The notes under the pieces were generated by a model. That model worked only from the letters and a program-made list of their open reading frames with translations, searched no databases and was not told the origin of the DNA. The translations under genes were made by a program, and so were the position numbers. From Ilumatobacteraceae bacterium (lineage in GTDB: Bacteria; Actinomycetota; Acidimicrobiia; Acidimicrobiales; Ilumatobacteraceae): a DNA stretch of 64,000 bases. The stretch is taken from NCBI GenBank assembly GCA_033344875.1, contig JAWPMO010000001.1, positions 4,117,595 through 4,181,594 on the forward strand, given 5' to 3'. The number at the start of each line of letters is the position of its first letter. Positions within the stretch are counted from its first letter, which is position 1. This document shows positions 1 through 64,000 of the stretch, piece by piece.

Positions 1-1
1 T

Positions 2-40
2 GGCATGGACCCGATGGGTGGCATGGGCGGCATGATGTGA
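2..40 (+). CDS. groEL: GroEL chaperonin, C-terminal end only (partial)
   Basis: The first bases read in frame as GMDPMGGMGGMM followed by TGA. This is the Gly/Met-rich flexible tail that ends bacterial 60-kDa chaperonins and lies inside the folding cavity. Only 12 codons are present; the rest of the gene lies upstream of the window. A strong hairpin follows 51 bp later, in line with the end of a groEL transcript. The call rests on the tail motif alone, but few other protein families end this way. Confidence 0.85.
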   Translation, partial: GMDPMGGMGGMM

Positions 41-91
41 CATCACGAGTTGTGCCTGGCACAACTCGCGACTGACACCTGGTGTCATCGA

Positions 92-117
92 CGGCCCGGG
101 GCTTCGGCCCCGGGCCG
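92..117 (+). terminator. Terminator hairpin after groEL
   Basis: A perfect 11-bp GC stem (CGGCCCGGGGC) closes on a TTCG tetraloop. There is no long T run, as is common in high-GC actinobacteria. It lies 51 bp after the groEL stop and 46 bp before the next start, so it separates the two transcripts. Confidence 0.85.
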
Positions 118-163
118 TTGCGCGTCCGGGGTTGACCGACGGTCGACCGGTAGGTTGCAGCCC

Positions 164-622
164 ATGTCCGACCGAGCGATGCGTCCATTCTGGATCCATC
201 AGTTGTCCGAGTACCTGATCGGGATCGCGCTGGTCGCACAGGGGCTGCAGGAGCAGGACCCGCTCGTCCCCGCGCTGGCGGGTATCGCCGTCATGGCCAA
301 CGTGGCGATCGTGCGCGGGCCACTCGGCGCATTCAAGTGGGTCGGACGGAGCCTCCACCGGTGGCTCGACATCGTCGTGATGCTCGGCATCCTCGTGGCC
401 GCGTTGCAGCCGTGGTTCGACGTGCCCGCCGGTGGCCGGCTGATCATGCTGGTGATGCTGGTGCCGCTCGGGTTCCTGTGGTTCTACACCGACTGGGCCG
501 AACGCCGCAGTCGCAAGGAGCGCCGGGTCGACCGAGCGAGTGTGAAGAGCGAGGACGTCGGGCGATCCGCCGGACGGATGGCCGGCAACGCGTTCAAGGC
601 GATCAAGAAGAAGTCGGAGTAG
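164..622 (+). CDS. Small integral membrane protein of unknown function
   Basis: The product has 152 residues and I do not recognise its family. Three or four hydrophobic stretches are visible: about residues 15-28, 38-52, 69-86 and 90-107. A basic, Arg/Lys-rich C-terminal tail ends in IKKKSE and probably faces the cytoplasm. The ATG at 164 was chosen because the residues before it in the open frame are Arg/Pro/Gly-rich and include the groEL terminator. The gene overlaps the convergent MFS gene by 20 bp at its 3' end. Confidence 0.7.
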   Translation: MSDRAMRPFWIHQLSEYLIGIALVAQGLQEQDPLVPALAGIAVMANVAIVRGPLGAFKWVGRSLHRWLDIVVMLGILVAALQPWFDVPAGGRLIMLVMLVPLGFLWFYTDWAERRSRKERRVDRASVKSEDVGRSAGRMAGNAFKAIKKKSE

Positions 623-1973
623 CGGCGGCGCGGGCGGCTTCCATCTTCTCGGTCGTCAACTTGGACCGACCGAAGAGGAAGCACGCAGCGATGATCGCGG
701 CCTGGGCGAACCAGGTGGAGCGCAGCGCGAACTCGCGGTCGACCTGTCGTTCGAGTACCCACACGATCGCGCCACCCAGCGCAGCTCCGATCGGGATCAT
801 GCCCCACGCGAAGAAGCGGTACACGCTGTTGACGCGTCCGAGCAGACGACTCGGGATGATCGTCTGCCGGAGGCTGACCGTGATGACGTTCCAGAGAATG
901 CCGAGGAACGCTTCGAGACCGAAGATGACGATCACGAGCGGCCACCACGGCACCAGGCCGATGATCACCGGCCCGATGGCCATGCCGCCGAGCGCGATCG
1001 CGAGCGCGGTGCCGCTCCCGAGCCGCTTCGAGATCGCCGGGGCGACGTTGCCGCCGATCAGCCCGCCGACCGCGCCGCCGAAGAACAGCACGGTGAACAG
1101 CAGGGGCCCGATGTCGAGCACCTCCTGGGCGAACAGCACGATCGTGGCGCCGCTGACCATGCCGGCGGCGTTGAGCAACCCGAGGATGATCGCCATCGGC
1201 CGGAGCAGGGTGTGCGACATCAACCAGCGAACGCCCTCGCCGAGTTCGGCGCGGAACGACTTATTCGGGGCCGCCTCGTCGCGGTCGGCACGGAAGGTAC
1301 CGGGGATCAGGAAAACCATCGCGGCGGCCAGGAAGAACGTCGCCGCGTCGACGAAGAACGGCAGTGCGAACGCGGCCAGCAGCAGGACCGATCCGAGCGG
1401 CGGCCCGGCGAACGTGTTGGTGACGTTCTCGATGCTCCAGATCCGACCGTTGGCCTTCTCGAGCTGGTGCGGCTCGACGATGTTCGGCAGGATCGTCTGG
1501 TTGGAGTTGTCACGCAACACCTCGGCCATGCCGAGCAGCAAGGTCGCGCCGAGCACGATCAGGAACAGCCCGGTCTGCGTGCCGGTGACCGCGTCGAGTT
1601 CGTCGGGGCCCGGCAGCGTGTCGCTTGCGCCGAGGACCGCGAACGCAACCACCAGGGTCAGACATCCGCGCAGCACATCCATCGTGATCATCGCCTTGCG
1701 GCGGTCGACCCGGTCGGTGATCACGCCGGCCGGCAGGGTGAAGATCAGCCACGGCAGGCGCTGGGCGACCGCCACGAGCGCGATCAGCATCGGATTGCGG
1801 GTGATCGCCGACGCCAGCCACGGGTACGCGACGGTGGCCATGCCATCGCCGAGGTTCGACACGACCGTGCCGGTGAACAGCTTGTAGTACGACGATCCGA
1901 GACGCTGGTCGCCGACCGTGACCGGGCTGCTGCCGTCGCCGGTGTCGTCGATCTGGGTGTCGGTGTCGCTCAT
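603..1973 (-). CDS. MFS transporter, drug/siderophore exporter type
   Basis: This 456-residue protein has the 12-helix pattern of the major facilitator superfamily. The loop between helices 2 and 3 carries the signature GVITDRVDRRK (residues 83-93). Its overall look, with SNLGDGMATVAYPWLAS in helix 1, fits the MFS_3 (enterobactin-exporter-like) group, which pumps small molecules out of the cytoplasm. Its start overlaps the stop of the upstream ArsR-type regulator by four bases (ATGA), so the two are translationally coupled and the regulator probably controls the pump. The substrate is unknown. Confidence 0.85.
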   Translation of the reverse strand: MSDTDTQIDDTGDGSSPVTVGDQRLGSSYYKLFTGTVVSNLGDGMATVAYPWLASAITRNPMLIALVAVAQRLPWLIFTLPAGVITDRVDRRKAMITMDVLRGCLTLVVAFAVLGASDTLPGPDELDAVTGTQTGLFLIVLGATLLLGMAEVLRDNSNQTILPNIVEPHQLEKANGRIWSIENVTNTFAGPPLGSVLLLAAFALPFFVDAATFFLAAAMVFLIPGTFRADRDEAAPNKSFRAELGEGVRWLMSHTLLRPMAIILGLLNAAGMVSGATIVLFAQEVLDIGPLLFTVLFFGGAVGGLIGGNVAPAISKRLGSGTALAIALGGMAIGPVIIGLVPWWPLVIVIFGLEAFLGILWNVITVSLRQTIIPSRLLGRVNSVYRFFAWGMIPIGAALGGAIVWVLERQVDREFALRSTWFAQAAIIAACFLFGRSKLTTEKMEAARAAATPTSS

Positions 1974-2626
1974 GTCTCGGCCTCGTCGTCGAGTGTGGTG
2001 GATGGTGGTCGGTCGTTACCGGTCGGTTTCCGGGCGGGGAGACGGTTGGTGGGGAACAGGGCGATGTACAGCCCGTACTCCGTGTCACCGCTGCGCGGTT
2101 CCTCGGCGAACTCGAGCGCGAGCGCCTGGAGGCGGTCGGCGAATTCGCGTGCGCGGCGTTGGGGGATGCGGGCGTGCCGGTACGTGCTGGTCGCGTGTCT
2201 GCCCTCGGCGGCGAGTCGCTCGACGTCCATCTCCGCCAGGACGTCGCGGATGAAGGGGATCTCGCCGGGCCGGTCGGGCAGCACGAACGTGAGGGCGGGG
2301 CGACCGTAGAACCGCTCGTCGATCGCCCGCACCCGACGTGTCCGGACGACCCGCAGGAGACCGGCCTCGACGAGGACGTCGACGTGGTACGCCACCGAGC
2401 CGCGGGGTCGGTCGAGTCGTTCGGCCAGCTCCGTGACCGACATCGCCCGTTCGAGCACGAGATCGATGATCGTGCTGCGCAGCGGGTCACCCAGCGCCTT
2501 GAGCTGGGCGGGCGTGTCGACCTGGAACTCGGCGGCGAGATCGTAGTCGCGTCGTTCGGGGGACGGGGACGCCTGGCGATCGTCCCCTCGCTCCGTCCCG
2601 CCCTCGTGGCGTCGATCGTCCGACAT
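1970..2626 (-). CDS. ArsR-family winged-helix transcriptional regulator
   Basis: The product has 218 residues. A winged helix-turn-helix spans about residues 42-100, with the typical LKALGDPLR entry, TELAERLDRPRGSVAYHVDVL recognition region and wing. The long charged N-terminus and a C-terminal half without obvious metal ligands suggest a non-metal-sensing member. The ATG at 2626 was chosen because the open frame upstream is low-complexity and crosses the divergent gene at 2700. It is the first gene of a two-gene operon with the MFS pump and is likely its local regulator. Confidence 0.8.
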   Translation of the reverse strand: MSDDRRHEGGTERGDDRQASPSPERRDYDLAAEFQVDTPAQLKALGDPLRSTIIDLVLERAMSVTELAERLDRPRGSVAYHVDVLVEAGLLRVVRTRRVRAIDERFYGRPALTFVLPDRPGEIPFIRDVLAEMDVERLAAEGRHATSTYRHARIPQRRAREFADRLQALALEFAEEPRSGDTEYGLYIALFPTNRLPARKPTGNDRPPSTTLDDEAET

Positions 2627-2699
2627 TTCCCGAACAATAGGGAGAAGTCGGACGAAAGGCAAGGTCCACCCCAGCCGGAGCGGCCGTAGGCTGTACGGT

Positions 2700-2876
2700 A
2701 TGCCGTTCGAGCGTCCAGCCCCCGACCTGACGAAGCTCCTCGCCGCCTGGGAGGAGTTCGAGCGTGGCGAGCAGCAGCCCGGCAAGGTGCTGGCCAACCT
2801 GAAGACGGCCGGCCTGCCCGAGGTGCTCACCGAGCTCATCGAGAGCGGCTGGACCCCCTCCGTCACCGCATCGTGA
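2700..2876 (+). CDS. Small conserved-looking protein of unknown function (58 aa)
   Basis: A 58-codon frame begins with ATG at 2700 and reads MPFERPAPDLTKLLAAWEEF onward. It is predicted to be mostly helical and soluble, with no membrane segment. Codon use is strongly G/C in the third position, as in neighbouring genes. It stops one base before the GTG start of the Nudix gene, so the two are almost certainly co-translated. A TACGGT/TAGGCT-like -10 lies within ten bases of the start, suggesting a leaderless message. Function unknown. Confidence 0.65.
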   Translation: MPFERPAPDLTKLLAAWEEFERGEQQPGKVLANLKTAGLPEVLTELIESGWTPSVTAS

Positions 2877-2877
2877 C

Positions 2878-3564
2878 GTGACCGCTGCGGCCGGGCGGCG
2901 CCCCGGAGGTCAGCAGATCGTCCCCCGCCCGACCAGGTGGGCGCCCGGCCCGCCGGCGCCCTGGGAGATCGGCGCGAGTCCGTCGCTCGACGAGGTGCTC
3001 GCCGCCGTGCCGGAGACCGATCGCCCGTCGCTCCCGTCGTTCCCGAATGCACGCCATTCCGCAGTGCTCGTCACGCTCACCGAAGGCTCCGCTGGGCCGG
3101 AGGTGCTGCTGACGCGACGGTCGTGGGAGATGCGCAGCCACCGCGGCGAGATGAGCTTTCCCGGTGGCCGGACCGATCCGGGTGAGACCCCGGTCCAGAC
3201 GGCGCTTCGAGAAGCGCACGAAGAGGTCGGCCTCGAGCCGTCGGACGTGACGATCCACGGCGAACTCGAACACCTCAACACGGTCGTCAGCCGGAGCTAC
3301 ATCGTCCCCAAGGTCGCGACCGTGGCCCGGCCCCTGGCGCTCGAGGCGCAGACGATGGAGGTCGAACGGGTCATGTGGGTCCCGCTCGCCGAGTTCACTC
3401 GCCCGGACACGTACCGTTCGGAAGTGTGGGGGATCGGCCCGACCGACCGCACGCTGCACTTCTTCGAATTGGATGACGAGACCGTCTGGGGGGCGACCGC
3501 GCGCATGCTCGTCGACCTCCTCACGCGCACGCTCGGGGTGTCGTTCGATCCCCGCAGCGCCTGA
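2878..3564 (+). CDS. Nudix hydrolase, CoA-pyrophosphatase (NudL) type
   Basis: This 228-residue protein carries a complete Nudix box at residues 97-119, with the GX5EX7REXXEEXG spacing and all catalytic glutamates present. Just before it, residues 77-97 match the NudL/UPF0035 signature (LLTRR, RSHRGEMSFPGG). NudL-type enzymes hydrolyse CoA and acyl-CoA to phosphopantetheine compounds and 3',5'-ADP in the cytoplasm. The GTG start at 2878 follows the small upstream ORF by one base. The CoA specificity is inferred from the motif. Confidence 0.85.
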   Translation: MTAAAGRRPGGQQIVPRPTRWAPGPPAPWEIGASPSLDEVLAAVPETDRPSLPSFPNARHSAVLVTLTEGSAGPEVLLTRRSWEMRSHRGEMSFPGGRTDPGETPVQTALREAHEEVGLEPSDVTIHGELEHLNTVVSRSYIVPKVATVARPLALEAQTMEVERVMWVPLAEFTRPDTYRSEVWGIGPTDRTLHFFELDDETVWGATARMLVDLLTRTLGVSFDPRSA

Positions 3565-3621
3565 CCCGACCGCACGAGTTGCGGGGCCGAGGATTGATCC
3601 GTCGACCGAACGGGTAGTCAC

Positions 3622-3656
3622 CCACAGACTGTGGATGCGCCTGTGGAGAACTCCAC
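3622..3656. terminator. Paired inverted repeats between convergent genes
   Basis: Two small inverted repeats lie side by side between the convergent Nudix and FAD-oxidase genes: CCACAG-A-CTGTGG at 3622-3634 and GTGGAG-AA-CTCCAC at 3643-3656. The stems are only 6 bp and the loops very short, so a bidirectional terminator role is a guess from position. Confidence 0.3.
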
Positions 3657-3664
3657 GCGTGTAA

Positions 3665-4768
3665 CTACATCGACGACGCGCGCCCCGGCGAGCGGCCGGG
3701 AGCGAACGGGCCGAGAACGTCATCGTCCCCACCGTCGATCATCGCAGCCACGCGGAATCCGACCGTCGGGCCGATCGTCAAGCCGATCGCTCCGAACCCG
3801 GTGACGATCCACGTCGCATCGTCGATCTGCCCGATCGTGGGCCGGTGAGAGTCGGTCGGGAACGGGCGCAACCCGACCCGGGTCTCGATCAGCGACGCGT
3901 CGACGAGGCCCGGTGCCAGGTCCAGCGCTCGATCGAGCACCCGCCGGACCCCGTCGGCGGTGACACGTGGGTCGGCCACACCGTCTTCGCGTGTGGCCCC
4001 GACGACGATCCGGCCGTCGCCGAACGGCACGATGTAGTGGTCGGCCGGTGGCAACACCGACGGCCAGCGACCGGTGTCGACCCCGGTGAGTCCGAGATGG
4101 CAGATCTGGCCACGCTGCGCCGTCACGCCGACCTGCTGTCGCCGTGCTCGGAGGAGTTCGTTCGTCCACGCACCACCGGCGACCACGACGGTGTCGGCGT
4201 CGATGGAAGTGCCGTCGACCGTGACCGTCCCCGGGCCGATGTCGACCGTGCCGGCACGAACGCTGCCGCCCAGCCGGCCGACACCGTCGACCAGGCCGGC
4301 GGCCAACCGCCGACCGTCGATCCGAGCGCCACCCGGCACGAACCAGCCCTCCCAGCCATCGGCGAGCGGCGGGAACATCGCACGGGCGGCCGCCGCGTCG
4401 ACACGTTGCGGTGTGCCGGCCACCTGCGACGCGGCGCATCGCATCACCAACCGATCGGCCTTGACCTGGTCGGGGCCGCCGTCCGGACCGATGACGAGTG
4501 CGCCGTTCGTGGCGTGCCCGACGTCGTCGATGCCGACCTCGGCGAGGGCGGCGAGCACTTCGGGATACGCCTCGGCCCCGGCGGCGTACAACCGGTACAC
4601 ATCGCCCTCCAGCGCGGTCGCCCACGGGGCGATGATCCCGGCGCCCGCCGCGGTCGCGCGTCCGGTGCGGGCGTCGTCGATCAGCGTCACCGTCGCGCCG
4701 GCCCGCGCAGCGGCGAACGCCACCGAGGCCCCGGCGACGCCGGATCCGACGACGGTGACGTCGCTCAT
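3665..4768 (-). CDS. FAD-dependent oxidoreductase, glycine/D-amino-acid oxidase (DAO) family
   Basis: The product has 367 residues. The N-terminus is a Rossmann FAD-binding fold with GSGVAG (residues 8-13) and a strand ending in the acidic ribose-binding residue (TLIDD). Near the C-terminus the GLRPFPTDSHRPTIG and VTGFGAIGLTIGP segments match the FAD-contact region of ThiO/SoxB-like amine oxidases, which oxidise glycine, sarcosine or D-amino acids. Its start overlaps the stop of the upstream PLP decarboxylase by four bases, so it may act on the amine or amino acid handled by that enzyme. Confidence 0.82.
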   Translation of the reverse strand: MSDVTVVGSGVAGASVAFAAARAGATVTLIDDARTGRATAAGAGIIAPWATALEGDVYRLYAAGAEAYPEVLAALAEVGIDDVGHATNGALVIGPDGGPDQVKADRLVMRCAASQVAGTPQRVDAAAARAMFPPLADGWEGWFVPGGARIDGRRLAAGLVDGVGRLGGSVRAGTVDIGPGTVTVDGTSIDADTVVVAGGAWTNELLRARRQQVGVTAQRGQICHLGLTGVDTGRWPSVLPPADHYIVPFGDGRIVVGATREDGVADPRVTADGVRRVLDRALDLAPGLVDASLIETRVGLRPFPTDSHRPTIGQIDDATWIVTGFGAIGLTIGPTVGFRVAAMIDGGDDDVLGPFAPGRSPGRASSM

Positions 4769-6177
4769 GCGCCGACGCGCTCGACGAGCGAGTTCCAGAA
4801 CGCCTCGACGTGGCGCCGTTCGGTCGTGCGGGCGCCGATGCTGACCCGCATCACCGAACGGCCGTCGAGCACCGTCCGGGTGACGTGCGACTCACCGCTC
4901 GCGTTGACGTCGGCGATCAGACGGTCGGTCGGGCCATCGTCGGTGCCGGCGACGCGGAGGCAGAGCAGGTTCAGCGGATGTGGTGCGACGACCTCGAAGC
5001 GGTCGTCGGCGGCCACCCACGCCGCCAACTCCTGCGTGAGCGCGACGTCACGTCGGATCCGCTCCCGGATCGATGCCACACCGTCGAGGCGGATCGTGAA
5101 CCAGAGTTTCAACGCACGGAAGCGTCGTCCGAGCGGCACCTGCCAGTCGCGGTAGTCGATCGCCCGGCCCGACTCGGCCGCCTCGGAGCGGAGGAACTCC
5201 GGGAGGATGCTCAGCGCACCGAGCAGCGCTGCGCGGTCGGTGACCCAGAACAGGGTGCAGTCGAAGTTGACGCCCATCCACTTGTGTGGGTTCGTGGCAT
5301 AGCTGGCGACCCGGTCGAGCCCGTCGTTGACCCACCGGTGGTCCGGGACGAGTGCGGCGATGCCGCTCATCGCGCCGTCGACGTGGAGCCAGATGTCGTG
5401 GGCGTCGCACACGTCGGCGATCACCGCAGTCGGATCGAACGCCATCGACGACGTGGTGCCGTGGGTCGTGCACGCGAAGAACGGGACATACCCGCCCTGC
5501 ACGTCGGCCTCGACCGCTGCCGCGAAGGCGTCGGGTCGCATCGCGAATCGCTCGTCGTGATCGATGATCCTGATCCGATCGGTCCCGATGCCGGCGATCC
5601 GCAGCCCTTTCTCCAGCGCCGAATGGGCGTGGGCCGAGATGTACGCGGTCAGCCGGCTGGTGTCACCGGTGGTGTTGACCGTGCCGGCCGTCGCCTTCCA
5701 ACGGGCGGCGAGGATCGCGACGAGTGCCGCCTCGCTCGCCGATCCCTGGATGACTCCACCGCCGCGTTCGCTGGTCGAGTGGAAGGTGTCGGGCAGGCCG
5801 AGCAACTCCTGCATCCAGTCGAGCATCAGCGTCTCGATCTCGGTGCAGGCGGGCGACGTGACCCAGCTCATCCCCTGCACGCCGAGCCCGGCGGAGAGCA
5901 GCTCGCCGAGGATCGACGGGTAGGTCGTGTTGGCGGGGAAGTAGGCGAACCAGTTCGGGTGCTGCCAGTGCGTGATCGTCGGCACGACGACGCGCTCGAT
6001 GTCGGCCATCACGTCGGCCCACGGCTCCGGCTCGGTCGGCGGATGTTCCGGCAGCATCGCCCGGACGTCGCCGGGCTCGACGTCCGGCACGATGCGCTGC
6101 TCGCCGACCCCCTCCAGGTAGTCGGCGATCATGTCGATCAGCGCGTAACCGTTGGTGCGGAACTCGTCGGGCGTCAC
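4765..6177 (-). CDS. PLP-dependent group II amino-acid decarboxylase (aromatic-L-amino-acid type)
   Basis: The 470-residue product has all the landmarks of group II decarboxylases: the PLP-stacking His in AHAHSALEK (His185), Asp267 in HVDGA, and the Schiff-base lysine in NPHKWMG (Lys299). The N-terminal MTPDEFRTNGYALIDMIADY start and length are typical of DOPA/tryptophan decarboxylases. The cytoplasmic reaction removes CO2 from an L-amino acid, giving an amine. It is the first gene of a two-gene operon with the FAD oxidase. The exact substrate cannot be told from sequence. Confidence 0.88.
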   Translation of the reverse strand: MTPDEFRTNGYALIDMIADYLEGVGEQRIVPDVEPGDVRAMLPEHPPTEPEPWADVMADIERVVVPTITHWQHPNWFAYFPANTTYPSILGELLSAGLGVQGMSWVTSPACTEIETLMLDWMQELLGLPDTFHSTSERGGGVIQGSASEAALVAILAARWKATAGTVNTTGDTSRLTAYISAHAHSALEKGLRIAGIGTDRIRIIDHDERFAMRPDAFAAAVEADVQGGYVPFFACTTHGTTSSMAFDPTAVIADVCDAHDIWLHVDGAMSGIAALVPDHRWVNDGLDRVASYATNPHKWMGVNFDCTLFWVTDRAALLGALSILPEFLRSEAAESGRAIDYRDWQVPLGRRFRALKLWFTIRLDGVASIRERIRRDVALTQELAAWVAADDRFEVVAPHPLNLLCLRVAGTDDGPTDRLIADVNASGESHVTRTVLDGRSVMRVSIGARTTERRHVEAFWNSLVERVGA

Positions 6178-6257
6178 GTTCCCGACGTTAGGCGGTCACG
6201 GAACGCGTCGGACCTTCGGCTCTGGCGGCAGCCCGTTGCAGGGCGGACAGTGGTGGC

Positions 6258-7502
6258 GTGAACGGTTTTCGGTACAGCGTCGTCGCCTCCCCGCTCCACG
6301 ATCAGCGGTCGGTCGATCGGATCACCGAACCCGTTCGACGACAACTCGTCGCGCTCGGTGGGGGCGCCGCGAACGGCGAGGCGGACGTGGACGTCGAGCT
6401 CGACGCCGAACGGCCGCACGTGGTGGTCGTCGCGACCGGTGGGACGGAGCGAGCGGTCCTCGACCTGGTGCGGCGCCGCCGCGCTGTCGTTCCGTGGGAG
6501 CCGGTGGTCCTGGTCGCTCATCCACTTCACAACAGCCTGGCCGCTTCGATCGAGTCGATGGCGCGGCTGCGGTCGGACGGGGTACGGGGTTGCGTCGTGC
6601 AGGCGACGGAACTGCTCGTCGACCGGGAAGCGCTCGCGGGCGCGATCTCCGATCTGAGCGTGCTGTTCGCCGTCCGGGGATCCCGCATCGGGCTGGTCGG
6701 CGAACCGTCCGACTGGTTGGTCGCGAGCGTGCCGACCGCGGTGGACCTCCGCGCTCGGTGGGGGATCGAGTTGGTCGACATCGGCATCGGCGACACCATC
6801 GATCGCACACGTCGTGTCGACGCGGCGGAGGCCCGGCCGGTCGCTGTGCGCTTCACCGCCAAGGGTGTGCCGACTGCCGAAACCGTGGCGGCGGCGGCGC
6901 TGCACCCGGCACTGGTGGACGGCATCGAGCAGGCAGGGGTCGACGCGGTCGCCGTGCGCTGCTTCGACTTCATCACCGAACTCGCCACGTCCGGATGCGT
7001 GGCACTCGCCGAGCTGAACGACACCGGGGTCGTCGCCGGCTGCGAGGGCGACGTCGCATCGACGGTCGCCATGATGCTGGTACGTGAACTCACCGGTCGG
7101 CCGAGTTGGATCGCGAACCCGGCGCGGATCGACGCATCCACCAACTCGCTGCTGCTCGCGCACTGCACCGTCGCCCCGTCGATGGTCGACGACCTGGAGT
7201 TGCACACGCACTTCGAGAGCGGGCTCGGGGTCGGACTGCGGGGCACCTTCGCTCCCGGACCGGTCACGCTGCTGCGCCTCGGCGGCACATCGCTCGAACG
7301 ACACTGGTTCGCCGAGGCCGAGGTGGTGGAGGCAGGTGCGTCACCCGATCTGTGTCGCACACAGGTCACGGTACGTGTCGCCGACGACCATCCGGTCGGC
7401 CGACTGCTCGACGATCCGCTCGGCAACCACCTGGTGATGGTGCAGGGCCACCATGGAGAGCGCCTGGAGCGGTGGTGGCGCCTCGCCTTCGGCGATCAGT
7501 GA
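6258..7502 (+). CDS. L-fucose/L-arabinose isomerase-like protein
   Basis: This 414-residue protein resembles the small group of fucose-isomerase-like proteins in actinobacteria and archaea. The recognisable part is the C-terminal half: GCEGDVASTVAMMLVRELTG, IANPARID, LLLAHCTVAP and THFESGLGVGLRG, matching the metal- and sugar-binding regions of the FucI C-terminal domain. The N-terminal part is shorter than in true FucI (about 590 aa). It stands alone, overlapping the convergent membrane gene by 7 bp. A sugar isomerase or related aldose/ketose activity is inferred; the substrate is unknown. Confidence 0.7.
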   Translation: MNGFRYSVVASPLHDQRSVDRITEPVRRQLVALGGGAANGEADVDVELDAERPHVVVVATGGTERAVLDLVRRRRAVVPWEPVVLVAHPLHNSLAASIESMARLRSDGVRGCVVQATELLVDREALAGAISDLSVLFAVRGSRIGLVGEPSDWLVASVPTAVDLRARWGIELVDIGIGDTIDRTRRVDAAEARPVAVRFTAKGVPTAETVAAAALHPALVDGIEQAGVDAVAVRCFDFITELATSGCVALAELNDTGVVAGCEGDVASTVAMMLVRELTGRPSWIANPARIDASTNSLLLAHCTVAPSMVDDLELHTHFESGLGVGLRGTFAPGPVTLLRLGGTSLERHWFAEAEVVEAGASPDLCRTQVTVRVADDHPVGRLLDDPLGNHLVMVQGHHGERLERWWRLAFGDQ

Positions 7503-7879
7503 CCGGCGGCGACGCGCCGGTCTTGGGCCGCCTTGGCCTTCCGGGCGCTCGCCACGATTCGCCACACGATCAGGGCGAGCCCGGCGAGGATCGCGATGAG
7601 CACCAGGCTCTGGTGCCAGCCGCCGCGGGCGTCGCTCCCGCATCCTGGCTTCGGCACGGCGCTGATGCATTCGCTGATGTCGCGATCGGCCGGGATGAAC
7701 TCGTTCACCGGGGTACCGGTGCCGTCGGCATCCCGGACGAGTTCGGTGTCGACGGCGCGGGACGGCTCGGTGGCGCGGTCGGCCAGGGCGTACATCTGGA
7801 CCGCAACGGCCACCACGCACAGCACCATGAGCACCACCGTCACTCGACGCCGCCGGGGCAGCGATCGCCACGTGCTCAT
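7496..7879 (-). CDS. Small two-helix membrane protein of unknown function
   Basis: The product has 127 residues. One hydrophobic helix lies near the N-terminus after a basic RRRR stretch (about residues 14-31) and a second near residues 90-108, followed by a basic tail. About 55 polar residues with two cysteines lie between them and are probably outside the membrane. ATG 7879 was preferred over an in-frame GTG at 7891 because GGGGT lies upstream at ribosome-binding distance. The gene diverges from guaA with almost no space between them. I do not recognise the family. Confidence 0.65.
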
Positions 7880-7896
7880 GGGATTGGACACCCCAG

Positions 7897-9497
<1,601 letters not shown>

Positions 9498-9614
9498 CGG
9501 CGCCGGTCCCGACCGGGTCCTACGGATACGGCCTGACCCCCGAACGGTCAATCGAAACATTGCCGGTCGCGTCGCAACGTGTTCGTAATATTCGGTACAC
9601 TGCCGACTCGTTCT

Positions 9615-10865
9615 ATGAAGCGTCGAATTTCTCACCTCCTGGTCGCCGCATCGACGGTGGTGTTCGTCGTGCCGACGGCGTTCCCCGAGGCCGCCTACGC
9701 CTCCGTGTCCGATCAGCGGCGCGAGGTCGAGCGCATCGTCGACGAACTCGACCGACTCCACACACAGGCCGACATCCTGGCCGAAGACTGGGCCGAGGCC
9801 GAGGACAACCTGCGTCAGCTCGACCAGGAAGTGATCGAGGCCGAGGCCAGGGTCGCGGCCAAGGAAGCAGAGCTCGGCGCGTTGCGCGGCGACCTGTCCG
9901 AGATGGCCGTGCGAGCGTTCACCGGCGCCGGCGGCGACGTGCTCGGCCCGCTGTTCTCCGATGCCGAGCAGTACGGCGACACGCTGTCGCGCGACCAGTT
10001 CAGCCGGGTTGCGCTGAGCGTCGGCACCACGACCACCGACGACCTCGACGAGTTCGTGGCCGAGCTCGACGCCGAACGCGACGACCTCGAAGACAAGCGC
10101 GAACAGGTCGCAGCGCTCAAGGTCACGATCGAGCAGAAGCGTCAGCAGACCGAAGAGCTCACCGCTCAGTTCATCGAACGGCGTGCCGATGCCGAAGCTC
10201 GCCTCGGTCAGCTGATCGAGGAAGAAGAAGAGCGTCGTGCCGCAGCAGCGTTCGCTCGACTCCAGGCCGAACTCGAAGCGGAGCAGGCAGCTGCCGCGCA
10301 GGCGACCAGCAGCGGTGGCGGCAACGGCGGTACCTCCGACTCCGGCGGTACGTCCAACTCCGGTGGCGGCTCGTCCGACTCCAACTCCAACTCGGGTGGT
10401 GGCGGCAACTCGAACGCCGGTGGCGGCAGCTCGAACTCCGGTGGCGGCAGCTCGAACTCCGGCGGCGGCAGCTCGACGCCGGCCCCCGCCCCTGCGCCCG
10501 CCCCGGCCGTGTCCGGACTCGCCGGTATCGCCGTGCAGGCCGCCATGGCCCAGCAGGGCGTCCGATACGTCTACGCCACGTCGAAGCCCGGCGTGTCGTT
10601 CGACTGCTCCGGTCTCACGCACTATGCGTGGGGTCAGGCCGGCGTCTACCTGCCTCGCAACTCGCGGGCCCAGGCGGCAGCGACCCCCCGGGTGTCGCCC
10701 GCAGCCGCCCAGCCCGGCGATCTGATCTTCTACTACTCGCCGATCAGTCACGTCGGCATCTACCTCGGCGGCGGCCAGCTCGTGCATGCGCCGAACTCCG
10801 GCAGCGTCGTGAAGGTCGCCAGCGTCAGCTGGGGCAAGGTCACCGCCGTCGGCCGCCCCGGCTGA
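9615..10865 (+). CDS. Secreted NlpC/P60 peptidoglycan endopeptidase with coiled coil
   Basis: The 416-residue product starts with a signal peptide (MKRRISHLLVAASTVVFVV, cleavage near AYA-SV). A long alpha-helical coiled-coil region (about 30-240) is followed by a Gly/Ser/Asn-rich linker and an Ala/Pro stretch. The C-terminal NlpC/P60 domain has catalytic Cys331 (FDCSGL), His379 (SHVGIY) and His391. This is the RipA-like layout of actinobacterial cell-wall hydrolases, which cut the D-iGlu-DAP bond, often for daughter-cell separation with the coiled coil inhibiting the enzyme. ATG 9615 was chosen because it opens the signal peptide. Confidence 0.9.
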   Translation: MKRRISHLLVAASTVVFVVPTAFPEAAYASVSDQRREVERIVDELDRLHTQADILAEDWAEAEDNLRQLDQEVIEAEARVAAKEAELGALRGDLSEMAVRAFTGAGGDVLGPLFSDAEQYGDTLSRDQFSRVALSVGTTTTDDLDEFVAELDAERDDLEDKREQVAALKVTIEQKRQQTEELTAQFIERRADAEARLGQLIEEEEERRAAAAFARLQAELEAEQAAAAQATSSGGGNGGTSDSGGTSNSGGGSSDSNSNSGGGGNSNAGGGSSNSGGGSSNSGGGSSTPAPAPAPAPAVSGLAGIAVQAAMAQQGVRYVYATSKPGVSFDCSGLTHYAWGQAGVYLPRNSRAQAAATPRVSPAAAQPGDLIFYYSPISHVGIYLGGGQLVHAPNSGSVVKVASVSWGKVTAVGRPG

Positions 10866-10892
10866 GTCGGGCCGGATCGCCCGATCGCCGCG

Positions 10893-10979
10893 TTCCGCCT
10901 CACCGCTCGCTGTCCGAAGACAGCTCGGGTTCGTCGCGCCTTGCGCTCGAACGATCCGATCCCGACTCAGCTTCGCTGA
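10893..10979. repeat. 87-bp structured direct repeat, copy 1 of 3
   Basis: First of three 87-bp copies between the NlpC/P60 gene and threonine aldolase. It contains GCTGTC-CGAA-GACAGC, then GCGC-CTT-GCGC, then TCAGC-TTC-GCTGA, so each copy could fold into three hairpins. It is the most divergent copy, mainly in the first 20 bases and the first loop; the first stem is kept. Confidence 0.85.
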
Positions 10980-11031
10980 TCCATGGGCGTGGGCGCGCGT
11001 GCGTGGGGTGCTCGGTTGCTGATTTGCCGCG

Positions 11032-11118
11032 TTGCGGCTCATGGCTCGCTGTCCTGAGACAGCTCGGGTTTGTCGCGCCTTGCGCTCGAACGATCCGATC
11101 CCGACTCAGCTTCGCTGA
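11032..11118. repeat. 87-bp structured direct repeat, copy 2 of 3
   Basis: Second copy, starting 139 bp after copy 1. It is nearly identical to copy 3 apart from one C/T difference in the middle. The first hairpin is GCTGTC-CTGA-GACAGC: the stem equals that of copy 1 while the loop differs, which suggests the fold rather than the exact loop is kept. Confidence 0.85.
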
Positions 11119-11154
11119 CTGTGAGTGCGCTGGGTCGGCGTCGTGCTCAGGGTC

Positions 11155-11241
11155 TTGCGGCTCATGGCTCGCTGTCCTGAGACAGCTCGGGTTCGTCGCG
11201 CCTTGCGCTCGAACGATCCGATCCCGACTCAGCTTCGCTGA
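11155..11241. repeat. 87-bp structured direct repeat, copy 3 of 3
   Basis: Third copy, starting 123 bp after copy 2 and ending 37 bp before the threonine aldolase start. It carries the same three potential hairpins. Because it is the last element before the gene, it could also act in its leader. The spacers between copies are unrelated to each other. Confidence 0.85.
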
Positions 11242-11278
11242 CACCCGTTCGAGGCGTGGTGAGGCAGACTGACCGACG

Positions 11279-12346
11279 ATGATCTTCGGGAGCGACAATC
11301 AGGCCGGCGCCTCGGAGCGGGTGCTCGATGCGATCTCCGACGCATACCGCTCACACCACGATGCGTACGGGGCCGATGCGATCACGGCGGCGGCAGTCGA
11401 CGCGTTGCGCGAGACCTTCGACACCGACCTCACGGCGTGCTTCGTATCGAGCGGCACCGCTGCGAACATGCTGGCGCTCTCCACCATGGTGCAGCCATGG
11501 GACGGCGTCGTGTGCCACCACCAGGCGCACATACTGCTCGACGAGTCGACGGGGCCGTCGCTGTTCACCGGCGGTGCGAGCATGCTCCCCGTCCCCGACC
11601 GGGATCTCCGCCTCGACCCGGGGCGGTTGGCGACGATGCTCGACCGCCTGCCGAGCGACGGCCCGCACAACGTGCGGCCGAGAGCGCTGTCGATCACCCA
11701 GGCGAACGAGTGCGGTCAGATCCACACCGTCGACGAGGTCGCTGCACTGAGCGCGGTCGCCCGCGATCGGAACCTCCGCGTCCACATGGACGGTGCCCGG
11801 TTCGCGAATGCGGTCGCGAAGCTCGGGGTGCACCCCGGTGACGTCACCTGGCGGGCCGGGGTCGACGTCCTGTGCCTCGGTGCGAGCAAGAACGGCGCGG
11901 TCGCCGCCGAGGCGATCGTGTTCTTCGACCGGGAGCTCGCGGTCGACGTCGAGTACCGACTCAAGCGGACGGGTCACCTGACCTCGAAGGCCCGGCTGTA
12001 CGGCGCACAGTTCCTCGCGTGGCTCGCCGACGACCACTGGCTCGACCTCGCCCGAACCGCCAACCGCCACGCCGATCGGCTTCGCGCCGCGTTGGTCGGA
12101 CTCGAGGGCGTCCGGCTCGCCTGGCCGAGCGAATCGAACGAGTCGTTCGTCGTGCTCGACCGCTCGGTCCACGACGCGTTGATGGCCGCCGGCGCATCCA
12201 TGTACGAGTGGTACCCGAACGCGCTCCCGGAGGGCGAGCACCTCGCCGAGGGCGAAGTGCTCGCCCGGCTCGTGACGTCGTTCGCCACCACCGACGCCCA
12301 CGTCGACGAGTTCGTCGCCGCCGTGCGTGCTCCCAGCCGGAGCTGA
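11279..12346 (+). CDS. Low-specificity L-threonine aldolase
   Basis: This 355-residue PLP enzyme belongs to the beta-eliminating lyase group and splits L-threonine or allo-threonine into glycine and acetaldehyde. The N-terminal FGSDNQAGASERVLDAI, the SSGTAAN phosphate-binding loop (58-64), Asp171 in MDGARFANA and the Schiff-base Lys204 in GASKNG are all present. The length is normal for the family. The start lies 37 bp after the last of three structured repeats. The APH-like kinase follows about 50 bp downstream on the same strand. Confidence 0.88.
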   Translation: MIFGSDNQAGASERVLDAISDAYRSHHDAYGADAITAAAVDALRETFDTDLTACFVSSGTAANMLALSTMVQPWDGVVCHHQAHILLDESTGPSLFTGGASMLPVPDRDLRLDPGRLATMLDRLPSDGPHNVRPRALSITQANECGQIHTVDEVAALSAVARDRNLRVHMDGARFANAVAKLGVHPGDVTWRAGVDVLCLGASKNGAVAAEAIVFFDRELAVDVEYRLKRTGHLTSKARLYGAQFLAWLADDHWLDLARTANRHADRLRAALVGLEGVRLAWPSESNESFVVLDRSVHDALMAAGASMYEWYPNALPEGEHLAEGEVLARLVTSFATTDAHVDEFVAAVRAPSRS

Positions 12347-12395
12347 GCCGACTCGGCTGCGGCGGCCGGGTCCGCTCGCACTACGGTCGGAGATC

Positions 12396-13418
12396 GTGCG
12401 GGGACTCGACGACGACCGGGTGAGTCACTGGCTCGCCGAGAACATCGACGGGGCCGTTGGCCCGTTCCGGTACGAACTGATCGTCGGTGGGCGATCGAAC
12501 CTCACGTTTCGGGTCACCGATGCGTCGGGCACCCGCTACGTCCTCCGCCGACCGCCGACCGGCCACGTGCTCGCAACCGCCCACGACATGGCCCGAGAGC
12601 ATCGGATCATCACCGCCGTCGGCCGGACCGGTGTCCCCGTGCCCCGGACGCTCGGCCTGTGTCTCGACGAGTCCGTGAACGGTGCGCCGTTCTACGTGAT
12701 GGAGTTCGTCGACGGACAGGTCCTCGATTCGCCCGAGTCCGGCGCGCTGCTCCCGGAGGCGTTGCGGCCCGTAGCCGGCGAGCACCTGATCGACGTCCTC
12801 GCCGACCTCCACGCGGCCGATGTCGACGAGATCGGCCTGGGTGACCTCGCCCGCCGGGAGGGCTACGTCGAGCGCCAGATCAAGCGGTGGTCGACCCAGT
12901 GGGAGAACTCCAAGACACGTGAGATCGCGGCGATCGAGGAGGTTGCCCGGCACCTGGCGTCCAACGTCCCCGTGCAGCACGGCGTGTCGATCGCCCACGG
13001 CGACTACCGCTTCGGCAACTGCCTCGTCGACATCGGGACCGGCCGGGTGACCGCCGTGCTCGACTGGGAGCTCTGCACGCTCGGTGACCCCCTGGCCGAT
13101 CTCGGCTACCTGGGCGTCTACTGGGTGCGACCCGACGGTGGCAGCCGCGACAACGACCCGACGGGTGCCGGTGGCTACCCGTCGTTCGCCGACATCGTCG
13201 AGCGCTATGCCAACCGCACCGGGCGTGACGTGTCGCAGATCGACTACTACGTGGCGTTCTCGTCGTGGCGTCTCGCCGTGATCAGCGAAGGTGTCTACAA
13301 CCGCTACCTGCACGGCGCGATGGGTGATCAGAACGACCCGGAGGCACTCGAACGGGTTCGTCTGGCCACCATCGAGTTGGCCGAGCAGGCGCTGGCAGCG
13401 GTTCGGCGATTGTCGTGA
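12396..13418 (+). CDS. APH-like kinase (aminoglycoside phosphotransferase / ACAD10-type domain)
   Basis: The product has 340 residues with a protein-kinase-like phosphotransferase fold: the GGRSNLTFRVTD nucleotide loop, the catalytic HGDYRFGN loop and the metal-binding Asp in AVLDWELCTLGDPLADLGYL. Proteins of this exact type in actinobacteria are usually linked to acyl-CoA metabolism, not drug resistance. In ACAD10/11 and the levulinate pathway, such domains phosphorylate 4-hydroxyacyl groups. The GTG start at 12396 avoids overlap with the aldolase gene. The stop overlaps the GTG of the next gene (GTGA), so the two are coupled. Confidence 0.8.
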   Translation: MRGLDDDRVSHWLAENIDGAVGPFRYELIVGGRSNLTFRVTDASGTRYVLRRPPTGHVLATAHDMAREHRIITAVGRTGVPVPRTLGLCLDESVNGAPFYVMEFVDGQVLDSPESGALLPEALRPVAGEHLIDVLADLHAADVDEIGLGDLARREGYVERQIKRWSTQWENSKTREIAAIEEVARHLASNVPVQHGVSIAHGDYRFGNCLVDIGTGRVTAVLDWELCTLGDPLADLGYLGVYWVRPDGGSRDNDPTGAGGYPSFADIVERYANRTGRDVSQIDYYVAFSSWRLAVISEGVYNRYLHGAMGDQNDPEALERVRLATIELAEQALAAVRRLS

Positions 13419-14191
13419 CCCACCGTGGTGCCGACCCGCTGGCCGGCTGGGAGCGCGCCTCGTTCTCGGCGGCGGGTTTCACCCACGACACCTATCGGCG
13501 CGGTGCGGGGCCGGGCGTCGTCGTCATCCACGAGATCCCCGGCATCACTCCCACGGTGATCGACTTCGCCGACGACGTGGTCGCGCGCGGCTTCACGGTG
13601 GTGATGCCCGACCTCGTCGGTACACCGGGCAGGCCACCCAGTCACCCGTACATCGCCGCGAGCATGGTCAAGGTGTGCATCTCCCGGGAGATCACCGCCT
13701 GGGCGCTCGATCGCACCACGCCGCTCACGCCGTGGCTCCGTGCGCTGGCACGTGCGCTGCACGCCGAGGTCGGCGGACCGGGCGTCGGGGCGGTCGGCAT
13801 GTGCTTCAGCGGCGGATTCGCCCTGGGGATGATGGTCGACGACATCATGCTGGCGCCGGTGCTCTCGCAGCACTCGTTCCCGATCGCCCGCGGTCGCGGC
13901 GACGCCGGCGGCAACCTCGGGTTGTCGCCCGACGACGAGGCCGAGGTCGTCCGACGTGCCGAGGAGGGATGTCAGGTGCTCGGCCTCCGATTCACCGGCG
14001 ACCGCCTGGTGGGGACACGGTTCGACACGCTCCGCGAGAAACTCGGTGACGCATTCATCGCGGTCGAGCTGCCGAGCACGTCGCCGAGGGACCATTCGGT
14101 GCTGACCGAGCAGCGCGACGAGCCGAGCGTGCAGCGGGTGCTCGACTTCCTGGTCGAGAAGCTGCACGGTGCGGACGGAGCAGCTGGGTAG
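13415..14191 (+). CDS. Dienelactone-hydrolase family protein
   Basis: The 258-residue product is an alpha/beta hydrolase of the dienelactone hydrolase group. It has the cysteine nucleophile in VGMCFSGGFALGM and the early VVVIHEIPGITP strand with the acidic neighbour of the family. Such enzymes open lactones or other cyclic esters. The catalytic Asp and His are less certain; candidates are in FTGDRLVG and SPRDHSVL. It is translationally coupled to the APH-like kinase upstream. Substrate unknown. Confidence 0.8.
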   Translation: MTHRGADPLAGWERASFSAAGFTHDTYRRGAGPGVVVIHEIPGITPTVIDFADDVVARGFTVVMPDLVGTPGRPPSHPYIAASMVKVCISREITAWALDRTTPLTPWLRALARALHAEVGGPGVGAVGMCFSGGFALGMMVDDIMLAPVLSQHSFPIARGRGDAGGNLGLSPDDEAEVVRRAEEGCQVLGLRFTGDRLVGTRFDTLREKLGDAFIAVELPSTSPRDHSVLTEQRDEPSVQRVLDFLVEKLHGADGAAG

Positions 14192-14207
14192 CGCCTGACT
14201 CGAACGG

Positions 14208-14222
14208 TACCCCCGTAGGGTA
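14208..14222. promoter_or_regulatory. CsoR-type copper operator
   Basis: An inverted repeat TACCC-CCGTA-GGGTA lies 28 bp before the csoR start. It matches the G/C-tract inverted repeat (TACCC...GGGTA) bound by copper-sensing CsoR repressors, so the csoR-copZ-copA operon is probably autoregulated and induced by Cu(I). A TACACT -10-like hexamer lies at 14239-14244, just before the ATG. Confidence 0.65.
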
Positions 14223-14250
14223 TGTGCCGAGTCCCCGGTACACTGGCGAC

Positions 14251-14541
14251 ATGGCGCAACCCGGCTACCACGACGACAAGGCGGCGGTGCTCGCACGACT
14301 CAAGCGTGTCGAAGGGCAGGTCCGAGGCCTGCAGCGCATGGTCGACGAAGACACGTACTGCATCGACGTGCTCACCCAGGTGTCCGCCGCCACGCGGGCG
14401 CTGCAGGGCGTCGCCGTGCAGTTGCTCGACGACCATCTCCGGCACTGCGTCTCGAGCGCGGTGCAGTCAGACGATGATGCCGAGGCCGATCGCATCATCA
14501 CCGAGGCCTCCAAGGCCATCGAACGATTGGTGAAATCATGA
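14251..14541 (+). CDS. csoR: Copper-sensing repressor CsoR
   Basis: This all-helical 96-residue DUF156-family regulator has the three Cu(I) ligands of CsoR in place: Cys37 (TYCIDVL), His62 and Cys66 (DHLRHC). The His-Cys pattern separates it from formaldehyde- and sulfide-sensing relatives. In the absence of copper CsoR binds the operator seen upstream and represses the operon. ATG 14251 gives the normal N-terminus (YHDDKAAVLARLKRVEGQVRG). Its stop overlaps the copZ start by four bases. Confidence 0.92.
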   Translation: MAQPGYHDDKAAVLARLKRVEGQVRGLQRMVDEDTYCIDVLTQVSAATRALQGVAVQLLDDHLRHCVSSAVQSDDDAEADRIITEASKAIERLVKS

Positions 14542-14744
14542 ACACGCAGACCCTCACACTCTCCGTCCCCGGGATGACCTGTGGCCACTGCGAAGCCGCG
14601 GTCAAACAGGAGGTCGGATCACTCGCCGGCATCGCCGACGTCGCCGTCGACCTCGACAGCAAGGACGTCGTCGTCACGGGCACGCAACTGGACCGCGACG
14701 CCATCGTCGCCGCCATCGATGAAGCCGGTTTCGACGTCGCCTGA
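14538..14744 (+). CDS. copZ: Copper chaperone, heavy-metal-associated (HMA) domain
   Basis: A single 68-residue HMA domain of the ferredoxin-like fold, with the metal site GMTCGHC. It carries Cu(I) in the cytoplasm and delivers it to the CopA ATPase. It is coupled to csoR through an ATGA overlap, and its last 26 bases overlap the start of copA in another frame. Size and motif are typical. Confidence 0.92.
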
Positions 14745-16905
14745 CCTCGTCACGCTCGACGTGACGGGGATGACGTGCGCAGCGTGCGCGTCGCGTATCG
14801 AGCGCAAGCTCAACAAGCTCGATGGTGTCACCGCGTCGGTCAACTACGCCACCGAGCAGGCCCGCGTCGAACTGCCGGCCGACGCCACCGACCGCCTCGC
14901 GGTCGACGACCTGATCGCGACGATCGAGGCGACCGGCTACGGCGCACACGTGCCGTCGGACGACACCGAAGCGCCGGACCGGCTCGCATTCCTGCGGCGA
15001 CGACTGATCGTCGCCATCGTCTTCGGGCTGCCGGTGCTGCTGCTGTCGATGATCCCGGCGCTGCAGTTCGACGGATGGCAGTGGGTCGCGCTCGTGCTCG
15101 CCACCCCTGTCGCGACGTGGGCGGCGTGGCCGTTCCACCGGGCGATGGTGCTGAACCTCCGCCACGGCCAGACCACCATGGACACCCTGATCTCGGTCGG
15201 CGTCACCGCTGCCTACGCCTGGTCGGTCTGGGCGCTGATCTTCACGTCCGCCGGCGACATCGGGATGTCGATGTCGATGTCGCTCGACGTGCGCGGCGAG
15301 AGCGGGTCGCACCACATCTACCTCGAGGTCGCGTCGACCGTCGTCGCGTTCATCCTCGCCGGCCGCTACTTCGAGGCCAGCGCCAAGCGCCGTGCCGGCG
15401 ACGCACTCCGGGCACTGCTCGACCTCGGAGCGAAAGACGTCGCCCTGCTCGCCGACGACGGGACCGAGCGCCGGGTCCCGATCGACGCGCTCCGCGTCGG
15501 CGACCGATTCGTGGTCCGCCCCGGCGAGAAGATCGCGACCGACGGCCGGGTGATCGACGGTCACGCGGCGGTCGATCGCTCACTCGTCACCGGCGAGAGC
15601 GTCCCGGTCGAGGTCGGTCCCGGCGACGACGTCATCGGTGCCACCGTCAACGCCGACGGACGGCTCGTGATCGAGGCGATCCGGGTCGGTACCGAGACGC
15701 AACTCGCGCAGATGGCGCAACTGGTCGAGGCCGCCCAGTCGGGGAAGGCGCCGGTGCAGCGGCTCGCGGATCGAGTCGCCGCGGTGTTCGTGCCGGTGGT
15801 GATCGCATTGGCGATCGCCACGTTGATCGGCTGGCTGGTCGTCACCGGCGACACCGAACGTTCGTTCAGCGCCGCGGTCGCGGTGCTGATCATCGCCTGT
15901 CCGTGTGCGCTGGGATTGGCGACACCGACGGCGCTCCTGGTCGGCACCGGTCGTGGCGCCCAGCTCGGCATCGTGATCCGCGGTCCGGAGATCCTCGAGA
16001 ACACGCGCCGGATCGACACGATCGTGCTGGACAAGACCGGCACCGTCACCACGGGTGCGATGGCGCTTGGCGACGTCAGACCCGCCGAAGGTGTCGATGC
16101 TGCGGAGTTGCTGACGATCGCCGGCTCGATCGAGGCGGGCAGCGAGCACCCGATCGCCCGGGCGATCACCGACGCTGCGACCCGGACCGCGGAGCTCCGT
16201 GCGGTCGACTCGTTCTCGAACGAGGCCGGCAGTGGCGTGCGCGGCACGATCGACGGCGTGGAGTACCGAGTGGGCCGGCCCACCGCTGAGGTCCGGGTCG
16301 ACGCCGGTGAGACCGTGGTCGAGCTCCGTCGCGGAACCGACGTGCTCGGGCACCTCGCCGTCGCCGACTCGATCAAACCCACGAGCGTCGAGGCGATCCG
16401 TCGGCTTCGTGCGCTCGACCTCGAACCCGTCCTGCTGACCGGTGACAACGAGGTCACGGCCCGCTCGGTGGCGGAGGCGGTCGGGATCGACGTGGTCCAC
16501 GCAGGTGTGATGCCGTCCGACAAGGTCGACGTCGTCAGCGAACTCCAGAGGGCCGGCAAGAACGTGGCAATGGTCGGCGACGGTGTGAACGACGCAGCAG
16601 CGCTCGCTCAGGCCGACCTCGGCATCGCGATGGGATCGGGCACCGACGCCGCGATCGAGGCGAGCGATCTCACGTTGATCCGCAACGACCTCATGTCGGC
16701 GGCCGACGCGATCCGACTGTCGCGACGCACGCTCGGCACGATCAAGGGCAACCTGTTCTGGGCGTTCGCCTACAACGTGCTCGCGATCCCGCTCGCGATG
16801 TCGGGTCGCCTGTCACCGGCGATCGCCGGTGCGGCGATGGCGTTCTCCAGCGTGTTCGTCGTCTCGAACTCGTTGCGCCTCAAGCGCTTCCGCCCGCTCG
16901 CCTGA
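14719..16905 (+). CDS. copA: Copper-translocating P1B-type ATPase
   Basis: A 728-residue Cu(I) efflux pump of the inner membrane. It has one N-terminal HMA domain (CAAC, Cys20/Cys23), then membrane helices, the ion-channel motif CPC (394-396), the phosphorylation site DKTGT (Asp438), the SEHPIA nucleotide-binding motif and the [10 protein letters not shown] hinge. ATG 14719 was chosen because it keeps the whole HMA domain and overlaps copZ by only 26 bases; residues before it would only be copZ read in the wrong frame. It forms the last gene of csoR-copZ-copA. Confidence 0.95.
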
Positions 16906-16929
16906 ACCGCTCGGGCCTACGCTGCCGCG

Positions 16930-17784
16930 GTGGGAGAGAGCGACGTGATCGGCCGAACGGCGAGCCCGTCGACGCGGTCGTCGCTGGCCGGTGACCTTCG
17001 TGCGATCGGCGTCGAGCCCGGGATGACCCTGATGGTCCACGCGTCGCTGTCGCACCTCGGGTTCGTGGCGGGAGGCGCCCATGCTGTGGTGCTGGCGTTG
17101 CTCGACGTGCTCGGGCCGGCCGGCACGATGGTCATGCCGACCCACTCCACCGACCTGACCGATCCGGCGGGTTGGACGAACCCGCCGGTGCCGACCGACT
17201 GGTGCGACGAGATCCGAGCGGCGATGCCGGCCTACGACCCGTTGCTCACGCCGACGCGATCGATGGGGGCCATCGTGGAGTGCTTCCGGCACGTGCCCGG
17301 TGTCGTCCGGAGCGACCATCCCACGGTGTCGGCGGCCGCCGTGGGCCCGAACGCCGGATTCGTGGTCGCCGATCACCGGCTTCCCGACGGGCTCGGCGAT
17401 CATTCACCGCAGGCGCGTCTGTACGAGCTCGACGGCAGCGTCCTCCTGCTCGGAGTCGGTCACGGCAACAACACGTCGCTGCACCTCGCGGAGCGGCGGT
17501 CGGCCCCGCCGGATGCGCTGACCCGGCGGCAGTCGTCGCCGGTCACGGTCGACGGTGAACGCCGATGGGTGGTGTACGACTGCCTCGTCGACGACCCGAA
17601 CGATTTCGACACGCTCGGCGGCGCGTTCCGTTCCGCCGGCCACGAACGTTCGGGGTCGGTCGGTGCAGGCGTCGGGCGGCTCATGCGCTCGCGCGACCTC
17701 GTGGACTTCGCCACGGGATGGATGGACGAGCACCGCACCTGGATGACGGTCGGCGGCGCAGGCGACCGGTCAGCCCGCGGTTGA
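16930..17784 (+). CDS. AAC(3)-type N-acetyltransferase (antibiotic_NAT family)
   Basis: The 284-residue product matches the aminoglycoside 3-N-acetyltransferase/YokD fold: GVEPGMTLMVHASLSHLGFV near the N-terminus, GTMVMPTHSTD, SMGAIVECFR, HPTVSAAAVGP and LLGVGHGNNTSLHLAE. These enzymes use acetyl-CoA to acetylate an amino group. Chromosomal members often have other or unknown substrates, so drug resistance is not implied. The GTG start lies 24 bp after copA, and the 3' end overlaps the convergent acyl-CoA synthetase gene by 15 bp. Confidence 0.82.
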   Translation: MGESDVIGRTASPSTRSSLAGDLRAIGVEPGMTLMVHASLSHLGFVAGGAHAVVLALLDVLGPAGTMVMPTHSTDLTDPAGWTNPPVPTDWCDEIRAAMPAYDPLLTPTRSMGAIVECFRHVPGVVRSDHPTVSAAAVGPNAGFVVADHRLPDGLGDHSPQARLYELDGSVLLLGVGHGNNTSLHLAERRSAPPDALTRRQSSPVTVDGERRWVVYDCLVDDPNDFDTLGGAFRSAGHERSGSVGAGVGRLMRSRDLVDFATGWMDEHRTWMTVGGAGDRSARG

Positions 17785-19407
17785 TTCGGTGGCGAGGTCG
17801 CGCGCGGTTCGGTAGTCGGCCTTGCCGTTGGGTGCCCGGGGCACCGTCGCGACGAACACGACGCGCTTCGGCGCCTTGAAGTGCGCCAGTTCCGATTTGA
17901 CCGACGCGATCACATCGGCCTCACTCACGGAGGCATCCTCGGCGAGCGAGGCGACCGCGGTGACCGCCTGACCGAACTTGTCGTCGTCGATGCCGACCAC
18001 GAGGCAGTCGACGACGCCGTCGACCCGTTTGACGGCTTCCTCGACCTCCTCCGGGAAGATCTTCTCGCCGCCCGAGTTGATCACCTGGCTGCCGCGCCCG
18101 AGGAGGATCAGCGTGCCGTCGGCCGCGACCCGGGCGAAGTCGCCGGGGAACGAGTAGCGGAGCCCTCCGATCGTGCGGAACGTGCGGGCCGACTTGTCCG
18201 GGTCCTTGTAGTACCCGATCGGGATCATCCCGCCGGCGGCGACCATGCCGACCTCGTCCGAACCGGGGGTGACCTCGGTGTCGTCGTCCTTGAAGACCTT
18301 CGTGTTCGGATTCATCGCGAACTTGGCGGTCTCGGTGGCGAGGCCGCGCATCGTGACCTGGTTGCCCATCGAACCCTCGCTCGAACCGATCGCGTCGAAC
18401 AGGATCGCCTGCGGGATGCGATCGAGGAGTGCCTCCTTCACCTCGGTGGTCCACATCACGCCGGACGAGAGCATCATCTTCAGGTCGGACGTGTCGTAGG
18501 GCTCGCCGCGCTCGATCGCGGCGTCGATCGCGGCGATGATCGGCTTGGAGAACGAGTCGCCGACGATCGTGTTGTGGGTGACGTGGTGCCGCTGCATCGC
18601 CGTGAGCATCTCGTCGGCGTCGAGGCTGCGGTTGGTCAGCGTGATCACGTGTCCGCCCGCGAAGTGGTGGATGCAGGCGCCGAGCCACAGCCCGGTGCCG
18701 TGCATCAGCGGTGCTCCGGTGATCGACACCGAGGCGTCGCAGCGCCCGTGGAGGTCGCGCACGATCTGCGGCACGTCGTCGGCCGAGTCGGGCACCGGCA
18801 GGCCGAGGCCCTGGAACCCGATCGTGCAGAGCCCGCCCGAGATGTCACCCATCGCGTACATGACTCCCTTCGGCAGACCGGTCGTGCCGCCGGTGTAGAG
18901 CATGTACACGTCGTCTTCCCGACGGGTGATCCGAGGCATCGGGTCGTGTCCGGCGACGGCGTCGCGGAACGACATCGCCCCCTCGACCCCTTCGCCGGCC
19001 GGTGCCGGACCGTCGTCGACTGCGATGAGCAGCTTCAGGTCGGGAAGCCGGTCGACGACGCGCGCGACGCGATCGCCGAGGGAGGTGTGGAACACGATCG
19101 CCTCGGCGTCGGAGTTGTCGATCAGGTACCGCAGTTCCTCGTCGAGGTACCGGTAGTTGACGTTGACCGGAACGCCGCGCATCTTGAACGCGCCGTACTG
19201 CGCGACCAGGTACTCGTTGCCGTTGTACAGATAGAGCGCCACCTTGGCGTCGGGCCCGAGACCGGCCGACGTGTACGCCGCCGCCAGTCGCGCGGCCTGG
19301 TCGTCGTACGTCGACCAGGTGAGCGTGTGCTCTCCGTTGGTCGCTGCCGGGGCGTCGGGGACGACGTCGGCGATCGATTCCCACACGGTGGCGAAGTGCA
19401 TCTCCAT
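17770..19407 (-). CDS. Acyl-CoA synthetase (AMP-forming, FadD-like)
   Basis: This 545-residue adenylate-forming enzyme activates a carboxylic acid to its CoA thioester using ATP. The P-loop YTGGTTGLPKG, the adenine-binding DAIGSSEGSMG segment, the GDFARVAADGTLILLGRG hinge and the C-terminal catalytic lysine in PNGKADYR are all visible. It resembles actinobacterial FadD subgroups acting on steroid or medium-chain acids. ATG 19407 gives the usual N-terminus (ATVWESIADVVPD); another ATG two codons later is possible. It stands alone, convergent with the AAC(3)-type gene. Confidence 0.88.
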   Translation of the reverse strand: MEMHFATVWESIADVVPDAPAATNGEHTLTWSTYDDQAARLAAAYTSAGLGPDAKVALYLYNGNEYLVAQYGAFKMRGVPVNVNYRYLDEELRYLIDNSDAEAIVFHTSLGDRVARVVDRLPDLKLLIAVDDGPAPAGEGVEGAMSFRDAVAGHDPMPRITRREDDVYMLYTGGTTGLPKGVMYAMGDISGGLCTIGFQGLGLPVPDSADDVPQIVRDLHGRCDASVSITGAPLMHGTGLWLGACIHHFAGGHVITLTNRSLDADEMLTAMQRHHVTHNTIVGDSFSKPIIAAIDAAIERGEPYDTSDLKMMLSSGVMWTTEVKEALLDRIPQAILFDAIGSSEGSMGNQVTMRGLATETAKFAMNPNTKVFKDDDTEVTPGSDEVGMVAAGGMIPIGYYKDPDKSARTFRTIGGLRYSFPGDFARVAADGTLILLGRGSQVINSGGEKIFPEEVEEAVKRVDGVVDCLVVGIDDDKFGQAVTAVASLAEDASVSEADVIASVKSELAHFKAPKRVVFVATVPRAPNGKADYRTARDLATESTAG

Positions 19408-19442
19408 CGCCGGAGCGTAGGACAGTTCTTCGTGTCGCTTTT

Positions 19443-19832
19443 TCAGCGATCCCGGTGCCGGGTCCCGGCGCCCCAGGTGATCGTGATCACCCGCGCCGGC
19501 TCGACGACGTCCATCGTGTGCCACGTGCCGGCCGGCATCACGACGAGTTCGGGTGCCCGCACGACGACGGGATCGCCGGCCTCGGTGTGGATTCGAACGG
19601 CTCCGTCGGTGACGAGGATCACCTCGTCACCATCCGGGTGCATCTCCCAGTTGGACCAGTCGGCCGTGACCGGCGTCGCCATCACGAGCCGGCCGTCTTC
19701 GAGGTCGGTGCGCTCGTCGATCGTCGGCCAGAAGTGCTCGTCGATCTCGAGCACGTTCAGCCCCGGGCCGCGCTCGAGATGCAGGTAGGTGTCGGTGAGG
19801 TCGATCGGTCGCATGCGGTTCCCCGTCGTCAT
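19443..19832 (-). CDS. Cupin-domain protein
   Basis: A single-domain cupin of 129 residues. The first cupin motif is seen in NWEMHPDGDEVILVTDGAVRI (metal ligands His and Glu) and the second in MPAGTWHTMDV. Such small cupins bind a metal ion and act as sugar- or polyketide-modifying enzymes or as sensors. It follows the VOC protein gene by 16 bp on the same strand and may be in its operon. An in-frame ATG six codons later is an alternative start. Confidence 0.75.
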   Translation of the reverse strand: MTTGNRMRPIDLTDTYLHLERGPGLNVLEIDEHFWPTIDERTDLEDGRLVMATPVTADWSNWEMHPDGDEVILVTDGAVRIHTEAGDPVVVRAPELVVMPAGTWHTMDVVEPARVITITWGAGTRHRDR

Positions 19833-19848
19833 GTGTCGGCGGGTCCGT

Positions 19849-20859
19849 TCAGTAACCGGGGGCCGGCTGCCAGAGCGTGAACGCTCGACCCTGGTCGTCG
19901 ACGCAGTCGATGCTGATGCCGGAGTCGGAGCCGGACCGCTCGACGATCCGCCCGTCGAGCTCGACGACCCGGTCGGCCATCGCGTCGGCGTCGTCGACCC
20001 GGAAGTACAGGTGGGCCGGTGCGTCGACGCCGCCGGGCGTCATGCCCATCGGCAGCTTCGTGTTGGAGATGTGGGCGTATTGGTCGCCCGCGTGGCCGTC
20101 CTCGGTGACCCACCCGAACAGCGATCCGTAGAACGCACGGGCCGTGGCGGTGTCGTCGAACGGGATCGTGAGGTAGCCGACCTCGACCGGAGCGCCACCG
20201 GCTGCGGCGTCTGCGGTGTCGGGCGTGACGACCTCGAACGCCCCGCCGAAGCCCTCGGCGATCTCCTCGTTCGACGGGTCGGCGACCTCGGTCTGCACCA
20301 TCCACTGGTGCCCGTACGGATCGCCGAAGGCACATGCCCGGTGTCCGTACGGCTGGGTCTCCGGTGGGCGCTGCGCATCGGCACCGTTGGCGAGCGCGCG
20401 TGCCCAGACCGCGTCGACGTCGGGGACCTGGAGGTTGAGCTTGACCGGCGACCCGCCGACCGTGCGCGGGCTGACCGCCCCGTAGTCCGGGTACTCGTCG
20501 GCGAGCATGATCTTGGCCCCGCCGACGTCGAGTTCGCCGTGACCGATGCGGCCGTCGTCGCCGACGTAGCGGACGAGTTCGGTCGCTTCGAACACGACCT
20601 GGTACCAGTCCATCGCCGCGGCGGCGTCATGAACGCTGAGGTAGGGCACCAGCGTGTTCGCCGGTGATGCGGCGGTCGCACTCGCCGTGGTGGCGCCGGC
20701 GGTCGGGGTGGTGGACGTGTCGGTCATGGCAGGTGTCCTCTCGGGAAGTTCGATCTCGGGTGCGAGCGCGGCGGTCACCCGAGCTCGAAGCTGTTCGGCG
20801 AAGCGCCGGTTCGGGGCGACGGGCTCGTCGTCGTGTCGGAGTGCGTCGAAGGCGGTCAT
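19849..20859 (-). CDS. Two-domain VOC (glyoxalase/bleomycin-resistance) protein partnered with ECF sigma factor
   Basis: The 336-residue product begins with a leader ([28 protein letters not shown]) also seen in other actinobacterial proteins encoded beside ECF sigma factors. Two VOC domains follow: about 70-190 ([18 protein letters not shown] to FGDPYGHQW) and 215-336 ([23 protein letters not shown] to [10 protein letters not shown]). The start overlaps the sigma gene stop by four bases. VOC proteins bind or convert small molecules, so it may sense or detoxify the signal that the sigma factor responds to; this role is inferred. Confidence 0.78.
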
Positions 20860-21392
20860 CGTGCGACCTCCTCGGTGTCGTCGGGGTGGAGGGATTCGTA
20901 GACCTCGCGGAACGCGCGCCGGGCACGGACCAGGAGCGCCTCGGTGGCGTGGACGGTTCGATCGAGCATCGCCGCGACCCGCTGGACGTCGAGATCGTCG
21001 ACGTAGCGCAACGTGAGTGCAGCCCGGTGATGCGAACCGAGACGTTCGAGAGCATCGCGGGCGGCGAAACCGTCGAGTTCGGCCTCCCACGGGTCATCGT
21101 CGTCGGGTGGGGCGTCGACCGCCTGCAGATTGCGGGTGTCGCGCTCGACCCGGCGCCAGTGATCGACGAGTTTGTGTCTGGCGATGCCGACGAGCCACGC
21201 CGTGGTGACCGCGGCGACCGCGCCCCGTCGGATCGACTCGACGGCGGCCATGAAGGTCTCGGCCGTGATGTCCTCCGCGACCGTCGAGTTCCGGCACCGG
21301 TGGAGGAGGTACCCGTACACCTGGGGGAGCGCGTCGTCGTAGATCGCGAGGAGGTCGTCCCCGTGGTCGTCGTCGCTCGCCGGCAGGCCCAT
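20856..21392 (-). CDS. RNA polymerase ECF-type sigma factor
   Basis: The product has 178 residues. Region 2 ([27 protein letters not shown], then [18 protein letters not shown]) and region 4 ([45 protein letters not shown]... helix-turn-helix) are complete. No anti-sigma factor with a membrane segment is nearby; instead a VOC protein is translationally coupled. That matches a group of ECF factors without a classical anti-sigma. The start at 21392 leaves about 114 bp to the divergent serine hydrolase gene. Confidence 0.88.
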
Positions 21393-21506
21393 ACCCCTCC
21401 ATCGTCACAGGTCACGGAACTCCAACGGGTCCGACGCAAAATTTTCTCGGCGACGGAACCCCGCCCGGAGTCGTCCGGGGGTGTTCGGCGCGACGACACT
21501 GACGGA

Positions 21507-22637
21507 ATGGCAGAGATCCACGGCACCGCAGACGAGTCGTACGACCGGTTGAGCGAGCTGCTCGGCGCGAGCATCGACAGCGGGAAGGACGTCGGTGCGT
21601 CCGTCAGCGTGACGGTCGAGGGTGAAACGGTCGTCGACATCTGGGGCGGCTGGTCCGACGAGGCCAGAACCATCCCGTGGGAGCGCGACACGATCACCAA
21701 CGTCTGGTCGACGACGAAGACGATGACCTTCCTGAGCGCGCTGCTGCTCGTCGAACGCGGACTGCTCGACTTCGACGAGAAGGTGGCGACCTACTGGCCC
21801 GAATTCGCCCAGAACGGCAAGGCCGACGTCGAAGTGCGCCATCTGATGGGCCACACGTCGGGGGTGAGCGCCTGGATGCGGCCGGTCACCGTCGACGACA
21901 TCTACGACTGGGACAAGTCGACCGCGATGCTCGCCGAGCAGGAACCGTGGTGGGAGCCGGGCACGGCGTCGGGCTACCACGCCCTCAACCAGGGCCACCT
22001 GATCGGCGAGGTGATCCGCCGCATCGACGGCCGCATGCTCGGCGACTTCTTCGCCGAGGAGATCGCTGGCCCGCTCGATGCCGACTTCCACATCGGGCTC
22101 GACCCGAGCGAGTTCGGGCGTGTGTCCAACGTGATCCCGCCGCCACCGTTGCCGATGGACATGACGCAACTCGACCCCGACAGCGTGCTGGTGAAGACCT
22201 TCACCGGTCCGGCTCCCGCGGCTGACGTCGCGTGGACCGACGAGTGGCGCCAGGCCTGCATCGGCGCGGCGAACGGCCACGGCAACGCCCGCTCGGTCGC
22301 TCGGATCCAGGCGGTGATCGCCAACGGCGGCACCGTCGGCGACGTCGAGTTGCTGTCGGCCGAGACGATCCGGCAGATCTTCCGGGAGCAGGCGCACGGC
22401 GTCGATCAGGTGCTCGGACTCCCGGTGCGATTCGGCATGGGGTATGCACTGCACTCCGAGGCGGTTCCGTACCTGCCCGAGGGCAACTATGCCTACTGGG
22501 GTGGCTGGGGTGGGTCGTCGATCATCTGCGACGTGGACCGCAGGATCAGCTTCGCCTACGTGATGAACCGGATGGACGAAGGCCTGCTCGGCGACACACG
22601 AGGCATCGACCTCGCCACCGAGGTGTTCGGCACCTGA
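21507..22637 (+). CDS. Serine hydrolase, beta-lactamase/esterase (class C-like) family
   Basis: The 376-residue product has the penicillin-binding-protein/AmpC fold. The nucleophile motif is STTK (Ser68-Lys71), the Tyr motif lies in SGYHALN, and the C-terminal part carries GMGYALHSE and a glycine-rich YWGGWGGSS segment at the KTG-equivalent position. No signal peptide is seen, so it is likely a cytoplasmic esterase (EstB/LpqK-like group) rather than a beta-lactamase. ATG 21507 gives the usual N-terminus. It is divergent from the ECF sigma gene. Confidence 0.82.
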
Positions 22638-22649
22638 TCGCGATCTGCG

Positions 22650-23129
22650 TCAGGCGAGCATGCTGCGGAGCATCCACGCGGTCTTCTCGTGGACCTGCAA
22701 CCGCTGGGTGAGCAGGTCGGCCGTGGGCTCATCGCTCGCCCGCTCGACGACGTCGAACATCGAGCGTGCCGTTCGCGCGGTCGCCTCGTGGCCCTTGACC
22801 AGCCGTCGGATCATCTCCTGGGCGTCGGGACGGTCGTCGTCTTCCTCGATCGACGACAGCTCGGCGAACTCGCGATACGTGGCCGGTGCCGGTGCGCCGA
22901 GCGCCCGGATCCGTTCCGCCACCTCGTCGACCGCCAGCGCCAGCTCGTTGTACTGGGTCTCGAACATGAGGTGGAGGGTGTTGAACATCGGGCCGACGAC
23001 GTTCCAGTGGTAGTTGTGCGTCTTCAAGTACAGCGTGTAGGAGTCGGCCAGGACCTTGGAGAGCCCTGCCGCGATCTCGGTCCGGTCGGCGTCGCTGATA
23101 CCGATGTCGATCTGCATTGCGTCACTCAT
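22650..23129 (-). CDS. dps: Dps-type ferritin-like DNA-protection protein
   Basis: A 159-residue four-helix ferritin-like protein with the Dps signature [21 protein letters not shown]. The inter-subunit ferroxidase residues His41, His53, Asp68 and Glu72 are all in place. Dps dodecamers oxidise and store iron using H2O2 and protect DNA under stress or starvation. ATG 23129 was chosen because it opens the typical short helical N-terminus. It ends 12 bp after the convergent serine hydrolase, and its upstream region is shared with a divergent Nudix-like gene. Confidence 0.92.
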
Positions 23130-23270
23130 GGAAGTGCCTCTCTGTCGTTCCGAACGAGTCGTTCGCCAGGAATTGTGCGGACAAACAGTACAACCGGACA
23201 CCCGATCGGGTTGTTCCGATCTCATCGCAATTCGGGTCTGGAGGGTCCTGATCTGGGAAGATGTCGCACC

Positions 23271-23810
23271 GTGAGCGACATCGACACCGCGACCGACAAC
23301 ACCTGGCTGTCCGACGACGATCTCGAGCAGGTGCGCGCCCAACTGCCGATCGTGTACGTGGAGGCGATTCCGGTCCGGGTCGACGGGCTCGGCCACGTCA
23401 CCGAGATCGGACTGCTGCTCCGTCAGGCGCCCGACGGCACGATCAGTCGGCTGATCGTCAGCGGCCGCGTCAAGTACGGCGAACGGGTGCGTGACGCGCT
23501 GATGCGCCACTGCGAGAAGGACCTCGGGCCGCTGGCGCTGCCGCAGATCCCGCCCGCGACCGCCCCGTTCACGGTCGCCGAGTACTTCCCCGATCCCGAC
23601 GTCAGTGGGTTCCACGACCCGCGACAGCACGCGGTCAGCCTGGTGTTCATCGTGCCGGTCGACGGCGACTGCGAGCCGACTCAGGAGGCGCTCGACCTCC
23701 ACTGGTTCACGCCGTCCGAAGTGTGCACACCCGACGTGATCGGACAGATGACCGGTGGCCAGGACCGCCTGTTGCGTCTCGCGCTCGCGCACGTCGGCCA
23801 ACTCCCGTAA
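23271..23810 (+). CDS. Nudix-like protein of the DUF4916 type
   Basis: This 179-residue protein begins with [25 protein letters not shown] and has a Nudix-like fold: the [39 protein letters not shown] region aligns with a Nudix box but lacks the full glutamate set (REXXEE becomes MRHCEKDLG). It may therefore not be a diphosphatase. It resembles DUF4916 proteins of actinobacteria, whose function is not known to me. GTG 23271 is the likely start. A perfect 12-bp palindrome lies 60 bp upstream. Confidence 0.7.
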
Positions 23811-23874
23811 CCGCACCTGACGCCCGGAGCAGTATCCACCCGTGGGTGCCTGATGCCGCGTACCCTTTCCCCTC

Positions 23875-24753
23875 ATGCCGGTGGCAGACATCGCTCGCAC
23901 CGCCAGCGCCATGAGGACCGCGCTGATCGGGCACCCGATGCTGAGGTTCGACGCCCCGAAACTGATCGGGCCCGTGCCGCAGGCCGGCCGGATGGTCGAG
24001 ACCATCGAGGCGCGCGGCCGCCACCTCGAGGTGATGTGGGACGACGGGATCGTGCTCGACACCCACCTCAAGGGCAAGAGCGAGTGGCACGTCTACCGCA
24101 AGGGATCGCCCTGGCGCCGGTCGTGGGAACAGCTGCGCGCATCGATCCAGACCGACGAGTTCGTCGCCGTGTGTTTCGACGCTCCCAACGTCGAGACCTA
24201 CCGTCAGCCCGACCGGCAACGCCACCCCGGGCGAGGGCGTCTCGGCCCCGATCTGACCCGCGTCGCCGACCCGAGCGAGGCCGTCGACCTGCTGTTGTCG
24301 TACCCCGAACGCGAGGCTCGGTTGCGTGACGTGATGGTCGACCAGCACGTGATGCAGGGCGTCGGCAACGTGTACCGGTGCGAGGTGCTCTGGGCCGCCG
24401 AGCTCAGCCCGTGGGCACACATCAGCGATCTGACCCATCACGATGCGATGTTGATCGTCAGCACGGCGGCGAAGATGGTCCGTGTCAACCAGGGCCGGGT
24501 TCGCCGTGCCACCACGCAGTACACGAGCGCCGGTCTCGCCGTCTACGGCCGCAACGGGCAGGGGTGCATCCGCTGCCACGAGACCATCGAGGCGCAACCG
24601 GTCGGCAGGAGTGGTCGCATGCTCTACTGGTGCCCGGGCTGCCAGGTTCGGCTCGATCGCCGATTGCCGCCCGAGGTGCGAGACATGGACCCGCACCCGG
24701 CGGCCGTGAAGTACCTCAACGAACTGCCCTGGCGCATCCGCGACACCAACTGA
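23875..24753 (+). CDS. Fpg/Nei-family DNA glycosylase with altered active-site start
   Basis: The 292-residue product has the Fpg/Nei layout: N-terminal catalytic domain, helix-two-turn-helix with the [18 protein letters not shown]-binding motif, and a C-terminal zinc finger (CIRC ... CPGC) followed by QVR. Most similar are actinobacterial Nei2-type enzymes, which remove oxidised pyrimidines. The N-terminus reads [10 protein letters not shown] instead of the usual MPEGDTV: Pro2, the Schiff-base nucleophile, is kept, but Glu3 is replaced by Val. Activity may be altered or lost. It sits 64 bp after the DUF4916-type gene. Confidence 0.85.
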
Positions 24754-24774
24754 GCGTCGGTCGTCGCCGCACCG

Positions 24775-25179
24775 TCAGCGGAGCTCGCGACGGAGCGCGA
24801 ACCGCAGGCCGCTCCACATCTCGTCGATCGCGCACACCTTGTTGTCGACCCAGCCGGTCGGGAGGAACTCGTCGCGCAACACGTCCTCGGTGATGTCGGT
24901 CGGTACCTTGCTGGCCTTCTTGGGCCAGGCGAGCCAGACGGTGCCGTTCGGCGCCACCGCTGCAGTGAGCTTCGAGAAGTCGGCGATCATCTTCGAGCGC
25001 TTCGTGTAGAAGGCCACGACCACGTCGAGGCCGGGTCGCACCTGCGTGCGCCATTCGGCCGATGACGGGAGTTCGCCGAGCGTCTCGGCGAATCCGTCGG
25101 GGGCGTGCTTGGTGGCGAAACGTGTGCCGTCGGTGATCCCCAGCTTCTTCGGCAGCGGGGTCCTCGAGTAGCCGGCCAT
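24775..25179 (-). CDS. DUF3052-like protein
   Basis: A 134-residue soluble protein. The MAGYSRTPLPKKLGI opening, the YTKRSKMIADFSKL segment and the TVWLAWPKKASK motif match DUF3052-type proteins common in actinobacteria; no enzyme activity is established that I know of. Its start codon shares one base with the stop of the upstream PPOX gene (TGATG), so the two are translationally coupled. Confidence 0.75.
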   Translation of the reverse strand: MAGYSRTPLPKKLGITDGTRFATKHAPDGFAETLGELPSSAEWRTQVRPGLDVVVAFYTKRSKMIADFSKLTAAVAPNGTVWLAWPKKASKVPTDITEDVLRDEFLPTGWVDNKVCAIDEMWSGLRFALRRELR

Positions 25180-25568
25180 CAGGCTCGTCCCAGCATTCGG
25201 TCGACCCGGATCTCGATCGCGACTCGGTCGTCACGTTCGCGCGGGGCCTGGTAGCGCTCGGTGTACGCGGTGACGGCGGTGGCGACCCGGTCGACGTCGG
25301 TGACGACGCGGCACTCGCCCTCGAGCGTGAGCCAGCGGCCGCCGTCGACCTGACTGACGGCGGCCCGCCCGCCGCGCTCGGCGTTGACCACCTTCTGCGA
25401 TCCGGCGAAGGTGATGATCCGTACGACGCGTTCGTCGTGCGAGTAGCCGAAGCCGACGGGCACCACGTGGGGCGACCCGTCGGCTCGAAGCGTCGTGAGC
25501 GTGGCGAGGTGCCGGTCGGTGAGAAAGCCGAGCACGTCGTCGCCGGGGTGGTCGAGGTCGATCGCCAT
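25179..25568 (-). CDS. PPOX-class F420-dependent flavin-fold protein
   Basis: The product has 129 residues with the split beta-barrel of pyridoxamine-phosphate-oxidase-like proteins: LATLTTLRADGSPHVVPVGFGY, then VVNAERGGRAAVSQVDGGRWLTLEGECRVV and a final charged segment. In actinobacteria this subgroup (TIGR03618-like) typically binds the deazaflavin F420. It shares one base with the downstream DUF3052-like gene, so they form an operon. The reaction is unknown. Confidence 0.78.
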   Translation of the reverse strand: MAIDLDHPGDDVLGFLTDRHLATLTTLRADGSPHVVPVGFGYSHDERVVRIITFAGSQKVVNAERGGRAAVSQVDGGRWLTLEGECRVVTDVDRVATAVTAYTERYQAPRERDDRVAIEIRVDRMLGRA

Positions 25569-25599
25569 CGGCCCAGTGTGGCCGATGGCGACCGACCTG

Positions 25600-28149
25600 T
25601 CACTCGGAGGAGATCGCGTCGAGCACGTTCATCCGGGCCGCCTTGCGGGCCGGGTAGATCGCGGCGACCACGGCGGCGACCACGGCTCCGAACAGCACGA
25701 TCACGATCGTGCCCCACGGCATGGTGACTCCGTCGATCACGTTGTCGGGCACGGCGATGCTGAGCGCGGTGCCCATCAACGTGCCCACCACGAGGCCGAC
25801 GACGACGCCGAACACGGCCACGATCACGGCCTCCCAGCGCACCGCCCGTCGCAGCTGACGACGGCTCATGCCGACGGCCCGGAGCAGTCCGATCTCACGA
25901 GTGCGCTCGAACACCGACAGTGCGAGGGTGATCGCGATGCCGAGGAACGAGATCAGGATCGCCATGCCGAGCAGCGTCGTGATGACCACCAGCAGCTGGT
26001 TGATCTGACCCTCCTGCTCGGCGCGGAACTCGGAGTTGTCCTGCACCTTGGCCTGGGGGAACTCGGCGACCGACTCTTGCACGGCGGTCCGTGCGGCTTC
26101 GAGGTCGACGCCGTCGGCGAGCCGGGCGAGCACGAACTGGTCGCGCGGGGCCTGGTCGGTCACCGACTCGAGTTCGTCGATCGAGATGTACCAACTCCCG
26201 CCGAGCGAGTTGTCGTCGAAGATGCCCGAAACGGTGAGCGTGGACGACTTGCCGTTCTGGTAGGTGATGTCGATGCTGTCGCCGACTGCGAGGCCGTAGT
26301 CGTCGGCCTTGGTGTCGAGCACCATCACCCCACGACCCGAAGCCAGGCCGTCGAAACCGCCATCGGTGACGTCGAGGTCGGCGAGTTGTGGGAAGGCCAC
26401 CGGGTCGATGGCTGTGAAGCCTTCGCTGCCGTCGTCGACGGTGCCGGAGATGAACCGGAACGGTGACACGGCACCGAGTTCCGGCAACGCTGCCATCCCG
26501 GAGGCGACGCCGGGCGGAAGTCCCTGGAACGACTCGTCGGTCACGATGTAGTCGGCGGTGATCGACCGGTCGAGGATGCGCCCGAACGTGTCGCGCAGCG
26601 ACGATGCGAACACCGCGGCCGCGCTGATCAGCGCCACGCCGATCATCAGCGCCGAGGCTGTGCGCGCGGTGCGGCGCGGGGAACGCATGGCATTGTCGCG
26701 GGCGAGCTTGCCGGGAGCGCCGAACCGCAGTTGGATCGGCGCGCCGATCGCCGCGCTGACCGGGCGAGCGACCGTGGTCGACAGGCTCGTCACGCCGAGG
26801 AACGTCATCAGCGCCCCGATGCCGGCGAACGCCGCCAGGCCCACACCGCCGCCGGGGCGGAGGAAGAGCCCGATCAGGAAGAGCACGACGCCGACGCCGG
26901 TCACGACGGCGCCGCCGACGAGTCGACGGCTGGCGGCGAGGGCCGTGAACCCCATCTCCGGCCGCATCGCGGCGACCGGCGGGATCTTCGAGGCGCGACG
27001 GGCCGGCACGATGACCGACACCAGCGTCACCCCGACACCGACGATCGTGGCGAACACGATCGTGCGTGGCAGCAGCTTCATCGCGATGTCGGGGAACCCG
27101 GCACCGGCAGCGTTGAAGATGCCGATGATGCCCTGTGCTACGAGGAAGCCACCGAAGATCCCGACGATCGTGGCAACGACCGAGACGACGAGTGCTTCGA
27201 CGACGATGAGTCGCCGGACCTGCTTGGCGTTCGCGCCGATCGAGCGGAGGAGCGCCAGCTCGCGCAGACGCTGTCCGATCGTGATGCCGTAGATGTTGTT
27301 GATGATGAACGCCGAGACGAACGCGGTGACGAATGCGAAGACGAGCAGACCGGTGCCGAACACGTCGATGATGCTGTTGATGCCGTCGGACGCCTCGTCG
27401 GCGACCTGCTGGCCCGTGACGACCTCGGTGCGGGCGGGGAGCATCTGTTCGATGGCGGCCTGCACCGTGGCGACGTCGGCACCGTCGTCGATCGCGATCT
27501 CGATCGTGTCGACCGTGCCCCCGGCGTTGAGGATCTCTTGTGCCGAGTCGGGGTCGAACAGGGACGTCGTGGCCCCGCCGAAGCCGTCGCTGTCGCCGAG
27601 GCCGACGAAGCCGACGATCGTGAACGACCGTTGGCCGGTGTCGAAGACGATCGAGATCTCGTCATCGATCGCGTAGTCGACCCGGTCGGCCGTTGCCTTG
27701 TCGATCGCCACCTCGTCGGGGCCCTGCGGCGCACGGCCGTCTTTGAGGACCACGCCGTCGAGCGCGCTCTCGCCGCCCCACGAGAGACCGAGCGCGGGTG
27801 CGCCGTTGGTCGGGATCGGGTCGCCGTCCTGGTCGAGCATCTGGGCGTAACGATTCACACTGCCCTGGACGAGCGCGACACCGTCGACCGCAGCGACCTG
27901 GTCGACGAGGTCGGCAGCGACCGGGTCGCGGACCGCCTCGGTCTCGTCGACGCCGATGAGTTCGTTGCGAACCACGAGGTCGACGTCTTCGTTGAGGTCG
28001 GAGAAGAGGTTGTCGAACGTTGCCTTCATGCTGTCGGCCAGCACGAACGAGCCGGAGACGAAGGAGACCCCGAGCAGGATCGCGAGCCCGATGAAGATGT
28101 TGCGGCCCAATCGGGCGCGCAAGGATTTGCGTGCGAGTGTTCCGATCAT
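25600..28149 (-). CDS. ABC transporter permease, MacB/FtsX type (large)
   Basis: The 849-residue product has an N-terminal membrane helix followed by a periplasmic-core (MacB_PCD-like) domain, then three helices of a first FtsX domain (about 270-400), further helices, a second extracellular domain (about 520-720), and a second FtsX block ending at the C-terminus. This two-block layout is typical of actinobacterial ABC systems that export lipids, peptides or cell-envelope material, or transmit mechanical signals. The gene follows its ATPase by five bases, so both form one transporter. Confidence 0.88.
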   Translation of the reverse strand: MIGTLARKSLRARLGRNIFIGLAILLGVSFVSGSFVLADSMKATFDNLFSDLNEDVDLVVRNELIGVDETEAVRDPVAADLVDQVAAVDGVALVQGSVNRYAQMLDQDGDPIPTNGAPALGLSWGGESALDGVVLKDGRAPQGPDEVAIDKATADRVDYAIDDEISIVFDTGQRSFTIVGFVGLGDSDGFGGATTSLFDPDSAQEILNAGGTVDTIEIAIDDGADVATVQAAIEQMLPARTEVVTGQQVADEASDGINSIIDVFGTGLLVFAFVTAFVSAFIINNIYGITIGQRLRELALLRSIGANAKQVRRLIVVEALVVSVVATIVGIFGGFLVAQGIIGIFNAAGAGFPDIAMKLLPRTIVFATIVGVGVTLVSVIVPARRASKIPPVAAMRPEMGFTALAASRRLVGGAVVTGVGVVLFLIGLFLRPGGGVGLAAFAGIGALMTFLGVTSLSTTVARPVSAAIGAPIQLRFGAPGKLARDNAMRSPRRTARTASALMIGVALISAAAVFASSLRDTFGRILDRSITADYIVTDESFQGLPPGVASGMAALPELGAVSPFRFISGTVDDGSEGFTAIDPVAFPQLADLDVTDGGFDGLASGRGVMVLDTKADDYGLAVGDSIDITYQNGKSSTLTVSGIFDDNSLGGSWYISIDELESVTDQAPRDQFVLARLADGVDLEAARTAVQESVAEFPQAKVQDNSEFRAEQEGQINQLLVVITTLLGMAILISFLGIAITLALSVFERTREIGLLRAVGMSRRQLRRAVRWEAVIVAVFGVVVGLVVGTLMGTALSIAVPDNVIDGVTMPWGTIVIVLFGAVVAAVVAAIYPARKAARMNVLDAISSE

Positions 28150-28154
28150 CGTGA

Positions 28155-28910
28155 TCAGTGTCCGATCTGCAGCATGCGGTCGATGATGCTCTCAGCGGTC
28201 GGTTTGGGCATGTCGTGGACGATGCGGCCGTCGGCGAGGAAGACCGCTCGGTCGGCGTACGCGGCGGCGTAGGGGTCGTGCGTGACCATGACGATGGTCT
28301 GCCCGAAGTCGTCGACGGCCGAACGCATGAAGTTCAGGATCTCCGCACCCGAGTTGGAATCGAGGTTGCCGGTCGGTTCGTCGGCGAAGATGATCGTGGG
28401 GCGACTCGCCAGGGCGCGAGCAACGGCGACCCGCTGCTGCTGACCGCCGGACAGTTCGCTCGGCCGGTGCTTGAGCCGATCGCCGAGACCGACGGTCGCG
28501 ATCACGCGGTCGATCCACGCCTCGTCGCCTGAGTCGCCGCCGAGCATCATCGGCAGCACGATGTTCTCGCGGGCGGTCAGTGTGGGAACCAGGTTGAAGG
28601 CCTGGAACACGAACCCGACCTGCGTACGCCGCAGCTCGGTGAGCTGCCGATCGTTGAGATCGGAGAGTTGGGTGTCGCCGATGAACACGGACCCGCTGGT
28701 GAGCGAGTCGAGGCCGGCCAGGCAGTGGAGCAGCGTCGACTTGCCGCTGCCCGATGGGCCCATGATGGCCGTGAACCGACCGGGCTCGAACGCGATCGAC
28801 ACGTCGTCGAGGGCGTGGACGGCGGCATCGCCGGTTCCGTAGGTCTTGCGGGCGCTGGAGGCGCCGGCAGCGGCGGTGAGCGCGGATGTCGGGGGCGCGG
28901 TTTCGGTCAT
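28155..28910 (-). CDS. ABC transporter ATP-binding protein, LolD/MacB type
   Basis: The 251-residue ATPase has Walker A GPSGSGKST, Q-loop FVFQAFNL, signature LSGGQQQR, Walker B TIIFADEPTGNLD and the H-loop VTHDPYAA. The TGNLD motif after Walker B is typical of the LolD/MacB/FtsE group that works with FtsX-type permeases, such as the one directly downstream. It energises that permease from the cytoplasmic face. The gene diverges from the cyclase-regulator gene. Confidence 0.92.
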   Translation of the reverse strand: MTETAPPTSALTAAAGASSARKTYGTGDAAVHALDDVSIAFEPGRFTAIMGPSGSGKSTLLHCLAGLDSLTSGSVFIGDTQLSDLNDRQLTELRRTQVGFVFQAFNLVPTLTARENIVLPMMLGGDSGDEAWIDRVIATVGLGDRLKHRPSELSGGQQQRVAVARALASRPTIIFADEPTGNLDSNSGAEILNFMRSAVDDFGQTIVMVTHDPYAAAYADRAVFLADGRIVHDMPKPTAESIIDRMLQIGH

Positions 28911-29034
28911 GCCCCCTGTCTACGCTCCGGGTGTCGCAGCGACATCAGACCGCAGGATGATTCGGTGTCGGCCTTTCGGACGAGGTGGGTTCCCCGTCCC
29001 ACGGACGCTGGGCGGAGGGGTACCATCGGCGTCC

Positions 29035-32000
29035 TTGCTGCAGTGTCCCTCTTGCTCGGAAACCGTTCCCGACGGCGCGCGTTTCTGTCCGTCGTGTGGG
29101 GTGCCGCAGCAGCCGGAGTCGGCAGCTACGACGGCGGCGGTGCTCGAGGAGCGACGGATCGTCACGGTGCTCTTCGCCGACCTCGTCGGGTTCACCGCGC
29201 TCTCCGAGCATCGCGACCCGGAGTCGGTCAAGCGGCTCGTCGACCGGATCTTCGAACAACTCTTGCGCGACGTCGAGCAACACGGCGGTGTCGTCGACAA
29301 GGTGCTCGGCGACGCGATCGTCGCGATGTTCGGGGCGCCGGTCGCGCACGAGGACGACGCCGATCGAGCGGTTCGGGCCGGACTCGCGATGCAGGGATCG
29401 CTGCGCGAGTTCCGCCAGAGCAACCCGGCCGACGCCGTGCGCATGCGGATCGGGATCAACACCGGCGAGGTGCTGGTCGGCTCGCTCGCCGGCAGCGACT
29501 ACACGGCGATGGGCGACGTCGTCAACACGGCAGCGCGGCTGCAGGAAGCCGCACCGCCGGGCGCCGTGCTCGTCGGCGCCGCCACGCGGGAGCTGTGCAG
29601 TCCGACGATCAGGTTCATCGACGCCGACTCGATCCAACTCCGTGGCCGCGAGCAACAGACGGCGGTCTGGCGTGCCGTGGCGGTCGAGACCGCCACGGTG
29701 CGTCGCCGCTGGCTCTCCGACGTGGCCTTCGTCGGACGAACCGGCGAGGTGGGGATGCTGCGGGCGATGCTCTCGAGCGTCGTCGCGGGGCGGAGTGCGA
29801 TCGTGTCGATCGCGGGCGAGGCGGGCATCGGCAAGTCGCGGCTCGTCCAGGAGGGGATCACCGTTCTCCTCGCAGACCACCCCGAGACCTTCGTACTCGA
29901 AGGGGCATGCGCGCCGTACGGCGAGACCAACGTGTGGTGGCCGGTGACCGGATCGTTGATGGCGAGACTCGGATTCGACCGCAACGAGTCGGCCGAGACG
30001 TCGCGTCGTCGGATCGTCCGCCGGGTCGAAACGGGCGGTGAGTACGCGCCGGGCACCCACGAGTTCGACCGAACGGTCGAGTTGGTGATGCATCTGCTGG
30101 GCCAGCCGTCGGGTCTCGACGCGCTCGGTCCGGCCGGCCTGCGCGACGCGGTGGTGGCCGGGATCGTCGACGCGCTGCGTCGGCGTGCCCAGAAGGGCCC
30201 GGTGGTCGTGTGGGTCGACGATCTGCAGTGGGCGGCCCCGCTGCTGGTCGACCTGCTCGAATCGGTCGCCCGTCAGTTGGCGGGGCTCCCGGTGTTGATC
30301 GTGACTACCTGCCGCCCCGACGACCAGGGCATGGGTGATTGGCCGCCACCGGTCGACCCGGCGCTGACCATGCACCTGTCGCTCGAAGCGCTGAATCCCG
30401 AGGAGTCGGCGGCACTCGTGACGCACGCGGCGGGCAAGCAGCTGCCCGATGCGATGGTCGAGCGGATCTCGACTCGCAGTGGCGGCAACCCGCTGTTCCT
30501 GATCGAGCTGGCCCGCCTGGCCGCGTCGTCCGACGATCCGAGTGGCGAGACGCTGCCCGGCTCGCTGCGGGCGCTCATCGCGGCACGGCTCGACCAGTTG
30601 ACCAGCGCACAGCGTCAGATGCTCGACAACGCCGCCATTCTCGGGAACCAGGGCCGGGTCACCTCGCTGCGCGAGTTCGCCGGCGAGTTGGGGCAGGAGT
30701 TCGACGACGACGATCTCGACGGCATCGAGTCGCACGGGTTGATGGTGCGGCAGGGATCGCGCTGGCAGTTCCGCAGCGACGTCGTTCGCGAGGTCGCCTA
30801 CCAGACGCTGACCAAGCAGATCCGGGCGCAGCGCCACGCCGGCGTCGCGCGCTTCCTGGCCTCGTTCGAACCGACCCTGGTCGACCGGCGGGCACATCAT
30901 GCGGCGACGGCGGCCGAGTTGAGCGAGGAACTGGGTGCGATCCATGAGGTGCCCGACAGCATCGGGGTCGAGGCCGCTCGGCTGCTGCTCTTGGCGGCGA
31001 AGCGATGGTCCGAACAGGGTGCTCACCGCCGTGCGCTCGGCCTGGTCGACCGAGCGCTGCGGCTCGGCACCGCCGAGGAGGAGGTGCATCGAGATCTCCT
31101 GCTGCTCAGGGTCGAGTCGCTGGTCGACCTGCACGACATGCGTCCGGCCCGCCGCCGTGCGAGCGAGTTGGCCGTGTACGCCGACGAGACCGACGACCGT
31201 GTGCTCCGTGGCGAAGCGGCGCGCCTGCTCGGCACGATCGACCAGACCGACGGCGAACTGGTCGCAGCTCGCCAGAACCTGACGGCGTCGGTCGCCGAGT
31301 TCCGCAGCATCGGTGACGAGGCTCGTCTCGCCGAAGCGTTGCGCGCCAGGGGATTCGCCGAGGTGTTCGGCGGGTCGCTCTCCGACGCCGATCGGTTCCT
31401 CGACGAGGCGGAGCGACTCTTCGTCGGTCTCGACGACGCGCGGGGCACGGCTTGGGTGTACCAGCACCGGGCCTGGGTGTCGTTTCTGTCCGGTGACCAC
31501 GGCGAGTCCGAGCGCCGGCTCCGCCACGCGATCCAGGCGTTCACCGAACTCGAGGACCGCGCCGGCAAGGCGTGGTCGCTCGGCCTGCTCGGTTACGTGC
31601 ACCACTTCACCCGACGTGACGACGAGGCGCTCGAGTTGGCCGGAGAGGTGTTGGCCGACGCGAAGCGGTGGGGCGACGAGTGGGGTAGTTCGATGATGCG
31701 CAACCTCCAGGCCAGCGTGTGGCTCTGGCGCGGTGAACTCGACGAGGCGCGCCGCCGGGCCGAAGGGTCGCTCGCCGGGTTCCGGCGGATCGACGACCGG
31801 TTCGGCATGGTGCAGGCACTCGGCACGCTCAATCGGGTCTACGTGGCGCTCGGTCACCGTGCCGAGGCCGACCGTTCGGTCGAGGAGATCCTGGCGCTGT
31901 CGGGCTCCTTCGGCGAGTTGGCGTACCCGCTGATCGCCGCTGCCGGCACGTCGATGCACCAGGGTGACGGTGAGCGTGCCGCCGAGTACGCCGCCGAGGC

Positions 32001-32469
32001 GGTCGGTCGGCTCGACACGACCGGTGCCAACGTCGACGAGGGCCGGGTCATCACCGCCTTCGGTCGGCTCCTCGCCGGCGACGTCGACGGCACACTCGTG
32101 CAACTCCTCGAGGTCGACGTCGATCGGTCACCCTTCGCGCTCGCTGCTCGGGCGACGGCGTACGCGGTGATGGGGGATCGGGAGCGGTCGCTCGCCGACG
32201 TGAGCGCGGTCGAGGCGATGGACGCGGTCAGTTACTGGGATCTCGGTGTCGCGAGGGTCGCCGGCGCCGCGGTGTCGTACGGGGCCGAAGCCGAGCGACG
32301 CCGGGCCGAACTCACCGACGCCGTGGCCGGCATGGAGGACGTCGTGCTCGCGGCATACACGGCCGACGTGCTCGCCCGGCTCGGCCACGGTGTCGAACGC
32401 GAGCGGATGGCGCCGTTCGGTGGCTGGGCCGACGTCGCCGCGGCGGTCGTGCCGGGCGACGTGGCCTGA
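29035..32469 (+). CDS. Adenylate/guanylate cyclase - AAA ATPase - TPR signalling protein
   Basis: A large (about 1,144 aa) multidomain protein. A zinc ribbon (Cys4, 7, 18, 21) is followed by a class III cyclase domain with both metal-binding Asp residues (Asp49 in FADLVGF, Asp93 in KVLGDAIV) and the NTAARL transition-state Asn/Arg. Next come a STAND-type ATPase domain (Walker A lysine near 267, Walker B VVVWVDDLQWA) and long C-terminal TPR-like repeats. It probably makes cAMP in response to protein or ligand binding. The TTG start places the zinc ribbon first; an in-frame ATG at 28957 is an alternative. Confidence 0.82.
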   Translation: MLQCPSCSETVPDGARFCPSCGVPQQPESAATTAAVLEERRIVTVLFADLVGFTALSEHRDPESVKRLVDRIFEQLLRDVEQHGGVVDKVLGDAIVAMFGAPVAHEDDADRAVRAGLAMQGSLREFRQSNPADAVRMRIGINTGEVLVGSLAGSDYTAMGDVVNTAARLQEAAPPGAVLVGAATRELCSPTIRFIDADSIQLRGREQQTAVWRAVAVETATVRRRWLSDVAFVGRTGEVGMLRAMLSSVVAGRSAIVSIAGEAGIGKSRLVQEGITVLLADHPETFVLEGACAPYGETNVWWPVTGSLMARLGFDRNESAETSRRRIVRRVETGGEYAPGTHEFDRTVELVMHLLGQPSGLDALGPAGLRDAVVAGIVDALRRRAQKGPVVVWVDDLQWAAPLLVDLLESVARQLAGLPVLIVTTCRPDDQGMGDWPPPVDPALTMHLSLEALNPEESAALVTHAAGKQLPDAMVERISTRSGGNPLFLIELARLAASSDDPSGETLPGSLRALIAARLDQLTSAQRQMLDNAAILGNQGRVTSLREFAGELGQEFDDDDLDGIESHGLMVRQGSRWQFRSDVVREVAYQTLTKQIRAQRHAGVARFLASFEPTLVDRRAHHAATAAELSEELGAIHEVPDSIGVEAARLLLLAAKRWSEQGAHRRALGLVDRALRLGTAEEEVHRDLLLLRVESLVDLHDMRPARRRASELAVYADETDDRVLRGEAARLLGTIDQTDGELVAARQNLTASVAEFRSIGDEARLAEALRARGFAEVFGGSLSDADRFLDEAERLFVGLDDARGTAWVYQHRAWVSFLSGDHGESERRLRHAIQAFTELEDRAGKAWSLGLLGYVHHFTRRDDEALELAGEVLADAKRWGDEWGSSMMRNLQASVWLWRGELDEARRRAEGSLAGFRRIDDRFGMVQALGTLNRVYVALGHRAEADRSVEEILALSGSFGELAYPLIAAAGTSMHQGDGERAAEYAAEAVGRLDTTGANVDEGRVITAFGRLLAGDVDGTLVQLLEVDVDRSPFALAARATAYAVMGDRERSLADVSAVEAMDAVSYWDLGVARVAGAAVSYGAEAERRRAELTDAVAGMEDVVLAAYTADVLARLGHGVERERMAPFGGWADVAAAVVPGDVA

Positions 32470-32475
32470 GCAGGG

Positions 32476-33108
32476 TCAGCTCGGCTGCTTGGTGACCCGC
32501 AGGTACGGCTTCTGCTCGTCCCAGCCGTCGGGGAACAGTTCCTTCGCCTCTTCGTTCGAGAGCGCGGGGACGATGATCACGTTGTCGCCGTTCTTCCAGT
32601 TGGCCGGGGTGGCGACCTTCTTCTCGGCGGTGAGCTGCAGCGAGTCGATCACGCGGAGGATCTCGTCGAAGTTGCGCCCGGTCGACGCCGGGTAGGTGAG
32701 CGTGAGCTTGACCTTCTTGTCGGCGCCGATCACGAACACGGAGCGCACGGTCAGCGTGTCGTTGGCGTTCGGGTGGATCATGTCGTAGAGGTCGGCGACC
32801 TTGCGGTCGGGGTCACCGATCATCGGGAAGTTGACGGCGGTGCCCTGCGTCTCCTCGATGTCGCCTTCCCATCGCTCGTGCGAGTCGACGGGGTCGACCG
32901 AGAGGCCGATCACCTTGACGTTGCGCTTGTCGAACTCGGGCTTGATGCGGGCGACGTAGCCGAGCTCGGTCGTGCACACCGGGGTGAAGTCCTTGGGGTG
33001 GCTGAACAGCACACCCCACGAGTCGCCGAGCCACTCGTGGAAGCTGATCTCGCCCTGGGTGGTCGGGGCGGTGAAGTCGGGTGCGGTGTCGCCCAATCGG
33101 ATGGCCAT
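32476..33108 (-). CDS. 1-Cys peroxiredoxin (Prx6 type)
   Basis: The 210-residue product has the Prx6-class peroxidatic site PKDFTPVCTTELG with Cys45 and the partner Arg in the later domain, plus the extended C-terminal domain (LFPDGWDEQKPYLR) of 1-Cys peroxiredoxins. It reduces H2O2 and alkyl hydroperoxides in the cytoplasm. ATG 33108 gives the usual start (MAIRLGDTAPDF); the upstream in-frame residues are Asn/Arg-rich and unlikely. It faces the cyclase gene, with six bases between the two 3' ends. Confidence 0.92.
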   Translation of the reverse strand: MAIRLGDTAPDFTAPTTQGEISFHEWLGDSWGVLFSHPKDFTPVCTTELGYVARIKPEFDKRNVKVIGLSVDPVDSHERWEGDIEETQGTAVNFPMIGDPDRKVADLYDMIHPNANDTLTVRSVFVIGADKKVKLTLTYPASTGRNFDEILRVIDSLQLTAEKKVATPANWKNGDNVIIVPALSNEEAKELFPDGWDEQKPYLRVTKQPS

Positions 33109-33248
33109 GTCGTTCTCCCTGTCGATCGTTGTGTTGCGGTTGGTCGCGCGTTGCGCGCCGTCCACTGTAACCACGCAATACCCGACATAGTCACTCGGGT
33201 TTTGAGCTCATTGACATGTGACCAATGAGTCACCTATGTTGGGCCTCG

Positions 33249-33560
33249 ATGGACGACGTGTTCAAAGCGCTTGCGGACGAAGGACGGCGAGCGCTGCTCG
33301 ACGCCCTCCGCGAGCGCGATGGGCAGTCGCTGGGCGAGTTGTGCGAGGTGTTGCCCGACATGACCCGGTTCGGCGTGATGAAGCACCTGCGGGTGCTCGA
33401 AGACGCCCATCTCGTGCTGGTCGAGCGTTCCGGTCGATCCAAGCACCACCACCTCAACCCCGTCCCCATTCGCGAGGTCCACGACCGGTGGATCGCCCCC
33501 TATCGCCAGCCCGTGGTCGCCGGGCTGCTCGCCCTGCGCGACCGAGCCGAAGGAGCATGA
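33249..33560 (+). CDS. ArsR-family regulator coupled to an SRPBCC protein
   Basis: The 103-residue product is a minimal ArsR-type winged helix: FKALADEGRRALLDALRE, then ELCEVLPDMTRFGVMKHLRVLEDAHLVLVERSGRSKHH. No metal-binding cysteines are present. Such regulators are very often encoded just before an AHSA1/SRPBCC protein, as here, where the stop and next start overlap (ATGA). They are thought to be autoregulators. ATG 33249 was chosen over an upstream ATG at 33225 because it opens directly on the HTH domain. Confidence 0.85.
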   Translation: MDDVFKALADEGRRALLDALRERDGQSLGELCEVLPDMTRFGVMKHLRVLEDAHLVLVERSGRSKHHHLNPVPIREVHDRWIAPYRQPVVAGLLALRDRAEGA

Positions 33561-34510
33561 CGATGGCCGCAACGGCACACCTCTACGAGATCTTCATCCG
33601 GGCCCCGCGTGAGCGGGTGTGGCAAGCCCTGACCGACCCGGACGACACGGTGCGCTACTTCCACGGCACACGGTTCGAGTCGACGTTCGAGCCGGGCGCA
33701 CCGTTCCGCAACCTGATCGTCGACGGCGAGGCGCTGGCGGTCGACGGTGTCGTCGAGACGTTCGAACCGCCCCATCGGCTCGTCATCACCTGGCACGTGA
33801 ACTACGACGCGGAGATGGCGGCCGAACCGCCGGGGCGCGTCGAGTGGACGCTGACGCCGGCCAACGACGACGGCTCGGTCACCCGGGTCACCCTCCGGCA
33901 CGCCGACCTCGCGCTCAGCCCGAAGACGTGGGCGCACGTGAAGCTCGGGTGGGTCGGTGTGATCGACAGTCTCAAGTCGCTGCTCGAGACCGGTGAAGCG
34001 TTGCCCGCCGTCGACGACGCGGACGGTGACGCGAGCGTCGCCGAGATCGAGGGCAACTGGCATCGTGCACAGGCCGTGACCGCCAACAACTCGGTCTGGG
34101 AGCTGCTCGACGGGCGCGAGCACGGCGGCGACGACGCCGATGAGTTGCTCCAGCGTGCCTACGCAGCGGCGTACCACTGGAAGCGGGCGACCGGGAGCAC
34201 CGCCGTCAACATGGCTCGTGCGTCGTGGCTGGTGTCGCGATCGCACGCGGTGCTCGGCCACGGTGAGGTCGCGCTCCACCACGCGGAGCGCAGCGCCGGA
34301 TTCCTCGAGCGGGCGGGTTCCGCTGCGGCCGATTTTGATCACGGCTACGTACACGAAGCTCGCGCCCGAGCGCTCGCGTGTCTCGGCCGGTTGGACGAGG
34401 CGGCCGGCTCGTACCGGCTCGCGGCTGCCACGGACGTAGCCGACGAGCAGGACCGGTCGATCTACCAGGGCGATCTGGCGTCCGAACCGTGGTTCGGGCT
34501 CGAGCGCTGA
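33557..34510 (+). CDS. SRPBCC (AHSA1) domain protein with helical-repeat C-terminus
   Basis: The 317-residue product has an AHSA1-type SRPBCC domain (about 1-155; YEIFIRAPRERVWQALTDPD to TWAHVKLGWVGVIDSLKSLLETGE), a hydrophobic ligand-binding cup. A second domain follows (about 185-317) with TPR-like helices: AAAYHWKRATG, ASWLVSRSHAVLGHGEVALHHAERS and EARARALACLGRLDEA. The fusion is uncommon; the second half resembles stand-alone proteins of unknown role. Translational coupling to the ArsR-type gene points to shared control. Confidence 0.8.
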   Translation: MTMAATAHLYEIFIRAPRERVWQALTDPDDTVRYFHGTRFESTFEPGAPFRNLIVDGEALAVDGVVETFEPPHRLVITWHVNYDAEMAAEPPGRVEWTLTPANDDGSVTRVTLRHADLALSPKTWAHVKLGWVGVIDSLKSLLETGEALPAVDDADGDASVAEIEGNWHRAQAVTANNSVWELLDGREHGGDDADELLQRAYAAAYHWKRATGSTAVNMARASWLVSRSHAVLGHGEVALHHAERSAGFLERAGSAAADFDHGYVHEARARALACLGRLDEAAGSYRLAAATDVADEQDRSIYQGDLASEPWFGLER

Positions 34511-34528
34511 GCGTGGCGCCCGAGCGAG

Positions 34529-35230
34529 TCAGGCGGTCATCAGGCGTGCGTCACCGAAACCGACACCGAAACGCACACACCAGATGACGACCTCGTCGTA
34601 GACATCGAGGTCGACGTCGGCGGGGATCTCGTAGTTCTGGTCGCCGATGTTGCCCGTCAGGTCGCCGAGATCGATGTAGTCCGACACGTCGCCGGTCGAA
34701 CTGTTGACCAGGTAGACGTTCAGGTCCGGCCCGTTGTCGGTCGCGAAGTTCTCGAACCGCAGGAAACGCTGACCGGTTCCGTTGCCGAGGACGAGTGCGT
34801 CTCCGGAGGTCGGGTGCGCATCGCTCTCGAACGTCCCGACGTACTCGGTCACGATCTCCGGGACCGATGCGACGGTGGTCGGTGGTGTCGTTGGTGGTGT
34901 CGTTGGCGGTGTCGTCGGCGCAGCGGTGACCTCCGGCGCCGGGGAGCTCGCGGTGGCGGGCGTCTCGCTCGCCGACCCGGTGTCGGGTGCGTCGGTGCTC
35001 GGCGGTGGTGTGGTCGTCGGGCTCGAGTCGGCCGCCGGGAGGGCGGCGGCCGGAGCCGCCGACACGGGGGCGGCGTCGAAGACGGGGCCGGCTTCGTCGA
35101 CCACGTCGTCGACGAACAGCGTGTGGACGCCGAAGAACCCGAATGCGAGCCACGCCAGTCCGGCGACGAGGGCGACGGCGGAGGCACCGACACCGATGGG
35201 GTGTTTGCGGATGAACGACATCATGGTCAT
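34529..35230 (-). CDS. Membrane-anchored DM13-domain protein
   Basis: The 233-residue product has a basic N-terminus and one membrane helix (about 12-35), an extracellular low-complexity stalk rich in Ala, Pro, Ser and Thr with TTPP repeats, and a C-terminal DM13 domain (about 125-233): GTFESDAHPTSGDALVLG, LRFENFATDNGPDLNVYLV, DLGDLTGNIGDQNYEIP and VVIWCVRFGVGFGDA. The conserved Cys is present. DM13 domains are proposed to act in redox or electron transfer, so an envelope role is likely. Nearby in-frame ATGs at 35224 and 35221 are alternative starts. Confidence 0.82.
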   Translation of the reverse strand: MTMMSFIRKHPIGVGASAVALVAGLAWLAFGFFGVHTLFVDDVVDEAGPVFDAAPVSAAPAAALPAADSSPTTTPPPSTDAPDTGSASETPATASSPAPEVTAAPTTPPTTPPTTPPTTVASVPEIVTEYVGTFESDAHPTSGDALVLGNGTGQRFLRFENFATDNGPDLNVYLVNSSTGDVSDYIDLGDLTGNIGDQNYEIPADVDLDVYDEVVIWCVRFGVGFGDARLMTA

Positions 35231-35334
35231 GGAACCGGCCTGGCCGCCGGAACGTTCCGGAATGTTCCGGTTTGTGGACGTGTTCACGACTCGTTTCGAG
35301 ATCCGACACATCTCGCCGTCGCTACGGTGGGCTC

Positions 35335-35667
35335 ATGAGCATCGAGGTGCCCCTTGACGAACTGGCCGGCGAGATCGGGCGCCGGGGGTTCTGCTACCTG
35401 CTCACGGTGTCGGAAGGCGAGCGGCCGCACCTCCTGGCGCTGCGTCCCGACGTCGTGGGGTCGGGTGCCGACCACGTGCTGCGCTTCGAAGCCGGCGGCG
35501 GCCGCGCGTGCCGTAACGCGGCAGAGCGGCCGAACGTGACGCTCGTGTTCCCGCCGATGCCGCATTCCGACGGCATGAGCCTCGTCGTCGACGGCACGGC
35601 CGCGGTCGAGGGCCCGACCGTCGAGGTCACGCCCACCTGGGCCGTGCGCCACCGCGCCGCTCCCTGA
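35335..35667 (+). CDS. Pyridoxamine-5'-phosphate-oxidase-like flavin-fold protein
   Basis: The 110-residue product has the split-barrel pattern: FCYLLTVSEGERPHLLALRPDVV, VLRFEAGGGRACRNAAERPNVTLVFPP and LVVDGTAAVEGPTVEVTPTWAVRHRAAP. It is shorter than true PNP oxidases and lacks their substrate residues, so it probably binds FMN, F420 or another cofactor in an unknown reaction. It stands alone, divergent from the DM13 gene and convergent with the histidine kinase gene. Confidence 0.72.
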   Translation: MSIEVPLDELAGEIGRRGFCYLLTVSEGERPHLLALRPDVVGSGADHVLRFEAGGGRACRNAAERPNVTLVFPPMPHSDGMSLVVDGTAAVEGPTVEVTPTWAVRHRAAP

Positions 35668-35700
35668 CGGGCCGCGCGGGGTGCCGACCGGCATCGGGGT

Positions 35701-37392
35701 TCACGTCGGGCGGGGGAAGGCGGCGACGAAACGGGCGCCGCCCAGGTCGCTGGTCTCGACCGAGATCGAACCTCCGGCGGCGGTGACGACGGTGGCGACG
35801 ACCGCGAGTCCGAGTCCGGCGCCGCCCTCGTCGCGAATCCGTGCCTCGTCGAGTCGGACGAAGCGCTCGAAGATCCGCTCGCGGTCTCGTGGGGCGACGC
35901 CGGGGCCGTCGTCGTCGACGGTGAGTTCGACCCGGTCGTGGATCGTGGCGAGCGACACCTTGACCGTGGAGGTGGCGTGGCGTGCGGCGTTGTCGAGCAA
36001 GTGGCTGACGGCCCGTGCGAGTTCGTCGGGCCGCCCGCGTACCTGGCCACCGGACACCTGGCGCGTCTCGATCGGGACCCGCCGTGGACGTGCCGCCGCC
36101 GTGATCACGATGTCGTCGAGATCGACGATGGCGCCGGGCGGGGCGAGCGTCTCGTCGTGTCGGGCGAGCGCGAGGAGGTCGTCGACGATCGTGCCGAGTC
36201 GCTCGGACTCCGCGAGTACCCCGGCCGCGAGATCGCGAGCGTCGCCGTCGTCGGTGTGGGCGAGGACGACTTCGGCCTGCGTGTGGATCGACGCGATCGG
36301 CGAACGGAGTTCGTGCGAGGCGTCGGCCACGAACTGTCGGCGTCGACGGTCGTCGTGGTGGAGGCGATCGAGCATGTCGTTCATCTCGGTCGCCAGCGCC
36401 GAGATCTCGTCGTTCGAAGCGGGCACGGGCACACGTTCGTGGAGGGTGCCCGTCCGGATCCGTCCCGTCTGGTCGGTGATCGCACGGACGGGACGGAGGG
36501 CACGGCCGGCGAGCAGCCAGGTGACGAGCCCGGTGAGCAACATCGCGAACGGGACCGCGATCCAGATCGCGGATCGCAGGCGTTCGACCGTTCGGTCGAT
36601 CCCGTCGGTCGATGCCGCCACGATGACATCGACGCCGTCGACGTCGCGGGTGCCGAACACGAAGTGGTCGACCGTGCGCTGTGGCCGACCGAGCCGATCC
36701 GTGCCGTCGGCCCCGGGTGGGTCGAGCACGTTGCGTTGTAGGTCGCGCAGGAAGTCGTCGGAGAACAGTTCGTCGCCGATCGACTCGAGGTCGCCGAACT
36801 CGCCGAAGTCGCCGAGGTCGCCGAGGTCGAGCAGCGGGCCGAGGTCGGCGTCGAAGCGGTCTTGCAGATCGGTGAGGAAGTCGTCGAGCGAGGTGCCGCC
36901 GTCGGCGAAGATGTCGTACGGCGAGCCGAACACCGAGGTCGGGTTGAGCACGTCGGCGAGCTGTTGCAGGCGGGCGCCGGTGATGACGGGGCCGTCGGTG
37001 CTCGCCGCAGTGCCGTTGTCGACCCGGACCCGTCCATCGGCGTCGACCTGGCCGACGACGCCGGTGACCGGGACGACGACCAGGGACCCGTCGGCGCGGA
37101 ACGACCGGAGGCGGTCGAGGGCGCCGACGTCGTCGAGGGACGCGGCGAGATCGGCGATGTCGGGTCCAAAAAGCGTCGTCAGCTGTGGCGACCCGAGCTC
37201 GTCACCGGTCGAGGTGGTCACGACCACGCGGCTCTCGAGCGTCGCGACCTCGGCCGGGACCTCGGCGTCGAGCCGATCGTCGATGAGTGCCCGCTCGACC
37301 GACCGCGGTGCGAGGAGGGCGGCCGCCACCGCGACGGCACCGACGACGAGCATCGCGGCGACGGTGAGCCGGCCACGGACCGACCCGATCAT
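35701..37392 (-). CDS. Sensor histidine kinase with acidic extracellular domain
   Basis: This 563-residue kinase has two membrane helices (about 9-30 and 277-300) around a large extracellular region, then a HAMP linker, the phospho-acceptor H-box (VADASHELRSP), the N-box (HLLDNAARHA) and the G1/G2 boxes (DDDGPGVAP, GAGLGLAV). The extracellular part holds a striking LGDLGDFGEFGDLES stretch built from short DNA repeats. It is translationally coupled to the response regulator gene upstream (ATGA overlap). It probably autophosphorylates on sensing an envelope signal and passes the phosphate to that regulator. Confidence 0.9.
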   Translation of the reverse strand: MIGSVRGRLTVAAMLVVGAVAVAAALLAPRSVERALIDDRLDAEVPAEVATLESRVVVTTSTGDELGSPQLTTLFGPDIADLAASLDDVGALDRLRSFRADGSLVVVPVTGVVGQVDADGRVRVDNGTAASTDGPVITGARLQQLADVLNPTSVFGSPYDIFADGGTSLDDFLTDLQDRFDADLGPLLDLGDLGDFGEFGDLESIGDELFSDDFLRDLQRNVLDPPGADGTDRLGRPQRTVDHFVFGTRDVDGVDVIVAASTDGIDRTVERLRSAIWIAVPFAMLLTGLVTWLLAGRALRPVRAITDQTGRIRTGTLHERVPVPASNDEISALATEMNDMLDRLHHDDRRRRQFVADASHELRSPIASIHTQAEVVLAHTDDGDARDLAAGVLAESERLGTIVDDLLALARHDETLAPPGAIVDLDDIVITAAARPRRVPIETRQVSGGQVRGRPDELARAVSHLLDNAARHATSTVKVSLATIHDRVELTVDDDGPGVAPRDRERIFERFVRLDEARIRDEGGAGLGLAVVATVVTAAGGSISVETSDLGGARFVAAFPRPT

Positions 37393-38063
37393 GTGACGGT
37401 TCCCGTGAGCTGGTACCCGACGTTGCGGACCGTGCGGACGGCGGACCGTCCCAACTTGCGGCGGAGGTAGCCGATGTAGACCTCGGCGATGTTGGGGTCC
37501 CCTTCGAAGTCGAATCCCCACACGCTGTCGACGAGCGACTGCTTCGCCACGACGTCGGGGGCCCGCCGTGCGAGGTACTCGAGGACTGCGAACTCGCGGG
37601 GTGTGAAATCGATGCGGCGCCCGTCGGCGAGACGGCAGGCGAGCTGCCGTGGATCGATTCTCAGGTCGCCGACCACCAGGTCGTCGCCGCCACCGGCTCC
37701 ACCCCGGCGGAGGAGTGCGCGCAGACGCGCGATCAGCACGACCAGCGAGAACGGTTTCCGGAGATAGTCGTCGGCGCCGAGGTCGAGTGCCTCGGCCTCG
37801 TCGTACTCGCCGACCTTGGCCGTGAGCATCAGGATCGGGGTCGTGTTGCCGTCGGCCCGGAGGTCGCGACAGACCTCGTAGCCGTTCTTGCCCGGGAGCA
37901 TGATGTCGAGGATGATTGCGTCGTAGTCGACTTCGGTGGCCTGCCATGCCGCGTCGAGTCCGTCGTGGACGACGTCGGTGTCGAACCCCTCTGCGTGGAG
38001 CGCGCGGGCGACCGAGCGGGCGAGCCGTACCTCGTCGTCGACCACCAGGATGCGCACCTCCAC
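37389..38063 (-). CDS. OmpR-family response regulator
   Basis: The 224-residue product has a receiver domain with the acidic pocket (Asp9, Asp10), phospho-acceptor Asp53 (ILDIMLPGKNG), Thr81 and Lys103, followed by a winged-helix DNA-binding domain (FTPREFAVLEYLARR to VYIGYLRRKLG and VRNVGYQL). It is the first gene of the two-component operon with the kinase and diverges from the acidic secreted-protein gene with 86 bp between starts. It may therefore control that gene as well as its own operon. Confidence 0.92.
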   Translation of the reverse strand: MEVRILVVDDEVRLARSVARALHAEGFDTDVVHDGLDAAWQATEVDYDAIILDIMLPGKNGYEVCRDLRADGNTTPILMLTAKVGEYDEAEALDLGADDYLRKPFSLVVLIARLRALLRRGGAGGGDDLVVGDLRIDPRQLACRLADGRRIDFTPREFAVLEYLARRAPDVVAKQSLVDSVWGFDFEGDPNIAEVYIGYLRRKLGRSAVRTVRNVGYQLTGTVT

Positions 38064-38149
38064 AGTCTGCCGGGTGTGACGAACGGCGCTCGACGGTGCT
38101 CCGGCCGCGCACTCAGCTTCGCCTCAGGAGCGTTCGGCATGATGGGCGC

Positions 38150-39061
38150 ATGAATCCGTTCGATCTGCCACCATCCGGTGATCCCGTCTCCGTCGACGGG
38201 CCGCATGCGCCCGAGCGGTCGCGGCGTGGACGGACGGCGCTCGTCGCCGTCGTGACCCTCGGTCTCGTCGGCGCCGGCGTCGCCGGCGTGAGTCAGTTCG
38301 CGTCGGCCGACCGGCCCGATCTGGCCGCAGCGGCCCAGGACGAACCCGACGACACGATCGCGCCGCCCGATGACCCGGTCGAGGATCCGACGGGTGAACC
38401 GGCCGACGACGGTTCGGGTGACGATCCGGCCGAACCGTCGGGATCGACGGACGGCGAGATCGTGATCGACGTCGGCGACGGCGAGCCCGTCGTCATCGAC
38501 CTCGGTGAACTCGGCACCGACCGGATCACCGATCTGACCGAGTGTGCCGGGTTGCCCTCGTTCGACCCGGATTCCCCGTTCGGGGAGTTCGGTCCGGGCG
38601 ACTTCCCGCTCGATCTGGGTCGGCTCTTCGATGACCTGCCGCTCGATGCCCTCGACGATCTGGAGGGGGACTGGCTGGAGCAGGACTGGCCGACCGACCT
38701 CGGCGGCTTCGACCTCGACGGAGGAAGCGTCACGATCGTCGGACCCGACGGCGTGTCGGTCGTCGACCTCGGCGACAACGGATCCGTCACCGTCACGTCG
38801 GACGACGGCGAGGTGACGATTTCGACCGAGGGTGATGCGCAGGTCGACGATCTCGATGATCTGTTCGGTGAGTTCGGCCGGATCTTCGAGCAGGGCTCAG
38901 GACGGTTCGGCGAACTCTTCGACGACGAGCAGTTCGATGAGCTCTTCGATGACGACTTCTTCCAGCACTTCGACGACGACGTCTTCGACGGCTGGCCCCG
39001 CCTCGAATCGCTCGACGTCGAGGCGATCGAGTCGTGCATCGACGAGGTACTCGGCAACTGA
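38150..39061 (+). CDS. Very acidic secreted or membrane-anchored protein of unknown function
   Basis: The 303-residue product has a basic RSRRGRTA stretch, one hydrophobic segment (about 30-50, signal or anchor) and then an extracellular region extremely rich in Asp, Glu, Gly and Phe. Motifs such as FGEFG, LFDD and DLDDLFGEFG recur, and the end carries a lone cysteine (IESCIDEVLGN). I do not recognise the family. Its FGEFG-type acidic motifs echo the sensor domain of the divergent histidine kinase, so it may be a ligand, co-sensor or target of that system. Calcium or cation binding is possible. Confidence 0.75.
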   Translation: MNPFDLPPSGDPVSVDGPHAPERSRRGRTALVAVVTLGLVGAGVAGVSQFASADRPDLAAAAQDEPDDTIAPPDDPVEDPTGEPADDGSGDDPAEPSGSTDGEIVIDVGDGEPVVIDLGELGTDRITDLTECAGLPSFDPDSPFGEFGPGDFPLDLGRLFDDLPLDALDDLEGDWLEQDWPTDLGGFDLDGGSVTIVGPDGVSVVDLGDNGSVTVTSDDGEVTISTEGDAQVDDLDDLFGEFGRIFEQGSGRFGELFDDEQFDELFDDDFFQHFDDDVFDGWPRLESLDVEAIESCIDEVLGN

Positions 39062-39177
39062 GCTGCTGGGCAGCTCCCTCGGGGAGCGGTCTTCCACGGG
39101 CTCGACGCCGACACGGGGGAACACCACCGCCCGACCGCCGGATATCGTGGCCACCGGTCGCGTCCGGCGCGATCGAT

Positions 39178-39250
39178 GCCCCAGTAGCTCAGTGGATAGA
39201 GCATCGGTTTCCTAAACCGTGCGTCGCAGGTTCGATCCCTGCCTGGGGCG
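39178..39250 (+). tRNA. tRNA-Arg (anticodon CCU)
   Basis: A 73-nt cloverleaf: a 7-bp acceptor stem GCCCCAG/CTGGGGC with discriminator G, D-arm GCTC...GAGC, anticodon loop TTCCTAA giving CCU, and a T-arm with TTCGATC between GCAGG and CCTGC. CCA is not encoded. A T-T mismatch closes the anticodon stem. The integrase gene begins 85 bp downstream, so the 3' part of this tRNA is the probable attachment site of the element that follows. Confidence 0.95.
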
Positions 39251-39335
39251 CTGTAAAACACCTGGTAGATGGCGGTGTGCATCGAGCGCCGAACGGCCAC
39301 TACCCCTCGTGGTAACGCCGTGGTAACGTGATTTC

Positions 39336-40499
39336 GTGGCCAGCGGGACGATCTACCGCCGTGAGACGCCGTCGGGGGCGTCGTCGTGGGTCGCCCACGC
39401 CACCTGGCAGGAGGGCGGCAAGCGGCGCCAATCCAAGCGCTCCTTCCGCACGAAGAAGGAGGCGCAGGCCGCGCTCACCGAGCTGCTCGCCGCCCACCAG
39501 ACGGGGACGTTCGTCGCGCCGAGCAGGATGCCGTTGCGCGACTTCGTCGAACCGTGGCTCGCGGCGCTCGAGAACCAAGGGCGCAAGCCGACGACGCTGC
39601 GCGGCTACCGCAGGTCGCTCGATGCGTACGTGCTGCCGCGACTTGGCGACGTCGCGCTGCAGGAGTTGCGTGCGTCCGACCTCGACGCGCTGTACGCAGA
39701 ACTGCTCCGCTCGGGTGGCCGGCGTGGTCAGGGCCTGTCGATGACGACAGTGCACCACGTGCACGCGGCGATGAACAAGATGCTGCACGACGCCGAGCGC
39801 AAGGGGCTCGTGATCCGCAACGTCGCCAAGCTCGCCAACGCACCGACGTTGACGACGGCGCGGGCGAAGGGGCCCGAGATGCGGGTGTGGTTGCCCGACG
39901 AGCTGGCGAGGTTCCTCGCCTCGATCGAAGGCAACCGCAACGAGATGCTGTTCCGGTTGATGGCGATGACCGGGATCCGCCGTGGCGAGGTCGTCGCGCT
40001 GCGATGGTCCGACGTCGAGCTGTCGGGTCATCGGTTGACGGTGAACCAGGCGGCCACCGTGATCGACGGCGATGAGGTGGTCGCCGTGCCCAAGACCCGT
40101 CGAAGCCGCCGCGTGATCGATCTCGATCCCGACACGGTGTCGATGCTGCAGCGGCATCGTGCACGCCAGCGGGAACAGTTCCTCATGCTCGGTGTCTCGG
40201 CGACGGCGAGCGACCGCGTGTTCACGAACGAGATCGGCGAGCCGTTACGTCCCAACTCTGTCGGCCAGGCGTTCCGTCGGCTCGTCGACGCAGTGGACCT
40301 CTCGGTGATCAGGCTCCACGACCTGCGCCACACGCATGCCACGCATCTCTTGATGGCGGGCGTCAACGTGAAGGTCGTCAGCGAGCGCCTCGGTCACTCC
40401 TCGGTCAGCTTCACCCTCGACACCTACGGCCACGTCATGCCCGGCCAACAAGCCGAAGCAGCCGCAGCCGCCGCGGCGCTGATCAATCGACCATCGTGA
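39336..40499 (+). CDS. int: Phage-type tyrosine integrase
   Basis: The 387-residue product has the integrase layout: an N-terminal arm-binding part (IYRRETPSGASSWVAHATW), a SAM-like core-binding domain (about 65-165) and a catalytic domain with Arg215, Lys253, His328, Arg331, His354 and nucleophile Tyr364. It catalyses site-specific recombination between an element and its tRNA target. The position directly after tRNA-Arg, reading away from it, is typical of the edge of an integrated element. Confidence 0.95.
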   Translation: MASGTIYRRETPSGASSWVAHATWQEGGKRRQSKRSFRTKKEAQAALTELLAAHQTGTFVAPSRMPLRDFVEPWLAALENQGRKPTTLRGYRRSLDAYVLPRLGDVALQELRASDLDALYAELLRSGGRRGQGLSMTTVHHVHAAMNKMLHDAERKGLVIRNVAKLANAPTLTTARAKGPEMRVWLPDELARFLASIEGNRNEMLFRLMAMTGIRRGEVVALRWSDVELSGHRLTVNQAATVIDGDEVVAVPKTRRSRRVIDLDPDTVSMLQRHRARQREQFLMLGVSATASDRVFTNEIGEPLRPNSVGQAFRRLVDAVDLSVIRLHDLRHTHATHLLMAGVNVKVVSERLGHSSVSFTLDTYGHVMPGQQAEAAAAAAALINRPS

Positions 40500-40801
40500 C
40501 AGCACGTCACATCTACAATCGACGAGTCGATCCGTCCCGACGGTTGTTGGTCGCCAACTCGTGAGCGAGGTTCGGCCCGGGTGAGACACGTTGACCCTCC
40601 ACTTCCATCCGGACATACTGGACGGAGCCCGAGTCAGTAGACGAGGGAAGTGAGCCCGGCGTTCTCCCCCGTATGAGGAGCCGCCGGGCTTTGCGCTTCA
40701 GGTGGCCGCGAGATCGATGTCGACGAGGAGGCCCGACCAGTGACGGCGAATCGCGTTGACATCACGGCTGACCACAACAGCGAGGATGATGCCGGATTCG
40801 T
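40500..40801. other. Intergenic region after the integrase
   Basis: About 300 bp with no convincing gene apart from the hairpin at 40653-40690. Overlapping frames on both strands are low-complexity and Arg-rich, so I read them as non-coding. An attachment or excisionase-binding site could lie here, but nothing repeated from the tRNA end is visible. Confidence 0.5.
40653..40690 (+). terminator. Terminator-like hairpin downstream of the integrase
   Basis: The 9-bp arms AGCCCGGCG and CGCCGGGCT are separated by 20 bases and followed by TTGCGCTT. The stem is perfect. It lies 150 bp after the integrase stop and probably ends that transcript. Confidence 0.6.
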
Positions 40802-40975
40802 GTGGACGTTCCTCGCGAAGCCGAGGACCTGGAGGCCATCTGGCCGGGCGAGGTGGTCGTTGCCGGGTCCCCGCTGGCGCCGGCGGTCTGCGAGGTCGTC
40901 AACCTGGTCGAGAAGCCGGTTGGCATGGTGGTCCATCTTCGGGTGCTCCGAACCTCTGTCGAGCGCTACGGCTGA
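40802..40975 (+). CDS. Cryptic small ORF of 57 residues
   Basis: A 58-codon frame starting with GTG at 40802 reads MDVPREAEDLEAIWPGEVVV and continues with alternating hydrophobic strands to VERYG. Almost every third position is G or C, and the longer overlapping frame is clearly poorer, with runs of Arg and Ser. A perfect terminator hairpin follows 31 bp after its stop. It could be a regulator of the integrase, or a remnant. I do not recognise the family, and the start is uncertain. Confidence 0.4.
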   Translation: MDVPREAEDLEAIWPGEVVVAGSPLAPAVCEVVNLVEKPVGMVVHLRVLRTSVERYG

Positions 40976-41006
40976 CGTCGGTCCCGACGATCGCCCACCA
41001 AACGCA

Positions 41007-41028
41007 GAGGCCCGCCGAAGCGGGCCTC
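41007..41028 (+). terminator. Terminator hairpin GAGGCCCGC-CGAA-GCGGGCCTC
   Basis: A perfect 9-bp GC-rich stem with a CGAA tetraloop, 31 bp after the cryptic small ORF and about 100 bp before the 3' end of the convergent toxin gene. It may serve both directions. Confidence 0.75.
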
Positions 41029-41127
41029 GCGCCCAGCCACCGAAGCGACTGGGGGAATAGCTGACAAGGTAACCGCTCGTCTTGACCGTAGGAACGTCGG
41101 ATTGGGTCGTCTGGGGGCTTGCGGTTG

Positions 41128-41547
41128 TCAGACGGGCGGAGCGACGAGTTCGAACGCCGCGATGTTGGCCGGACGGACCACGGTGAAGTGTGTTCGGTCG
41201 ACCGTCGCGACACGGACGGCTTTCAGCCGTTCAGCGATCGCGACGAGGCTCGCATCGGTGCCACCGAGTGGGAGATCTCGGTACTGATCGACGAGCTCTC
41301 GTATGCGTCGCCAGTCGTCGGCGGTCAGGGACTCGATCCTCAGGCCGCCGTCGAGAATGGAGTCATACAGCGCAACTTCGGCGTCCGGGCCGAGTTTGCG
41401 GTCGAGGAGGTAGGCGGCTTCTGCGATCACCATCGGGGTGGTGATGAACGGCCCCGGATCCGTGTTGAGGAGGTCGCGGTACTGCGCGTGGTGTCGATCG
41501 TCGCGATCTGCTGCTGCGACCAGAGGGCCGGTGTCGACGATCAGCAC
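41128..41547 (-). CDS. VapC-like PIN-domain toxin
   Basis: This 139-residue PIN-domain ribonuclease has the acidic metal-binding residues in place: Asp5 (LIVDTGP), Glu43 (VIAEAAYLL), Asp98 (GGTDASLVAIAE) and Asp117 (ATVDRTHF). VapC toxins cut RNA, often initiator tRNA or rRNA, when their antitoxin is lost. The GTG start lies only three bases after the stop of a small ribbon-helix-helix-like gene, forming a toxin-antitoxin pair that probably stabilises the element. Confidence 0.88.
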   Translation of the reverse strand: MLIVDTGPLVAAADRDDRHHAQYRDLLNTDPGPFITTPMVIAEAAYLLDRKLGPDAEVALYDSILDGGLRIESLTADDWRRIRELVDQYRDLPLGGTDASLVAIAERLKAVRVATVDRTHFTVVRPANIAAFELVAPPV

Positions 41548-41550
41548 TCG

Positions 41551-41778
41551 TCAGCTTTGGCCAAAGCCGTCGGCGAGGAGTTCATCGATCTGATGACTGA
41601 TTCCGTCGCCGCTTGCGCCGATCCCGACGAACGCGAGCTTCGGCTGTTCGCTCGGAGCGTCGAGGACGTGACCGCGGAGGAGCTCGGTTGCGAGTTCGTC
41701 CGCCGTCGTCCCGCGAGCAGCAGCGGCGGCTGCGAGCTTCCGAGCGAGCTCGTCAGGCACGTGAAGCGTGGACGACAT
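41551..41778 (-). CDS. VapB-like antitoxin
   Basis: The 75-residue product starts with a ribbon-helix-helix-like DNA-binding part (STLHVPDELARKLAAAAAARGTTADELATELL), followed by a tail (PKLAFVGIGASG) and an acidic end that likely wraps the toxin. It should neutralise the adjacent PIN toxin and repress the operon. ATG 41778 was chosen because it opens the first strand and sits directly after a good -10 sequence. It is too short to be noticed without its partner. Confidence 0.82.
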   Translation of the reverse strand: MSSTLHVPDELARKLAAAAAARGTTADELATELLRGHVLDAPSEQPKLAFVGIGASGDGISHQIDELLADGFGQS

Positions 41779-41785
41779 GGTTCGA

Positions 41786-41791
41786 AGTATA
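41786..41791 (-). promoter_or_regulatory. -10 element of the toxin-antitoxin operon
   Basis: On the minus strand TATACT ends 7 bp before the antitoxin ATG. The spacing suggests a leaderless or nearly leaderless message. The element overlaps the small palindrome GTATAC, a plausible site for autorepression by the antitoxin. Confidence 0.5.
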
Positions 41792-41884
41792 CGCGGCCCG
41801 TTCGTGGCCTTGTCGATCGCTGGTCGTCGAGCACTCTTGGCGTTACGAGGTGGCGAGCAGCTTCTCCATGGCTTGAGCCTGCGA

Positions 41885-44800
41885 CTACAGGCCGATGTCG
41901 AGTCCGGGTGGTTCGGGTCGTGGCGGGTGGTGGATGGTCGGCTGCACGGTGGGCGCCGGTTGCCGTGGGGCGAGGTCGTTCTGGTGGATCCATGTGGTGA
42001 GGGGTTCGGCGAGGGCTCGGTGGTGGCCGCCGGTTTGGTGGAGGTGGTGGGCGGCGTTGACGAGAGCGGCCGGTGGCGGGGTGTGGCCGGTGGCCCAGGC
42101 GTGCCAGGTGTCGAGGGCGTCGAGGCGTTGCTCTGCGGTAGCGAGTCGGTTCTCGTAGCGGTCGAGGGTGCGGGTGAGTTGCCGGTCGATCTTGAGCTGC
42201 TGCTGTAGCCGGTGGTGTTCCTGTCGGAGCTGATCGCGTTGGTCGAGCAATGGCCGTGCGCGGCGGGTGAGTTCGTCGAGCGCGGTGCGGGCGGTGGCGG
42301 CGTCGTCGTTGGCCTCAGCGAGGTCGCGGCGTGCGATCCTGCGGTGGAGCCGTCCTGTGTTGGCGAGTTCTCGTTCGGCGTCGCGTCGGCGTTGTTCGGC
42401 GTGGTGGAGGTCGGTCGTGGTGCGGGCGATCGCGTGGTCGTGTGGTGCGCAGCGGGGTTCGAGGTCGGTGAGTCGTCGGCCGAGCTGGTCGATGCGCTCC
42501 CGGAGCTCCGCATCACGTTGCTGTTCGGCAGTGTGCGCAGTGGTGGCGTCGGCGAGTTCGGTTCGGGCGGTCCGGTGGAGGTGGGTGAACCAGTCGGGGA
42601 TCTCGCATCTTGGCTGCAGCGAAGTCGTCGGAACAGCGGCGGCGAGTTCTTGTCGGGTTCGGGTGGCGGGGTGGTCGGCGCGGTCGGTGGCGAGGATGTG
42701 TTCGAGGACGTCGATGGCGTCGGTGATGTCGTGGGTGTCGGTGACGACGCAGACGAGGTTGGTGGCCCGTCCGCGGGTGATGGCGACGTAGAGGCCGCGG
42801 CAGGTGGTGGCGGGTGTGGCGAGTGTGATGGATCCGGTGGCGGTGTCTGATTGGTTGCCGGGTTCGGTGGCGGCGTAGCCGAGTTGGACGTGTTCGGTGA
42901 CGTAGGTGTGAGGGAGGGTGATGGTGCCGTGTCCGTCGATGCGGGTCACGGTCAGATCGCCGGTCGGGGCGATGTGGTCGATGGTCCAGTAGTCGCGGTT
43001 GCGGACGGAGTCGCCGCAGGTGGTGTGGAGGAGGCGTTGGTTGTGTCGGGTGACGATTAGGTCGCCGACGAACAGTCGTCCGTCGCCGTGGTGGATGCCG
43101 GCGCCGAGTTGTCCGGTCTCGAGACGGTGAGCTTGCACGGCTTGGTTGATGGCGTCGACGTGTTCGTTCGTGGTCGTCGTGACGGCGATGTGTTCGCCAC
43201 GAAAACGCGCACTCATCCAGAAGTTGGCGATGTTGTCGCAGTGCTCGGCGAAGGGTGCGGGGTGGATGCGGTCGTGGTCGAGGTAGGGCTGGAGGCCGGT
43301 CGGGTCGCCGTGTCGCAGCTTGAGGGATGCGGCGGCTTCCCAGTCGTTGTCGAACCGGTGGATGGTGTCCAACTCGATCGTGCGTCCGGTGGCGCAGAGT
43401 TCGGCGAACATCCCGCCACGGCCGACGGCTTGGAGCTGTTGAGGGTCACCGATCAGTGCGAGCCGCCAGTGGTGCTCATCAGTCAGAAGGGTGAGTCGAT
43501 ACAGGTCGCTGGTGGCGAGCATGCCGGCTTCGTCGATCACCACCGTGGTGCCGGGAGCGAGGTCCCAGTCGGGTCGGGGTGGCCGGTCCGGGCGGGTGTG
43601 TTCGTAGACGAGCTTGGCGACCGTGTCACAGGCCATCCCCGTCCCGGTTTCGAGGACACGGGCGGCCTTCGCGGTGGGGGCGAACCCGACCACCTGTCGG
43701 CCGTGTGTGGTGAGGTCGTCGGCGGCGGTGCGGAGCATGGTGGTCTTGCCTGCCCCGGCCGGGCCGACGACGAGCACCAACCGCTCCGTGCCGGCGACCG
43801 TGGATGCGCCTTCGGCTTGCATCAAATCCAACCCGGTCGTGTCGATCGTCGGGGACGGGTCGGAGGGGTCGCTCTGCTGGTCGATCGCCCAGGACATGAT
43901 GTGTTCTTCTTGGGCCAGGATCATCGCGCTGGTGTGGTGGCGGGCGGACGGTTCGATCCACACCGACCGACCATCGCTACGCCGCCGGCGGGGCTGGCCG
44001 GTGGGGTCGAGGTCGATGCAGTCGTCGAGCACCCGATCCGTCGCCCGCTCCAAGAGGGCGGCCCAAGAGCGTCCGTCGATGCCGGGTCGGGGGCGGACGG
44101 TGTCGCACAGGGCTTGGGTGACGTCGAGGCGATGCCACGCCGACCGCCCCTCGGCCAGTGCGGCGACGACGTCGCCGACGGCGACCCGTTGCGGATCGAC
44201 GGATGGTGTCTGGGCGGCCGCTGCGATGCCGGCAGCCAGGGTGTCGGCGGTGACACCGACGGTCGCTGCCTCGCGCCGCCACACCGCACGCAGATCCTCG
44301 GCTCCGGTGCCTGACTTGCGGCCGCGGGTGTCGGCGGCGGCTTCACGGCCGAGCGCCCCACGTTCCTTCGGCGTCGGGTCGCGTCCCTCACGATCCCAGA
44401 ACTCGGCCAGCTTCGCCTCGAACGCGGCGTCGACCTGCGCCGCCCTCTTCGAGAAAACGTTCAACAACTCGGCGGAGACGCCGGCAATGTCGGCTTGACC
44501 TTTATCGATGTCGGTCCACGCGACACCGAAGCGGGCAGTGACCTCGGCGCGCAGCACCGACTGATACAAACCACCCAGCGCTCGTTGATAGCCCTTCAGG
44601 GTTCTCGCGTCGAGGGCCAGCCAGCGGCCGTCGTCGGTGCACACCTTGGCCGAGATCACGACATGGGTGTGCAGCTGCGGATCATCCAACCGGCTGGTGG
44701 TTTGCCGGAACACCGCAGCGGTGAGCCCGTTCGTGTCGGGATGCAAACGGCGACCGTTGGAACGGATGCGGGTCGTGGACCCATACCGTTCGAGATAGTC

Positions 44801-45169
44801 CACGACAGCTCGCACGGCGACGTCGTGGCATTCGGCGAGACGCTCATCCCCGGTGAGCGCCCACCACACCGACAACGACTTCGGCGCCGAGAACGTCGCG
44901 TCGAACCCCGCCACCGCCTTGCGCACTTTGCCGGACTTCTTGATCCGGTCGACGAGCGGATACCCGAGCCGTGTCCTCGAGATCGGGTCGCGGCCCTCCA
45001 ACAAGGATTCCAGCTGCTCGGTCGTCACCTCACCGGTCAGCCCGAGGAGGTCGGCCTGGTGGCCGGTCCACTGCCCGGGCAGCTCGCCGTCGGCCTGGGT
45101 CAGATAGCGGGTGTAGTACTGCGCCGTCGCGGTCGCCGATGACGCGTACAAGGTCGTCACACGCAACAT
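41885..45169 (-). CDS. MobF-family conjugative relaxase/helicase (TraA/TrwC-like)
   Basis: A 1,094-residue two-part protein. The N-terminal relaxase (about 1-300) has the early tyrosines (QYYTRYL, Tyr18/19/22) that attack oriT DNA and the histidine metal triad (LDDPQLHTHVVISAKV). The C-terminal part is a RecD-like helicase with Walker A VVGPAGAGKTTML and Walker B VVIDEAGM, followed by a long helical, Arg-rich tail ending near GLDIGL. It nicks and unwinds DNA for conjugative transfer. No coupling protein or secretion genes are present nearby, so transfer would need a helper system. Confidence 0.93.
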   Translation of the reverse strand: MLRVTTLYASSATATAQYYTRYLTQADGELPGQWTGHQADLLGLTGEVTTEQLESLLEGRDPISRTRLGYPLVDRIKKSGKVRKAVAGFDATFSAPKSLSVWWALTGDERLAECHDVAVRAVVDYLERYGSTTRIRSNGRRLHPDTNGLTAAVFRQTTSRLDDPQLHTHVVISAKVCTDDGRWLALDARTLKGYQRALGGLYQSVLRAEVTARFGVAWTDIDKGQADIAGVSAELLNVFSKRAAQVDAAFEAKLAEFWDREGRDPTPKERGALGREAAADTRGRKSGTGAEDLRAVWRREAATVGVTADTLAAGIAAAAQTPSVDPQRVAVGDVVAALAEGRSAWHRLDVTQALCDTVRPRPGIDGRSWAALLERATDRVLDDCIDLDPTGQPRRRRSDGRSVWIEPSARHHTSAMILAQEEHIMSWAIDQQSDPSDPSPTIDTTGLDLMQAEGASTVAGTERLVLVVGPAGAGKTTMLRTAADDLTTHGRQVVGFAPTAKAARVLETGTGMACDTVAKLVYEHTRPDRPPRPDWDLAPGTTVVIDEAGMLATSDLYRLTLLTDEHHWRLALIGDPQQLQAVGRGGMFAELCATGRTIELDTIHRFDNDWEAAASLKLRHGDPTGLQPYLDHDRIHPAPFAEHCDNIANFWMSARFRGEHIAVTTTTNEHVDAINQAVQAHRLETGQLGAGIHHGDGRLFVGDLIVTRHNQRLLHTTCGDSVRNRDYWTIDHIAPTGDLTVTRIDGHGTITLPHTYVTEHVQLGYAATEPGNQSDTATGSITLATPATTCRGLYVAITRGRATNLVCVVTDTHDITDAIDVLEHILATDRADHPATRTRQELAAAVPTTSLQPRCEIPDWFTHLHRTARTELADATTAHTAEQQRDAELRERIDQLGRRLTDLEPRCAPHDHAIARTTTDLHHAEQRRRDAERELANTGRLHRRIARRDLAEANDDAATARTALDELTRRARPLLDQRDQLRQEHHRLQQQLKIDRQLTRTLDRYENRLATAEQRLDALDTWHAWATGHTPPPAALVNAAHHLHQTGGHHRALAEPLTTWIHQNDLAPRQPAPTVQPTIHHPPRPEPPGLDIGL

Positions 45170-45257
45170 GAGGGACCTCCCCAGAGCGCGCGGGCACCTG
45201 TCTGTCCTTCAGGGGTTGTCGATCGGGATGAGGAGGTGTGCATGGTGGGGCTCCGCT

Positions 45258-45665
45258 TCAATCGGTACGTGGGAGCGGCCGGTCGGCGAGGCGCTGCGGG
45301 TGACGGGCAGGGTTGCCGGGTCGGGGCTGGTCGAGATCGATCGACGGGTGGCGCGCTGGGGAGGTGACCTCGCTCAGGGCTGTGATCGCGCAGTGGCCAG
45401 GGACGACGCGTGATGCCATGCAGCCTTCGACCGCGGTGTCGATGCCGTAGCGGATCGACCTGGCGTCCGAGCGCACGCCGGCGTGGCAGCGCACGTCGAG
45501 GCCGGTCACACACGAGCGCAGCGTCGACGACGTTTCATCGTCTGCGGACGGCCCGGGCGACGACGCGACCAGACTCTCGGACCGCGCCGACGCGAACCAG
45601 TGGACCCGGCCAGCCGACGGGCCAGCCGAGCCGGCAACGCTGGTGGTATGTGGCTCAGCGCGCAC
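45258..45665 (-). CDS. Hypothetical protein between relaxase and HTH gene
   Basis: The 135-residue frame has G or C in most third positions, typical of real genes here, and overlaps the end of the upstream HTH gene by 11 bp, as in an operon. The product is Ser/Arg/Pro-rich without membrane segments; its C-terminal part (DLDQPRPGNPARHPQRLADRP) is probably disordered. I do not recognise it. A shadow ORF remains possible. Confidence 0.45.
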   Translation of the reverse strand: MRAEPHTTSVAGSAGPSAGRVHWFASARSESLVASSPGPSADDETSSTLRSCVTGLDVRCHAGVRSDARSIRYGIDTAVEGCMASRVVPGHCAITALSEVTSPARHPSIDLDQPRPGNPARHPQRLADRPLPRTD

Positions 45666-45939
45666 CGGTCACCTCTGCGGCAGCGAGCGCGACGTCGGCG
45701 AGGCCGGCGTCGCACAGCCGAACGACACGACCGGTCATCGCCAGCTCGAGCAGCGCCCACTTCGGGACCCGCAGACAGCCAGCGACTCGGATCACCGGGA
45801 GCCCTTCCATCCCGCCGGACGCTTCGTAGCGGGCGGCGAGCTGGTAGGCCAGCGACCGTCCGATCCGCAGCACCTGACCGGCCTCTTCGACCGTCAGCAC
45901 GACGACATCGGGGATCCCGGGTCCGAACAAGGCGTCCAT
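45655..45939 (-). CDS. Excisionase-like helix-turn-helix protein
   Basis: The 94-residue product holds a MerR/excisionase-type DNA-binding domain: VLTVEEAGQVLRIGRSLAYQLAARYEA and LPVIRVAGCLRVPKWALLEL, in which the SLAYQL and LRVPK features match phage-type Xis proteins. It may direct excision with the integrase or regulate transfer. ATG 45939 was chosen over longer starts because it opens just before the HTH domain. It lies upstream of the relaxase on the same strand. Confidence 0.8.
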   Translation of the reverse strand: MDALFGPGIPDVVVLTVEEAGQVLRIGRSLAYQLAARYEASGGMEGLPVIRVAGCLRVPKWALLELAMTGRVVRLCDAGLADVALAAAEVTGAR

Positions 45940-46094
45940 GGACGTCGACGCTGAACGGTCGACGTCCCGGAATAGGTCCCGGATTACCACCCGACCAAGC
46001 AAAGACTTCGCGAAATCACAGACCCGCCGATCCGGGAACCACCCCGATTACCACCCGGATCACCACCGGACGTCCGCCGTGCGGTGGAGGAGTT

Positions 46095-46261
46095 CCCGAA
46101 TCACTAACCCGGGCGTCCCCGGCCCGACGCAGGGAGCGCCCGAATCACCACCCGGGCGTTCCCGGCCCGAGTCAGGGAGTTCCCGAACACCCCCGGGCGT
46201 TCCCGGCCCGACGCAGGGAGCCCGAATCACCACCCCGGCGTTCCCGAATCGACGCCGGAGC
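46095..46261. repeat. Four degenerate tandem repeats of about 41 bp
   Basis: Copies start with CCCGAA at 46095, 46139, 46182 and 46221 (spacings 44, 43 and 39). Each holds CCCGAATCAC, CCCGGGCGTTCCCGG and GACGCAGGGAG with small changes. The region just upstream (46038-46070) holds related GATTACCACCCGGAT-type pieces. The array lies between the HTH gene and the IS elements and could be an oriT, origin or regulatory region. Confidence 0.75.
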
Positions 46262-46329
46262 TCCGAGCCTGGCCCAACGTCAACTCAACCGTCATGTCGC
46301 CCAACAGAAGTGTCAAGGGCCAACAGGAT

Positions 46330-46404
46330 CTGCCCGGTGGCGGACAGTGGAACTGCCCAGCCGTGGCCAACAGAACTGCCCGGCGGTGGCCAGTAGTTCT
46401 GCCC
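46330..46404. repeat. 23-bp tandem repeats (iteron-like)
   Basis: CTGCCC recurs exactly every 23 bp at 46330, 46353, 46376 and 46399. Each full unit continues with a GTGGC-type core and ends in an A/T pair before the next CTGCCC. Exact spacing of about two helical turns is typical of iterons or of multiple transposase sites at IS ends. The array begins near TGTCAAGGG at 46310. Confidence 0.75.
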
Positions 46405-46465
46405 GGTAGGTCAGGTGGTCAGTGGTGTCACGGCGGGTTCAGGGGGTGGCTGCAATTTCGGGGTT

Positions 46466-47270
46466 CCACCGGTTGGTGCGTGTGACGGGCGATGATGCCC
46501 GCTGTCAAAACCACACAAATCACCAACCGGTGGAGGTCACAGCATGCCAGGCGAAGCATTGGTAGAGAGCGAACGCGTCGTCATCGAGATCGGAATTCGG
46601 GCCGGTCGTAAGAACCTGCAGATCGCGACCGAGCTGGGTCGAGATCCGTCCACGATCTCTCGAGAGATCGAACGCAATGGCGGCCGAGACGGCTACGACG
46701 CCGAACGTGCACAGCGCCGCGCTGACAAGAAGCGGAAACGACCCAAGTCACGGTTGGAGGCCGACCCGGACCTTGGTGTGTATGTCGCCGACCGGCTCGG
46801 CCTGCGTGATTCACCCATGACGATCTCGATCGAGCTCGCACGAGGCGTCCACGGTGTGGTCGCGTCGATCTCGCACGAGTGCATCTATCAGGCGATCTAC
46901 AACAAGCGTGGCCTCGACCGTCACGCCCGACGGTGTTTGCATCTTCGCCGCCGCCGCCGCCGCCGCCGCAACCACCGCAACACCGTGTGCGACAAGTACT
47001 ACAGCCATCCCCTCGGCGACTATCCGACGATTCACAACCGCCCCGAAGATGCGAACGACCGCACTGAGATCGGCCACCTCGAAGGCGACTTGATCACCGG
47101 CAGCTACAACCGGTCAGCGCTCATCACCGTGTTCGACCGGGCCAGCCGCAACTGCTGGATCCAACCCACCGCCAACAAGTCTGCCGACGCCGTGTTCGCA
47201 CTCGTTGCCCTGTTCGAACGGATCCCACCAGCGGCCCGCAAGACGCTGACGTGGGACCAAGGCTCCGAAA
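46466..47270 (+). mobile_element. IS30-family element, 5' part
   Basis: A 13-bp perfect inverted repeat, CCACCGGTTGGTG (46466-46478) and CACCAACCGGTGG (46521-46533), lies just before the transposase start and could form a hairpin blocking read-through transcription. The outer left end is probably near 46440-46466. The right part is missing: the transposase is cut at 47270, where an IS256-type element begins, and no IS30 sequence continues beyond it. Confidence 0.75.
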
Positions 47271-47275
47271 GTTGA
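46544..47275 (+). pseudogene. IS30-family transposase, 3' truncated
   Basis: The 243 residues left contain the N-terminal HTH (IATELGRDPSTISREIERNGG), the ECIYQAIY segment and the first part of the DDE domain: GHLEGDLITG with the first catalytic Asp, and TLTWDQGSE with the second. The sequence then leaves the family and stops after two codons at the junction with the IS256-type element. The third catalytic residue (Glu) is lost, so it is inactive. A CGC trinucleotide run (46946-46969) encodes eight or more arginines. Confidence 0.88.
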
Positions 47276-48740
47276 GTGCCAGGGAGTGGTGTACGACCGG
47301 GCGGTGACCTGGTGAGGGTCCACCGGTGATGACGGCCATCGCGTCAGTCTCAAGAAGACAGTTCAACGACTACTTGAGGAGAAGACACGATGACCGTCCC
47401 TACCACTATCGACGCGGCTGGCTGGCTGCGCAACTATCTCGAGGCCGATGACGGCGACCAGGACCTGGCGCGTGACATGTTGGCGGCGTTCGTGCAGGCG
47501 TTGATGTCGGCCGAGGCGTCGGCTCAGTGCAGCGCCGCGTACAACGAACGCACCGACGAGCGCACGAACAGCCGCAACGGCTATCGGCATCGCGATTGGG
47601 ACACCAGGGTCGGCACGATCGATTTGGCGGTCCCGAAAGGTGCGTGAGGGCAGCTACTACCCGGTGTGGCTGTTGGAGCATCGCCGCCGCGCTGAACAAG
47701 CTCTCGCGTCGGTGGTGGCGCAGTGCTACGTCGAGGGGGTCTCGACGCGCCGGGTCGATGATCTGGTGCGAGCGATGGGGATCGATGGGATGTCGCCGTC
47801 GCAGGTCTCGCGGTTGGCCGCCACGCTGGATGCGAAGGTGGCCGAGTTCCGCAACCGACCCTTGGACGCCGGCCCGTATCGGTATGTGTGGATCGACGCC
47901 CTGACGCAGAAGGTGCGTGAGGGTGGCCGGGTCGTGAACGTCTCCGCGGTGATCGCGACCGCGGTGAACAACGAGGGGCGCCGCGAGATCATCGGGTTCG
48001 ACATCGTGACGACCGAGTCGACGGCGTCGTGGACCGAGTTCCTGCGTTCGTTGGTTGCCCGAGGCCTGTCCGGGGTCGAGCTGGTGATTTCCGATGCTCA
48101 CGGTGGCATCAAGGCCGCGATCGGCCAGGTGCTGGCCGAGGCGTCGTGGCAGCGTTGCCGCACCCATTTCATGGCGAACTTGGCGACGAAGTGCCCCAAG
48201 GCGTCGTGGCCGATGGTCGCCACGCTGGTGCGGTCGATCTTCGAGCAACCCGACCGTGACTCGACCTGGTCGCAGCTCTACGACGTCGTCAACAAGTTGC
48301 ATGGCGCCGGCTTCGCCGAGATCGCCGACAAGGTCCACGACGCCGCCGATGAGATCTTGGCGTTCACGGCGTTCCCGGTCGAGCACTGGCCCAAGATCCG
48401 CTCCAACAACCCCCAGGAGCGGCTGAACAAGGAGATCCGCCGGCGCACCGACGTCGTCGGCATCTTCCCGAACAGGGCTGCTGTGATCCGCCTCGTCGGA
48501 GCGCTGCTCGCCGAGCAGACCGATGAATGGGCGATCGCCCGGCGCTACATGTCCGCCGAATCGCTCGCCAAGCCCCGCCACACCGAGGAGGTGAACCACG
48601 ACGAACCCGCCGAGCTCGAAGCCGCCGCTGGCTGAACGAACCCGATCCCAACTGCCGGTCACCGGTCACGCGAATCGGCGGCGACCGGGCAGACGCGCAC
48701 GCCCCCACACCGACCACGAAACTTCTTGAAGGAGGTGCTT
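47271..48740 (+). mobile_element. IS256-family element inserted in the IS30 transposase
   Basis: The left boundary is where the IS30 reading frame breaks (GTTGAGTGCCAGGGAGTGGTGT follows). The transposase starts 120 bp inside. The right boundary is not clear: no good inverted copy of the left end was seen, but sequence after 48636 stays non-coding until about 48740 (CTTGACAC). The end may have decayed or been deleted together with the rest of the IS30 element. Confidence 0.7.
47390..48635 (+). pseudogene. IS256-family (mutator-type) transposase, frameshifted
   Basis: The N-terminal frame (47390-47647, 85 aa, ending DTRVGTIDLAVPKGA) and the C-terminal frame (47640-48635, starting REGSYYPVWLLEHRRR) together make one normal IS256 transposase. 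They are joined by a one-base shift at CCGAAAGGTGCG near 47630-47640; family members read VPK-LREGSYYP without a break. The catalytic Asp (WIDALTQKVREGGRV), second Asp (VISDAHGG) and Glu (NNPQERLNKEIRRR) remain. It is therefore disabled unless the A/G run allows +1 recoding. Confidence 0.88.
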
Positions 48741-48804
48741 GACACCAGAGCCTGAAACGCGTTCAATGACCGCCGAGCCGAGCAACACAAATCAGCTCAC
48801 GGCT

Positions 48805-49226
48805 GACGAGATGACCGTCGACACCGACGCCTCGCACACCACCCCACGGCACTTGACCCGCTTCGAAATGCGCTGGCGCTCATCGATGGCGAACCGTTCG
48901 AGGAAGCGGGCTACGAGTGGGCGGACCTCGACGCTCGCCTCTATGAACGGATCGTGGAGGCCGCAGCGCGGCTCTTCGAACTCGCGTGCGAAGCCGGTGA
49001 CTTTGCGTCGGCGCGGGACGCTCTGGTGCGTGGGCTCCAGGGTGTACCCGGCCACGAAAAGCTCTATCGGCTACGCATGCAACTCGAGCATCGATGTGTC
49101 GGACCTACAGCAGTGCATGGCGTCTTCAACGATCTGACTTACCAACTCGATGCGCTCGACTGCGAGCCGTCGGATGAAACGTTGGCCACCTATCACCATC
49201 TGACCGGTCGGCGAGCAGCGTCGTGA
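48805..49226 (+). pseudogene. C-terminal remnant of a BTAD-domain regulator, frameshifted
   Basis: The frame ending at 49226 reads LDPLRNALALIDGEPFEEAG, YEWADLDARLYERIVEAAA, RLFELACEAGDFASARDALV and ends in LDCEPSDETLATYHHLTGRR. This is the bacterial transcriptional activator domain (BTAD) and its usual C-terminus. The frame is open only back to a stop at 48803; the residues expected before it (MTVDTDASHTT) lie in another frame just upstream, so a frameshift is present near 48845. The N-terminal part is missing, cut at the IS junction. It is inferred to be a dead gene. Confidence 0.7.
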
Positions 49227-49501
49227 TTGTCCGCTGCTCGATGCGACTGTGACAGCACCGGCCTGTGCCCGATCGAGTGGCGGGACCGTGGTTTCCTCAA
49301 TCTGACTCGACCAGTAGTACTTCAGGGCGTCGCTGAGCACTGTGTTGCAGGCGTTCCCACCGTCCCCGCCACATCCGGCTCGAGCAACTTGCCGAAGTGG
49401 ACCGATTGGTCGGTCGCCATTATGGAGCTCGTCGTTGGGGCGTGCTGCGAAGGGTTCGTCAATCACGCTCGTCGCGCTCACCTCTCCGCCACGATCCCCG
49501 A
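49227..49501. other. Junction region without a convincing gene
   Basis: This stretch lies between the BTAD remnant and the end of the SDR gene. A minus-strand frame begins at 49505 directly behind the SDR stop (VIGDRGGEVSATSVIDEPFAARP onward) and might be the start of a further operon gene cut off by the rearrangement. It has no family features I know. Confidence 0.4.
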
Positions 49502-50233
49502 TCACATCAGGGTTGCGCCGCCGTCGACGAGCAGCATCTGCCCAGTGACATATGACGACAGGTCAGACGCGAGGAACAACGACGCATCGCCCATGTCGGC
49601 CGGGTCACCCCATCGACGTAGCGGGATTGACTCCAGCGAGGCTTCATAGACGGCCTCGTCGTAGCGGCTGCGCTCCGTCAGCTTGGTGCTGACCAAGCCG
49701 GGCGCCACGCCATTCACTCTGATGGAGTCGCGAGCCCAAGCGTGCGCGAGAGACTTCGTCAGCGTGACCAGTGCCCCCTTGCTTGCGGCGTACGCGGGTT
49801 GCCCCGGGGTGGCGATAAAACTCGATGTCGAGCCGATCAATACTACCGACCCGGCGGACTTAGAGAGCAGTGGATGGAACGCCGTACACACACTCATCAC
49901 GCCGTTGAGATTGACATCGATCACAGAACGAAAGATGTCCATGGTGTACTCGGCGCGGGAGTAGGCGACGGTGCCGACGCTCACGACGAGCACGTCGAGA
50001 CGATCGAAGGACGCAGCAAGGGCGGTGACCGCAGCGTCGTCGACGATATCGAGTTGGTGGAAGCTCATTCCTCCGAGATCAGTGTCGGCGTACTCATCAG
50101 GTGTCGCCCGCGTGCCGGTGACGCTCACCTCGGCGTCTGCGTCGAGGAATCTGCGCGCGATACCCAGGCCGATGCCGCTTGATCCGCCGGCTACGAGCAC
50201 GCGTCGGCCCATGAGGTCGATTGACACCGTCAT
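49502..50233 (-). CDS. Short-chain dehydrogenase/reductase (SDR)
   Basis: The 243-residue classical SDR has the NAD(P)-binding GGSSGIG (16-22), catalytic Ser in IGSTSSF, Tyr/Lys in YAASKGA and the C-terminal DGGATLM. The usual NNAG motif is replaced by VVSVGT. It oxidises or reduces a hydroxyl/keto group and would suit the 3-hydroxyacyl-CoA or cyclic-alcohol step of the pathway. It is the last complete gene of the leftward operon, following the 92-aa ORF by five bases. Confidence 0.88.
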   Translation of the reverse strand: MTVSIDLMGRRVLVAGGSSGIGLGIARRFLDADAEVSVTGTRATPDEYADTDLGGMSFHQLDIVDDAAVTALAASFDRLDVLVVSVGTVAYSRAEYTMDIFRSVIDVNLNGVMSVCTAFHPLLSKSAGSVVLIGSTSSFIATPGQPAYAASKGALVTLTKSLAHAWARDSIRVNGVAPGLVSTKLTERSRYDEAVYEASLESIPLRRWGDPADMGDASLFLASDLSSYVTGQMLLVDGGATLM

Positions 50234-50238
50234 TGAAG

Positions 50239-50517
50239 TCAGTCTTCGGCGGCCACTGGCGGTTTGGTGTCGTCGGTTGGTGCTGAGCTGACCGCATCGG
50301 GCACACCGAGCACCATGTTGTAGAGGTCTTCATGCTTTGCACTCGGGCAGGGAAGGCGAATGAAGTAGGTCGAGTGACACATCCCGTGGTCGACCGGTCC
50401 GTAGACGTTGTGGCCTCGGTCACGCAATCCCCACCACCTCGCGGGACTCATGCATTGTGTTGCCTCTCGAGAGCGGTTCGTAGTGCAGGACACGACGATT
50501 CCGTGGCGGGTGGTCAT
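50239..50517 (-). CDS. Small protein (92 aa) with partial VOC-like motif
   Basis: The frame starts with an ATGA overlap at the upstream hydrolase stop and ends five bases before the SDR start, so it fits the operon closely. The segment GLRDRGHNVYGPVDHGMCHSTYF resembles the C-terminal half of a VOC-family domain (the GPxDHGxCxSxYF strand pair), but the first half of such a domain is missing and the tail (PTDDTKPPVAAED) is disordered. It may be a truncated VOC gene or a real small protein. No firm function. Confidence 0.5.
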   Translation of the reverse strand: MTTRHGIVVSCTTNRSREATQCMSPARWWGLRDRGHNVYGPVDHGMCHSTYFIRLPCPSAKHEDLYNMVLGVPDAVSSAPTDDTKPPVAAED

Positions 50518-51569
50518 GACAACAGACGGATGATGTCCGCCGCCAGGTGTTCTGGTACGTGGAGGGGTCCGAAGTGGTGCAGATGGTCGTACTGGATGAG
50601 CCGCGCCGATGGCAGTGCCTCAACAAGCGCTGCGGCGTGGTCGGCTGGTCCGGGAGACGTGGTGGCCTTTCCGGCGGCCACCGTGACCTCGGACATCACG
50701 TCAGCGAAGCGGTCGAGGGTCATTCTTACTCCGTCCTCGAACGACGCCGCTTCGTGTTCGGCCCGACACGCGAGGCGAACCGTTCCGTCTGCCAGGTCGC
50801 GAAAACCGAATTGGACGTATTCGGCGAGCGAGTCGGCGCGCAGCGAATTGAGCGGCGCTCGTCCAGCATAGCGATGGAGTGCCTCCGCCCGAGAGTTGAA
50901 GACCTCCCGTCGGTTCCGTGCGGCATCGATCAGGCGCCCCCCGGGGTGGCTGTCGACGGGACCAGCAGGGAATACGATCGGTTCGAAAAGGAAGGCACCT
51001 GAGACGGTTCCAGCTCGCATGGCTTCCAGCAGGAGCACCGAACTCCCACCCATCGAATGGCCGAAGGCGCGCACAGGCCCACCGCCGAGTTTGTCCACAA
51101 CGGCCGACAGATCTTCCGCCATGCGAGACCAGGAGAAGTCACCTGAGTGAGGTGCCTCCGAGTCACCGTGACCCCGGTAGTCGATGGCCCAGACACTGAA
51201 GTGTGACGCGAGCGCGGCTCCGAGTGGTCTGTAGCATCGGCCATGGAAGCCGGTGGCATGGCTGATGACGAGTGGTGGTCCATCACCACCAAGGTGATGC
51301 ATCACGATCGCTGTGCCATCCGCAGATCGGACCATGTGTGCGTTGGGGTCGTCTCGAATTCGCCACTCGGCGGCGTTCAGGTACTCGTTGCCTTCGTGAC
51401 GAACGACATGAACGATCGAGCTGGGCTCAGATTTTTCGATCGAGACCACCCTGTATAGATCGTCGATGTCAGGTAACCCGATCACCGCGTGGGGATACAG
51501 CAGGTCGGCAGTCTGCGACCGGTGGACGATTGTGCCACTTTCGTCATCGAAGAAGATGATCGATTCCAC
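50514..51569 (-). CDS. Alpha/beta hydrolase with N-terminal extension
   Basis: The 351-residue product has an unusual N-terminal part (about 1-75; FFDDESGTIVHRSQTADLLYPH) and then a standard alpha/beta hydrolase: HATGFHGRCYRP oxyanion region, AIDYRGHGDSEAP, nucleophile elbow GHSMGGSS, and the final catalytic His in YDHLHHFGPLH. It may cleave an ester, lactone or C-C bond of a ring-opening product. It is the second gene of the leftward operon, two bases after the first hydrolase. Confidence 0.85.
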   Translation of the reverse strand: MESIIFFDDESGTIVHRSQTADLLYPHAVIGLPDIDDLYRVVSIEKSEPSSIVHVVRHEGNEYLNAAEWRIRDDPNAHMVRSADGTAIVMHHLGGDGPPLVISHATGFHGRCYRPLGAALASHFSVWAIDYRGHGDSEAPHSGDFSWSRMAEDLSAVVDKLGGGPVRAFGHSMGGSSVLLLEAMRAGTVSGAFLFEPIVFPAGPVDSHPGGRLIDAARNRREVFNSRAEALHRYAGRAPLNSLRADSLAEYVQFGFRDLADGTVRLACRAEHEAASFEDGVRMTLDRFADVMSEVTVAAGKATTSPGPADHAAALVEALPSARLIQYDHLHHFGPLHVPEHLAADIIRLLS

Positions 51570-51571
51570 GG

Positions 51572-52348
51572 CTAGCTCCGTTCTCCTGGGCTGTCCACAG
51601 AGTCACAGAATGCGGTGATCATCCCAAGGAGATCCTCCGTGGCCTCTCGATGCGGCCAGTGGTCGACACCGGCGATGCGCTCTAGCTCGACGGCGCCCGA
51701 GACTCTGGCAGCAATGCGCTCGAGTTGCTCGTCGGAGCCGAATCTGTCGAGCACACCTTGAACCGCAAGAACAGGGCACGTCACCGCTGCCAGTTCTGCG
51801 TCCAGACTCCAGTCCACCGATCCAGCAGCAGTCCACACGGCAGCCCAGTTCTCCAGCAGTGCCTCGGGACGGCGATGCTGTCGGCGGAGACTCTCGAGCA
51901 ACTTCCCGTGGTTCGCCATCAACCCGGCGATTTCGTCAATTGCCAGCTGTTCTACGAAGACGTGCGCAGCAATCGACACGATGCCGAGCGGTGCCACTGC
52001 GTCACCGCGGGCGTATGGGTAGGCCAGGGCGATCGAAGCTCCATCACTGTGCCCGACCAGAATCGGCGCGGCTTCGCCGCGTTCGGTGAGCAGTGACGCG
52101 AGCGTTCGAGCTTCGTCGATTAGGAACGTCGTGGGCCAAGGGGCCGGCCGGTCCGGTGACCGTCCATAGCCCAACCTGTCGTACGCGACCACTTTGCGGC
52201 AGGTCGCACGGGCGAGAGCAGTAGGGAACTGACCCCACCCGGCCACCGACCCAAGGCCCTCGTGAAGCAGCACGATGGGGGCGCGCCCCAACGTGCCTGC
52301 CAACTCGAATTCTTCGATGTGGAGCTGAAACCCCTGTTCAGCGTCCAT
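51572..52348 (-). CDS. Alpha/beta hydrolase preceded by a poly-G tract
   Basis: The 258-residue hydrolase has IVLLHEGLGSVAGWGQFP, AYDRLGYGRS, nucleophile GHSDGASIAL and the C-terminal VDHWPHREA catalytic His; the GHSDGA elbow is that of lipase/lactonase-like relatives. It is the first gene of the leftward operon. ATG 52348 is the simplest start. A GTG (52354) and an ATG (52393) lie in frame upstream; the ATG 52393 reading runs through a 14-nt G tract and would be switched on and off by length changes. Confidence 0.83.
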   Translation of the reverse strand: MDAEQGFQLHIEEFELAGTLGRAPIVLLHEGLGSVAGWGQFPTALARATCRKVVAYDRLGYGRSPDRPAPWPTTFLIDEARTLASLLTERGEAAPILVGHSDGASIALAYPYARGDAVAPLGIVSIAAHVFVEQLAIDEIAGLMANHGKLLESLRRQHRRPEALLENWAAVWTAAGSVDWSLDAELAAVTCPVLAVQGVLDRFGSDEQLERIAARVSGAVELERIAGVDHWPHREATEDLLGMITAFCDSVDSPGERS

Positions 52349-52353
52349 ATCCA

Positions 52354-52367
52354 CCCCCCCCCCCCCC
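52354..52367. repeat. Homopolymer of 14 G (minus strand) at the start of the hydrolase gene
   Basis: Fourteen C on the plus strand, read as G in the minus-strand gene, end six bases before its ATG and occupy the ribosome-binding position. Homopolymers of this length are rare and slip during replication. Such tracts drive phase variation in other bacteria. A sequencing or assembly artefact in the exact length is also possible. Confidence 0.9.
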
Positions 52368-52403
52368 GAAAGCTGTTTCGCAAGAGGCCGCATCGGGAAT
52401 TAC

Positions 52404-52458
52404 TTGACGTCGACCCCACAACCCGATTATTCTACCCGCTAGTCGATAGAAAAATCAA
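52404..52458. promoter_or_regulatory. Divergent promoter region with 22-bp inverted-repeat operator
   Basis: The plus strand has TTGACG (52404-52409) and, 17 bp on, TTATTC (52427-52432). The minus strand has TTGATT (complement of 52453-52458) and, 18 bp on, TAGAAT (complement of 52429-52434). The inverted repeat TTCTA-N12-TAGAA (52430-52451) overlaps both promoters, so one repressor could silence both operons. A near copy stands at 60496-60517. Confidence 0.6.
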
Positions 52459-52501
52459 TGATCGACATCATCATCTAGTAGCAGGCAATGAGGGGGCACA
52501 C

Positions 52502-52891
52502 GTGCGTAAAGATGCTGTGGGGAAGGTCGTCTACGAGGCGACACTGAGAGTCGAACCGGTCAAGCTCGCGGAACTCTCTGCCGCCATCGGGACTGAAACG
52601 GCGTCCGAGACCGCTCGGATTGTCCCGTGGTTCGGTGTGACCATAGGTGGAGATCAGCGCTTGGTTGACACCCTGGACATGGATCTCAGTAGAGCACTTC
52701 TGGCTGGCCACCGGTACGACTGGCGCCGGCCCGTCGAGCCGGGCGAGGAAATCCAAGCGCGGGTCACCGTCGATCAGGTTTTCAGCAAGGGTGACAATGA
52801 CTTTGCCGTGTTGACGACCGAGTTCCGCGACGCCGCGAACGAACTTGTGCAGACGCAGACCACAACCTTTATCGAGAGGGGAGTCGCATGA
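52502..52891 (+). CDS. FAS1/MaoC-type dehydratase, N-terminal-domain subunit
   Basis: The 129-residue product matches the N-terminal hot-dog domain of FAS1-like/MaoC dehydratases (HadA/C-type): VGKVVYEATLRVEPVKLAELSAAIG, HRYDWRRPVEPGEEIQARVTV and VLTTEFRDAANELVQTQTTTFIER. This domain lacks the catalytic residues and pairs with an active partner, here the next gene, to hydrate enoyl-CoA or dehydrate 3-hydroxyacyl-CoA. GTG 52502 was chosen for the GAGGGGG ribosome-binding site just before it. It overlaps the partner gene by four bases. Confidence 0.82.
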   Translation: MRKDAVGKVVYEATLRVEPVKLAELSAAIGTETASETARIVPWFGVTIGGDQRLVDTLDMDLSRALLAGHRYDWRRPVEPGEEIQARVTVDQVFSKGDNDFAVLTTEFRDAANELVQTQTTTFIERGVA

Positions 52892-53241
52892 TTGACCGCG
52901 CTACCACCAACGCGATCACGAGGGTCCAGATTGCTCGGTACGCCGGAGCAGTTGGGGACTTCAACCCGATGCACCTCGACGACGAATTCGCCCAAGCGGC
53001 TGGGCTTCCCTCGGTGATCGCTCATGGCCCGCTCACGTTGACACTCGTGATCGATGCCCTCGTGGCGCAACTCGGTGTTGCCCAGCTGAGGAGTTTCGAT
53101 GCACGACTGCGAGCCCCGGTCTTTCCCGGCGATGCTCTCGAGATCGTCTCGATCGACGACGGTCTGGAAGTCCGTAACTCGAGCGGCGGCGTGGTCGCCC
53201 TTGTTCAGCTCGAGACTACGGACGGAGGGTCAGCCCAGTGA
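52888..53241 (+). CDS. MaoC-type (R)-hydratase/dehydratase, catalytic subunit
   Basis: The 117-residue hot-dog protein carries the hydratase-2 motif: RYAGAVGDFNPMHLDDEFA, with catalytic Asp and His (the xxGDxNPxH pattern), and VIAHGPLTLTLVIDAL. It should form a heterodimer with the upstream non-catalytic subunit, as HadB does with HadA/C. It handles 2-enoyl-CoA intermediates in a beta-oxidation-like step. ATGA and GTGA overlaps with both neighbours show tight coupling. Confidence 0.88.
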   Translation: MIDRATTNAITRVQIARYAGAVGDFNPMHLDDEFAQAAGLPSVIAHGPLTLTLVIDALVAQLGVAQLRSFDARLRAPVFPGDALEIVSIDDGLEVRNSSGGVVALVQLETTDGGSAQ

Positions 53242-54029
53242 CCTACGAATTTCTTCTGGAGGAGGTTCGTGAGGATGGGGTTCGTGTGCTCACGCTCAAC
53301 CGGCCGGACAACTTGAACTCGTGGAACACTCAGATGCGTCGGGAGATGGGCCAGGCGATCGGTGCCGCTGCGGTCGACCCTGAACTGAGATGTCTCGTGA
53401 TCGCAGGAGCAGGTCGAGCGTTCTCCGCTGGGGAGGATGTGCGGGGCATGGGGGAGTTGGCCGATATCGGCACCCGTGCGTTCAGAGCGACTGCCCGCGG
53501 TATTCATGATGTCTTCGACACCGTTGAGGCCATGGAGGTACCGGTGATTGCGGCTATCGATGGTGTTGCTGCTGGCGGAGGATTCGAACTCGCTCTGTCG
53601 TGTGACTTCAGGGTGGTTTCGGAAGCCGGGCGGTTCGTTATGCCGGAAGCCAAGGTTGGCCTGATCCCTGGCAGTGGCGGGTGTTCGCGGCTAGTGCGAT
53701 ACATCGGTCTCGGTCGGGCCAAGGAGTTGGTCATGTTGGGTGGCAGGCTCGACGCTCAGCAAGCGCTGCAGCTGGGCCTCGCCACGGAGACATGCCCGCA
53801 GGGCGAGGCCGTCGAGACGGCTGTCGCTCTGGCTGGCCGCATCGGTCAACTTGCCCCGCTTGCGGTCGGCATGGCAAAGCTGGTGCTCAACACCTGTACC
53901 GACGTCGACTCTGAGACTGGTCGCCGGCTTGAACGGCTCGGGCAGAGTATTCTGAAGACGACCGAAGACCATCGGGAAGGGGCGCAAGCCTTCGTCGAGA
54001 AGCGCCCGCCCGAGTGGCGGGCGCGTTGA
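53238..54029 (+). CDS. Enoyl-CoA hydratase/isomerase (crotonase family)
   Basis: The 263-residue crotonase-fold protein has the oxyanion hole AGAGRAFSAGEDVRGMGE and IDGVAAGGGFELALSCDFRV, and the acid/base region PEAKVGLIPGSGGCSRL. A Gly-Ser pair (PGSGG) stands where hydratases have the first Glu, so isomerase, hydrolase or ring-cleaving activity is possible. The C-terminal tail KRPPEWRAR is typical of CoA-binding crotonases. It forms part of the rightward operon, coupled to the MaoC gene by GTGA. Confidence 0.88.
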   Translation: MTYEFLLEEVREDGVRVLTLNRPDNLNSWNTQMRREMGQAIGAAAVDPELRCLVIAGAGRAFSAGEDVRGMGELADIGTRAFRATARGIHDVFDTVEAMEVPVIAAIDGVAAGGGFELALSCDFRVVSEAGRFVMPEAKVGLIPGSGGCSRLVRYIGLGRAKELVMLGGRLDAQQALQLGLATETCPQGEAVETAVALAGRIGQLAPLAVGMAKLVLNTCTDVDSETGRRLERLGQSILKTTEDHREGAQAFVEKRPPEWRAR

Positions 54030-54063
54030 TGGGGCGGAGATGAGGGGAATGGGGACTCAGCAA

Positions 54064-55422
54064 ATGAATGACGATCAATTCTGGAACCGATGCACGCAGA
54101 CTGCGCCGCGTGAGGTGCTTGATGCGATGCATCTCACAAAGATCAGGCACCTCGTGGGCTGGGCATATGATCACTCGCCGCTCCATCGGCGCATCTACGA
54201 CGAGGCCGGAATCAAACCTGCCGACATCCAAACCTGGGACGATTACCACCACCGTTTGCCCTTCACTGACAAGCCCGACTACGTTGCCGACCAAGAGGCG
54301 AGCGGCACTTACGGTGGCCTGGCGCTAGGCGCCGAGCAATGGCAGCAGTACTTCCACACGACGGGAACTACCGGTCACTTCCTGAACGAGGTCTTCTCGC
54401 GCTACGAGCAGAACAAGGCCGGATCACAGTACTGCTACGGCATGTGGGACCACGGCCTGCGCCCGGGCGATTCGGCGTATTTCTGCTTCGACTTCGGCAT
54501 GTGGATCGGATTGTGGAGCTATTACTGGGGAGTACGTAACTTGGGCATGACTGTTGTTTCGGGCGGAGGTGTCTCCGGCGTGGAGCGGGTCCGTCAGATA
54601 CTCGATCGTCGGCCCACGATGGTCATCGGAACACCCACCTATCTCCTTCACCTTGCTGAGATAGCAGATCGAGAGGGCCTGGACATCAGGAAAGCTGGCG
54701 TCCGGGTGCTGGCCGGAGGTGGTGAGCCCGGGTTGTCGGTGCCCGTTACCCGGGACCGGCTTCAAGAGGCATGGGGCGTCAAGGACCTCTACGACGCATA
54801 CGGCGTCGGAGAGGCGCTGTTCATCGGCCAGTCCTGTCAGGAGTGGGCTGGCGGAGTCCACGTCATCGAAGATGTCTGCCACTCCTATTCGGTCGACCCG
54901 AGCACTGGTGATCCAGTAACGGACGCAGCGCAAGTCGGCGAGCACGTCATCACCAGCTACACACACTTTGCTCAACCCTTCATCAAGTACCGCACTCACG
55001 ACCTTGTCCGCATCGATGAGGCACCAGATCACGGCTGTGGTTGGAGCTGGAAACACATGCCGGGCGTTGTCCTCGGACGCACCGACTTCATGGTCACTAT
55101 CCGAGGCGTCAACGTCTATCCGACGGCGGTCGAGAACCTGATCGGTGAGGTGCGCGGCCTGAGCAACATCTATGAGTTGCACATCAGCCGTCGAGACGGC
55201 ATGGACAGGATGCTGGTAAAGGTCGAAGCCGTAGAAGGTGGTGCCGATCTCGACGTGCTCAGTACCGAGCTCGCAAGTCACCTCCGCAACAATCTCGGTG
55301 TGCGTCTCGAGACCGAGGTTCAGCAAACCGGCACGATGCCTCGCTACGAGTTGAAGACTAAGCGCATTTTCGACAGTCGTTCTGAGAAGGACCGTCCGGA
55401 GTTCAGTCTGGGAAGGGCATGA
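54064..55422 (+). CDS. Phenylacetate-CoA-ligase-like (PaaK-type) acyl-CoA ligase
   Basis: The 452-residue adenylate-forming ligase is of the PaaK group: FWNRCTQTAPREVLDAMHLTKIRHLVGWAYDHSPLHRRIYDEAGI at the start, P-loop FHTTGTTGH, DAYGVGEALFIGQSC adenine region, and KYRTHDLVRIDE with a C-terminal GRTDFMVTIRGVNVYPTAVE. It converts a carboxylic acid plus ATP and CoA to acyl-CoA and AMP, the likely entry reaction of the pathway. ATG 54064 has GGGG at good distance; in-frame ATGs at 54040 and 54049 are alternatives. Confidence 0.88.
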   Translation: MNDDQFWNRCTQTAPREVLDAMHLTKIRHLVGWAYDHSPLHRRIYDEAGIKPADIQTWDDYHHRLPFTDKPDYVADQEASGTYGGLALGAEQWQQYFHTTGTTGHFLNEVFSRYEQNKAGSQYCYGMWDHGLRPGDSAYFCFDFGMWIGLWSYYWGVRNLGMTVVSGGGVSGVERVRQILDRRPTMVIGTPTYLLHLAEIADREGLDIRKAGVRVLAGGGEPGLSVPVTRDRLQEAWGVKDLYDAYGVGEALFIGQSCQEWAGGVHVIEDVCHSYSVDPSTGDPVTDAAQVGEHVITSYTHFAQPFIKYRTHDLVRIDEAPDHGCGWSWKHMPGVVLGRTDFMVTIRGVNVYPTAVENLIGEVRGLSNIYELHISRRDGMDRMLVKVEAVEGGADLDVLSTELASHLRNNLGVRLETEVQQTGTMPRYELKTKRIFDSRSEKDRPEFSLGRA

Positions 55423-55631
55423 CCGTGACCAATGATGCAGTTACTAGTTTTGGGGACGACGTCGACGCACAACTGGAGCGCCTAGCGGCCCTGCGCGGCC
55501 AGCTCCGCGAGGAACGTGCTGCTGCGGTGTCGCCGGCAGTTGCGAGGGCGTTGGAACTGGCGGAGATTGAGCTCTTTCTCGGCCTGACGTGTCTTGGCTA
55601 CTCCGACGAACTCTTCCCACATGAGAAATGA
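55419..55631 (+). CDS. Small helical protein of unknown function (70 aa)
   Basis: The start overlaps the ligase stop (ATGA) and the stop overlaps the start of the luciferase-like gene (ATGA), so it is a real, tightly coupled gene. The product is a helix-rich soluble protein: DDVDAQLERLAALRGQLREE, then AVARALELAEIELFLGLTCLG. It could be a subunit or chaperone of one of its neighbours. I do not recognise the family. Confidence 0.7.
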   Translation: MTVTNDAVTSFGDDVDAQLERLAALRGQLREERAAAVSPAVARALELAEIELFLGLTCLGYSDELFPHEK

Positions 55632-56671
55632 CTCCACCAAAGTCAGCGCCTGGGCTCGGGATCTACGTGCTGCCAGGTCGGACGACCGATCCGGCAGCAG
55701 GACTCGACGAGGCCCGTGAGGCGGAGCGAGCTGGCTTCGGCGCGGTCTATGTCAGCGAACGCCTCGATCTTAAGGAGGCAGCGGTCACCTGCGGTGGCCT
55801 CGTCGCGGTCACTGAACGCGTAACGGTGGGCACGGCGCTGATCCATCAGGGCACGCGCCATCCCCTGACGATCGCTGCCATGTCGGCGACGCTGCAAACC
55901 ATGAGTGGCGGACGGTTTGTCCTCGGCATAGGGCGAGGCCTCGGTGCGCTCACGCCGTCGCTGGGAGTGCCCAGATCGACGCTTGCCAGCATCGAGCACC
56001 TCGTCACGACGCTGCGTCGGCTCTGGGCCGGTGATCGCATCACGGAGACAGGTCCCGCCGGAAGTTTCCGGGGGATGCGTTTCGCCGACATCCCCGAGTC
56101 GGCTCCCCCAGTGCTATTCGGCACGATTGGACCACGGGGTCTGGAGTTAGCTGGCCGGGAATTCGACGGTGTGATCCTGCACCCGTTCCTTACCACCGAA
56201 GCGGTGAACAGGTCAGTGACCATCGTGAGGGAGAGCGCCGAGCGTGCGGGCCGAGACCCCTCGTCGCTCCACGTGATCACGACGCTCGTGGCCAGTCCCG
56301 ACCTGCCGTCCGAACGGACCGATTTGGCCGTGCGTTCACGAGCGGTCAGCTATTTCCAGGTGCGTGGGCTAGGCGAGCAGCTCGTCGAGTGGAACGGCTG
56401 GGACCCCGCCGTTCTCGATGCACTCCGCAATCATCCGACCTTGAGCGGGCACGGCATTGCAGATACCTCGCTGACGCGTGACGGCCTGGTTGCGGCGTCG
56501 GAGAGCCTTCCGGACGAGTGGTTCGAGGCTGCCGCCGCCGTAGGCCCGGCTCGACTGTGCGTGGAACGGGGTCATCAGTATCTTGCTGCGGGCGCTGACG
56601 AGGTGCTCATCCACGGAGCGTCACCTGCCGAGGCGGCCGCCATGGTGCCGCTTTGGGCTACGGAACCGTGA
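55628..56671 (+). CDS. Luciferase-like monooxygenase/F420-dependent oxidoreductase
   Basis: The 347-residue TIM-barrel protein shows the LLM pattern: GIYVLPGRTTDPAAGLDEAREAERAGFGAVYVSERLD, LTIAAMSATLQTMSGGRFVLGIGRG (cofactor phosphate region) and a long GRDPSSLHVITTLVASP segment. It resembles actinobacterial members thought to use F420 (TIGR03857-like). It could reduce or oxidise a CoA-bound intermediate. It is embedded in the operon by ATGA and GTGA overlaps. Confidence 0.85.
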   Translation: MTPPKSAPGLGIYVLPGRTTDPAAGLDEAREAERAGFGAVYVSERLDLKEAAVTCGGLVAVTERVTVGTALIHQGTRHPLTIAAMSATLQTMSGGRFVLGIGRGLGALTPSLGVPRSTLASIEHLVTTLRRLWAGDRITETGPAGSFRGMRFADIPESAPPVLFGTIGPRGLELAGREFDGVILHPFLTTEAVNRSVTIVRESAERAGRDPSSLHVITTLVASPDLPSERTDLAVRSRAVSYFQVRGLGEQLVEWNGWDPAVLDALRNHPTLSGHGIADTSLTRDGLVAASESLPDEWFEAAAAVGPARLCVERGHQYLAAGADEVLIHGASPAEAAAMVPLWATEP

Positions 56672-57666
56672 TCGGCTCAGCGGCAGACCACTCGATTGCG
56701 GCGACCCTTCCAAGGGTGGTCGAAGCGGATATCGGTACAACGACGCTGCACCATCTCCAGCGGCTAAAGGGCGGCTACTCGCGGCAGATGTGGGCTGTCG
56801 ATCTGCTGGACATTTCGGATCGGATCCACGCGTTCGTGTTGTGCATGGACACGCCAGAAGGCGTTGTGCGGGAGGGTGAGCAGACGCTTGATCGGGCAAG
56901 CGAAGGGCGATTGCTGCGGGCCCTCCATGCTTCTGGATTGCCAGTACCCGACGCCTTGGCGTGGGGTGACGCGGATAGTGCTTTGGGGCGACCCTTCGTT
57001 CTAATGGAGCGCATCGCTGGTTCGACAGCGGTAGGTCCGCTCGCGCGAGATCGATATTTCGTCGAGCGCCATGATCTTCTCGCTCACCAAATGGCCGACA
57101 TGCTTGCGTCGATACACGCTGCCCACGTCCCAGCGGGATTTCTTGACGCTCCGGTTTCGCCTGCCGCCGACGAGCTGGAACGGTGGCGGCAGGCCGCCAC
57201 TGCGACGCGCGATGCGCAGCTTCCGATCTTCGGCGCCGTCTTCGAATGGTTGGATCGGAACCGGCCCACCAGCAGCGGGAGACCGGTCCTTGTACACGGT
57301 GACTTCCGAACTGGCAACTTGATCTACGACCACACCGGCTTTGTGTCCGTTCTAGATTGGGAGATGGCACACCTGGGCGATGCGCTCGAGGATGTGGCCT
57401 GGGCGCAACTCATCTGCTGGCAGCTCGGCACCGGCCGAGTCGGCGGGCTCGTCGACCGCAACACCTGGGCGAAACAGTACGAGCGAGCATCGGGTCGCCG
57501 GATCGACGGCGGGTCCCTTAGGTTCTGGGAGGTGCTTGGGTCCTTAAAGATGTCGATCCTTGCGTGGCGTGCAATCCAAGTCACGGCCGACGGCAAGGAG
57601 CGGTCGCTTCTCGAACAGCTCCGCGCCGACCTTGCCCGCGAACTGGCAACGCAAGTGGCCGGCTAG
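56668..57666 (+). CDS. APH-like kinase in the catabolic operon
   Basis: The 332-residue product has the phosphotransferase fold: LKGGYSRQMWAVDL nucleotide loop, VLHGDFRTGN-like catalytic loop (LVHGDFRTGNLIYD) and VSVLDWEMAHLGDALEDVAW metal-binding Asp. As in ACAD10/11 and levulinate catabolism, it may phosphorylate a hydroxyacyl group so that it can be eliminated. GTG 56668 overlaps the preceding stop (GTGA). It is the last gene of the rightward operon; a second protein of the family lies at 12396-13418. Confidence 0.8.
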   Translation: MIGSAADHSIAATLPRVVEADIGTTTLHHLQRLKGGYSRQMWAVDLLDISDRIHAFVLCMDTPEGVVREGEQTLDRASEGRLLRALHASGLPVPDALAWGDADSALGRPFVLMERIAGSTAVGPLARDRYFVERHDLLAHQMADMLASIHAAHVPAGFLDAPVSPAADELERWRQAATATRDAQLPIFGAVFEWLDRNRPTSSGRPVLVHGDFRTGNLIYDHTGFVSVLDWEMAHLGDALEDVAWAQLICWQLGTGRVGGLVDRNTWAKQYERASGRRIDGGSLRFWEVLGSLKMSILAWRAIQVTADGKERSLLEQLRADLARELATQVAG

Positions 57667-58061
57667 CCCACGTCTGTTCAGTCAGCAGGGTGCTGATATC
57701 ACATCGTGCGTCGATGGTGCGCGTCGTATGTAGCTCTCAGGACCGAGTCGACGATGACACGGATCCCTCGCATCGGCCTGCTTTATCGAGACCGATTAGA
57801 CGCTTGATGCGCATCGTCGGCGATAGCGCCACTACGGACTTGGTTTCTTGGCCCTGACCCGATTTCTGCCGTTCCGGCCGACGATACGAGAACGCTGAGC
57901 CAGACCGACCGGTGACAGCGGTGTAGTTTCTTTGATGTGCCTCGTGCGGAATGGATGAAGTCGGAGTTGCAGGGCAGTCCGTCAGGCTGGGTGTTTGTCT
58001 GGACGTCGACCCGAATTCGGTTCCGTTATTCCAACTCTCGAACTCGGATCTGTGACGCAAA
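57667..58061. other. Intergenic region before the TetR gene
   Basis: 395 bp with no convincing ORF. It contains ACCGGTGACAG (57908-57918), which is close to the ACCGGTTGACAG at the promoter of the PaaA-like gene, and the palindrome CCGAATTCGG near 58011-58020. One of these may be the site at which the TetR protein controls its own gene. No clear terminator was found after the kinase gene. Confidence 0.4.
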
Positions 58062-58733
58062 ATGAGCAGTGAGCAGAGGTCAAGCACTTCGGCAGGGCCA
58101 ATCGCTCGCAAGCGGGGCCGGCCTCGGCACGAGGAACCTAGCCAGGAGTACGAGACGAAGCGGCGCGAGGTTGTCAGCGTCGCGAGTGAGGTCTTCCGAG
58201 TGCAGGGCTACGACGCCGGCACCCTCGAGGACGTCGCCGCAGCAATGAACCTGCGAAAAGCGAGTCTCTACTACTACGTCAAGTCAAAGGCAGACCTGCT
58301 GCGCCTGATTTTTGATCGTGCCATCGACAGATCGCTGGAGCAGATCGAGGAGTACCTAGCCATTGAGGATCCACGCGATCGGCTTGAAGCGCTGATCCGT
58401 CATCAGGCGGTCACGGTTGCCAAGGATCCGGCCCTGTTCGCAGTGTTCTTCGACCACCGCGCAGGCCTGAACGATGACGATATGGCGGACATCACCGCTA
58501 AGGAGAGGCGGTACCTCCGCCACTTCATCGAAGCGGTCGAAGACGCTATGGACGCCAACGTGCTGCCGAAGGCTGACTCGCGCATGATGGCGGCTACTTT
58601 GATCGGAATGTCCAGCTGGGTCTACAAATGGATGGATCCAGTTCGCGATGATCCCCTGGTCTTCGCAGACCTGTGTGTTCAGTTGATCCTTCGACCGAGG
58701 GGCAACGATGAATACCGCAAGCGAACCGGGTGA
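58062..58733 (+). CDS. TetR-family transcriptional regulator
   Basis: The 223-residue product has a TetR HTH (about 35-82: VVSVASEVFRVQGYDAGTLEDVAAAMNLRKASLYYYVKSKADLL) and a long helical ligand-binding domain. The N-terminal RKRGRPRHEE is typical. TetR proteins of such catabolic clusters usually sense a CoA thioester. It stands between the two halves of the cluster and is the best candidate to bind the repeated TTCTA-N12-TAGAA or the TGACAGA/TCTGTCA palindromes. Confidence 0.9.
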   Translation: MSSEQRSSTSAGPIARKRGRPRHEEPSQEYETKRREVVSVASEVFRVQGYDAGTLEDVAAAMNLRKASLYYYVKSKADLLRLIFDRAIDRSLEQIEEYLAIEDPRDRLEALIRHQAVTVAKDPALFAVFFDHRAGLNDDDMADITAKERRYLRHFIEAVEDAMDANVLPKADSRMMAATLIGMSSWVYKWMDPVRDDPLVFADLCVQLILRPRGNDEYRKRTG

Positions 58734-58737
58734 CATC

Positions 58738-58759
58738 GCCGGCCCACCGTTGGGTCGGC
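58738..58759 (+). terminator. Terminator hairpin after the TetR gene
   Basis: GCCGGCCCA-CCGT-TGGGTCGGC forms a 9-bp stem (one G-T pair), five bases after the TetR stop. It separates that gene from the PaaA-like operon about 240 bp further on. Confidence 0.65.
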
Positions 58760-58945
58760 GCTGTCGCGGCGAGTTGCGGTCAAGAGGACGCACCACAGGC
58801 GTCAGACTGCGCGATCACGCTCTCCCACGGTCGACGTATTGATCGGCACGACCGCACGACGATGGATCTCCCGGGGCGGGTTCGGTAGCCGCCGCCGTCG
58901 TCGCGGCTGGCGAACCTACACCTCGGAATTTGTTCGACTCACCGG

Positions 58946-58974
58946 TTGACAGAAATAAGTCTGTCACGTAGTGT
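58946..58974 (+). promoter_or_regulatory. Promoter with palindromic operator before the PaaA-like gene
   Basis: A near-perfect -35 TTGACA (58946-58951) is followed after 17 bp by TAGTGT (58969-58974). The palindrome TGACAGA-AATAAG-TCTGTCA (58947-58966) covers the -35 and spacer, an ideal place for a TetR repressor. AAAGGGAGG (58982-58990) gives the ribosome-binding site. Confidence 0.7.
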
Positions 58975-58996
58975 TGCTTCGAAAGGGAGGTATGAC

Positions 58997-59716
58997 ATGA
59001 GTGTCACCATGGAACGACGGGTGTATCAAGAAGGCGATACGGACATCCCCGAAGAGTTCACAGAACTGCTTACCCGGATGCTGACGCATCATCTTGAGAA
59101 CTCGACGAATCCGCACTACACCCAGCTCTTGAGCCACCTGTGGGACCGTTGCATGACGCTGGCTCCGGATGAGAAGCTCAAAACAACGTTTGCCAAGCTC
59201 ATGCAGCAGGAAGTTGAGCACGGGGTCATCACGTCAAGGATTCTCGCCGGCCTCGGCGTCGGACCGATCGATGCGCCGATCCGCCAGTATCTTTTCCACT
59301 TGCCGATCGACAGCTTCTGCGACCTATCGATGTTCCATGCCCTCGGCGATCGCGTCGGCTGCTACATCGGCGAAACGTGGCACGGCGTGCCGTACGAGCC
59401 GCTGCTATCCGTCGCCGACCGGCTCCATAAGGACGAGGTGTTTCACGCTACGTTCGGTCTTAGCAACCTGCGACGGGTTTGTTCCACTCCCGAGGGACTG
59501 GCTGAGGCGAATGAGAAGATCAAGATCTGGTGGCCAGCAGCGCTCGATATGTTCGGACGCTCGGACTCAGATTTTTCCGACGCGTACGTGCGCTGGGGAC
59601 TGCGCGAGCTGAACAACGAGGACCTCCGCCAGCAGTACATCGCCGAGACGCGTCCTCTGCTCGAAGAACTCGGCATCACCGTCCCGGCCGATACCGACAA
59701 CAGGCGATTCCTTTAG
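58997..59716 (+). CDS. PaaA-like ferritin-fold protein (phenylacetyl-CoA epoxidase family)
   Basis: The 239-residue helical protein resembles the PaaA/PaaC family of ring-1,2-phenylacetyl-CoA epoxidase. Di-iron ligands are suggested by QQEVEHG and KDEVFHAT (the ExxH pairs) with Glu residues in HHLENS and GETWHG. In the classical system PaaA needs PaaB, C and E; none of these is recognisable here, only two small unknown genes follow. It may be the oxygenase of this pathway with a different partner set, or a di-iron protein of new function. ATG 58997 sits at good distance from GGGAGG. Confidence 0.75.
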   Translation: MSVTMERRVYQEGDTDIPEEFTELLTRMLTHHLENSTNPHYTQLLSHLWDRCMTLAPDEKLKTTFAKLMQQEVEHGVITSRILAGLGVGPIDAPIRQYLFHLPIDSFCDLSMFHALGDRVGCYIGETWHGVPYEPLLSVADRLHKDEVFHATFGLSNLRRVCSTPEGLAEANEKIKIWWPAALDMFGRSDSDFSDAYVRWGLRELNNEDLRQQYIAETRPLLEELGITVPADTDNRRFL

Positions 59717-59748
59717 TCGGGATCCAGTCGGCGGCGGGTGACTGACCT

Positions 59749-60051
59749 ATGGCAGCCGAGATGGAAGACAAGTCAACCGGGGGACTCGCATCTGGTCGTA
59801 AGCCGGTCGTCAAGTTCACGAGACACAGTGAACATGCGCTGGCCATGGAGGTCGGACTCGGAGACTATCGCGAAGTTTTTTTCGTGTTGATCGGTGAGCG
59901 CAGCGTCGCGATCAGTTCCTACGACGAAACGGATCCGACTCATCGCGAGCCGACGGTTTTCGTCTTCCCTAAGCCTTATCAATGGTCTGTCGACCTCGAC
60001 GACGACGAATTGATGGTCCAGATCTGGCAGGCGACCGGCGTGCAACGGTAA
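59749..60051 (+). CDS. Small protein of unknown function in the PaaA-like operon (100 aa)
   Basis: This soluble protein, mostly strands, follows the PaaA-like gene by 32 bp. Recognisable features are few: KFTRHSEHALAMEVG, EVFFVLIGERSVAISSYDETDP and VFVFPKPYQWSVDLDDDELMVQIWQA. Its size fits a small accessory subunit like PaaB, but I see no convincing similarity. The codon pattern looks coding. Function unknown. Confidence 0.65.
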   Translation: MAAEMEDKSTGGLASGRKPVVKFTRHSEHALAMEVGLGDYREVFFVLIGERSVAISSYDETDPTHREPTVFVFPKPYQWSVDLDDDELMVQIWQATGVQR

Positions 60052-60072
60052 AGGTGACGTGGGGGCAGTGGA

Positions 60073-60396
60073 ATGACAGAAGATGAAGAAATCTCAATCG
60101 ACACTTTCACCGTGCGAGGTCATCGCAACGGCAGCCTTGTGCACGTCACGTGGACAAGCGGTGCGCTAAGCGGAGATCCTCCGACGGTCGACGCCGTTGA
60201 GGTGGAGGCCGAAATCGCTTCGCTCAGCGGTAAGGACCGCATGACGAAGCGCGCGACCTTGACTGCGGGGAGCGATCCACTCGCCGATGTGCTGAGCGCC
60301 GCCCGACTAGTTTGCCATGTGATCGATCGCGTTGCGGAAATCTCTCCGGCTGAACTCGAGACCGCACTGCAGGCCGAATCGATCCCACTCGACTGA
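60073..60396 (+). CDS. Small protein of unknown function in the PaaA-like operon (107 aa)
   Basis: The 107-residue product has a strand-rich first half (TFTVRGHRNGSLVHVTWTSG) and a helical second half (LADVLSAARLVCHVIDRVAEISPAELETALQ). It follows the preceding small gene by 21 bp. It could be another subunit of the PaaA-like complex. I do not recognise it. Confidence 0.65.
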   Translation: MTEDEEISIDTFTVRGHRNGSLVHVTWTSGALSGDPPTVDAVEVEAEIASLSGKDRMTKRATLTAGSDPLADVLSAARLVCHVIDRVAEISPAELETALQAESIPLD

Positions 60397-60467
60397 GTGT
60401 CGTTCGCCGCGTCGCTCATACTCAGCCCGTAATCGTCGCCCGGTCCTCGCTGAAGTCGAACCAACTC

Positions 60468-60517
60468 TTGACGCGTAGCTCGTTTCTCGATATCTTTCTA
60501 CCTTGCAGTCGATAGAA
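60468..60517 (+). promoter_or_regulatory. Promoter with shared 22-bp operator before the Liv operon
   Basis: TTGACG (60468-60473), 17 bp, TATCTT (60491-60496), then the inverted repeat TTCTA-N12-TAGAA (60496-60517). The repeat agrees with that at 52430-52451 at 18 of 22 positions, and both follow a TTGACG hexamer (26 or 28 bp away). The gene start at 60615 leaves a leader of about 100 bp. Confidence 0.6.
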
Positions 60518-60614
60518 TCGACCACGGACCGGGGGGTACCGATATGGGGAATGCGTTGCGGGGCCGGACACGCCTACAAGCATCGAGTGTCTGGTTGAGC
60601 GTGGAGCGCAACCT

Positions 60615-63392
60615 ATGACCCAGGCAATTGTTGGTGGGCTTACTTCTGGAGCCATTTACGCCCTGCTCGGCCTTGGAATCGTGATCGTTTACGGGGTGTC
60701 ACGATTCGTGAACCTCGCCCAAGGCGAGTACTACGTGTACGGCGCGCTTCTCTCCACAACGCTGGTAGCCGCCGATGTCCCCATTTGGATCAGCGCGTTG
60801 CTCGCCATCGGCGCCGTAGCGATCATGTCCGCAGCCCTCGAGCGCATTGTCTTCTCGCGACTCGTTGACGCCCCACATGCCGCACAACTGCTGGCGGGGA
60901 TCGGCGTCGCCTTCGCCCTGGCCGGGGCTGCCCGCGTCTTCTGGGGCACACAGGAACGAACGCTGCCCGCCTTTTGGGATAGAGACCCAATCGAGGTTCT
61001 CGGCGCGCGTATCAGCATGCAGGTCCTCGCCCTCTTGGCGACACTCTGTCTGCTGTGGCTTCTACTGTGGCTCTTGCTTCATCGAACGATGCTCGGAACG
61101 ATGATGCGTGCCGTCGCGACGTTGTCGGGCCGGGCAGGGCTGCTCTCGGTCAACGTCACGATGGTCACGACCGTGGCCTTTGCCCTGGCCGGCGCCGCAG
61201 GCGCCGCAGCTGGCATCGTCGTGACCCCGCTGGTCTTCGTCACGTACCACTCCGGTCTGCTACTCACGATCTACGGCTTTATCGCCGCCGCGTTCGGTGG
61301 GATGCGTTCGATCCGGGGCACCGTCGCTGGCGGGCTGCTCATTGGCGTTCTCGAGTCACTGATGGCGTACTACGGCGATTCCGCCCTGAAGACGCCAATG
61401 GCATTCGTCCTGCTCGTACTGATCCTCGTCTACCGAGCATCACGGGAGAGCGATAGCGCAGGCTTGCTCTCGGCGGTCCGGTCGGCCAGGACTCGCGCCC
61501 AGTCGATGGCGGCACTGCCGCCTGTCGCTCCACCAGCCATGCTGCTCCGACTCACCGGCCTCCGAGCTAACGCGATCGGCGTCGGTCTGGTCGCCCTCTT
61601 CGCTGTTGCAGGACCCGTCGTACTGTCACCCTACTGGGTCTCGCTGTTGAGCTTCGTCGGAGTCTTTGTGATCGTCGGCATCGGCCTCGACCTGCTCCTC
61701 GGCTACACCGGCCAACTCTCGCTCGGACAGACCGCCTTCATGGGTGTCTCAGCCTACATGGTTGCACTCAGCTCGGAATGGTGGGGCCTGTCCGCATGGC
61801 CCGCGGCGCTGATCGCCGTTGCGTTCACGGTCTCGTTGGCAGCAGGGCTCGGAGCTGTCGTGCTCCGTCTGCGCAACTACTACTTCACACTGGCCACGCT
61901 CGCGATTGCGATCGCGGCCGAGGCTCTTGTCAGCGGTCTGCCTGCACAGCTCGGTGGTCCCTCCGGACTGCGCGTCCGCACGACTCTGTCCTTGCCCGGA
62001 TTCGTGCTCGACACGTCGAGTCGGCTGTTCACCGCGACGTGGATAACGGTCTGTGTCGCGTTGGTCGTGGCATTGCGCCTAACGAGATCTCGTGTGGGCC
62101 TGGCAATGAAGGCCGTCGGCGCCGATGAAGCGCTCGCTTCGGCAGCGGCGATCACGCCGTTCACCACCAAGCTCAAGATCTTCATCGTCTCGGGTGTCTT
62201 TGCGGGGGTGGCTGGGGTGCTGTACGCCCACACCCTGATGTACGTCTCGCCTAGCTCACTAGGACTGCTCGGAGGCTTCGATGCGGTCGTCGGGCTCCTG
62301 CTAGGAGGCTTTGGCACCGTGTGGGGCGCAGTCGTGGGTATCCCAATCATCCGGCTCGCCCCGCAGTTCATCGAACGCTTCGCGGAGTATCAGGAGCTGA
62401 TTTACGGTCTACTCGTCGTAAGTCTCGTCGTGCTGTTGCCCGACGGCCTTGTCGGTGCATCGTCGAAGGCGTATGGACGCGTACGCCGTGGAACATCGGC
62501 GCCGTCCGACGTGGCGGACACTGGCCGCGCAACAGCCGCAGTATCGCACGCAGGCCCATCGGACAGGGAGGCGCCTGTGCGGAAGTCCGCCAGCAACGGC
62601 CAAGTCGTATCCCTTGAGGTTGGGGAAGCCGCCCAAACCACCGGTCCCGCTCTGCGGGCTGACGGAGTGAGCAAGAAATTTGGAGGAATTCGAGCGCTCA
62701 GTGACGTCCACCTGGCGGTGAGTCCGGGACGGATCGTCGGCCTGATAGGGCCTAACGGAGCGGGCAAGAGCACGTTCCTCAGCGCACTCGCCGGGAGCTT
62801 ACAGCCCGACAGCGGGCAAGTCACGATGTCGGGTCAGGACATTACCGGGTTCTCCGCCGATGCCCGTGCCCGCTACGGACTCGCAAGGACGTTCCAGCTC
62901 CCGCGCATCCCCCATCAAATGACCGTGCTCGACGTCGCAATGCTCGGCACCTATCGCCGTGGGCATGTCGGCGTGTTTCGCTCGGTGCTCGGGGCTACCT
63001 CGGGCGAACAGCGGGCGATGGAAGCAGCGGCGATGGAGGCGCTTGAACTGACCGGTATCGCTCATCTGAGGCACCTCGAAGCGGATCGGCTAAGCACGGG
63101 TGAGCAGAAGATGCTCGAACTGGCCCGAGCGCTAGCCAGTGCCCCGCAGGTACTTCTCGCCGACGAACCGGCCGGGGGACTCTTCGACGATGAAGTCGCC
63201 CGGCTCGAGGAACTACTCCGGAAGCTTGCTTCTCAGGGCCTCAGCATCGTGCTCGTCGAGCACCACATGGAGTTGGTGATGAGCGCGTGCTCCGAGATCG
63301 TTGTGCTCAACGAGGGGCATGTGATCGCGATCGGCGCCCCGAAGGTCGTCCGGTCCAACCAGGAGGTGCTCGATGCCTATCTCGGTGTCTGA
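60615..63392 (+). CDS. Liv-type ABC importer: fused LivH-LivM permeases and LivG ATPase
   Basis: The 925-residue product joins three subunits that are usually separate. Residues 1-290 are a LivH-type permease (AIYALLGLGIVIVYGVSRFVNLAQGE), about 310-620 a LivM-type permease (GIGLDLLLGYTGQLSLGQTAFMG), and about 680-925 a LivG-type ATPase (Walker A GPNGAGKST, Walker B VLLADEPAGGL, H-loop LVEHH; signature LSTGEQ instead of LSGGQ). Such systems import branched-chain amino acids, but in catabolic clusters they often take up aromatic or other carboxylic acids. No binding protein is visible in the window. Confidence 0.92.
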   Translation: MTQAIVGGLTSGAIYALLGLGIVIVYGVSRFVNLAQGEYYVYGALLSTTLVAADVPIWISALLAIGAVAIMSAALERIVFSRLVDAPHAAQLLAGIGVAFALAGAARVFWGTQERTLPAFWDRDPIEVLGARISMQVLALLATLCLLWLLLWLLLHRTMLGTMMRAVATLSGRAGLLSVNVTMVTTVAFALAGAAGAAAGIVVTPLVFVTYHSGLLLTIYGFIAAAFGGMRSIRGTVAGGLLIGVLESLMAYYGDSALKTPMAFVLLVLILVYRASRESDSAGLLSAVRSARTRAQSMAALPPVAPPAMLLRLTGLRANAIGVGLVALFAVAGPVVLSPYWVSLLSFVGVFVIVGIGLDLLLGYTGQLSLGQTAFMGVSAYMVALSSEWWGLSAWPAALIAVAFTVSLAAGLGAVVLRLRNYYFTLATLAIAIAAEALVSGLPAQLGGPSGLRVRTTLSLPGFVLDTSSRLFTATWITVCVALVVALRLTRSRVGLAMKAVGADEALASAAAITPFTTKLKIFIVSGVFAGVAGVLYAHTLMYVSPSSLGLLGGFDAVVGLLLGGFGTVWGAVVGIPIIRLAPQFIERFAEYQELIYGLLVVSLVVLLPDGLVGASSKAYGRVRRGTSAPSDVADTGRATAAVSHAGPSDREAPVRKSASNGQVVSLEVGEAAQTTGPALRADGVSKKFGGIRALSDVHLAVSPGRIVGLIGPNGAGKSTFLSALAGSLQPDSGQVTMSGQDITGFSADARARYGLARTFQLPRIPHQMTVLDVAMLGTYRRGHVGVFRSVLGATSGEQRAMEAAAMEALELTGIAHLRHLEADRLSTGEQKMLELARALASAPQVLLADEPAGGLFDDEVARLEELLRKLASQGLSIVLVEHHMELVMSACSEIVVLNEGHVIAIGAPKVVRSNQEVLDAYLGV

Positions 63393-64000
63393 CGATGGCC
63401 GACTCGACGTCACAGGGCTCACAGCGGGCTATGGCCAGGTCACGGTCGTGCGCGACGTGAACCTGCGGGTGGATCGCGGTGAGTTCGTCTGTCTCCTCGG
63501 CGCCAATGGCGTGGGAAAGACGACGCTCCTTCGGGCCATCGTGGGCGACGCCGACGTCAGTAACGGGAGTGTCACCTTCGATGGCCGTCAACTGACCGGA
63601 ATCTCTTCGCACCGGGTGACCCGGGCCGGGATGGCGATCGTTCCCGAGGGGCGGGGTCTGGTCAGCGACATCTCTGTTCGAGACAACCTCCTGCTCGGAT
63701 CAATTCCTTGGAACCGGAAATACTCGTCGGCTGAGCTCTCCAGCTCGATGGACGAGATCTTCGATCGATTTCCCATACTTGGACAGCGCCGGTACCAACT
63801 CGCAGGTCATCTGTCGGGTGGCGAGCAACAGATGCTCGCGATCGGACGTGCGCTGATGTCTCGCCCGCGACTTCTGGTGTTGGATGAGCCATCGCTTGGA
63901 CTTGCGCCGCTCCTCGTCCGACAGGTCTTCGACGATCTGGCCGCAGCTAACCGGGACGGATTGACAATTCTCGTTGCAGAACAGAACGCCGCAGCGGCAC
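63373..64000 (+). CDS. LivF-type ABC transporter ATP-binding protein (partial, runs off the window)
   Basis: The reading frame starts at ATG 63373 with AGGAGG seven bases upstream, overlaps the end of the fused permease/ATPase gene by 20 bp and is open to the last base. The 209 codons show Walker A GANGVGKTT, the IVPEGRGL segment typical of LivF, signature LSGGEQQ and Walker B LLVLDEPSLGL. It is the second ATPase of the importer. Perhaps 25 residues are missing at the C-terminus. Confidence 0.93.
   Translation, partial: MPISVSDDGRLDVTGLTAGYGQVTVVRDVNLRVDRGEFVCLLGANGVGKTTLLRAIVGDADVSNGSVTFDGRQLTGISSHRVTRAGMAIVPEGRGLVSDISVRDNLLLGSIPWNRKYSSAELSSSMDEIFDRFPILGQRRYQLAGHLSGGEQQMLAIGRALMSRPRLLVLDEPSLGLAPLLVRQVFDDLAAANRDGLTILVAEQNAAAA

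Follow-up and report, generated by a model that had tools for sequence, protein, structure and literature searches.

A palindromic candidate operator shared by uptake and breakdown operons probably marks a TetR-type regulon on a composite transposon of an Ilumatobacteraceae bacterium

As described in the portions of the literature cited here, PaaR (BCAL0210) of B. cenocepacia is a TetR-type repressor of phenylacetate genes, and the repeat ACCGACCGGTCGGT(T) is found between -35 and -10 in several distinct promoters (PMC2770484). This repeat is needed for negative control by PaaR (PMC2770484, PMC9493321), which is elsewhere listed as recognizing phenylacetyl-CoA (PMC4424350). PfmR (TTHB023) of Thermus thermophilus is described with the site TACCGACCGNTNGGTN, and its sites were mapped to fatty-acid biosynthesis genes (PMC7022988). 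MbdR of Azoarcus sp. CIB, a TetR protein that represses an aromatic CoA pathway, has several palindromic operators over promoters, and its inducer is the first CoA thioester of the pathway (PMC4424350). In Corynebacterium glutamicum, a TetR regulator of the paa genes, also named PaaR, is reported (PMC9493321).

We compared these systems with a locus in a 64,000-nucleotide stretch of the Ilumatobacteraceae bacterium genome (hereafter, the window), the features of which are collected in Table 1. The original prediction held that a TTCTA-N12-TAGAA palindrome occurs twice (operators 1 and 2 in Table 1; hereafter, sites 1 and 2) and that the two 22-mers agree at 18 of 22 positions, and we found both the positions and the likeness to be as described. 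The count of two was incomplete: both reported sites are real, but a third, weaker one (site 3), lying over the paaA-like operon's -35 box, had been overlooked. The repeat is an imperfect palindrome, with C6 opposite A17. On one side, an uninterrupted run of 11 bases is the same in sites 1 and 2. The predicted promoter setting was recovered as well, in that a TTGACG hexamer starts 26 bases before site 1 (at 52404) and 28 bases before site 2 (at 60468), and a minus-strand TTGATT-N18-TAGAAT is present at 52458-52429. The sites overlap promoter-like boxes.

Table 1. Candidate operators, promoter-like boxes and genes of the cluster (window coordinates).
Feature	Coordinates	Strand	Remarks
Left Mutator-type insertion-sequence copy delimiting the composite transposon	47270..48858	+	PF00872; identical right copy beyond window
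Short-chain dehydrogenase	49502..50233	-	PF13561/PF00106
Alpha/beta hydrolase 1	50514..51569	-	PF12697
Alpha/beta hydrolase 2, leading gene of divergent operon	51572..52393	-	PF12697
Promoter-like TTGACG-N18-TATTCT, maoC operon	52404..52433	+	Consensus match alone
Promoter-like TTGATT-N18-TAGAAT, divergent hydrolase operon	52429..52458	-	Consensus match alone
Operator 1 (candidate)	52430..52451	.	TTCTACCCGCTAGTCGATAGAA; overlaps both divergent promoters; strict-pattern match; best match of independent motif
MaoC/FAS1-type dehydratase-like protein 1	52502..52891	+	PF13452
MaoC-like dehydratase 2	52888..53241	+	PF01575
Enoyl-CoA hydratase/isomerase	53238..54029	+	PF00378
PaaK-like CoA ligase	54040..55422	+	TIGR02155, 203 bits, below cut-off 646
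LLM class F420-dependent oxidoreductase, TIGR03857 family	55628..56671	+	462 bits, above cut-off 218
APH-type phosphotransferase family protein	56653..57666	+	PF01636
TetR1, candidate repressor	58062..58733	+	PF00440 + PF17932
Operator 3 (candidate)	58933..58954	.	TTCGACTCACCGGTTGACAGAA; includes -35 TTGACA of paaA-like operon; independent motif match
Promoter-like TTGACA-N17-TAGTGT, paaA-like operon	58946..58974	+	By-eye reading; absent from promoter scan listing
PaaA-like di-iron monooxygenase	58997..59716	+	PF05138; E-x-x-H motifs EVEH, ETWH, EVFH
Conserved small protein	59749..60051	+	No Pfam or NCBIfam family
Conserved small protein	60073..60396	+	No Pfam or NCBIfam family
Promoter-like TTGACG-N17-TATCTT, transporter operon	60468..60496	+	Consensus match alone
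Operator 2 (candidate)	60496..60517	.	TTCTACCTTGCAGTCGATAGAA; adjoins -10 of transporter operon on its 3' side; strict-pattern match
Fused permease-permease-ATPase, branched-chain-amino-acid-type ABC transporter	60615..63392	+	
Second transporter ATPase	63373..64000	+	Gene continues to 64212 (window numbering)

That two such copies are improbable by chance, as had been proposed, agrees with our counts: TTCTACCNNNNAGTCGATAGAA with at most three mismatches matched two places in the window, while 100 shuffles averaged 0.01 matches and 0 of the 100 gave two. The same pattern, scanned at the same tolerance across all 4,968,626 bases of the genome, returned the same two places, and its backward-pattern control returned one. 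Without mismatches, TTCTA-N12-TAGAA occurred in the 4.97-Mb genome just at sites 1 and 2 (control, one place), and a degenerate pattern occurred at exactly three sites, all inside the cluster. The original prediction had held that many copies in unrelated places would speak against it; genome-wide, the motif stays confined to the cluster. On these shuffles and whole-genome counts we reject chance, and likewise a repeat spread over the genome. Another genome of the genus (G005) differs at one position of site 1, in the central spacer (21 of 22 kept), within a surrounding stretch aligned at 88%; site 2 is unchanged there, but its stretch is 99.9% identical and so uninformative on constraint. The perfect palindrome TGACAGA-N6-TCTGTCA (58947-58966) in the paaA promoter, unique in the genome without mismatch, was considered as a further operator and set aside; it is not conserved in the similar promoters of loci L052, L053, L055 and L057.

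An unseeded palindromic EM, run on 19 promoter regions from other genomes with the bacterium's own genome left out, gave the motif TTCTACCGACnnGTCGGTAGAA. The highest-scoring distinct places of this motif in the window were three: 52430 (26.5 bits), 58933 (22.9 bits) and 60496 (17.9 bits, which on its own is near the 17-bit level used below). A second motif, learned from regions chosen by gene hits alone, upstream of paaA, maoC1, tetR and transporter homologs, exceeded 12 bits in 27 of 56 target upstream regions and in 2 of 65 regions upstream of other genes, counts in which divergent regions enter twice and the Frankia rows are near-copies. Its top two window places were sites 2 (22.6 bits) and 1 (17.8 bits); site 3 was weaker (11.3 bits, or 16.1 when shifted by 4), and window place 2625 scored 14.8. 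A comparison of motif likelihoods between the promoter and internal-gene sets was dropped as evidence, the internal set having yielded a conserved coding motif (251 vs 230); because this set of other genes gave the higher likelihood, we draw on the second motif for its enrichment alone.

Across the subfamily, a place above 17 bits was present in 22 of 34 TetR loci, often before homologous operons; the other 12 lacked a place above that score. Among 18 loci outside the training set, only 7 had such a place; some contigs end early. Matches above 17 bits numbered 28 in 544,808 bases of family loci versus 1 in 76,550 bases of same-order control loci, a modest, about fourfold, enrichment per base, and 0 in the family loci read backwards. 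Sites like operator 3 lie behind tetR or before paaA at L052, L053, L055, L057 and L058. Loci of an R. pseudokoreensis plasmid, fetched later by PaaA protein, served as a held-out test: in one, of 30.7 kb, the top-scoring place, with 24.1 bits against 9.6 for the next, was directly upstream of paaA, and in the second it was directly upstream of maoC-maoC-ech-paaK (26.2 bits; next non-overlapping, 7.5), the two operators being about 37 kb apart. Plasmid pRHL1 of Rhodococcus jostii RHA1 likewise has a TetR homolog, the operator and paaA. In Pseudonocardia (L070), one operator is followed on a single strand by maoC-maoC-ech-paaK-transporter-llm-aph-tetR, and elsewhere in the Actinobacteria benzoyl-CoA-reductase-like genes are preceded by the same TetR and operator. 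The TetR-operator pairing in front of homologous operons is conserved. The 22-base palindrome very probably acts as a genuine on/off switch recognized by a single family of repressor proteins. The genes behind it in distant bacteria are related ones that serve uptake or breakdown of CoA-linked, probably aromatic, acids. The pattern suggesting joint control of uptake was seen in the bacterium's own genome, G005 and L070, and less clearly in Frankia, and a search of 15 relatives' genomes turned up the same fused transporter in one (E 1e-150); predicted control of uptake rests on fewer genomes than that of breakdown.

One repressor, probably the TetR at 58062 (TetR1), had been proposed to govern uptake and breakdown. 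Coordinate control by a TetR-type protein held up, with TetRs of this subfamily traveling with the palindrome, whereas the choice of TetR1 did not. TetR1 has the PF00440 (N-terminal helix-turn-helix) and PF17932 (ligand-binding C-terminal) domains of the TetR/AcrR family, both above cut-offs, and it matched 17 models of named NCBIfam TetR regulators (FasR, KstR, FadR and others), none at cut-off. A second protein, TetR2, ~59% identical to TetR1, is encoded 1.6 kb beyond the window (G000:C1:4183197-4183847), behind the transporter's binding-protein gene. Because the recognition-helix core, RKASLYYY, is the same in both paralogs, TetR1 cannot be singled out.

We put at roughly 80% the probability that the palindromes are operators of the cluster's TetR subfamily, through which uptake and breakdown are repressed without substrate and induced together by a CoA thioester, for which we propose an aryl- or acyl-CoA. 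As long as substrate is lacking, TetR dimers (of TetR1, TetR2 or both) would occupy sites 1 and 2 over the -10/start region and site 3 over the -35 box, keeping RNA polymerase off and shutting the divergent hydrolase/dehydrogenase, maoC-maoC-ech-CoA ligase, paaA-like monooxygenase and ABC transporter operons. Once an acid enters, the PaaK-like ligase would make its CoA thioester, and this thioester or a near product would free the repressor, so that uptake and breakdown genes would be switched on together. We infer all four elements of this scheme: binding, repression, the acting paralog and the CoA-thioester inducer. A point against the scheme is that no strong site was found upstream of tetR1, although an autoregulatory site before the regulator's own gene would be usual.

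It is conceivable, although we think it unlikely, that sites 1 and 2 are in truth repressed by TetR2, which would be autoregulated via site 2, and that TetR1 serves the paaA promoter only. The tetR2 gene does follow site 2, beyond the transporter genes; TetR1 groups in the tree with the proteins of L052, L055, L057 and Frankia, with TetR2 as sister (clade support 99/98), and operators near these TetR1-clade genes are closer to site 3 than to sites 1 and 2. However, the identical helix cores argue against such a split, the -35 hexamer inside site 3 accounts for the deviant right half of that site, and a GC-rich hairpin separates tetR2 from the binding-protein gene. Moreover, 12 of 12 other genomes examined have one TetR of the subfamily (E 1e-40), some of them with operators in front of paaA as well as of maoC, although bin BP_132 has two loci (L075, L077) and genome G494 two matches.

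That the palindrome is bound by an unrelated regulator, the TetR being a bystander, seems improbable. The R. pseudokoreensis plasmid has FCD-domain and helix-turn-helix regulators within several kb, and the loci were mostly found via TetR, yet Rhodococcus loci found via PaaA carry the TetR as well, and the core matches the PaaR and TTHB023/PfmR operators as the cited sources give them. Activation by a TetR-type protein, as with FasR, seems about as improbable: FasR is the best NCBIfam match of TetR1, but its 41 bits fall far below the cut-off of 330, and sites covering -10/-35-like boxes and the start region are in a repressor's place. The run of 11 bases shared by sites 1 and 2 might even point to chance or duplication, with no regulatory role, which is scarcely credible given that no shuffle yielded two matches and that a motif from other genomes recovers both. 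Most likely, the operator belongs to a TetR subfamily akin to PaaR/PfmR that would repress uptake and breakdown jointly.

The closest solved structures are PaaA (3pvr) for the monooxygenase and 2-hydroxyisobutyryl-CoA synthetase, then phenylacetate-CoA ligases, for the PaaK-like ligase; both small proteins have homologs 3' of paaA in Pseudonocardia and Rhodococcus. The closest solved relatives of the transporter's binding protein are presumably mostly aromatic-acid binders. Since these and the ligase relative disagree, we claim no substrate.

The regulon is carried on a 21.8-kb composite transposon: two identical 1589-bp insertion-sequence copies flank the cargo, no other full-length copy was found in the genome, and the 9-bp target repeat GGCTCCGAA is at both outer flanks. 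With the whole regulon on a single mobile unit, uptake, breakdown and control could move together. More speculatively, and we hold this idea loosely, one TetR-operator pair might govern attack on aryl-CoA esters, oxygen-dependent as well as oxygen-independent, across Actinobacteria and some Chloroflexi: some lineages would have it before boxB/boxC and benzoyl-CoA-reductase-like operons, others before the lone-PaaA/MaoC/PaaK-like pathway of the window. If so, the shared switch would imply that this undescribed pathway also acts on benzoyl-CoA or a close aryl-CoA, and a complete regulon of an aryl-CoA pathway would travel on the transposon here. The operator's place before benzoyl-CoA-reductase-like genes links the PaaA-type pathway to aromatic degradation. 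The operator is also a handle for finding more genes of that CoA pathway, and the two-copy repeat becomes a testable regulon in which a defined gene set has three operators and two candidate repressors.

Compared with the described systems, the core ACCGAC..GTCGGT of PaaR/PfmR-like operators is clear in the family motif and partial in the window sites, where it is degenerate. As far as the cited accounts go, this core is shared with the B. cenocepacia PaaR operator, although the operator here is longer, with conserved TTCTA/TAGAA arms, and the cluster includes a transporter and a PaaA-like oxygenase, with no PaaC-like gene seen. The genes behind the three sites, scanned with Pfam and NCBIfam, include one PaaA-like protein, no second PaaA/PaaC-type protein and no full phenylacetyl-CoA pathway (PaaABCE and the rest). 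The PfmR site has the same core, whereas its reported targets, fatty-acid biosynthesis genes, differ and the protein likeness is distant; chain 3vpr, which we take to be PfmR, matches the TetR profile at 7.4e-23. MbdR, compared by operator and description rather than protein sequence, is alike in being a TetR with several palindromic operators over promoters, but its reported operator, ATAC-N10-GTAT, differs. The C. glutamicum PaaR, compared by description rather than protein sequence, is likewise a TetR in an actinobacterium, and its motif, ACCG...CGGT, has the spacing of the operator here.

The two 22-base inverted repeats that the original prediction had placed before the catabolic and the transporter operons lie exactly at the positions claimed, and they are alike at 18 of 22 positions. 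At up to three mismatches, we counted two copies in the window where 0.01 would be expected, and a scan of the whole genome recovered only these same two; TTCTA-N12-TAGAA occurs without mismatch nowhere else in the 4,968,626 bases. Promoter-like boxes, identified by consensus match, overlap both sites: TTGACG-N18-TATTCT and, on the opposite strand, TTGATT-N18-TAGAAT at site 1, and TTGACG-N17-TATCTT at site 2.

A matrix built from this genome's sites, the copy of site 1 in the second genome of the genus (G005), and three similar sites of an uncultured actinobacterium (G098) also picked a third site, TTCGACTCACCGGTTGACAGAA. Within it is the TTGACA hexamer of a promoter-like element, TTGACA-N17-TAGTGT (read by eye), that precedes the paaA-like gene. 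A degenerate pattern fitting the three sites finds no perfect match in the genome beyond these three, all of them within the cluster, and with one mismatch it finds three places elsewhere (one in the backward control). Between the −35 and −10 boxes of the paaA-like promoter there is, in addition, a perfect inverted repeat, TGACAGA-N6-TCTGTCA, which occurs once in the genome without mismatch and has not been retained by the similar promoters in loci L052, L053, L055, and L057. Two small proteins are encoded after the PaaA-like gene, as they are in Pseudonocardia and Rhodococcus; neither has a Pfam or NCBIfam family, and they are possible partners of the PaaA-like monooxygenase.

Coordinates of the features discussed (G000:C1, contig of this genome; L033 and L034, fetched loci)
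Feature	Window position	Other coordinates	Remark
Site 1	52430-52451		divergent hydrolase and maoC operons
Site 2	60496-60517		transporter operon
Site 3	58933-58954		paaA-like operon
TGACAGA-N6-TCTGTCA	58947-58966		paaA-like promoter
Small proteins	59749-60051; 60073-60396		after PaaA-like gene
TetR1	58062-58733		candidate repressor
TetR2	65603-66253	G000:C1:4183197-4183847	1.6 kb beyond window edge
Hairpin		L033:7087-7198	between binding-protein gene and tetR2
Insertion sequence, left copy	47270-48858	G000:C1:4164864-4166452	1589 bp
Insertion sequence, right copy		G000:C1:4185066-4186654; L033:9067-10655	1589 bp
Insertion target ORF	46544-47275		
1094-aa ORF	41885-45169 (−)		outside transposon
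Identity change in G005	about 57670		loci L042, L051
boxB/boxC and neighboring genes		L034:5578-13268	G098

Scanning with an alignment of five TetR proteins yielded 52 loci, 34 of which (L052-L085, from Acidimicrobiales, Frankia, Pseudonocardia, Chloroflexi, and others) had relatives at at least 36% identity, and many of these carry homologs of the window cluster. Leaving out the window and the sister genome, we took 19 promoter regions from these loci, ran an unseeded search for a palindromic motif, and obtained TTCTACCGACnnGTCGGTAGAA with a log-likelihood of 174.8 (500 starts), versus 35.7 to 46.6 for six sets resampled so as to preserve the base transitions (150 starts per set). The three best separate places for this motif in the 64-kb window are sites 1, 3, and 2. 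Since the 19 regions had been picked after a first look at the hits, we redid the search with regions set by gene homology only, and the second motif, tTCnaCCGACtaGTCGGtnGAa, was nearly identical. It exceeded 12 bits in 27 of 56 regions upstream of paaA, maoC1, tetR, or transporter homologs, a count in which divergent regions enter twice and the Frankia rows are near-copies, versus 2 of 65 upstream of other genes. In the window, it ranked sites 2 and 1 best, then a place overlapping site 3 (16.1 bits), and then one at 2625 (14.8 bits). A threshold of 17 bits was reached in 22 of the 34 family loci; among the 18 loci outside training, the number was only 7. The family loci held 28 hits in 544,808 bases and none when read backwards; there was one hit in 76,550 bases of the control (23 same-order loci around other TetRs) and one in the 313,588 bases covered by loci L086-L102, which are distant and AT-rich. 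Given the control and per-base counts, the motif alone is not rare, and its weight comes from its position before homologous operons.

Held-out plasmids displayed this positioning as well. The PaaA-like protein matched 2 of 72,556 plasmid records at an E value of 1e-20, from Rhodococcus pseudokoreensis and R. jostii RHA1 (pRHL1). In both 30.7-kb loci, which score alike and are not independent, the best motif place falls in the tetR-paaA gap, immediately before paaA, at 24.1 bits, with the next at 9.6 and 12.7 (11.5 and 17.3 for the second motif). A second locus in R. pseudokoreensis, some 37 kb off on the same plasmid, has its best place (26.2 bits) directly upstream of maoC-maoC-ech-paaK. This layout is the same arrangement as in the window, with two operons apart and one predicted operator sequence. 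The gene run behind Rhodococcus paaA encodes a PDR/VanB-type oxidoreductase, fitting for the role of electron donor.

The motif also occurs beside box and benzoyl-CoA-reductase-like genes. In G098 (L034/L065), the TetR gene is near boxB and boxC, both above the NCBIfam cut-off, and beside benzoyl-CoA-reductase-like subunits below it; boxB/boxC adjoin the latter, with operator-like sites between and beside them. Upstream of the bcrC-like gene, scores were 14.8 to 19.6 bits in L061, L062, L063, L065, L066, L067, and L081 (the training set included L062 and L067, and L061, L063, and L081 are near-copies) and low in L060 (7.8) and L069 (10.1), and no motif place was found there in L059. This last locus, a Chloroflexi bin, has a paaA-like cluster with operator and a bcr-like cluster, both around one TetR.

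The original prediction named TetR1 as the probable single repressor of uptake and breakdown. Searching with TetR1, we found a close paralog, TetR2 (58 to 59% identical), whose gene comes after a periplasmic-binding-protein gene (PF13458), itself behind transporter genes. The two proteins, both candidate repressors, have the recognition-helix core RKASLYYY in common; beyond these two, the closest match that the genome offers has an E value of 4e-9. At 1e-40, one subfamily TetR was found in each of the 12 other genomes examined; bin BP_132 (L075, L077) and genome G494 each have two, so this genus is not alone in having such pairs. The hairpin preceding tetR2 is GC-rich and has no T run.

Two identical Mutator-type insertion sequences, both pointing the same way, flank the cluster. 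No further full-length copy was found in the genome, and the 9-bp target repeat GGCTCCGAA stands at both outer flanks of the pair. When the flanks are rejoined with one GGCTCCGAA copy, the frame of the target ORF, by eye a transposase-like gene, stays open and continues through the junction. The whole unit is a 21.8-kb composite transposon, and it bears both TetR genes along with the three operators. G005 has the cargo too, with an identity of 94% in the catabolic part and 99.9% in the remainder (the transporter half). Its catabolic edge has the same insertion sequence (98% over 114 bases), and at the other edge the contig continues into unlike sequence short of the right-copy position, which leaves the presence of the same transposon in G005 unproved. 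The identity step falls at the junction of two G005 contigs and may be due to mosaicism, rearrangement, or the assembly itself. Outside the transposon, the 1094-aa ORF looks by eye like a conjugative relaxase/helicase of the TraA type.

The anatomy of the sites fits a repressor, as each predicted operator covers either the −35 box or the −10 box together with the start region. Our text search of open-licence PubMed Central found no paper on this regulon, and the only bacterial regulator papers among the matches listed for the core strings concern PaaR and TTHB023. The latter (PfmR) is described as binding a similar core (PMC7022988). According to a 2026 phenylacetate-pathway survey, the dominant regulator in Actinomycetes is PaaR; neither Pseudonocardia nor Frankia is named in its main text (PMC13186573). 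The closest worked-out model for control by either candidate TetR is PaaR of Burkholderia cenocepacia, a TetR regulator. Its insertional mutant is reported to express the genes whether phenylacetate is present or absent, and negative control requires its repeat, ACCGACCGGTCGGT, which lies between the −35 and −10 boxes (PMC2770484). Phenylacetyl-CoA is given as the ligand recognized by PaaR (PMC4424350; see also PMC9493321), and by analogy, the thioester that the PaaK-like ligase forms with CoA would be the inducer here.
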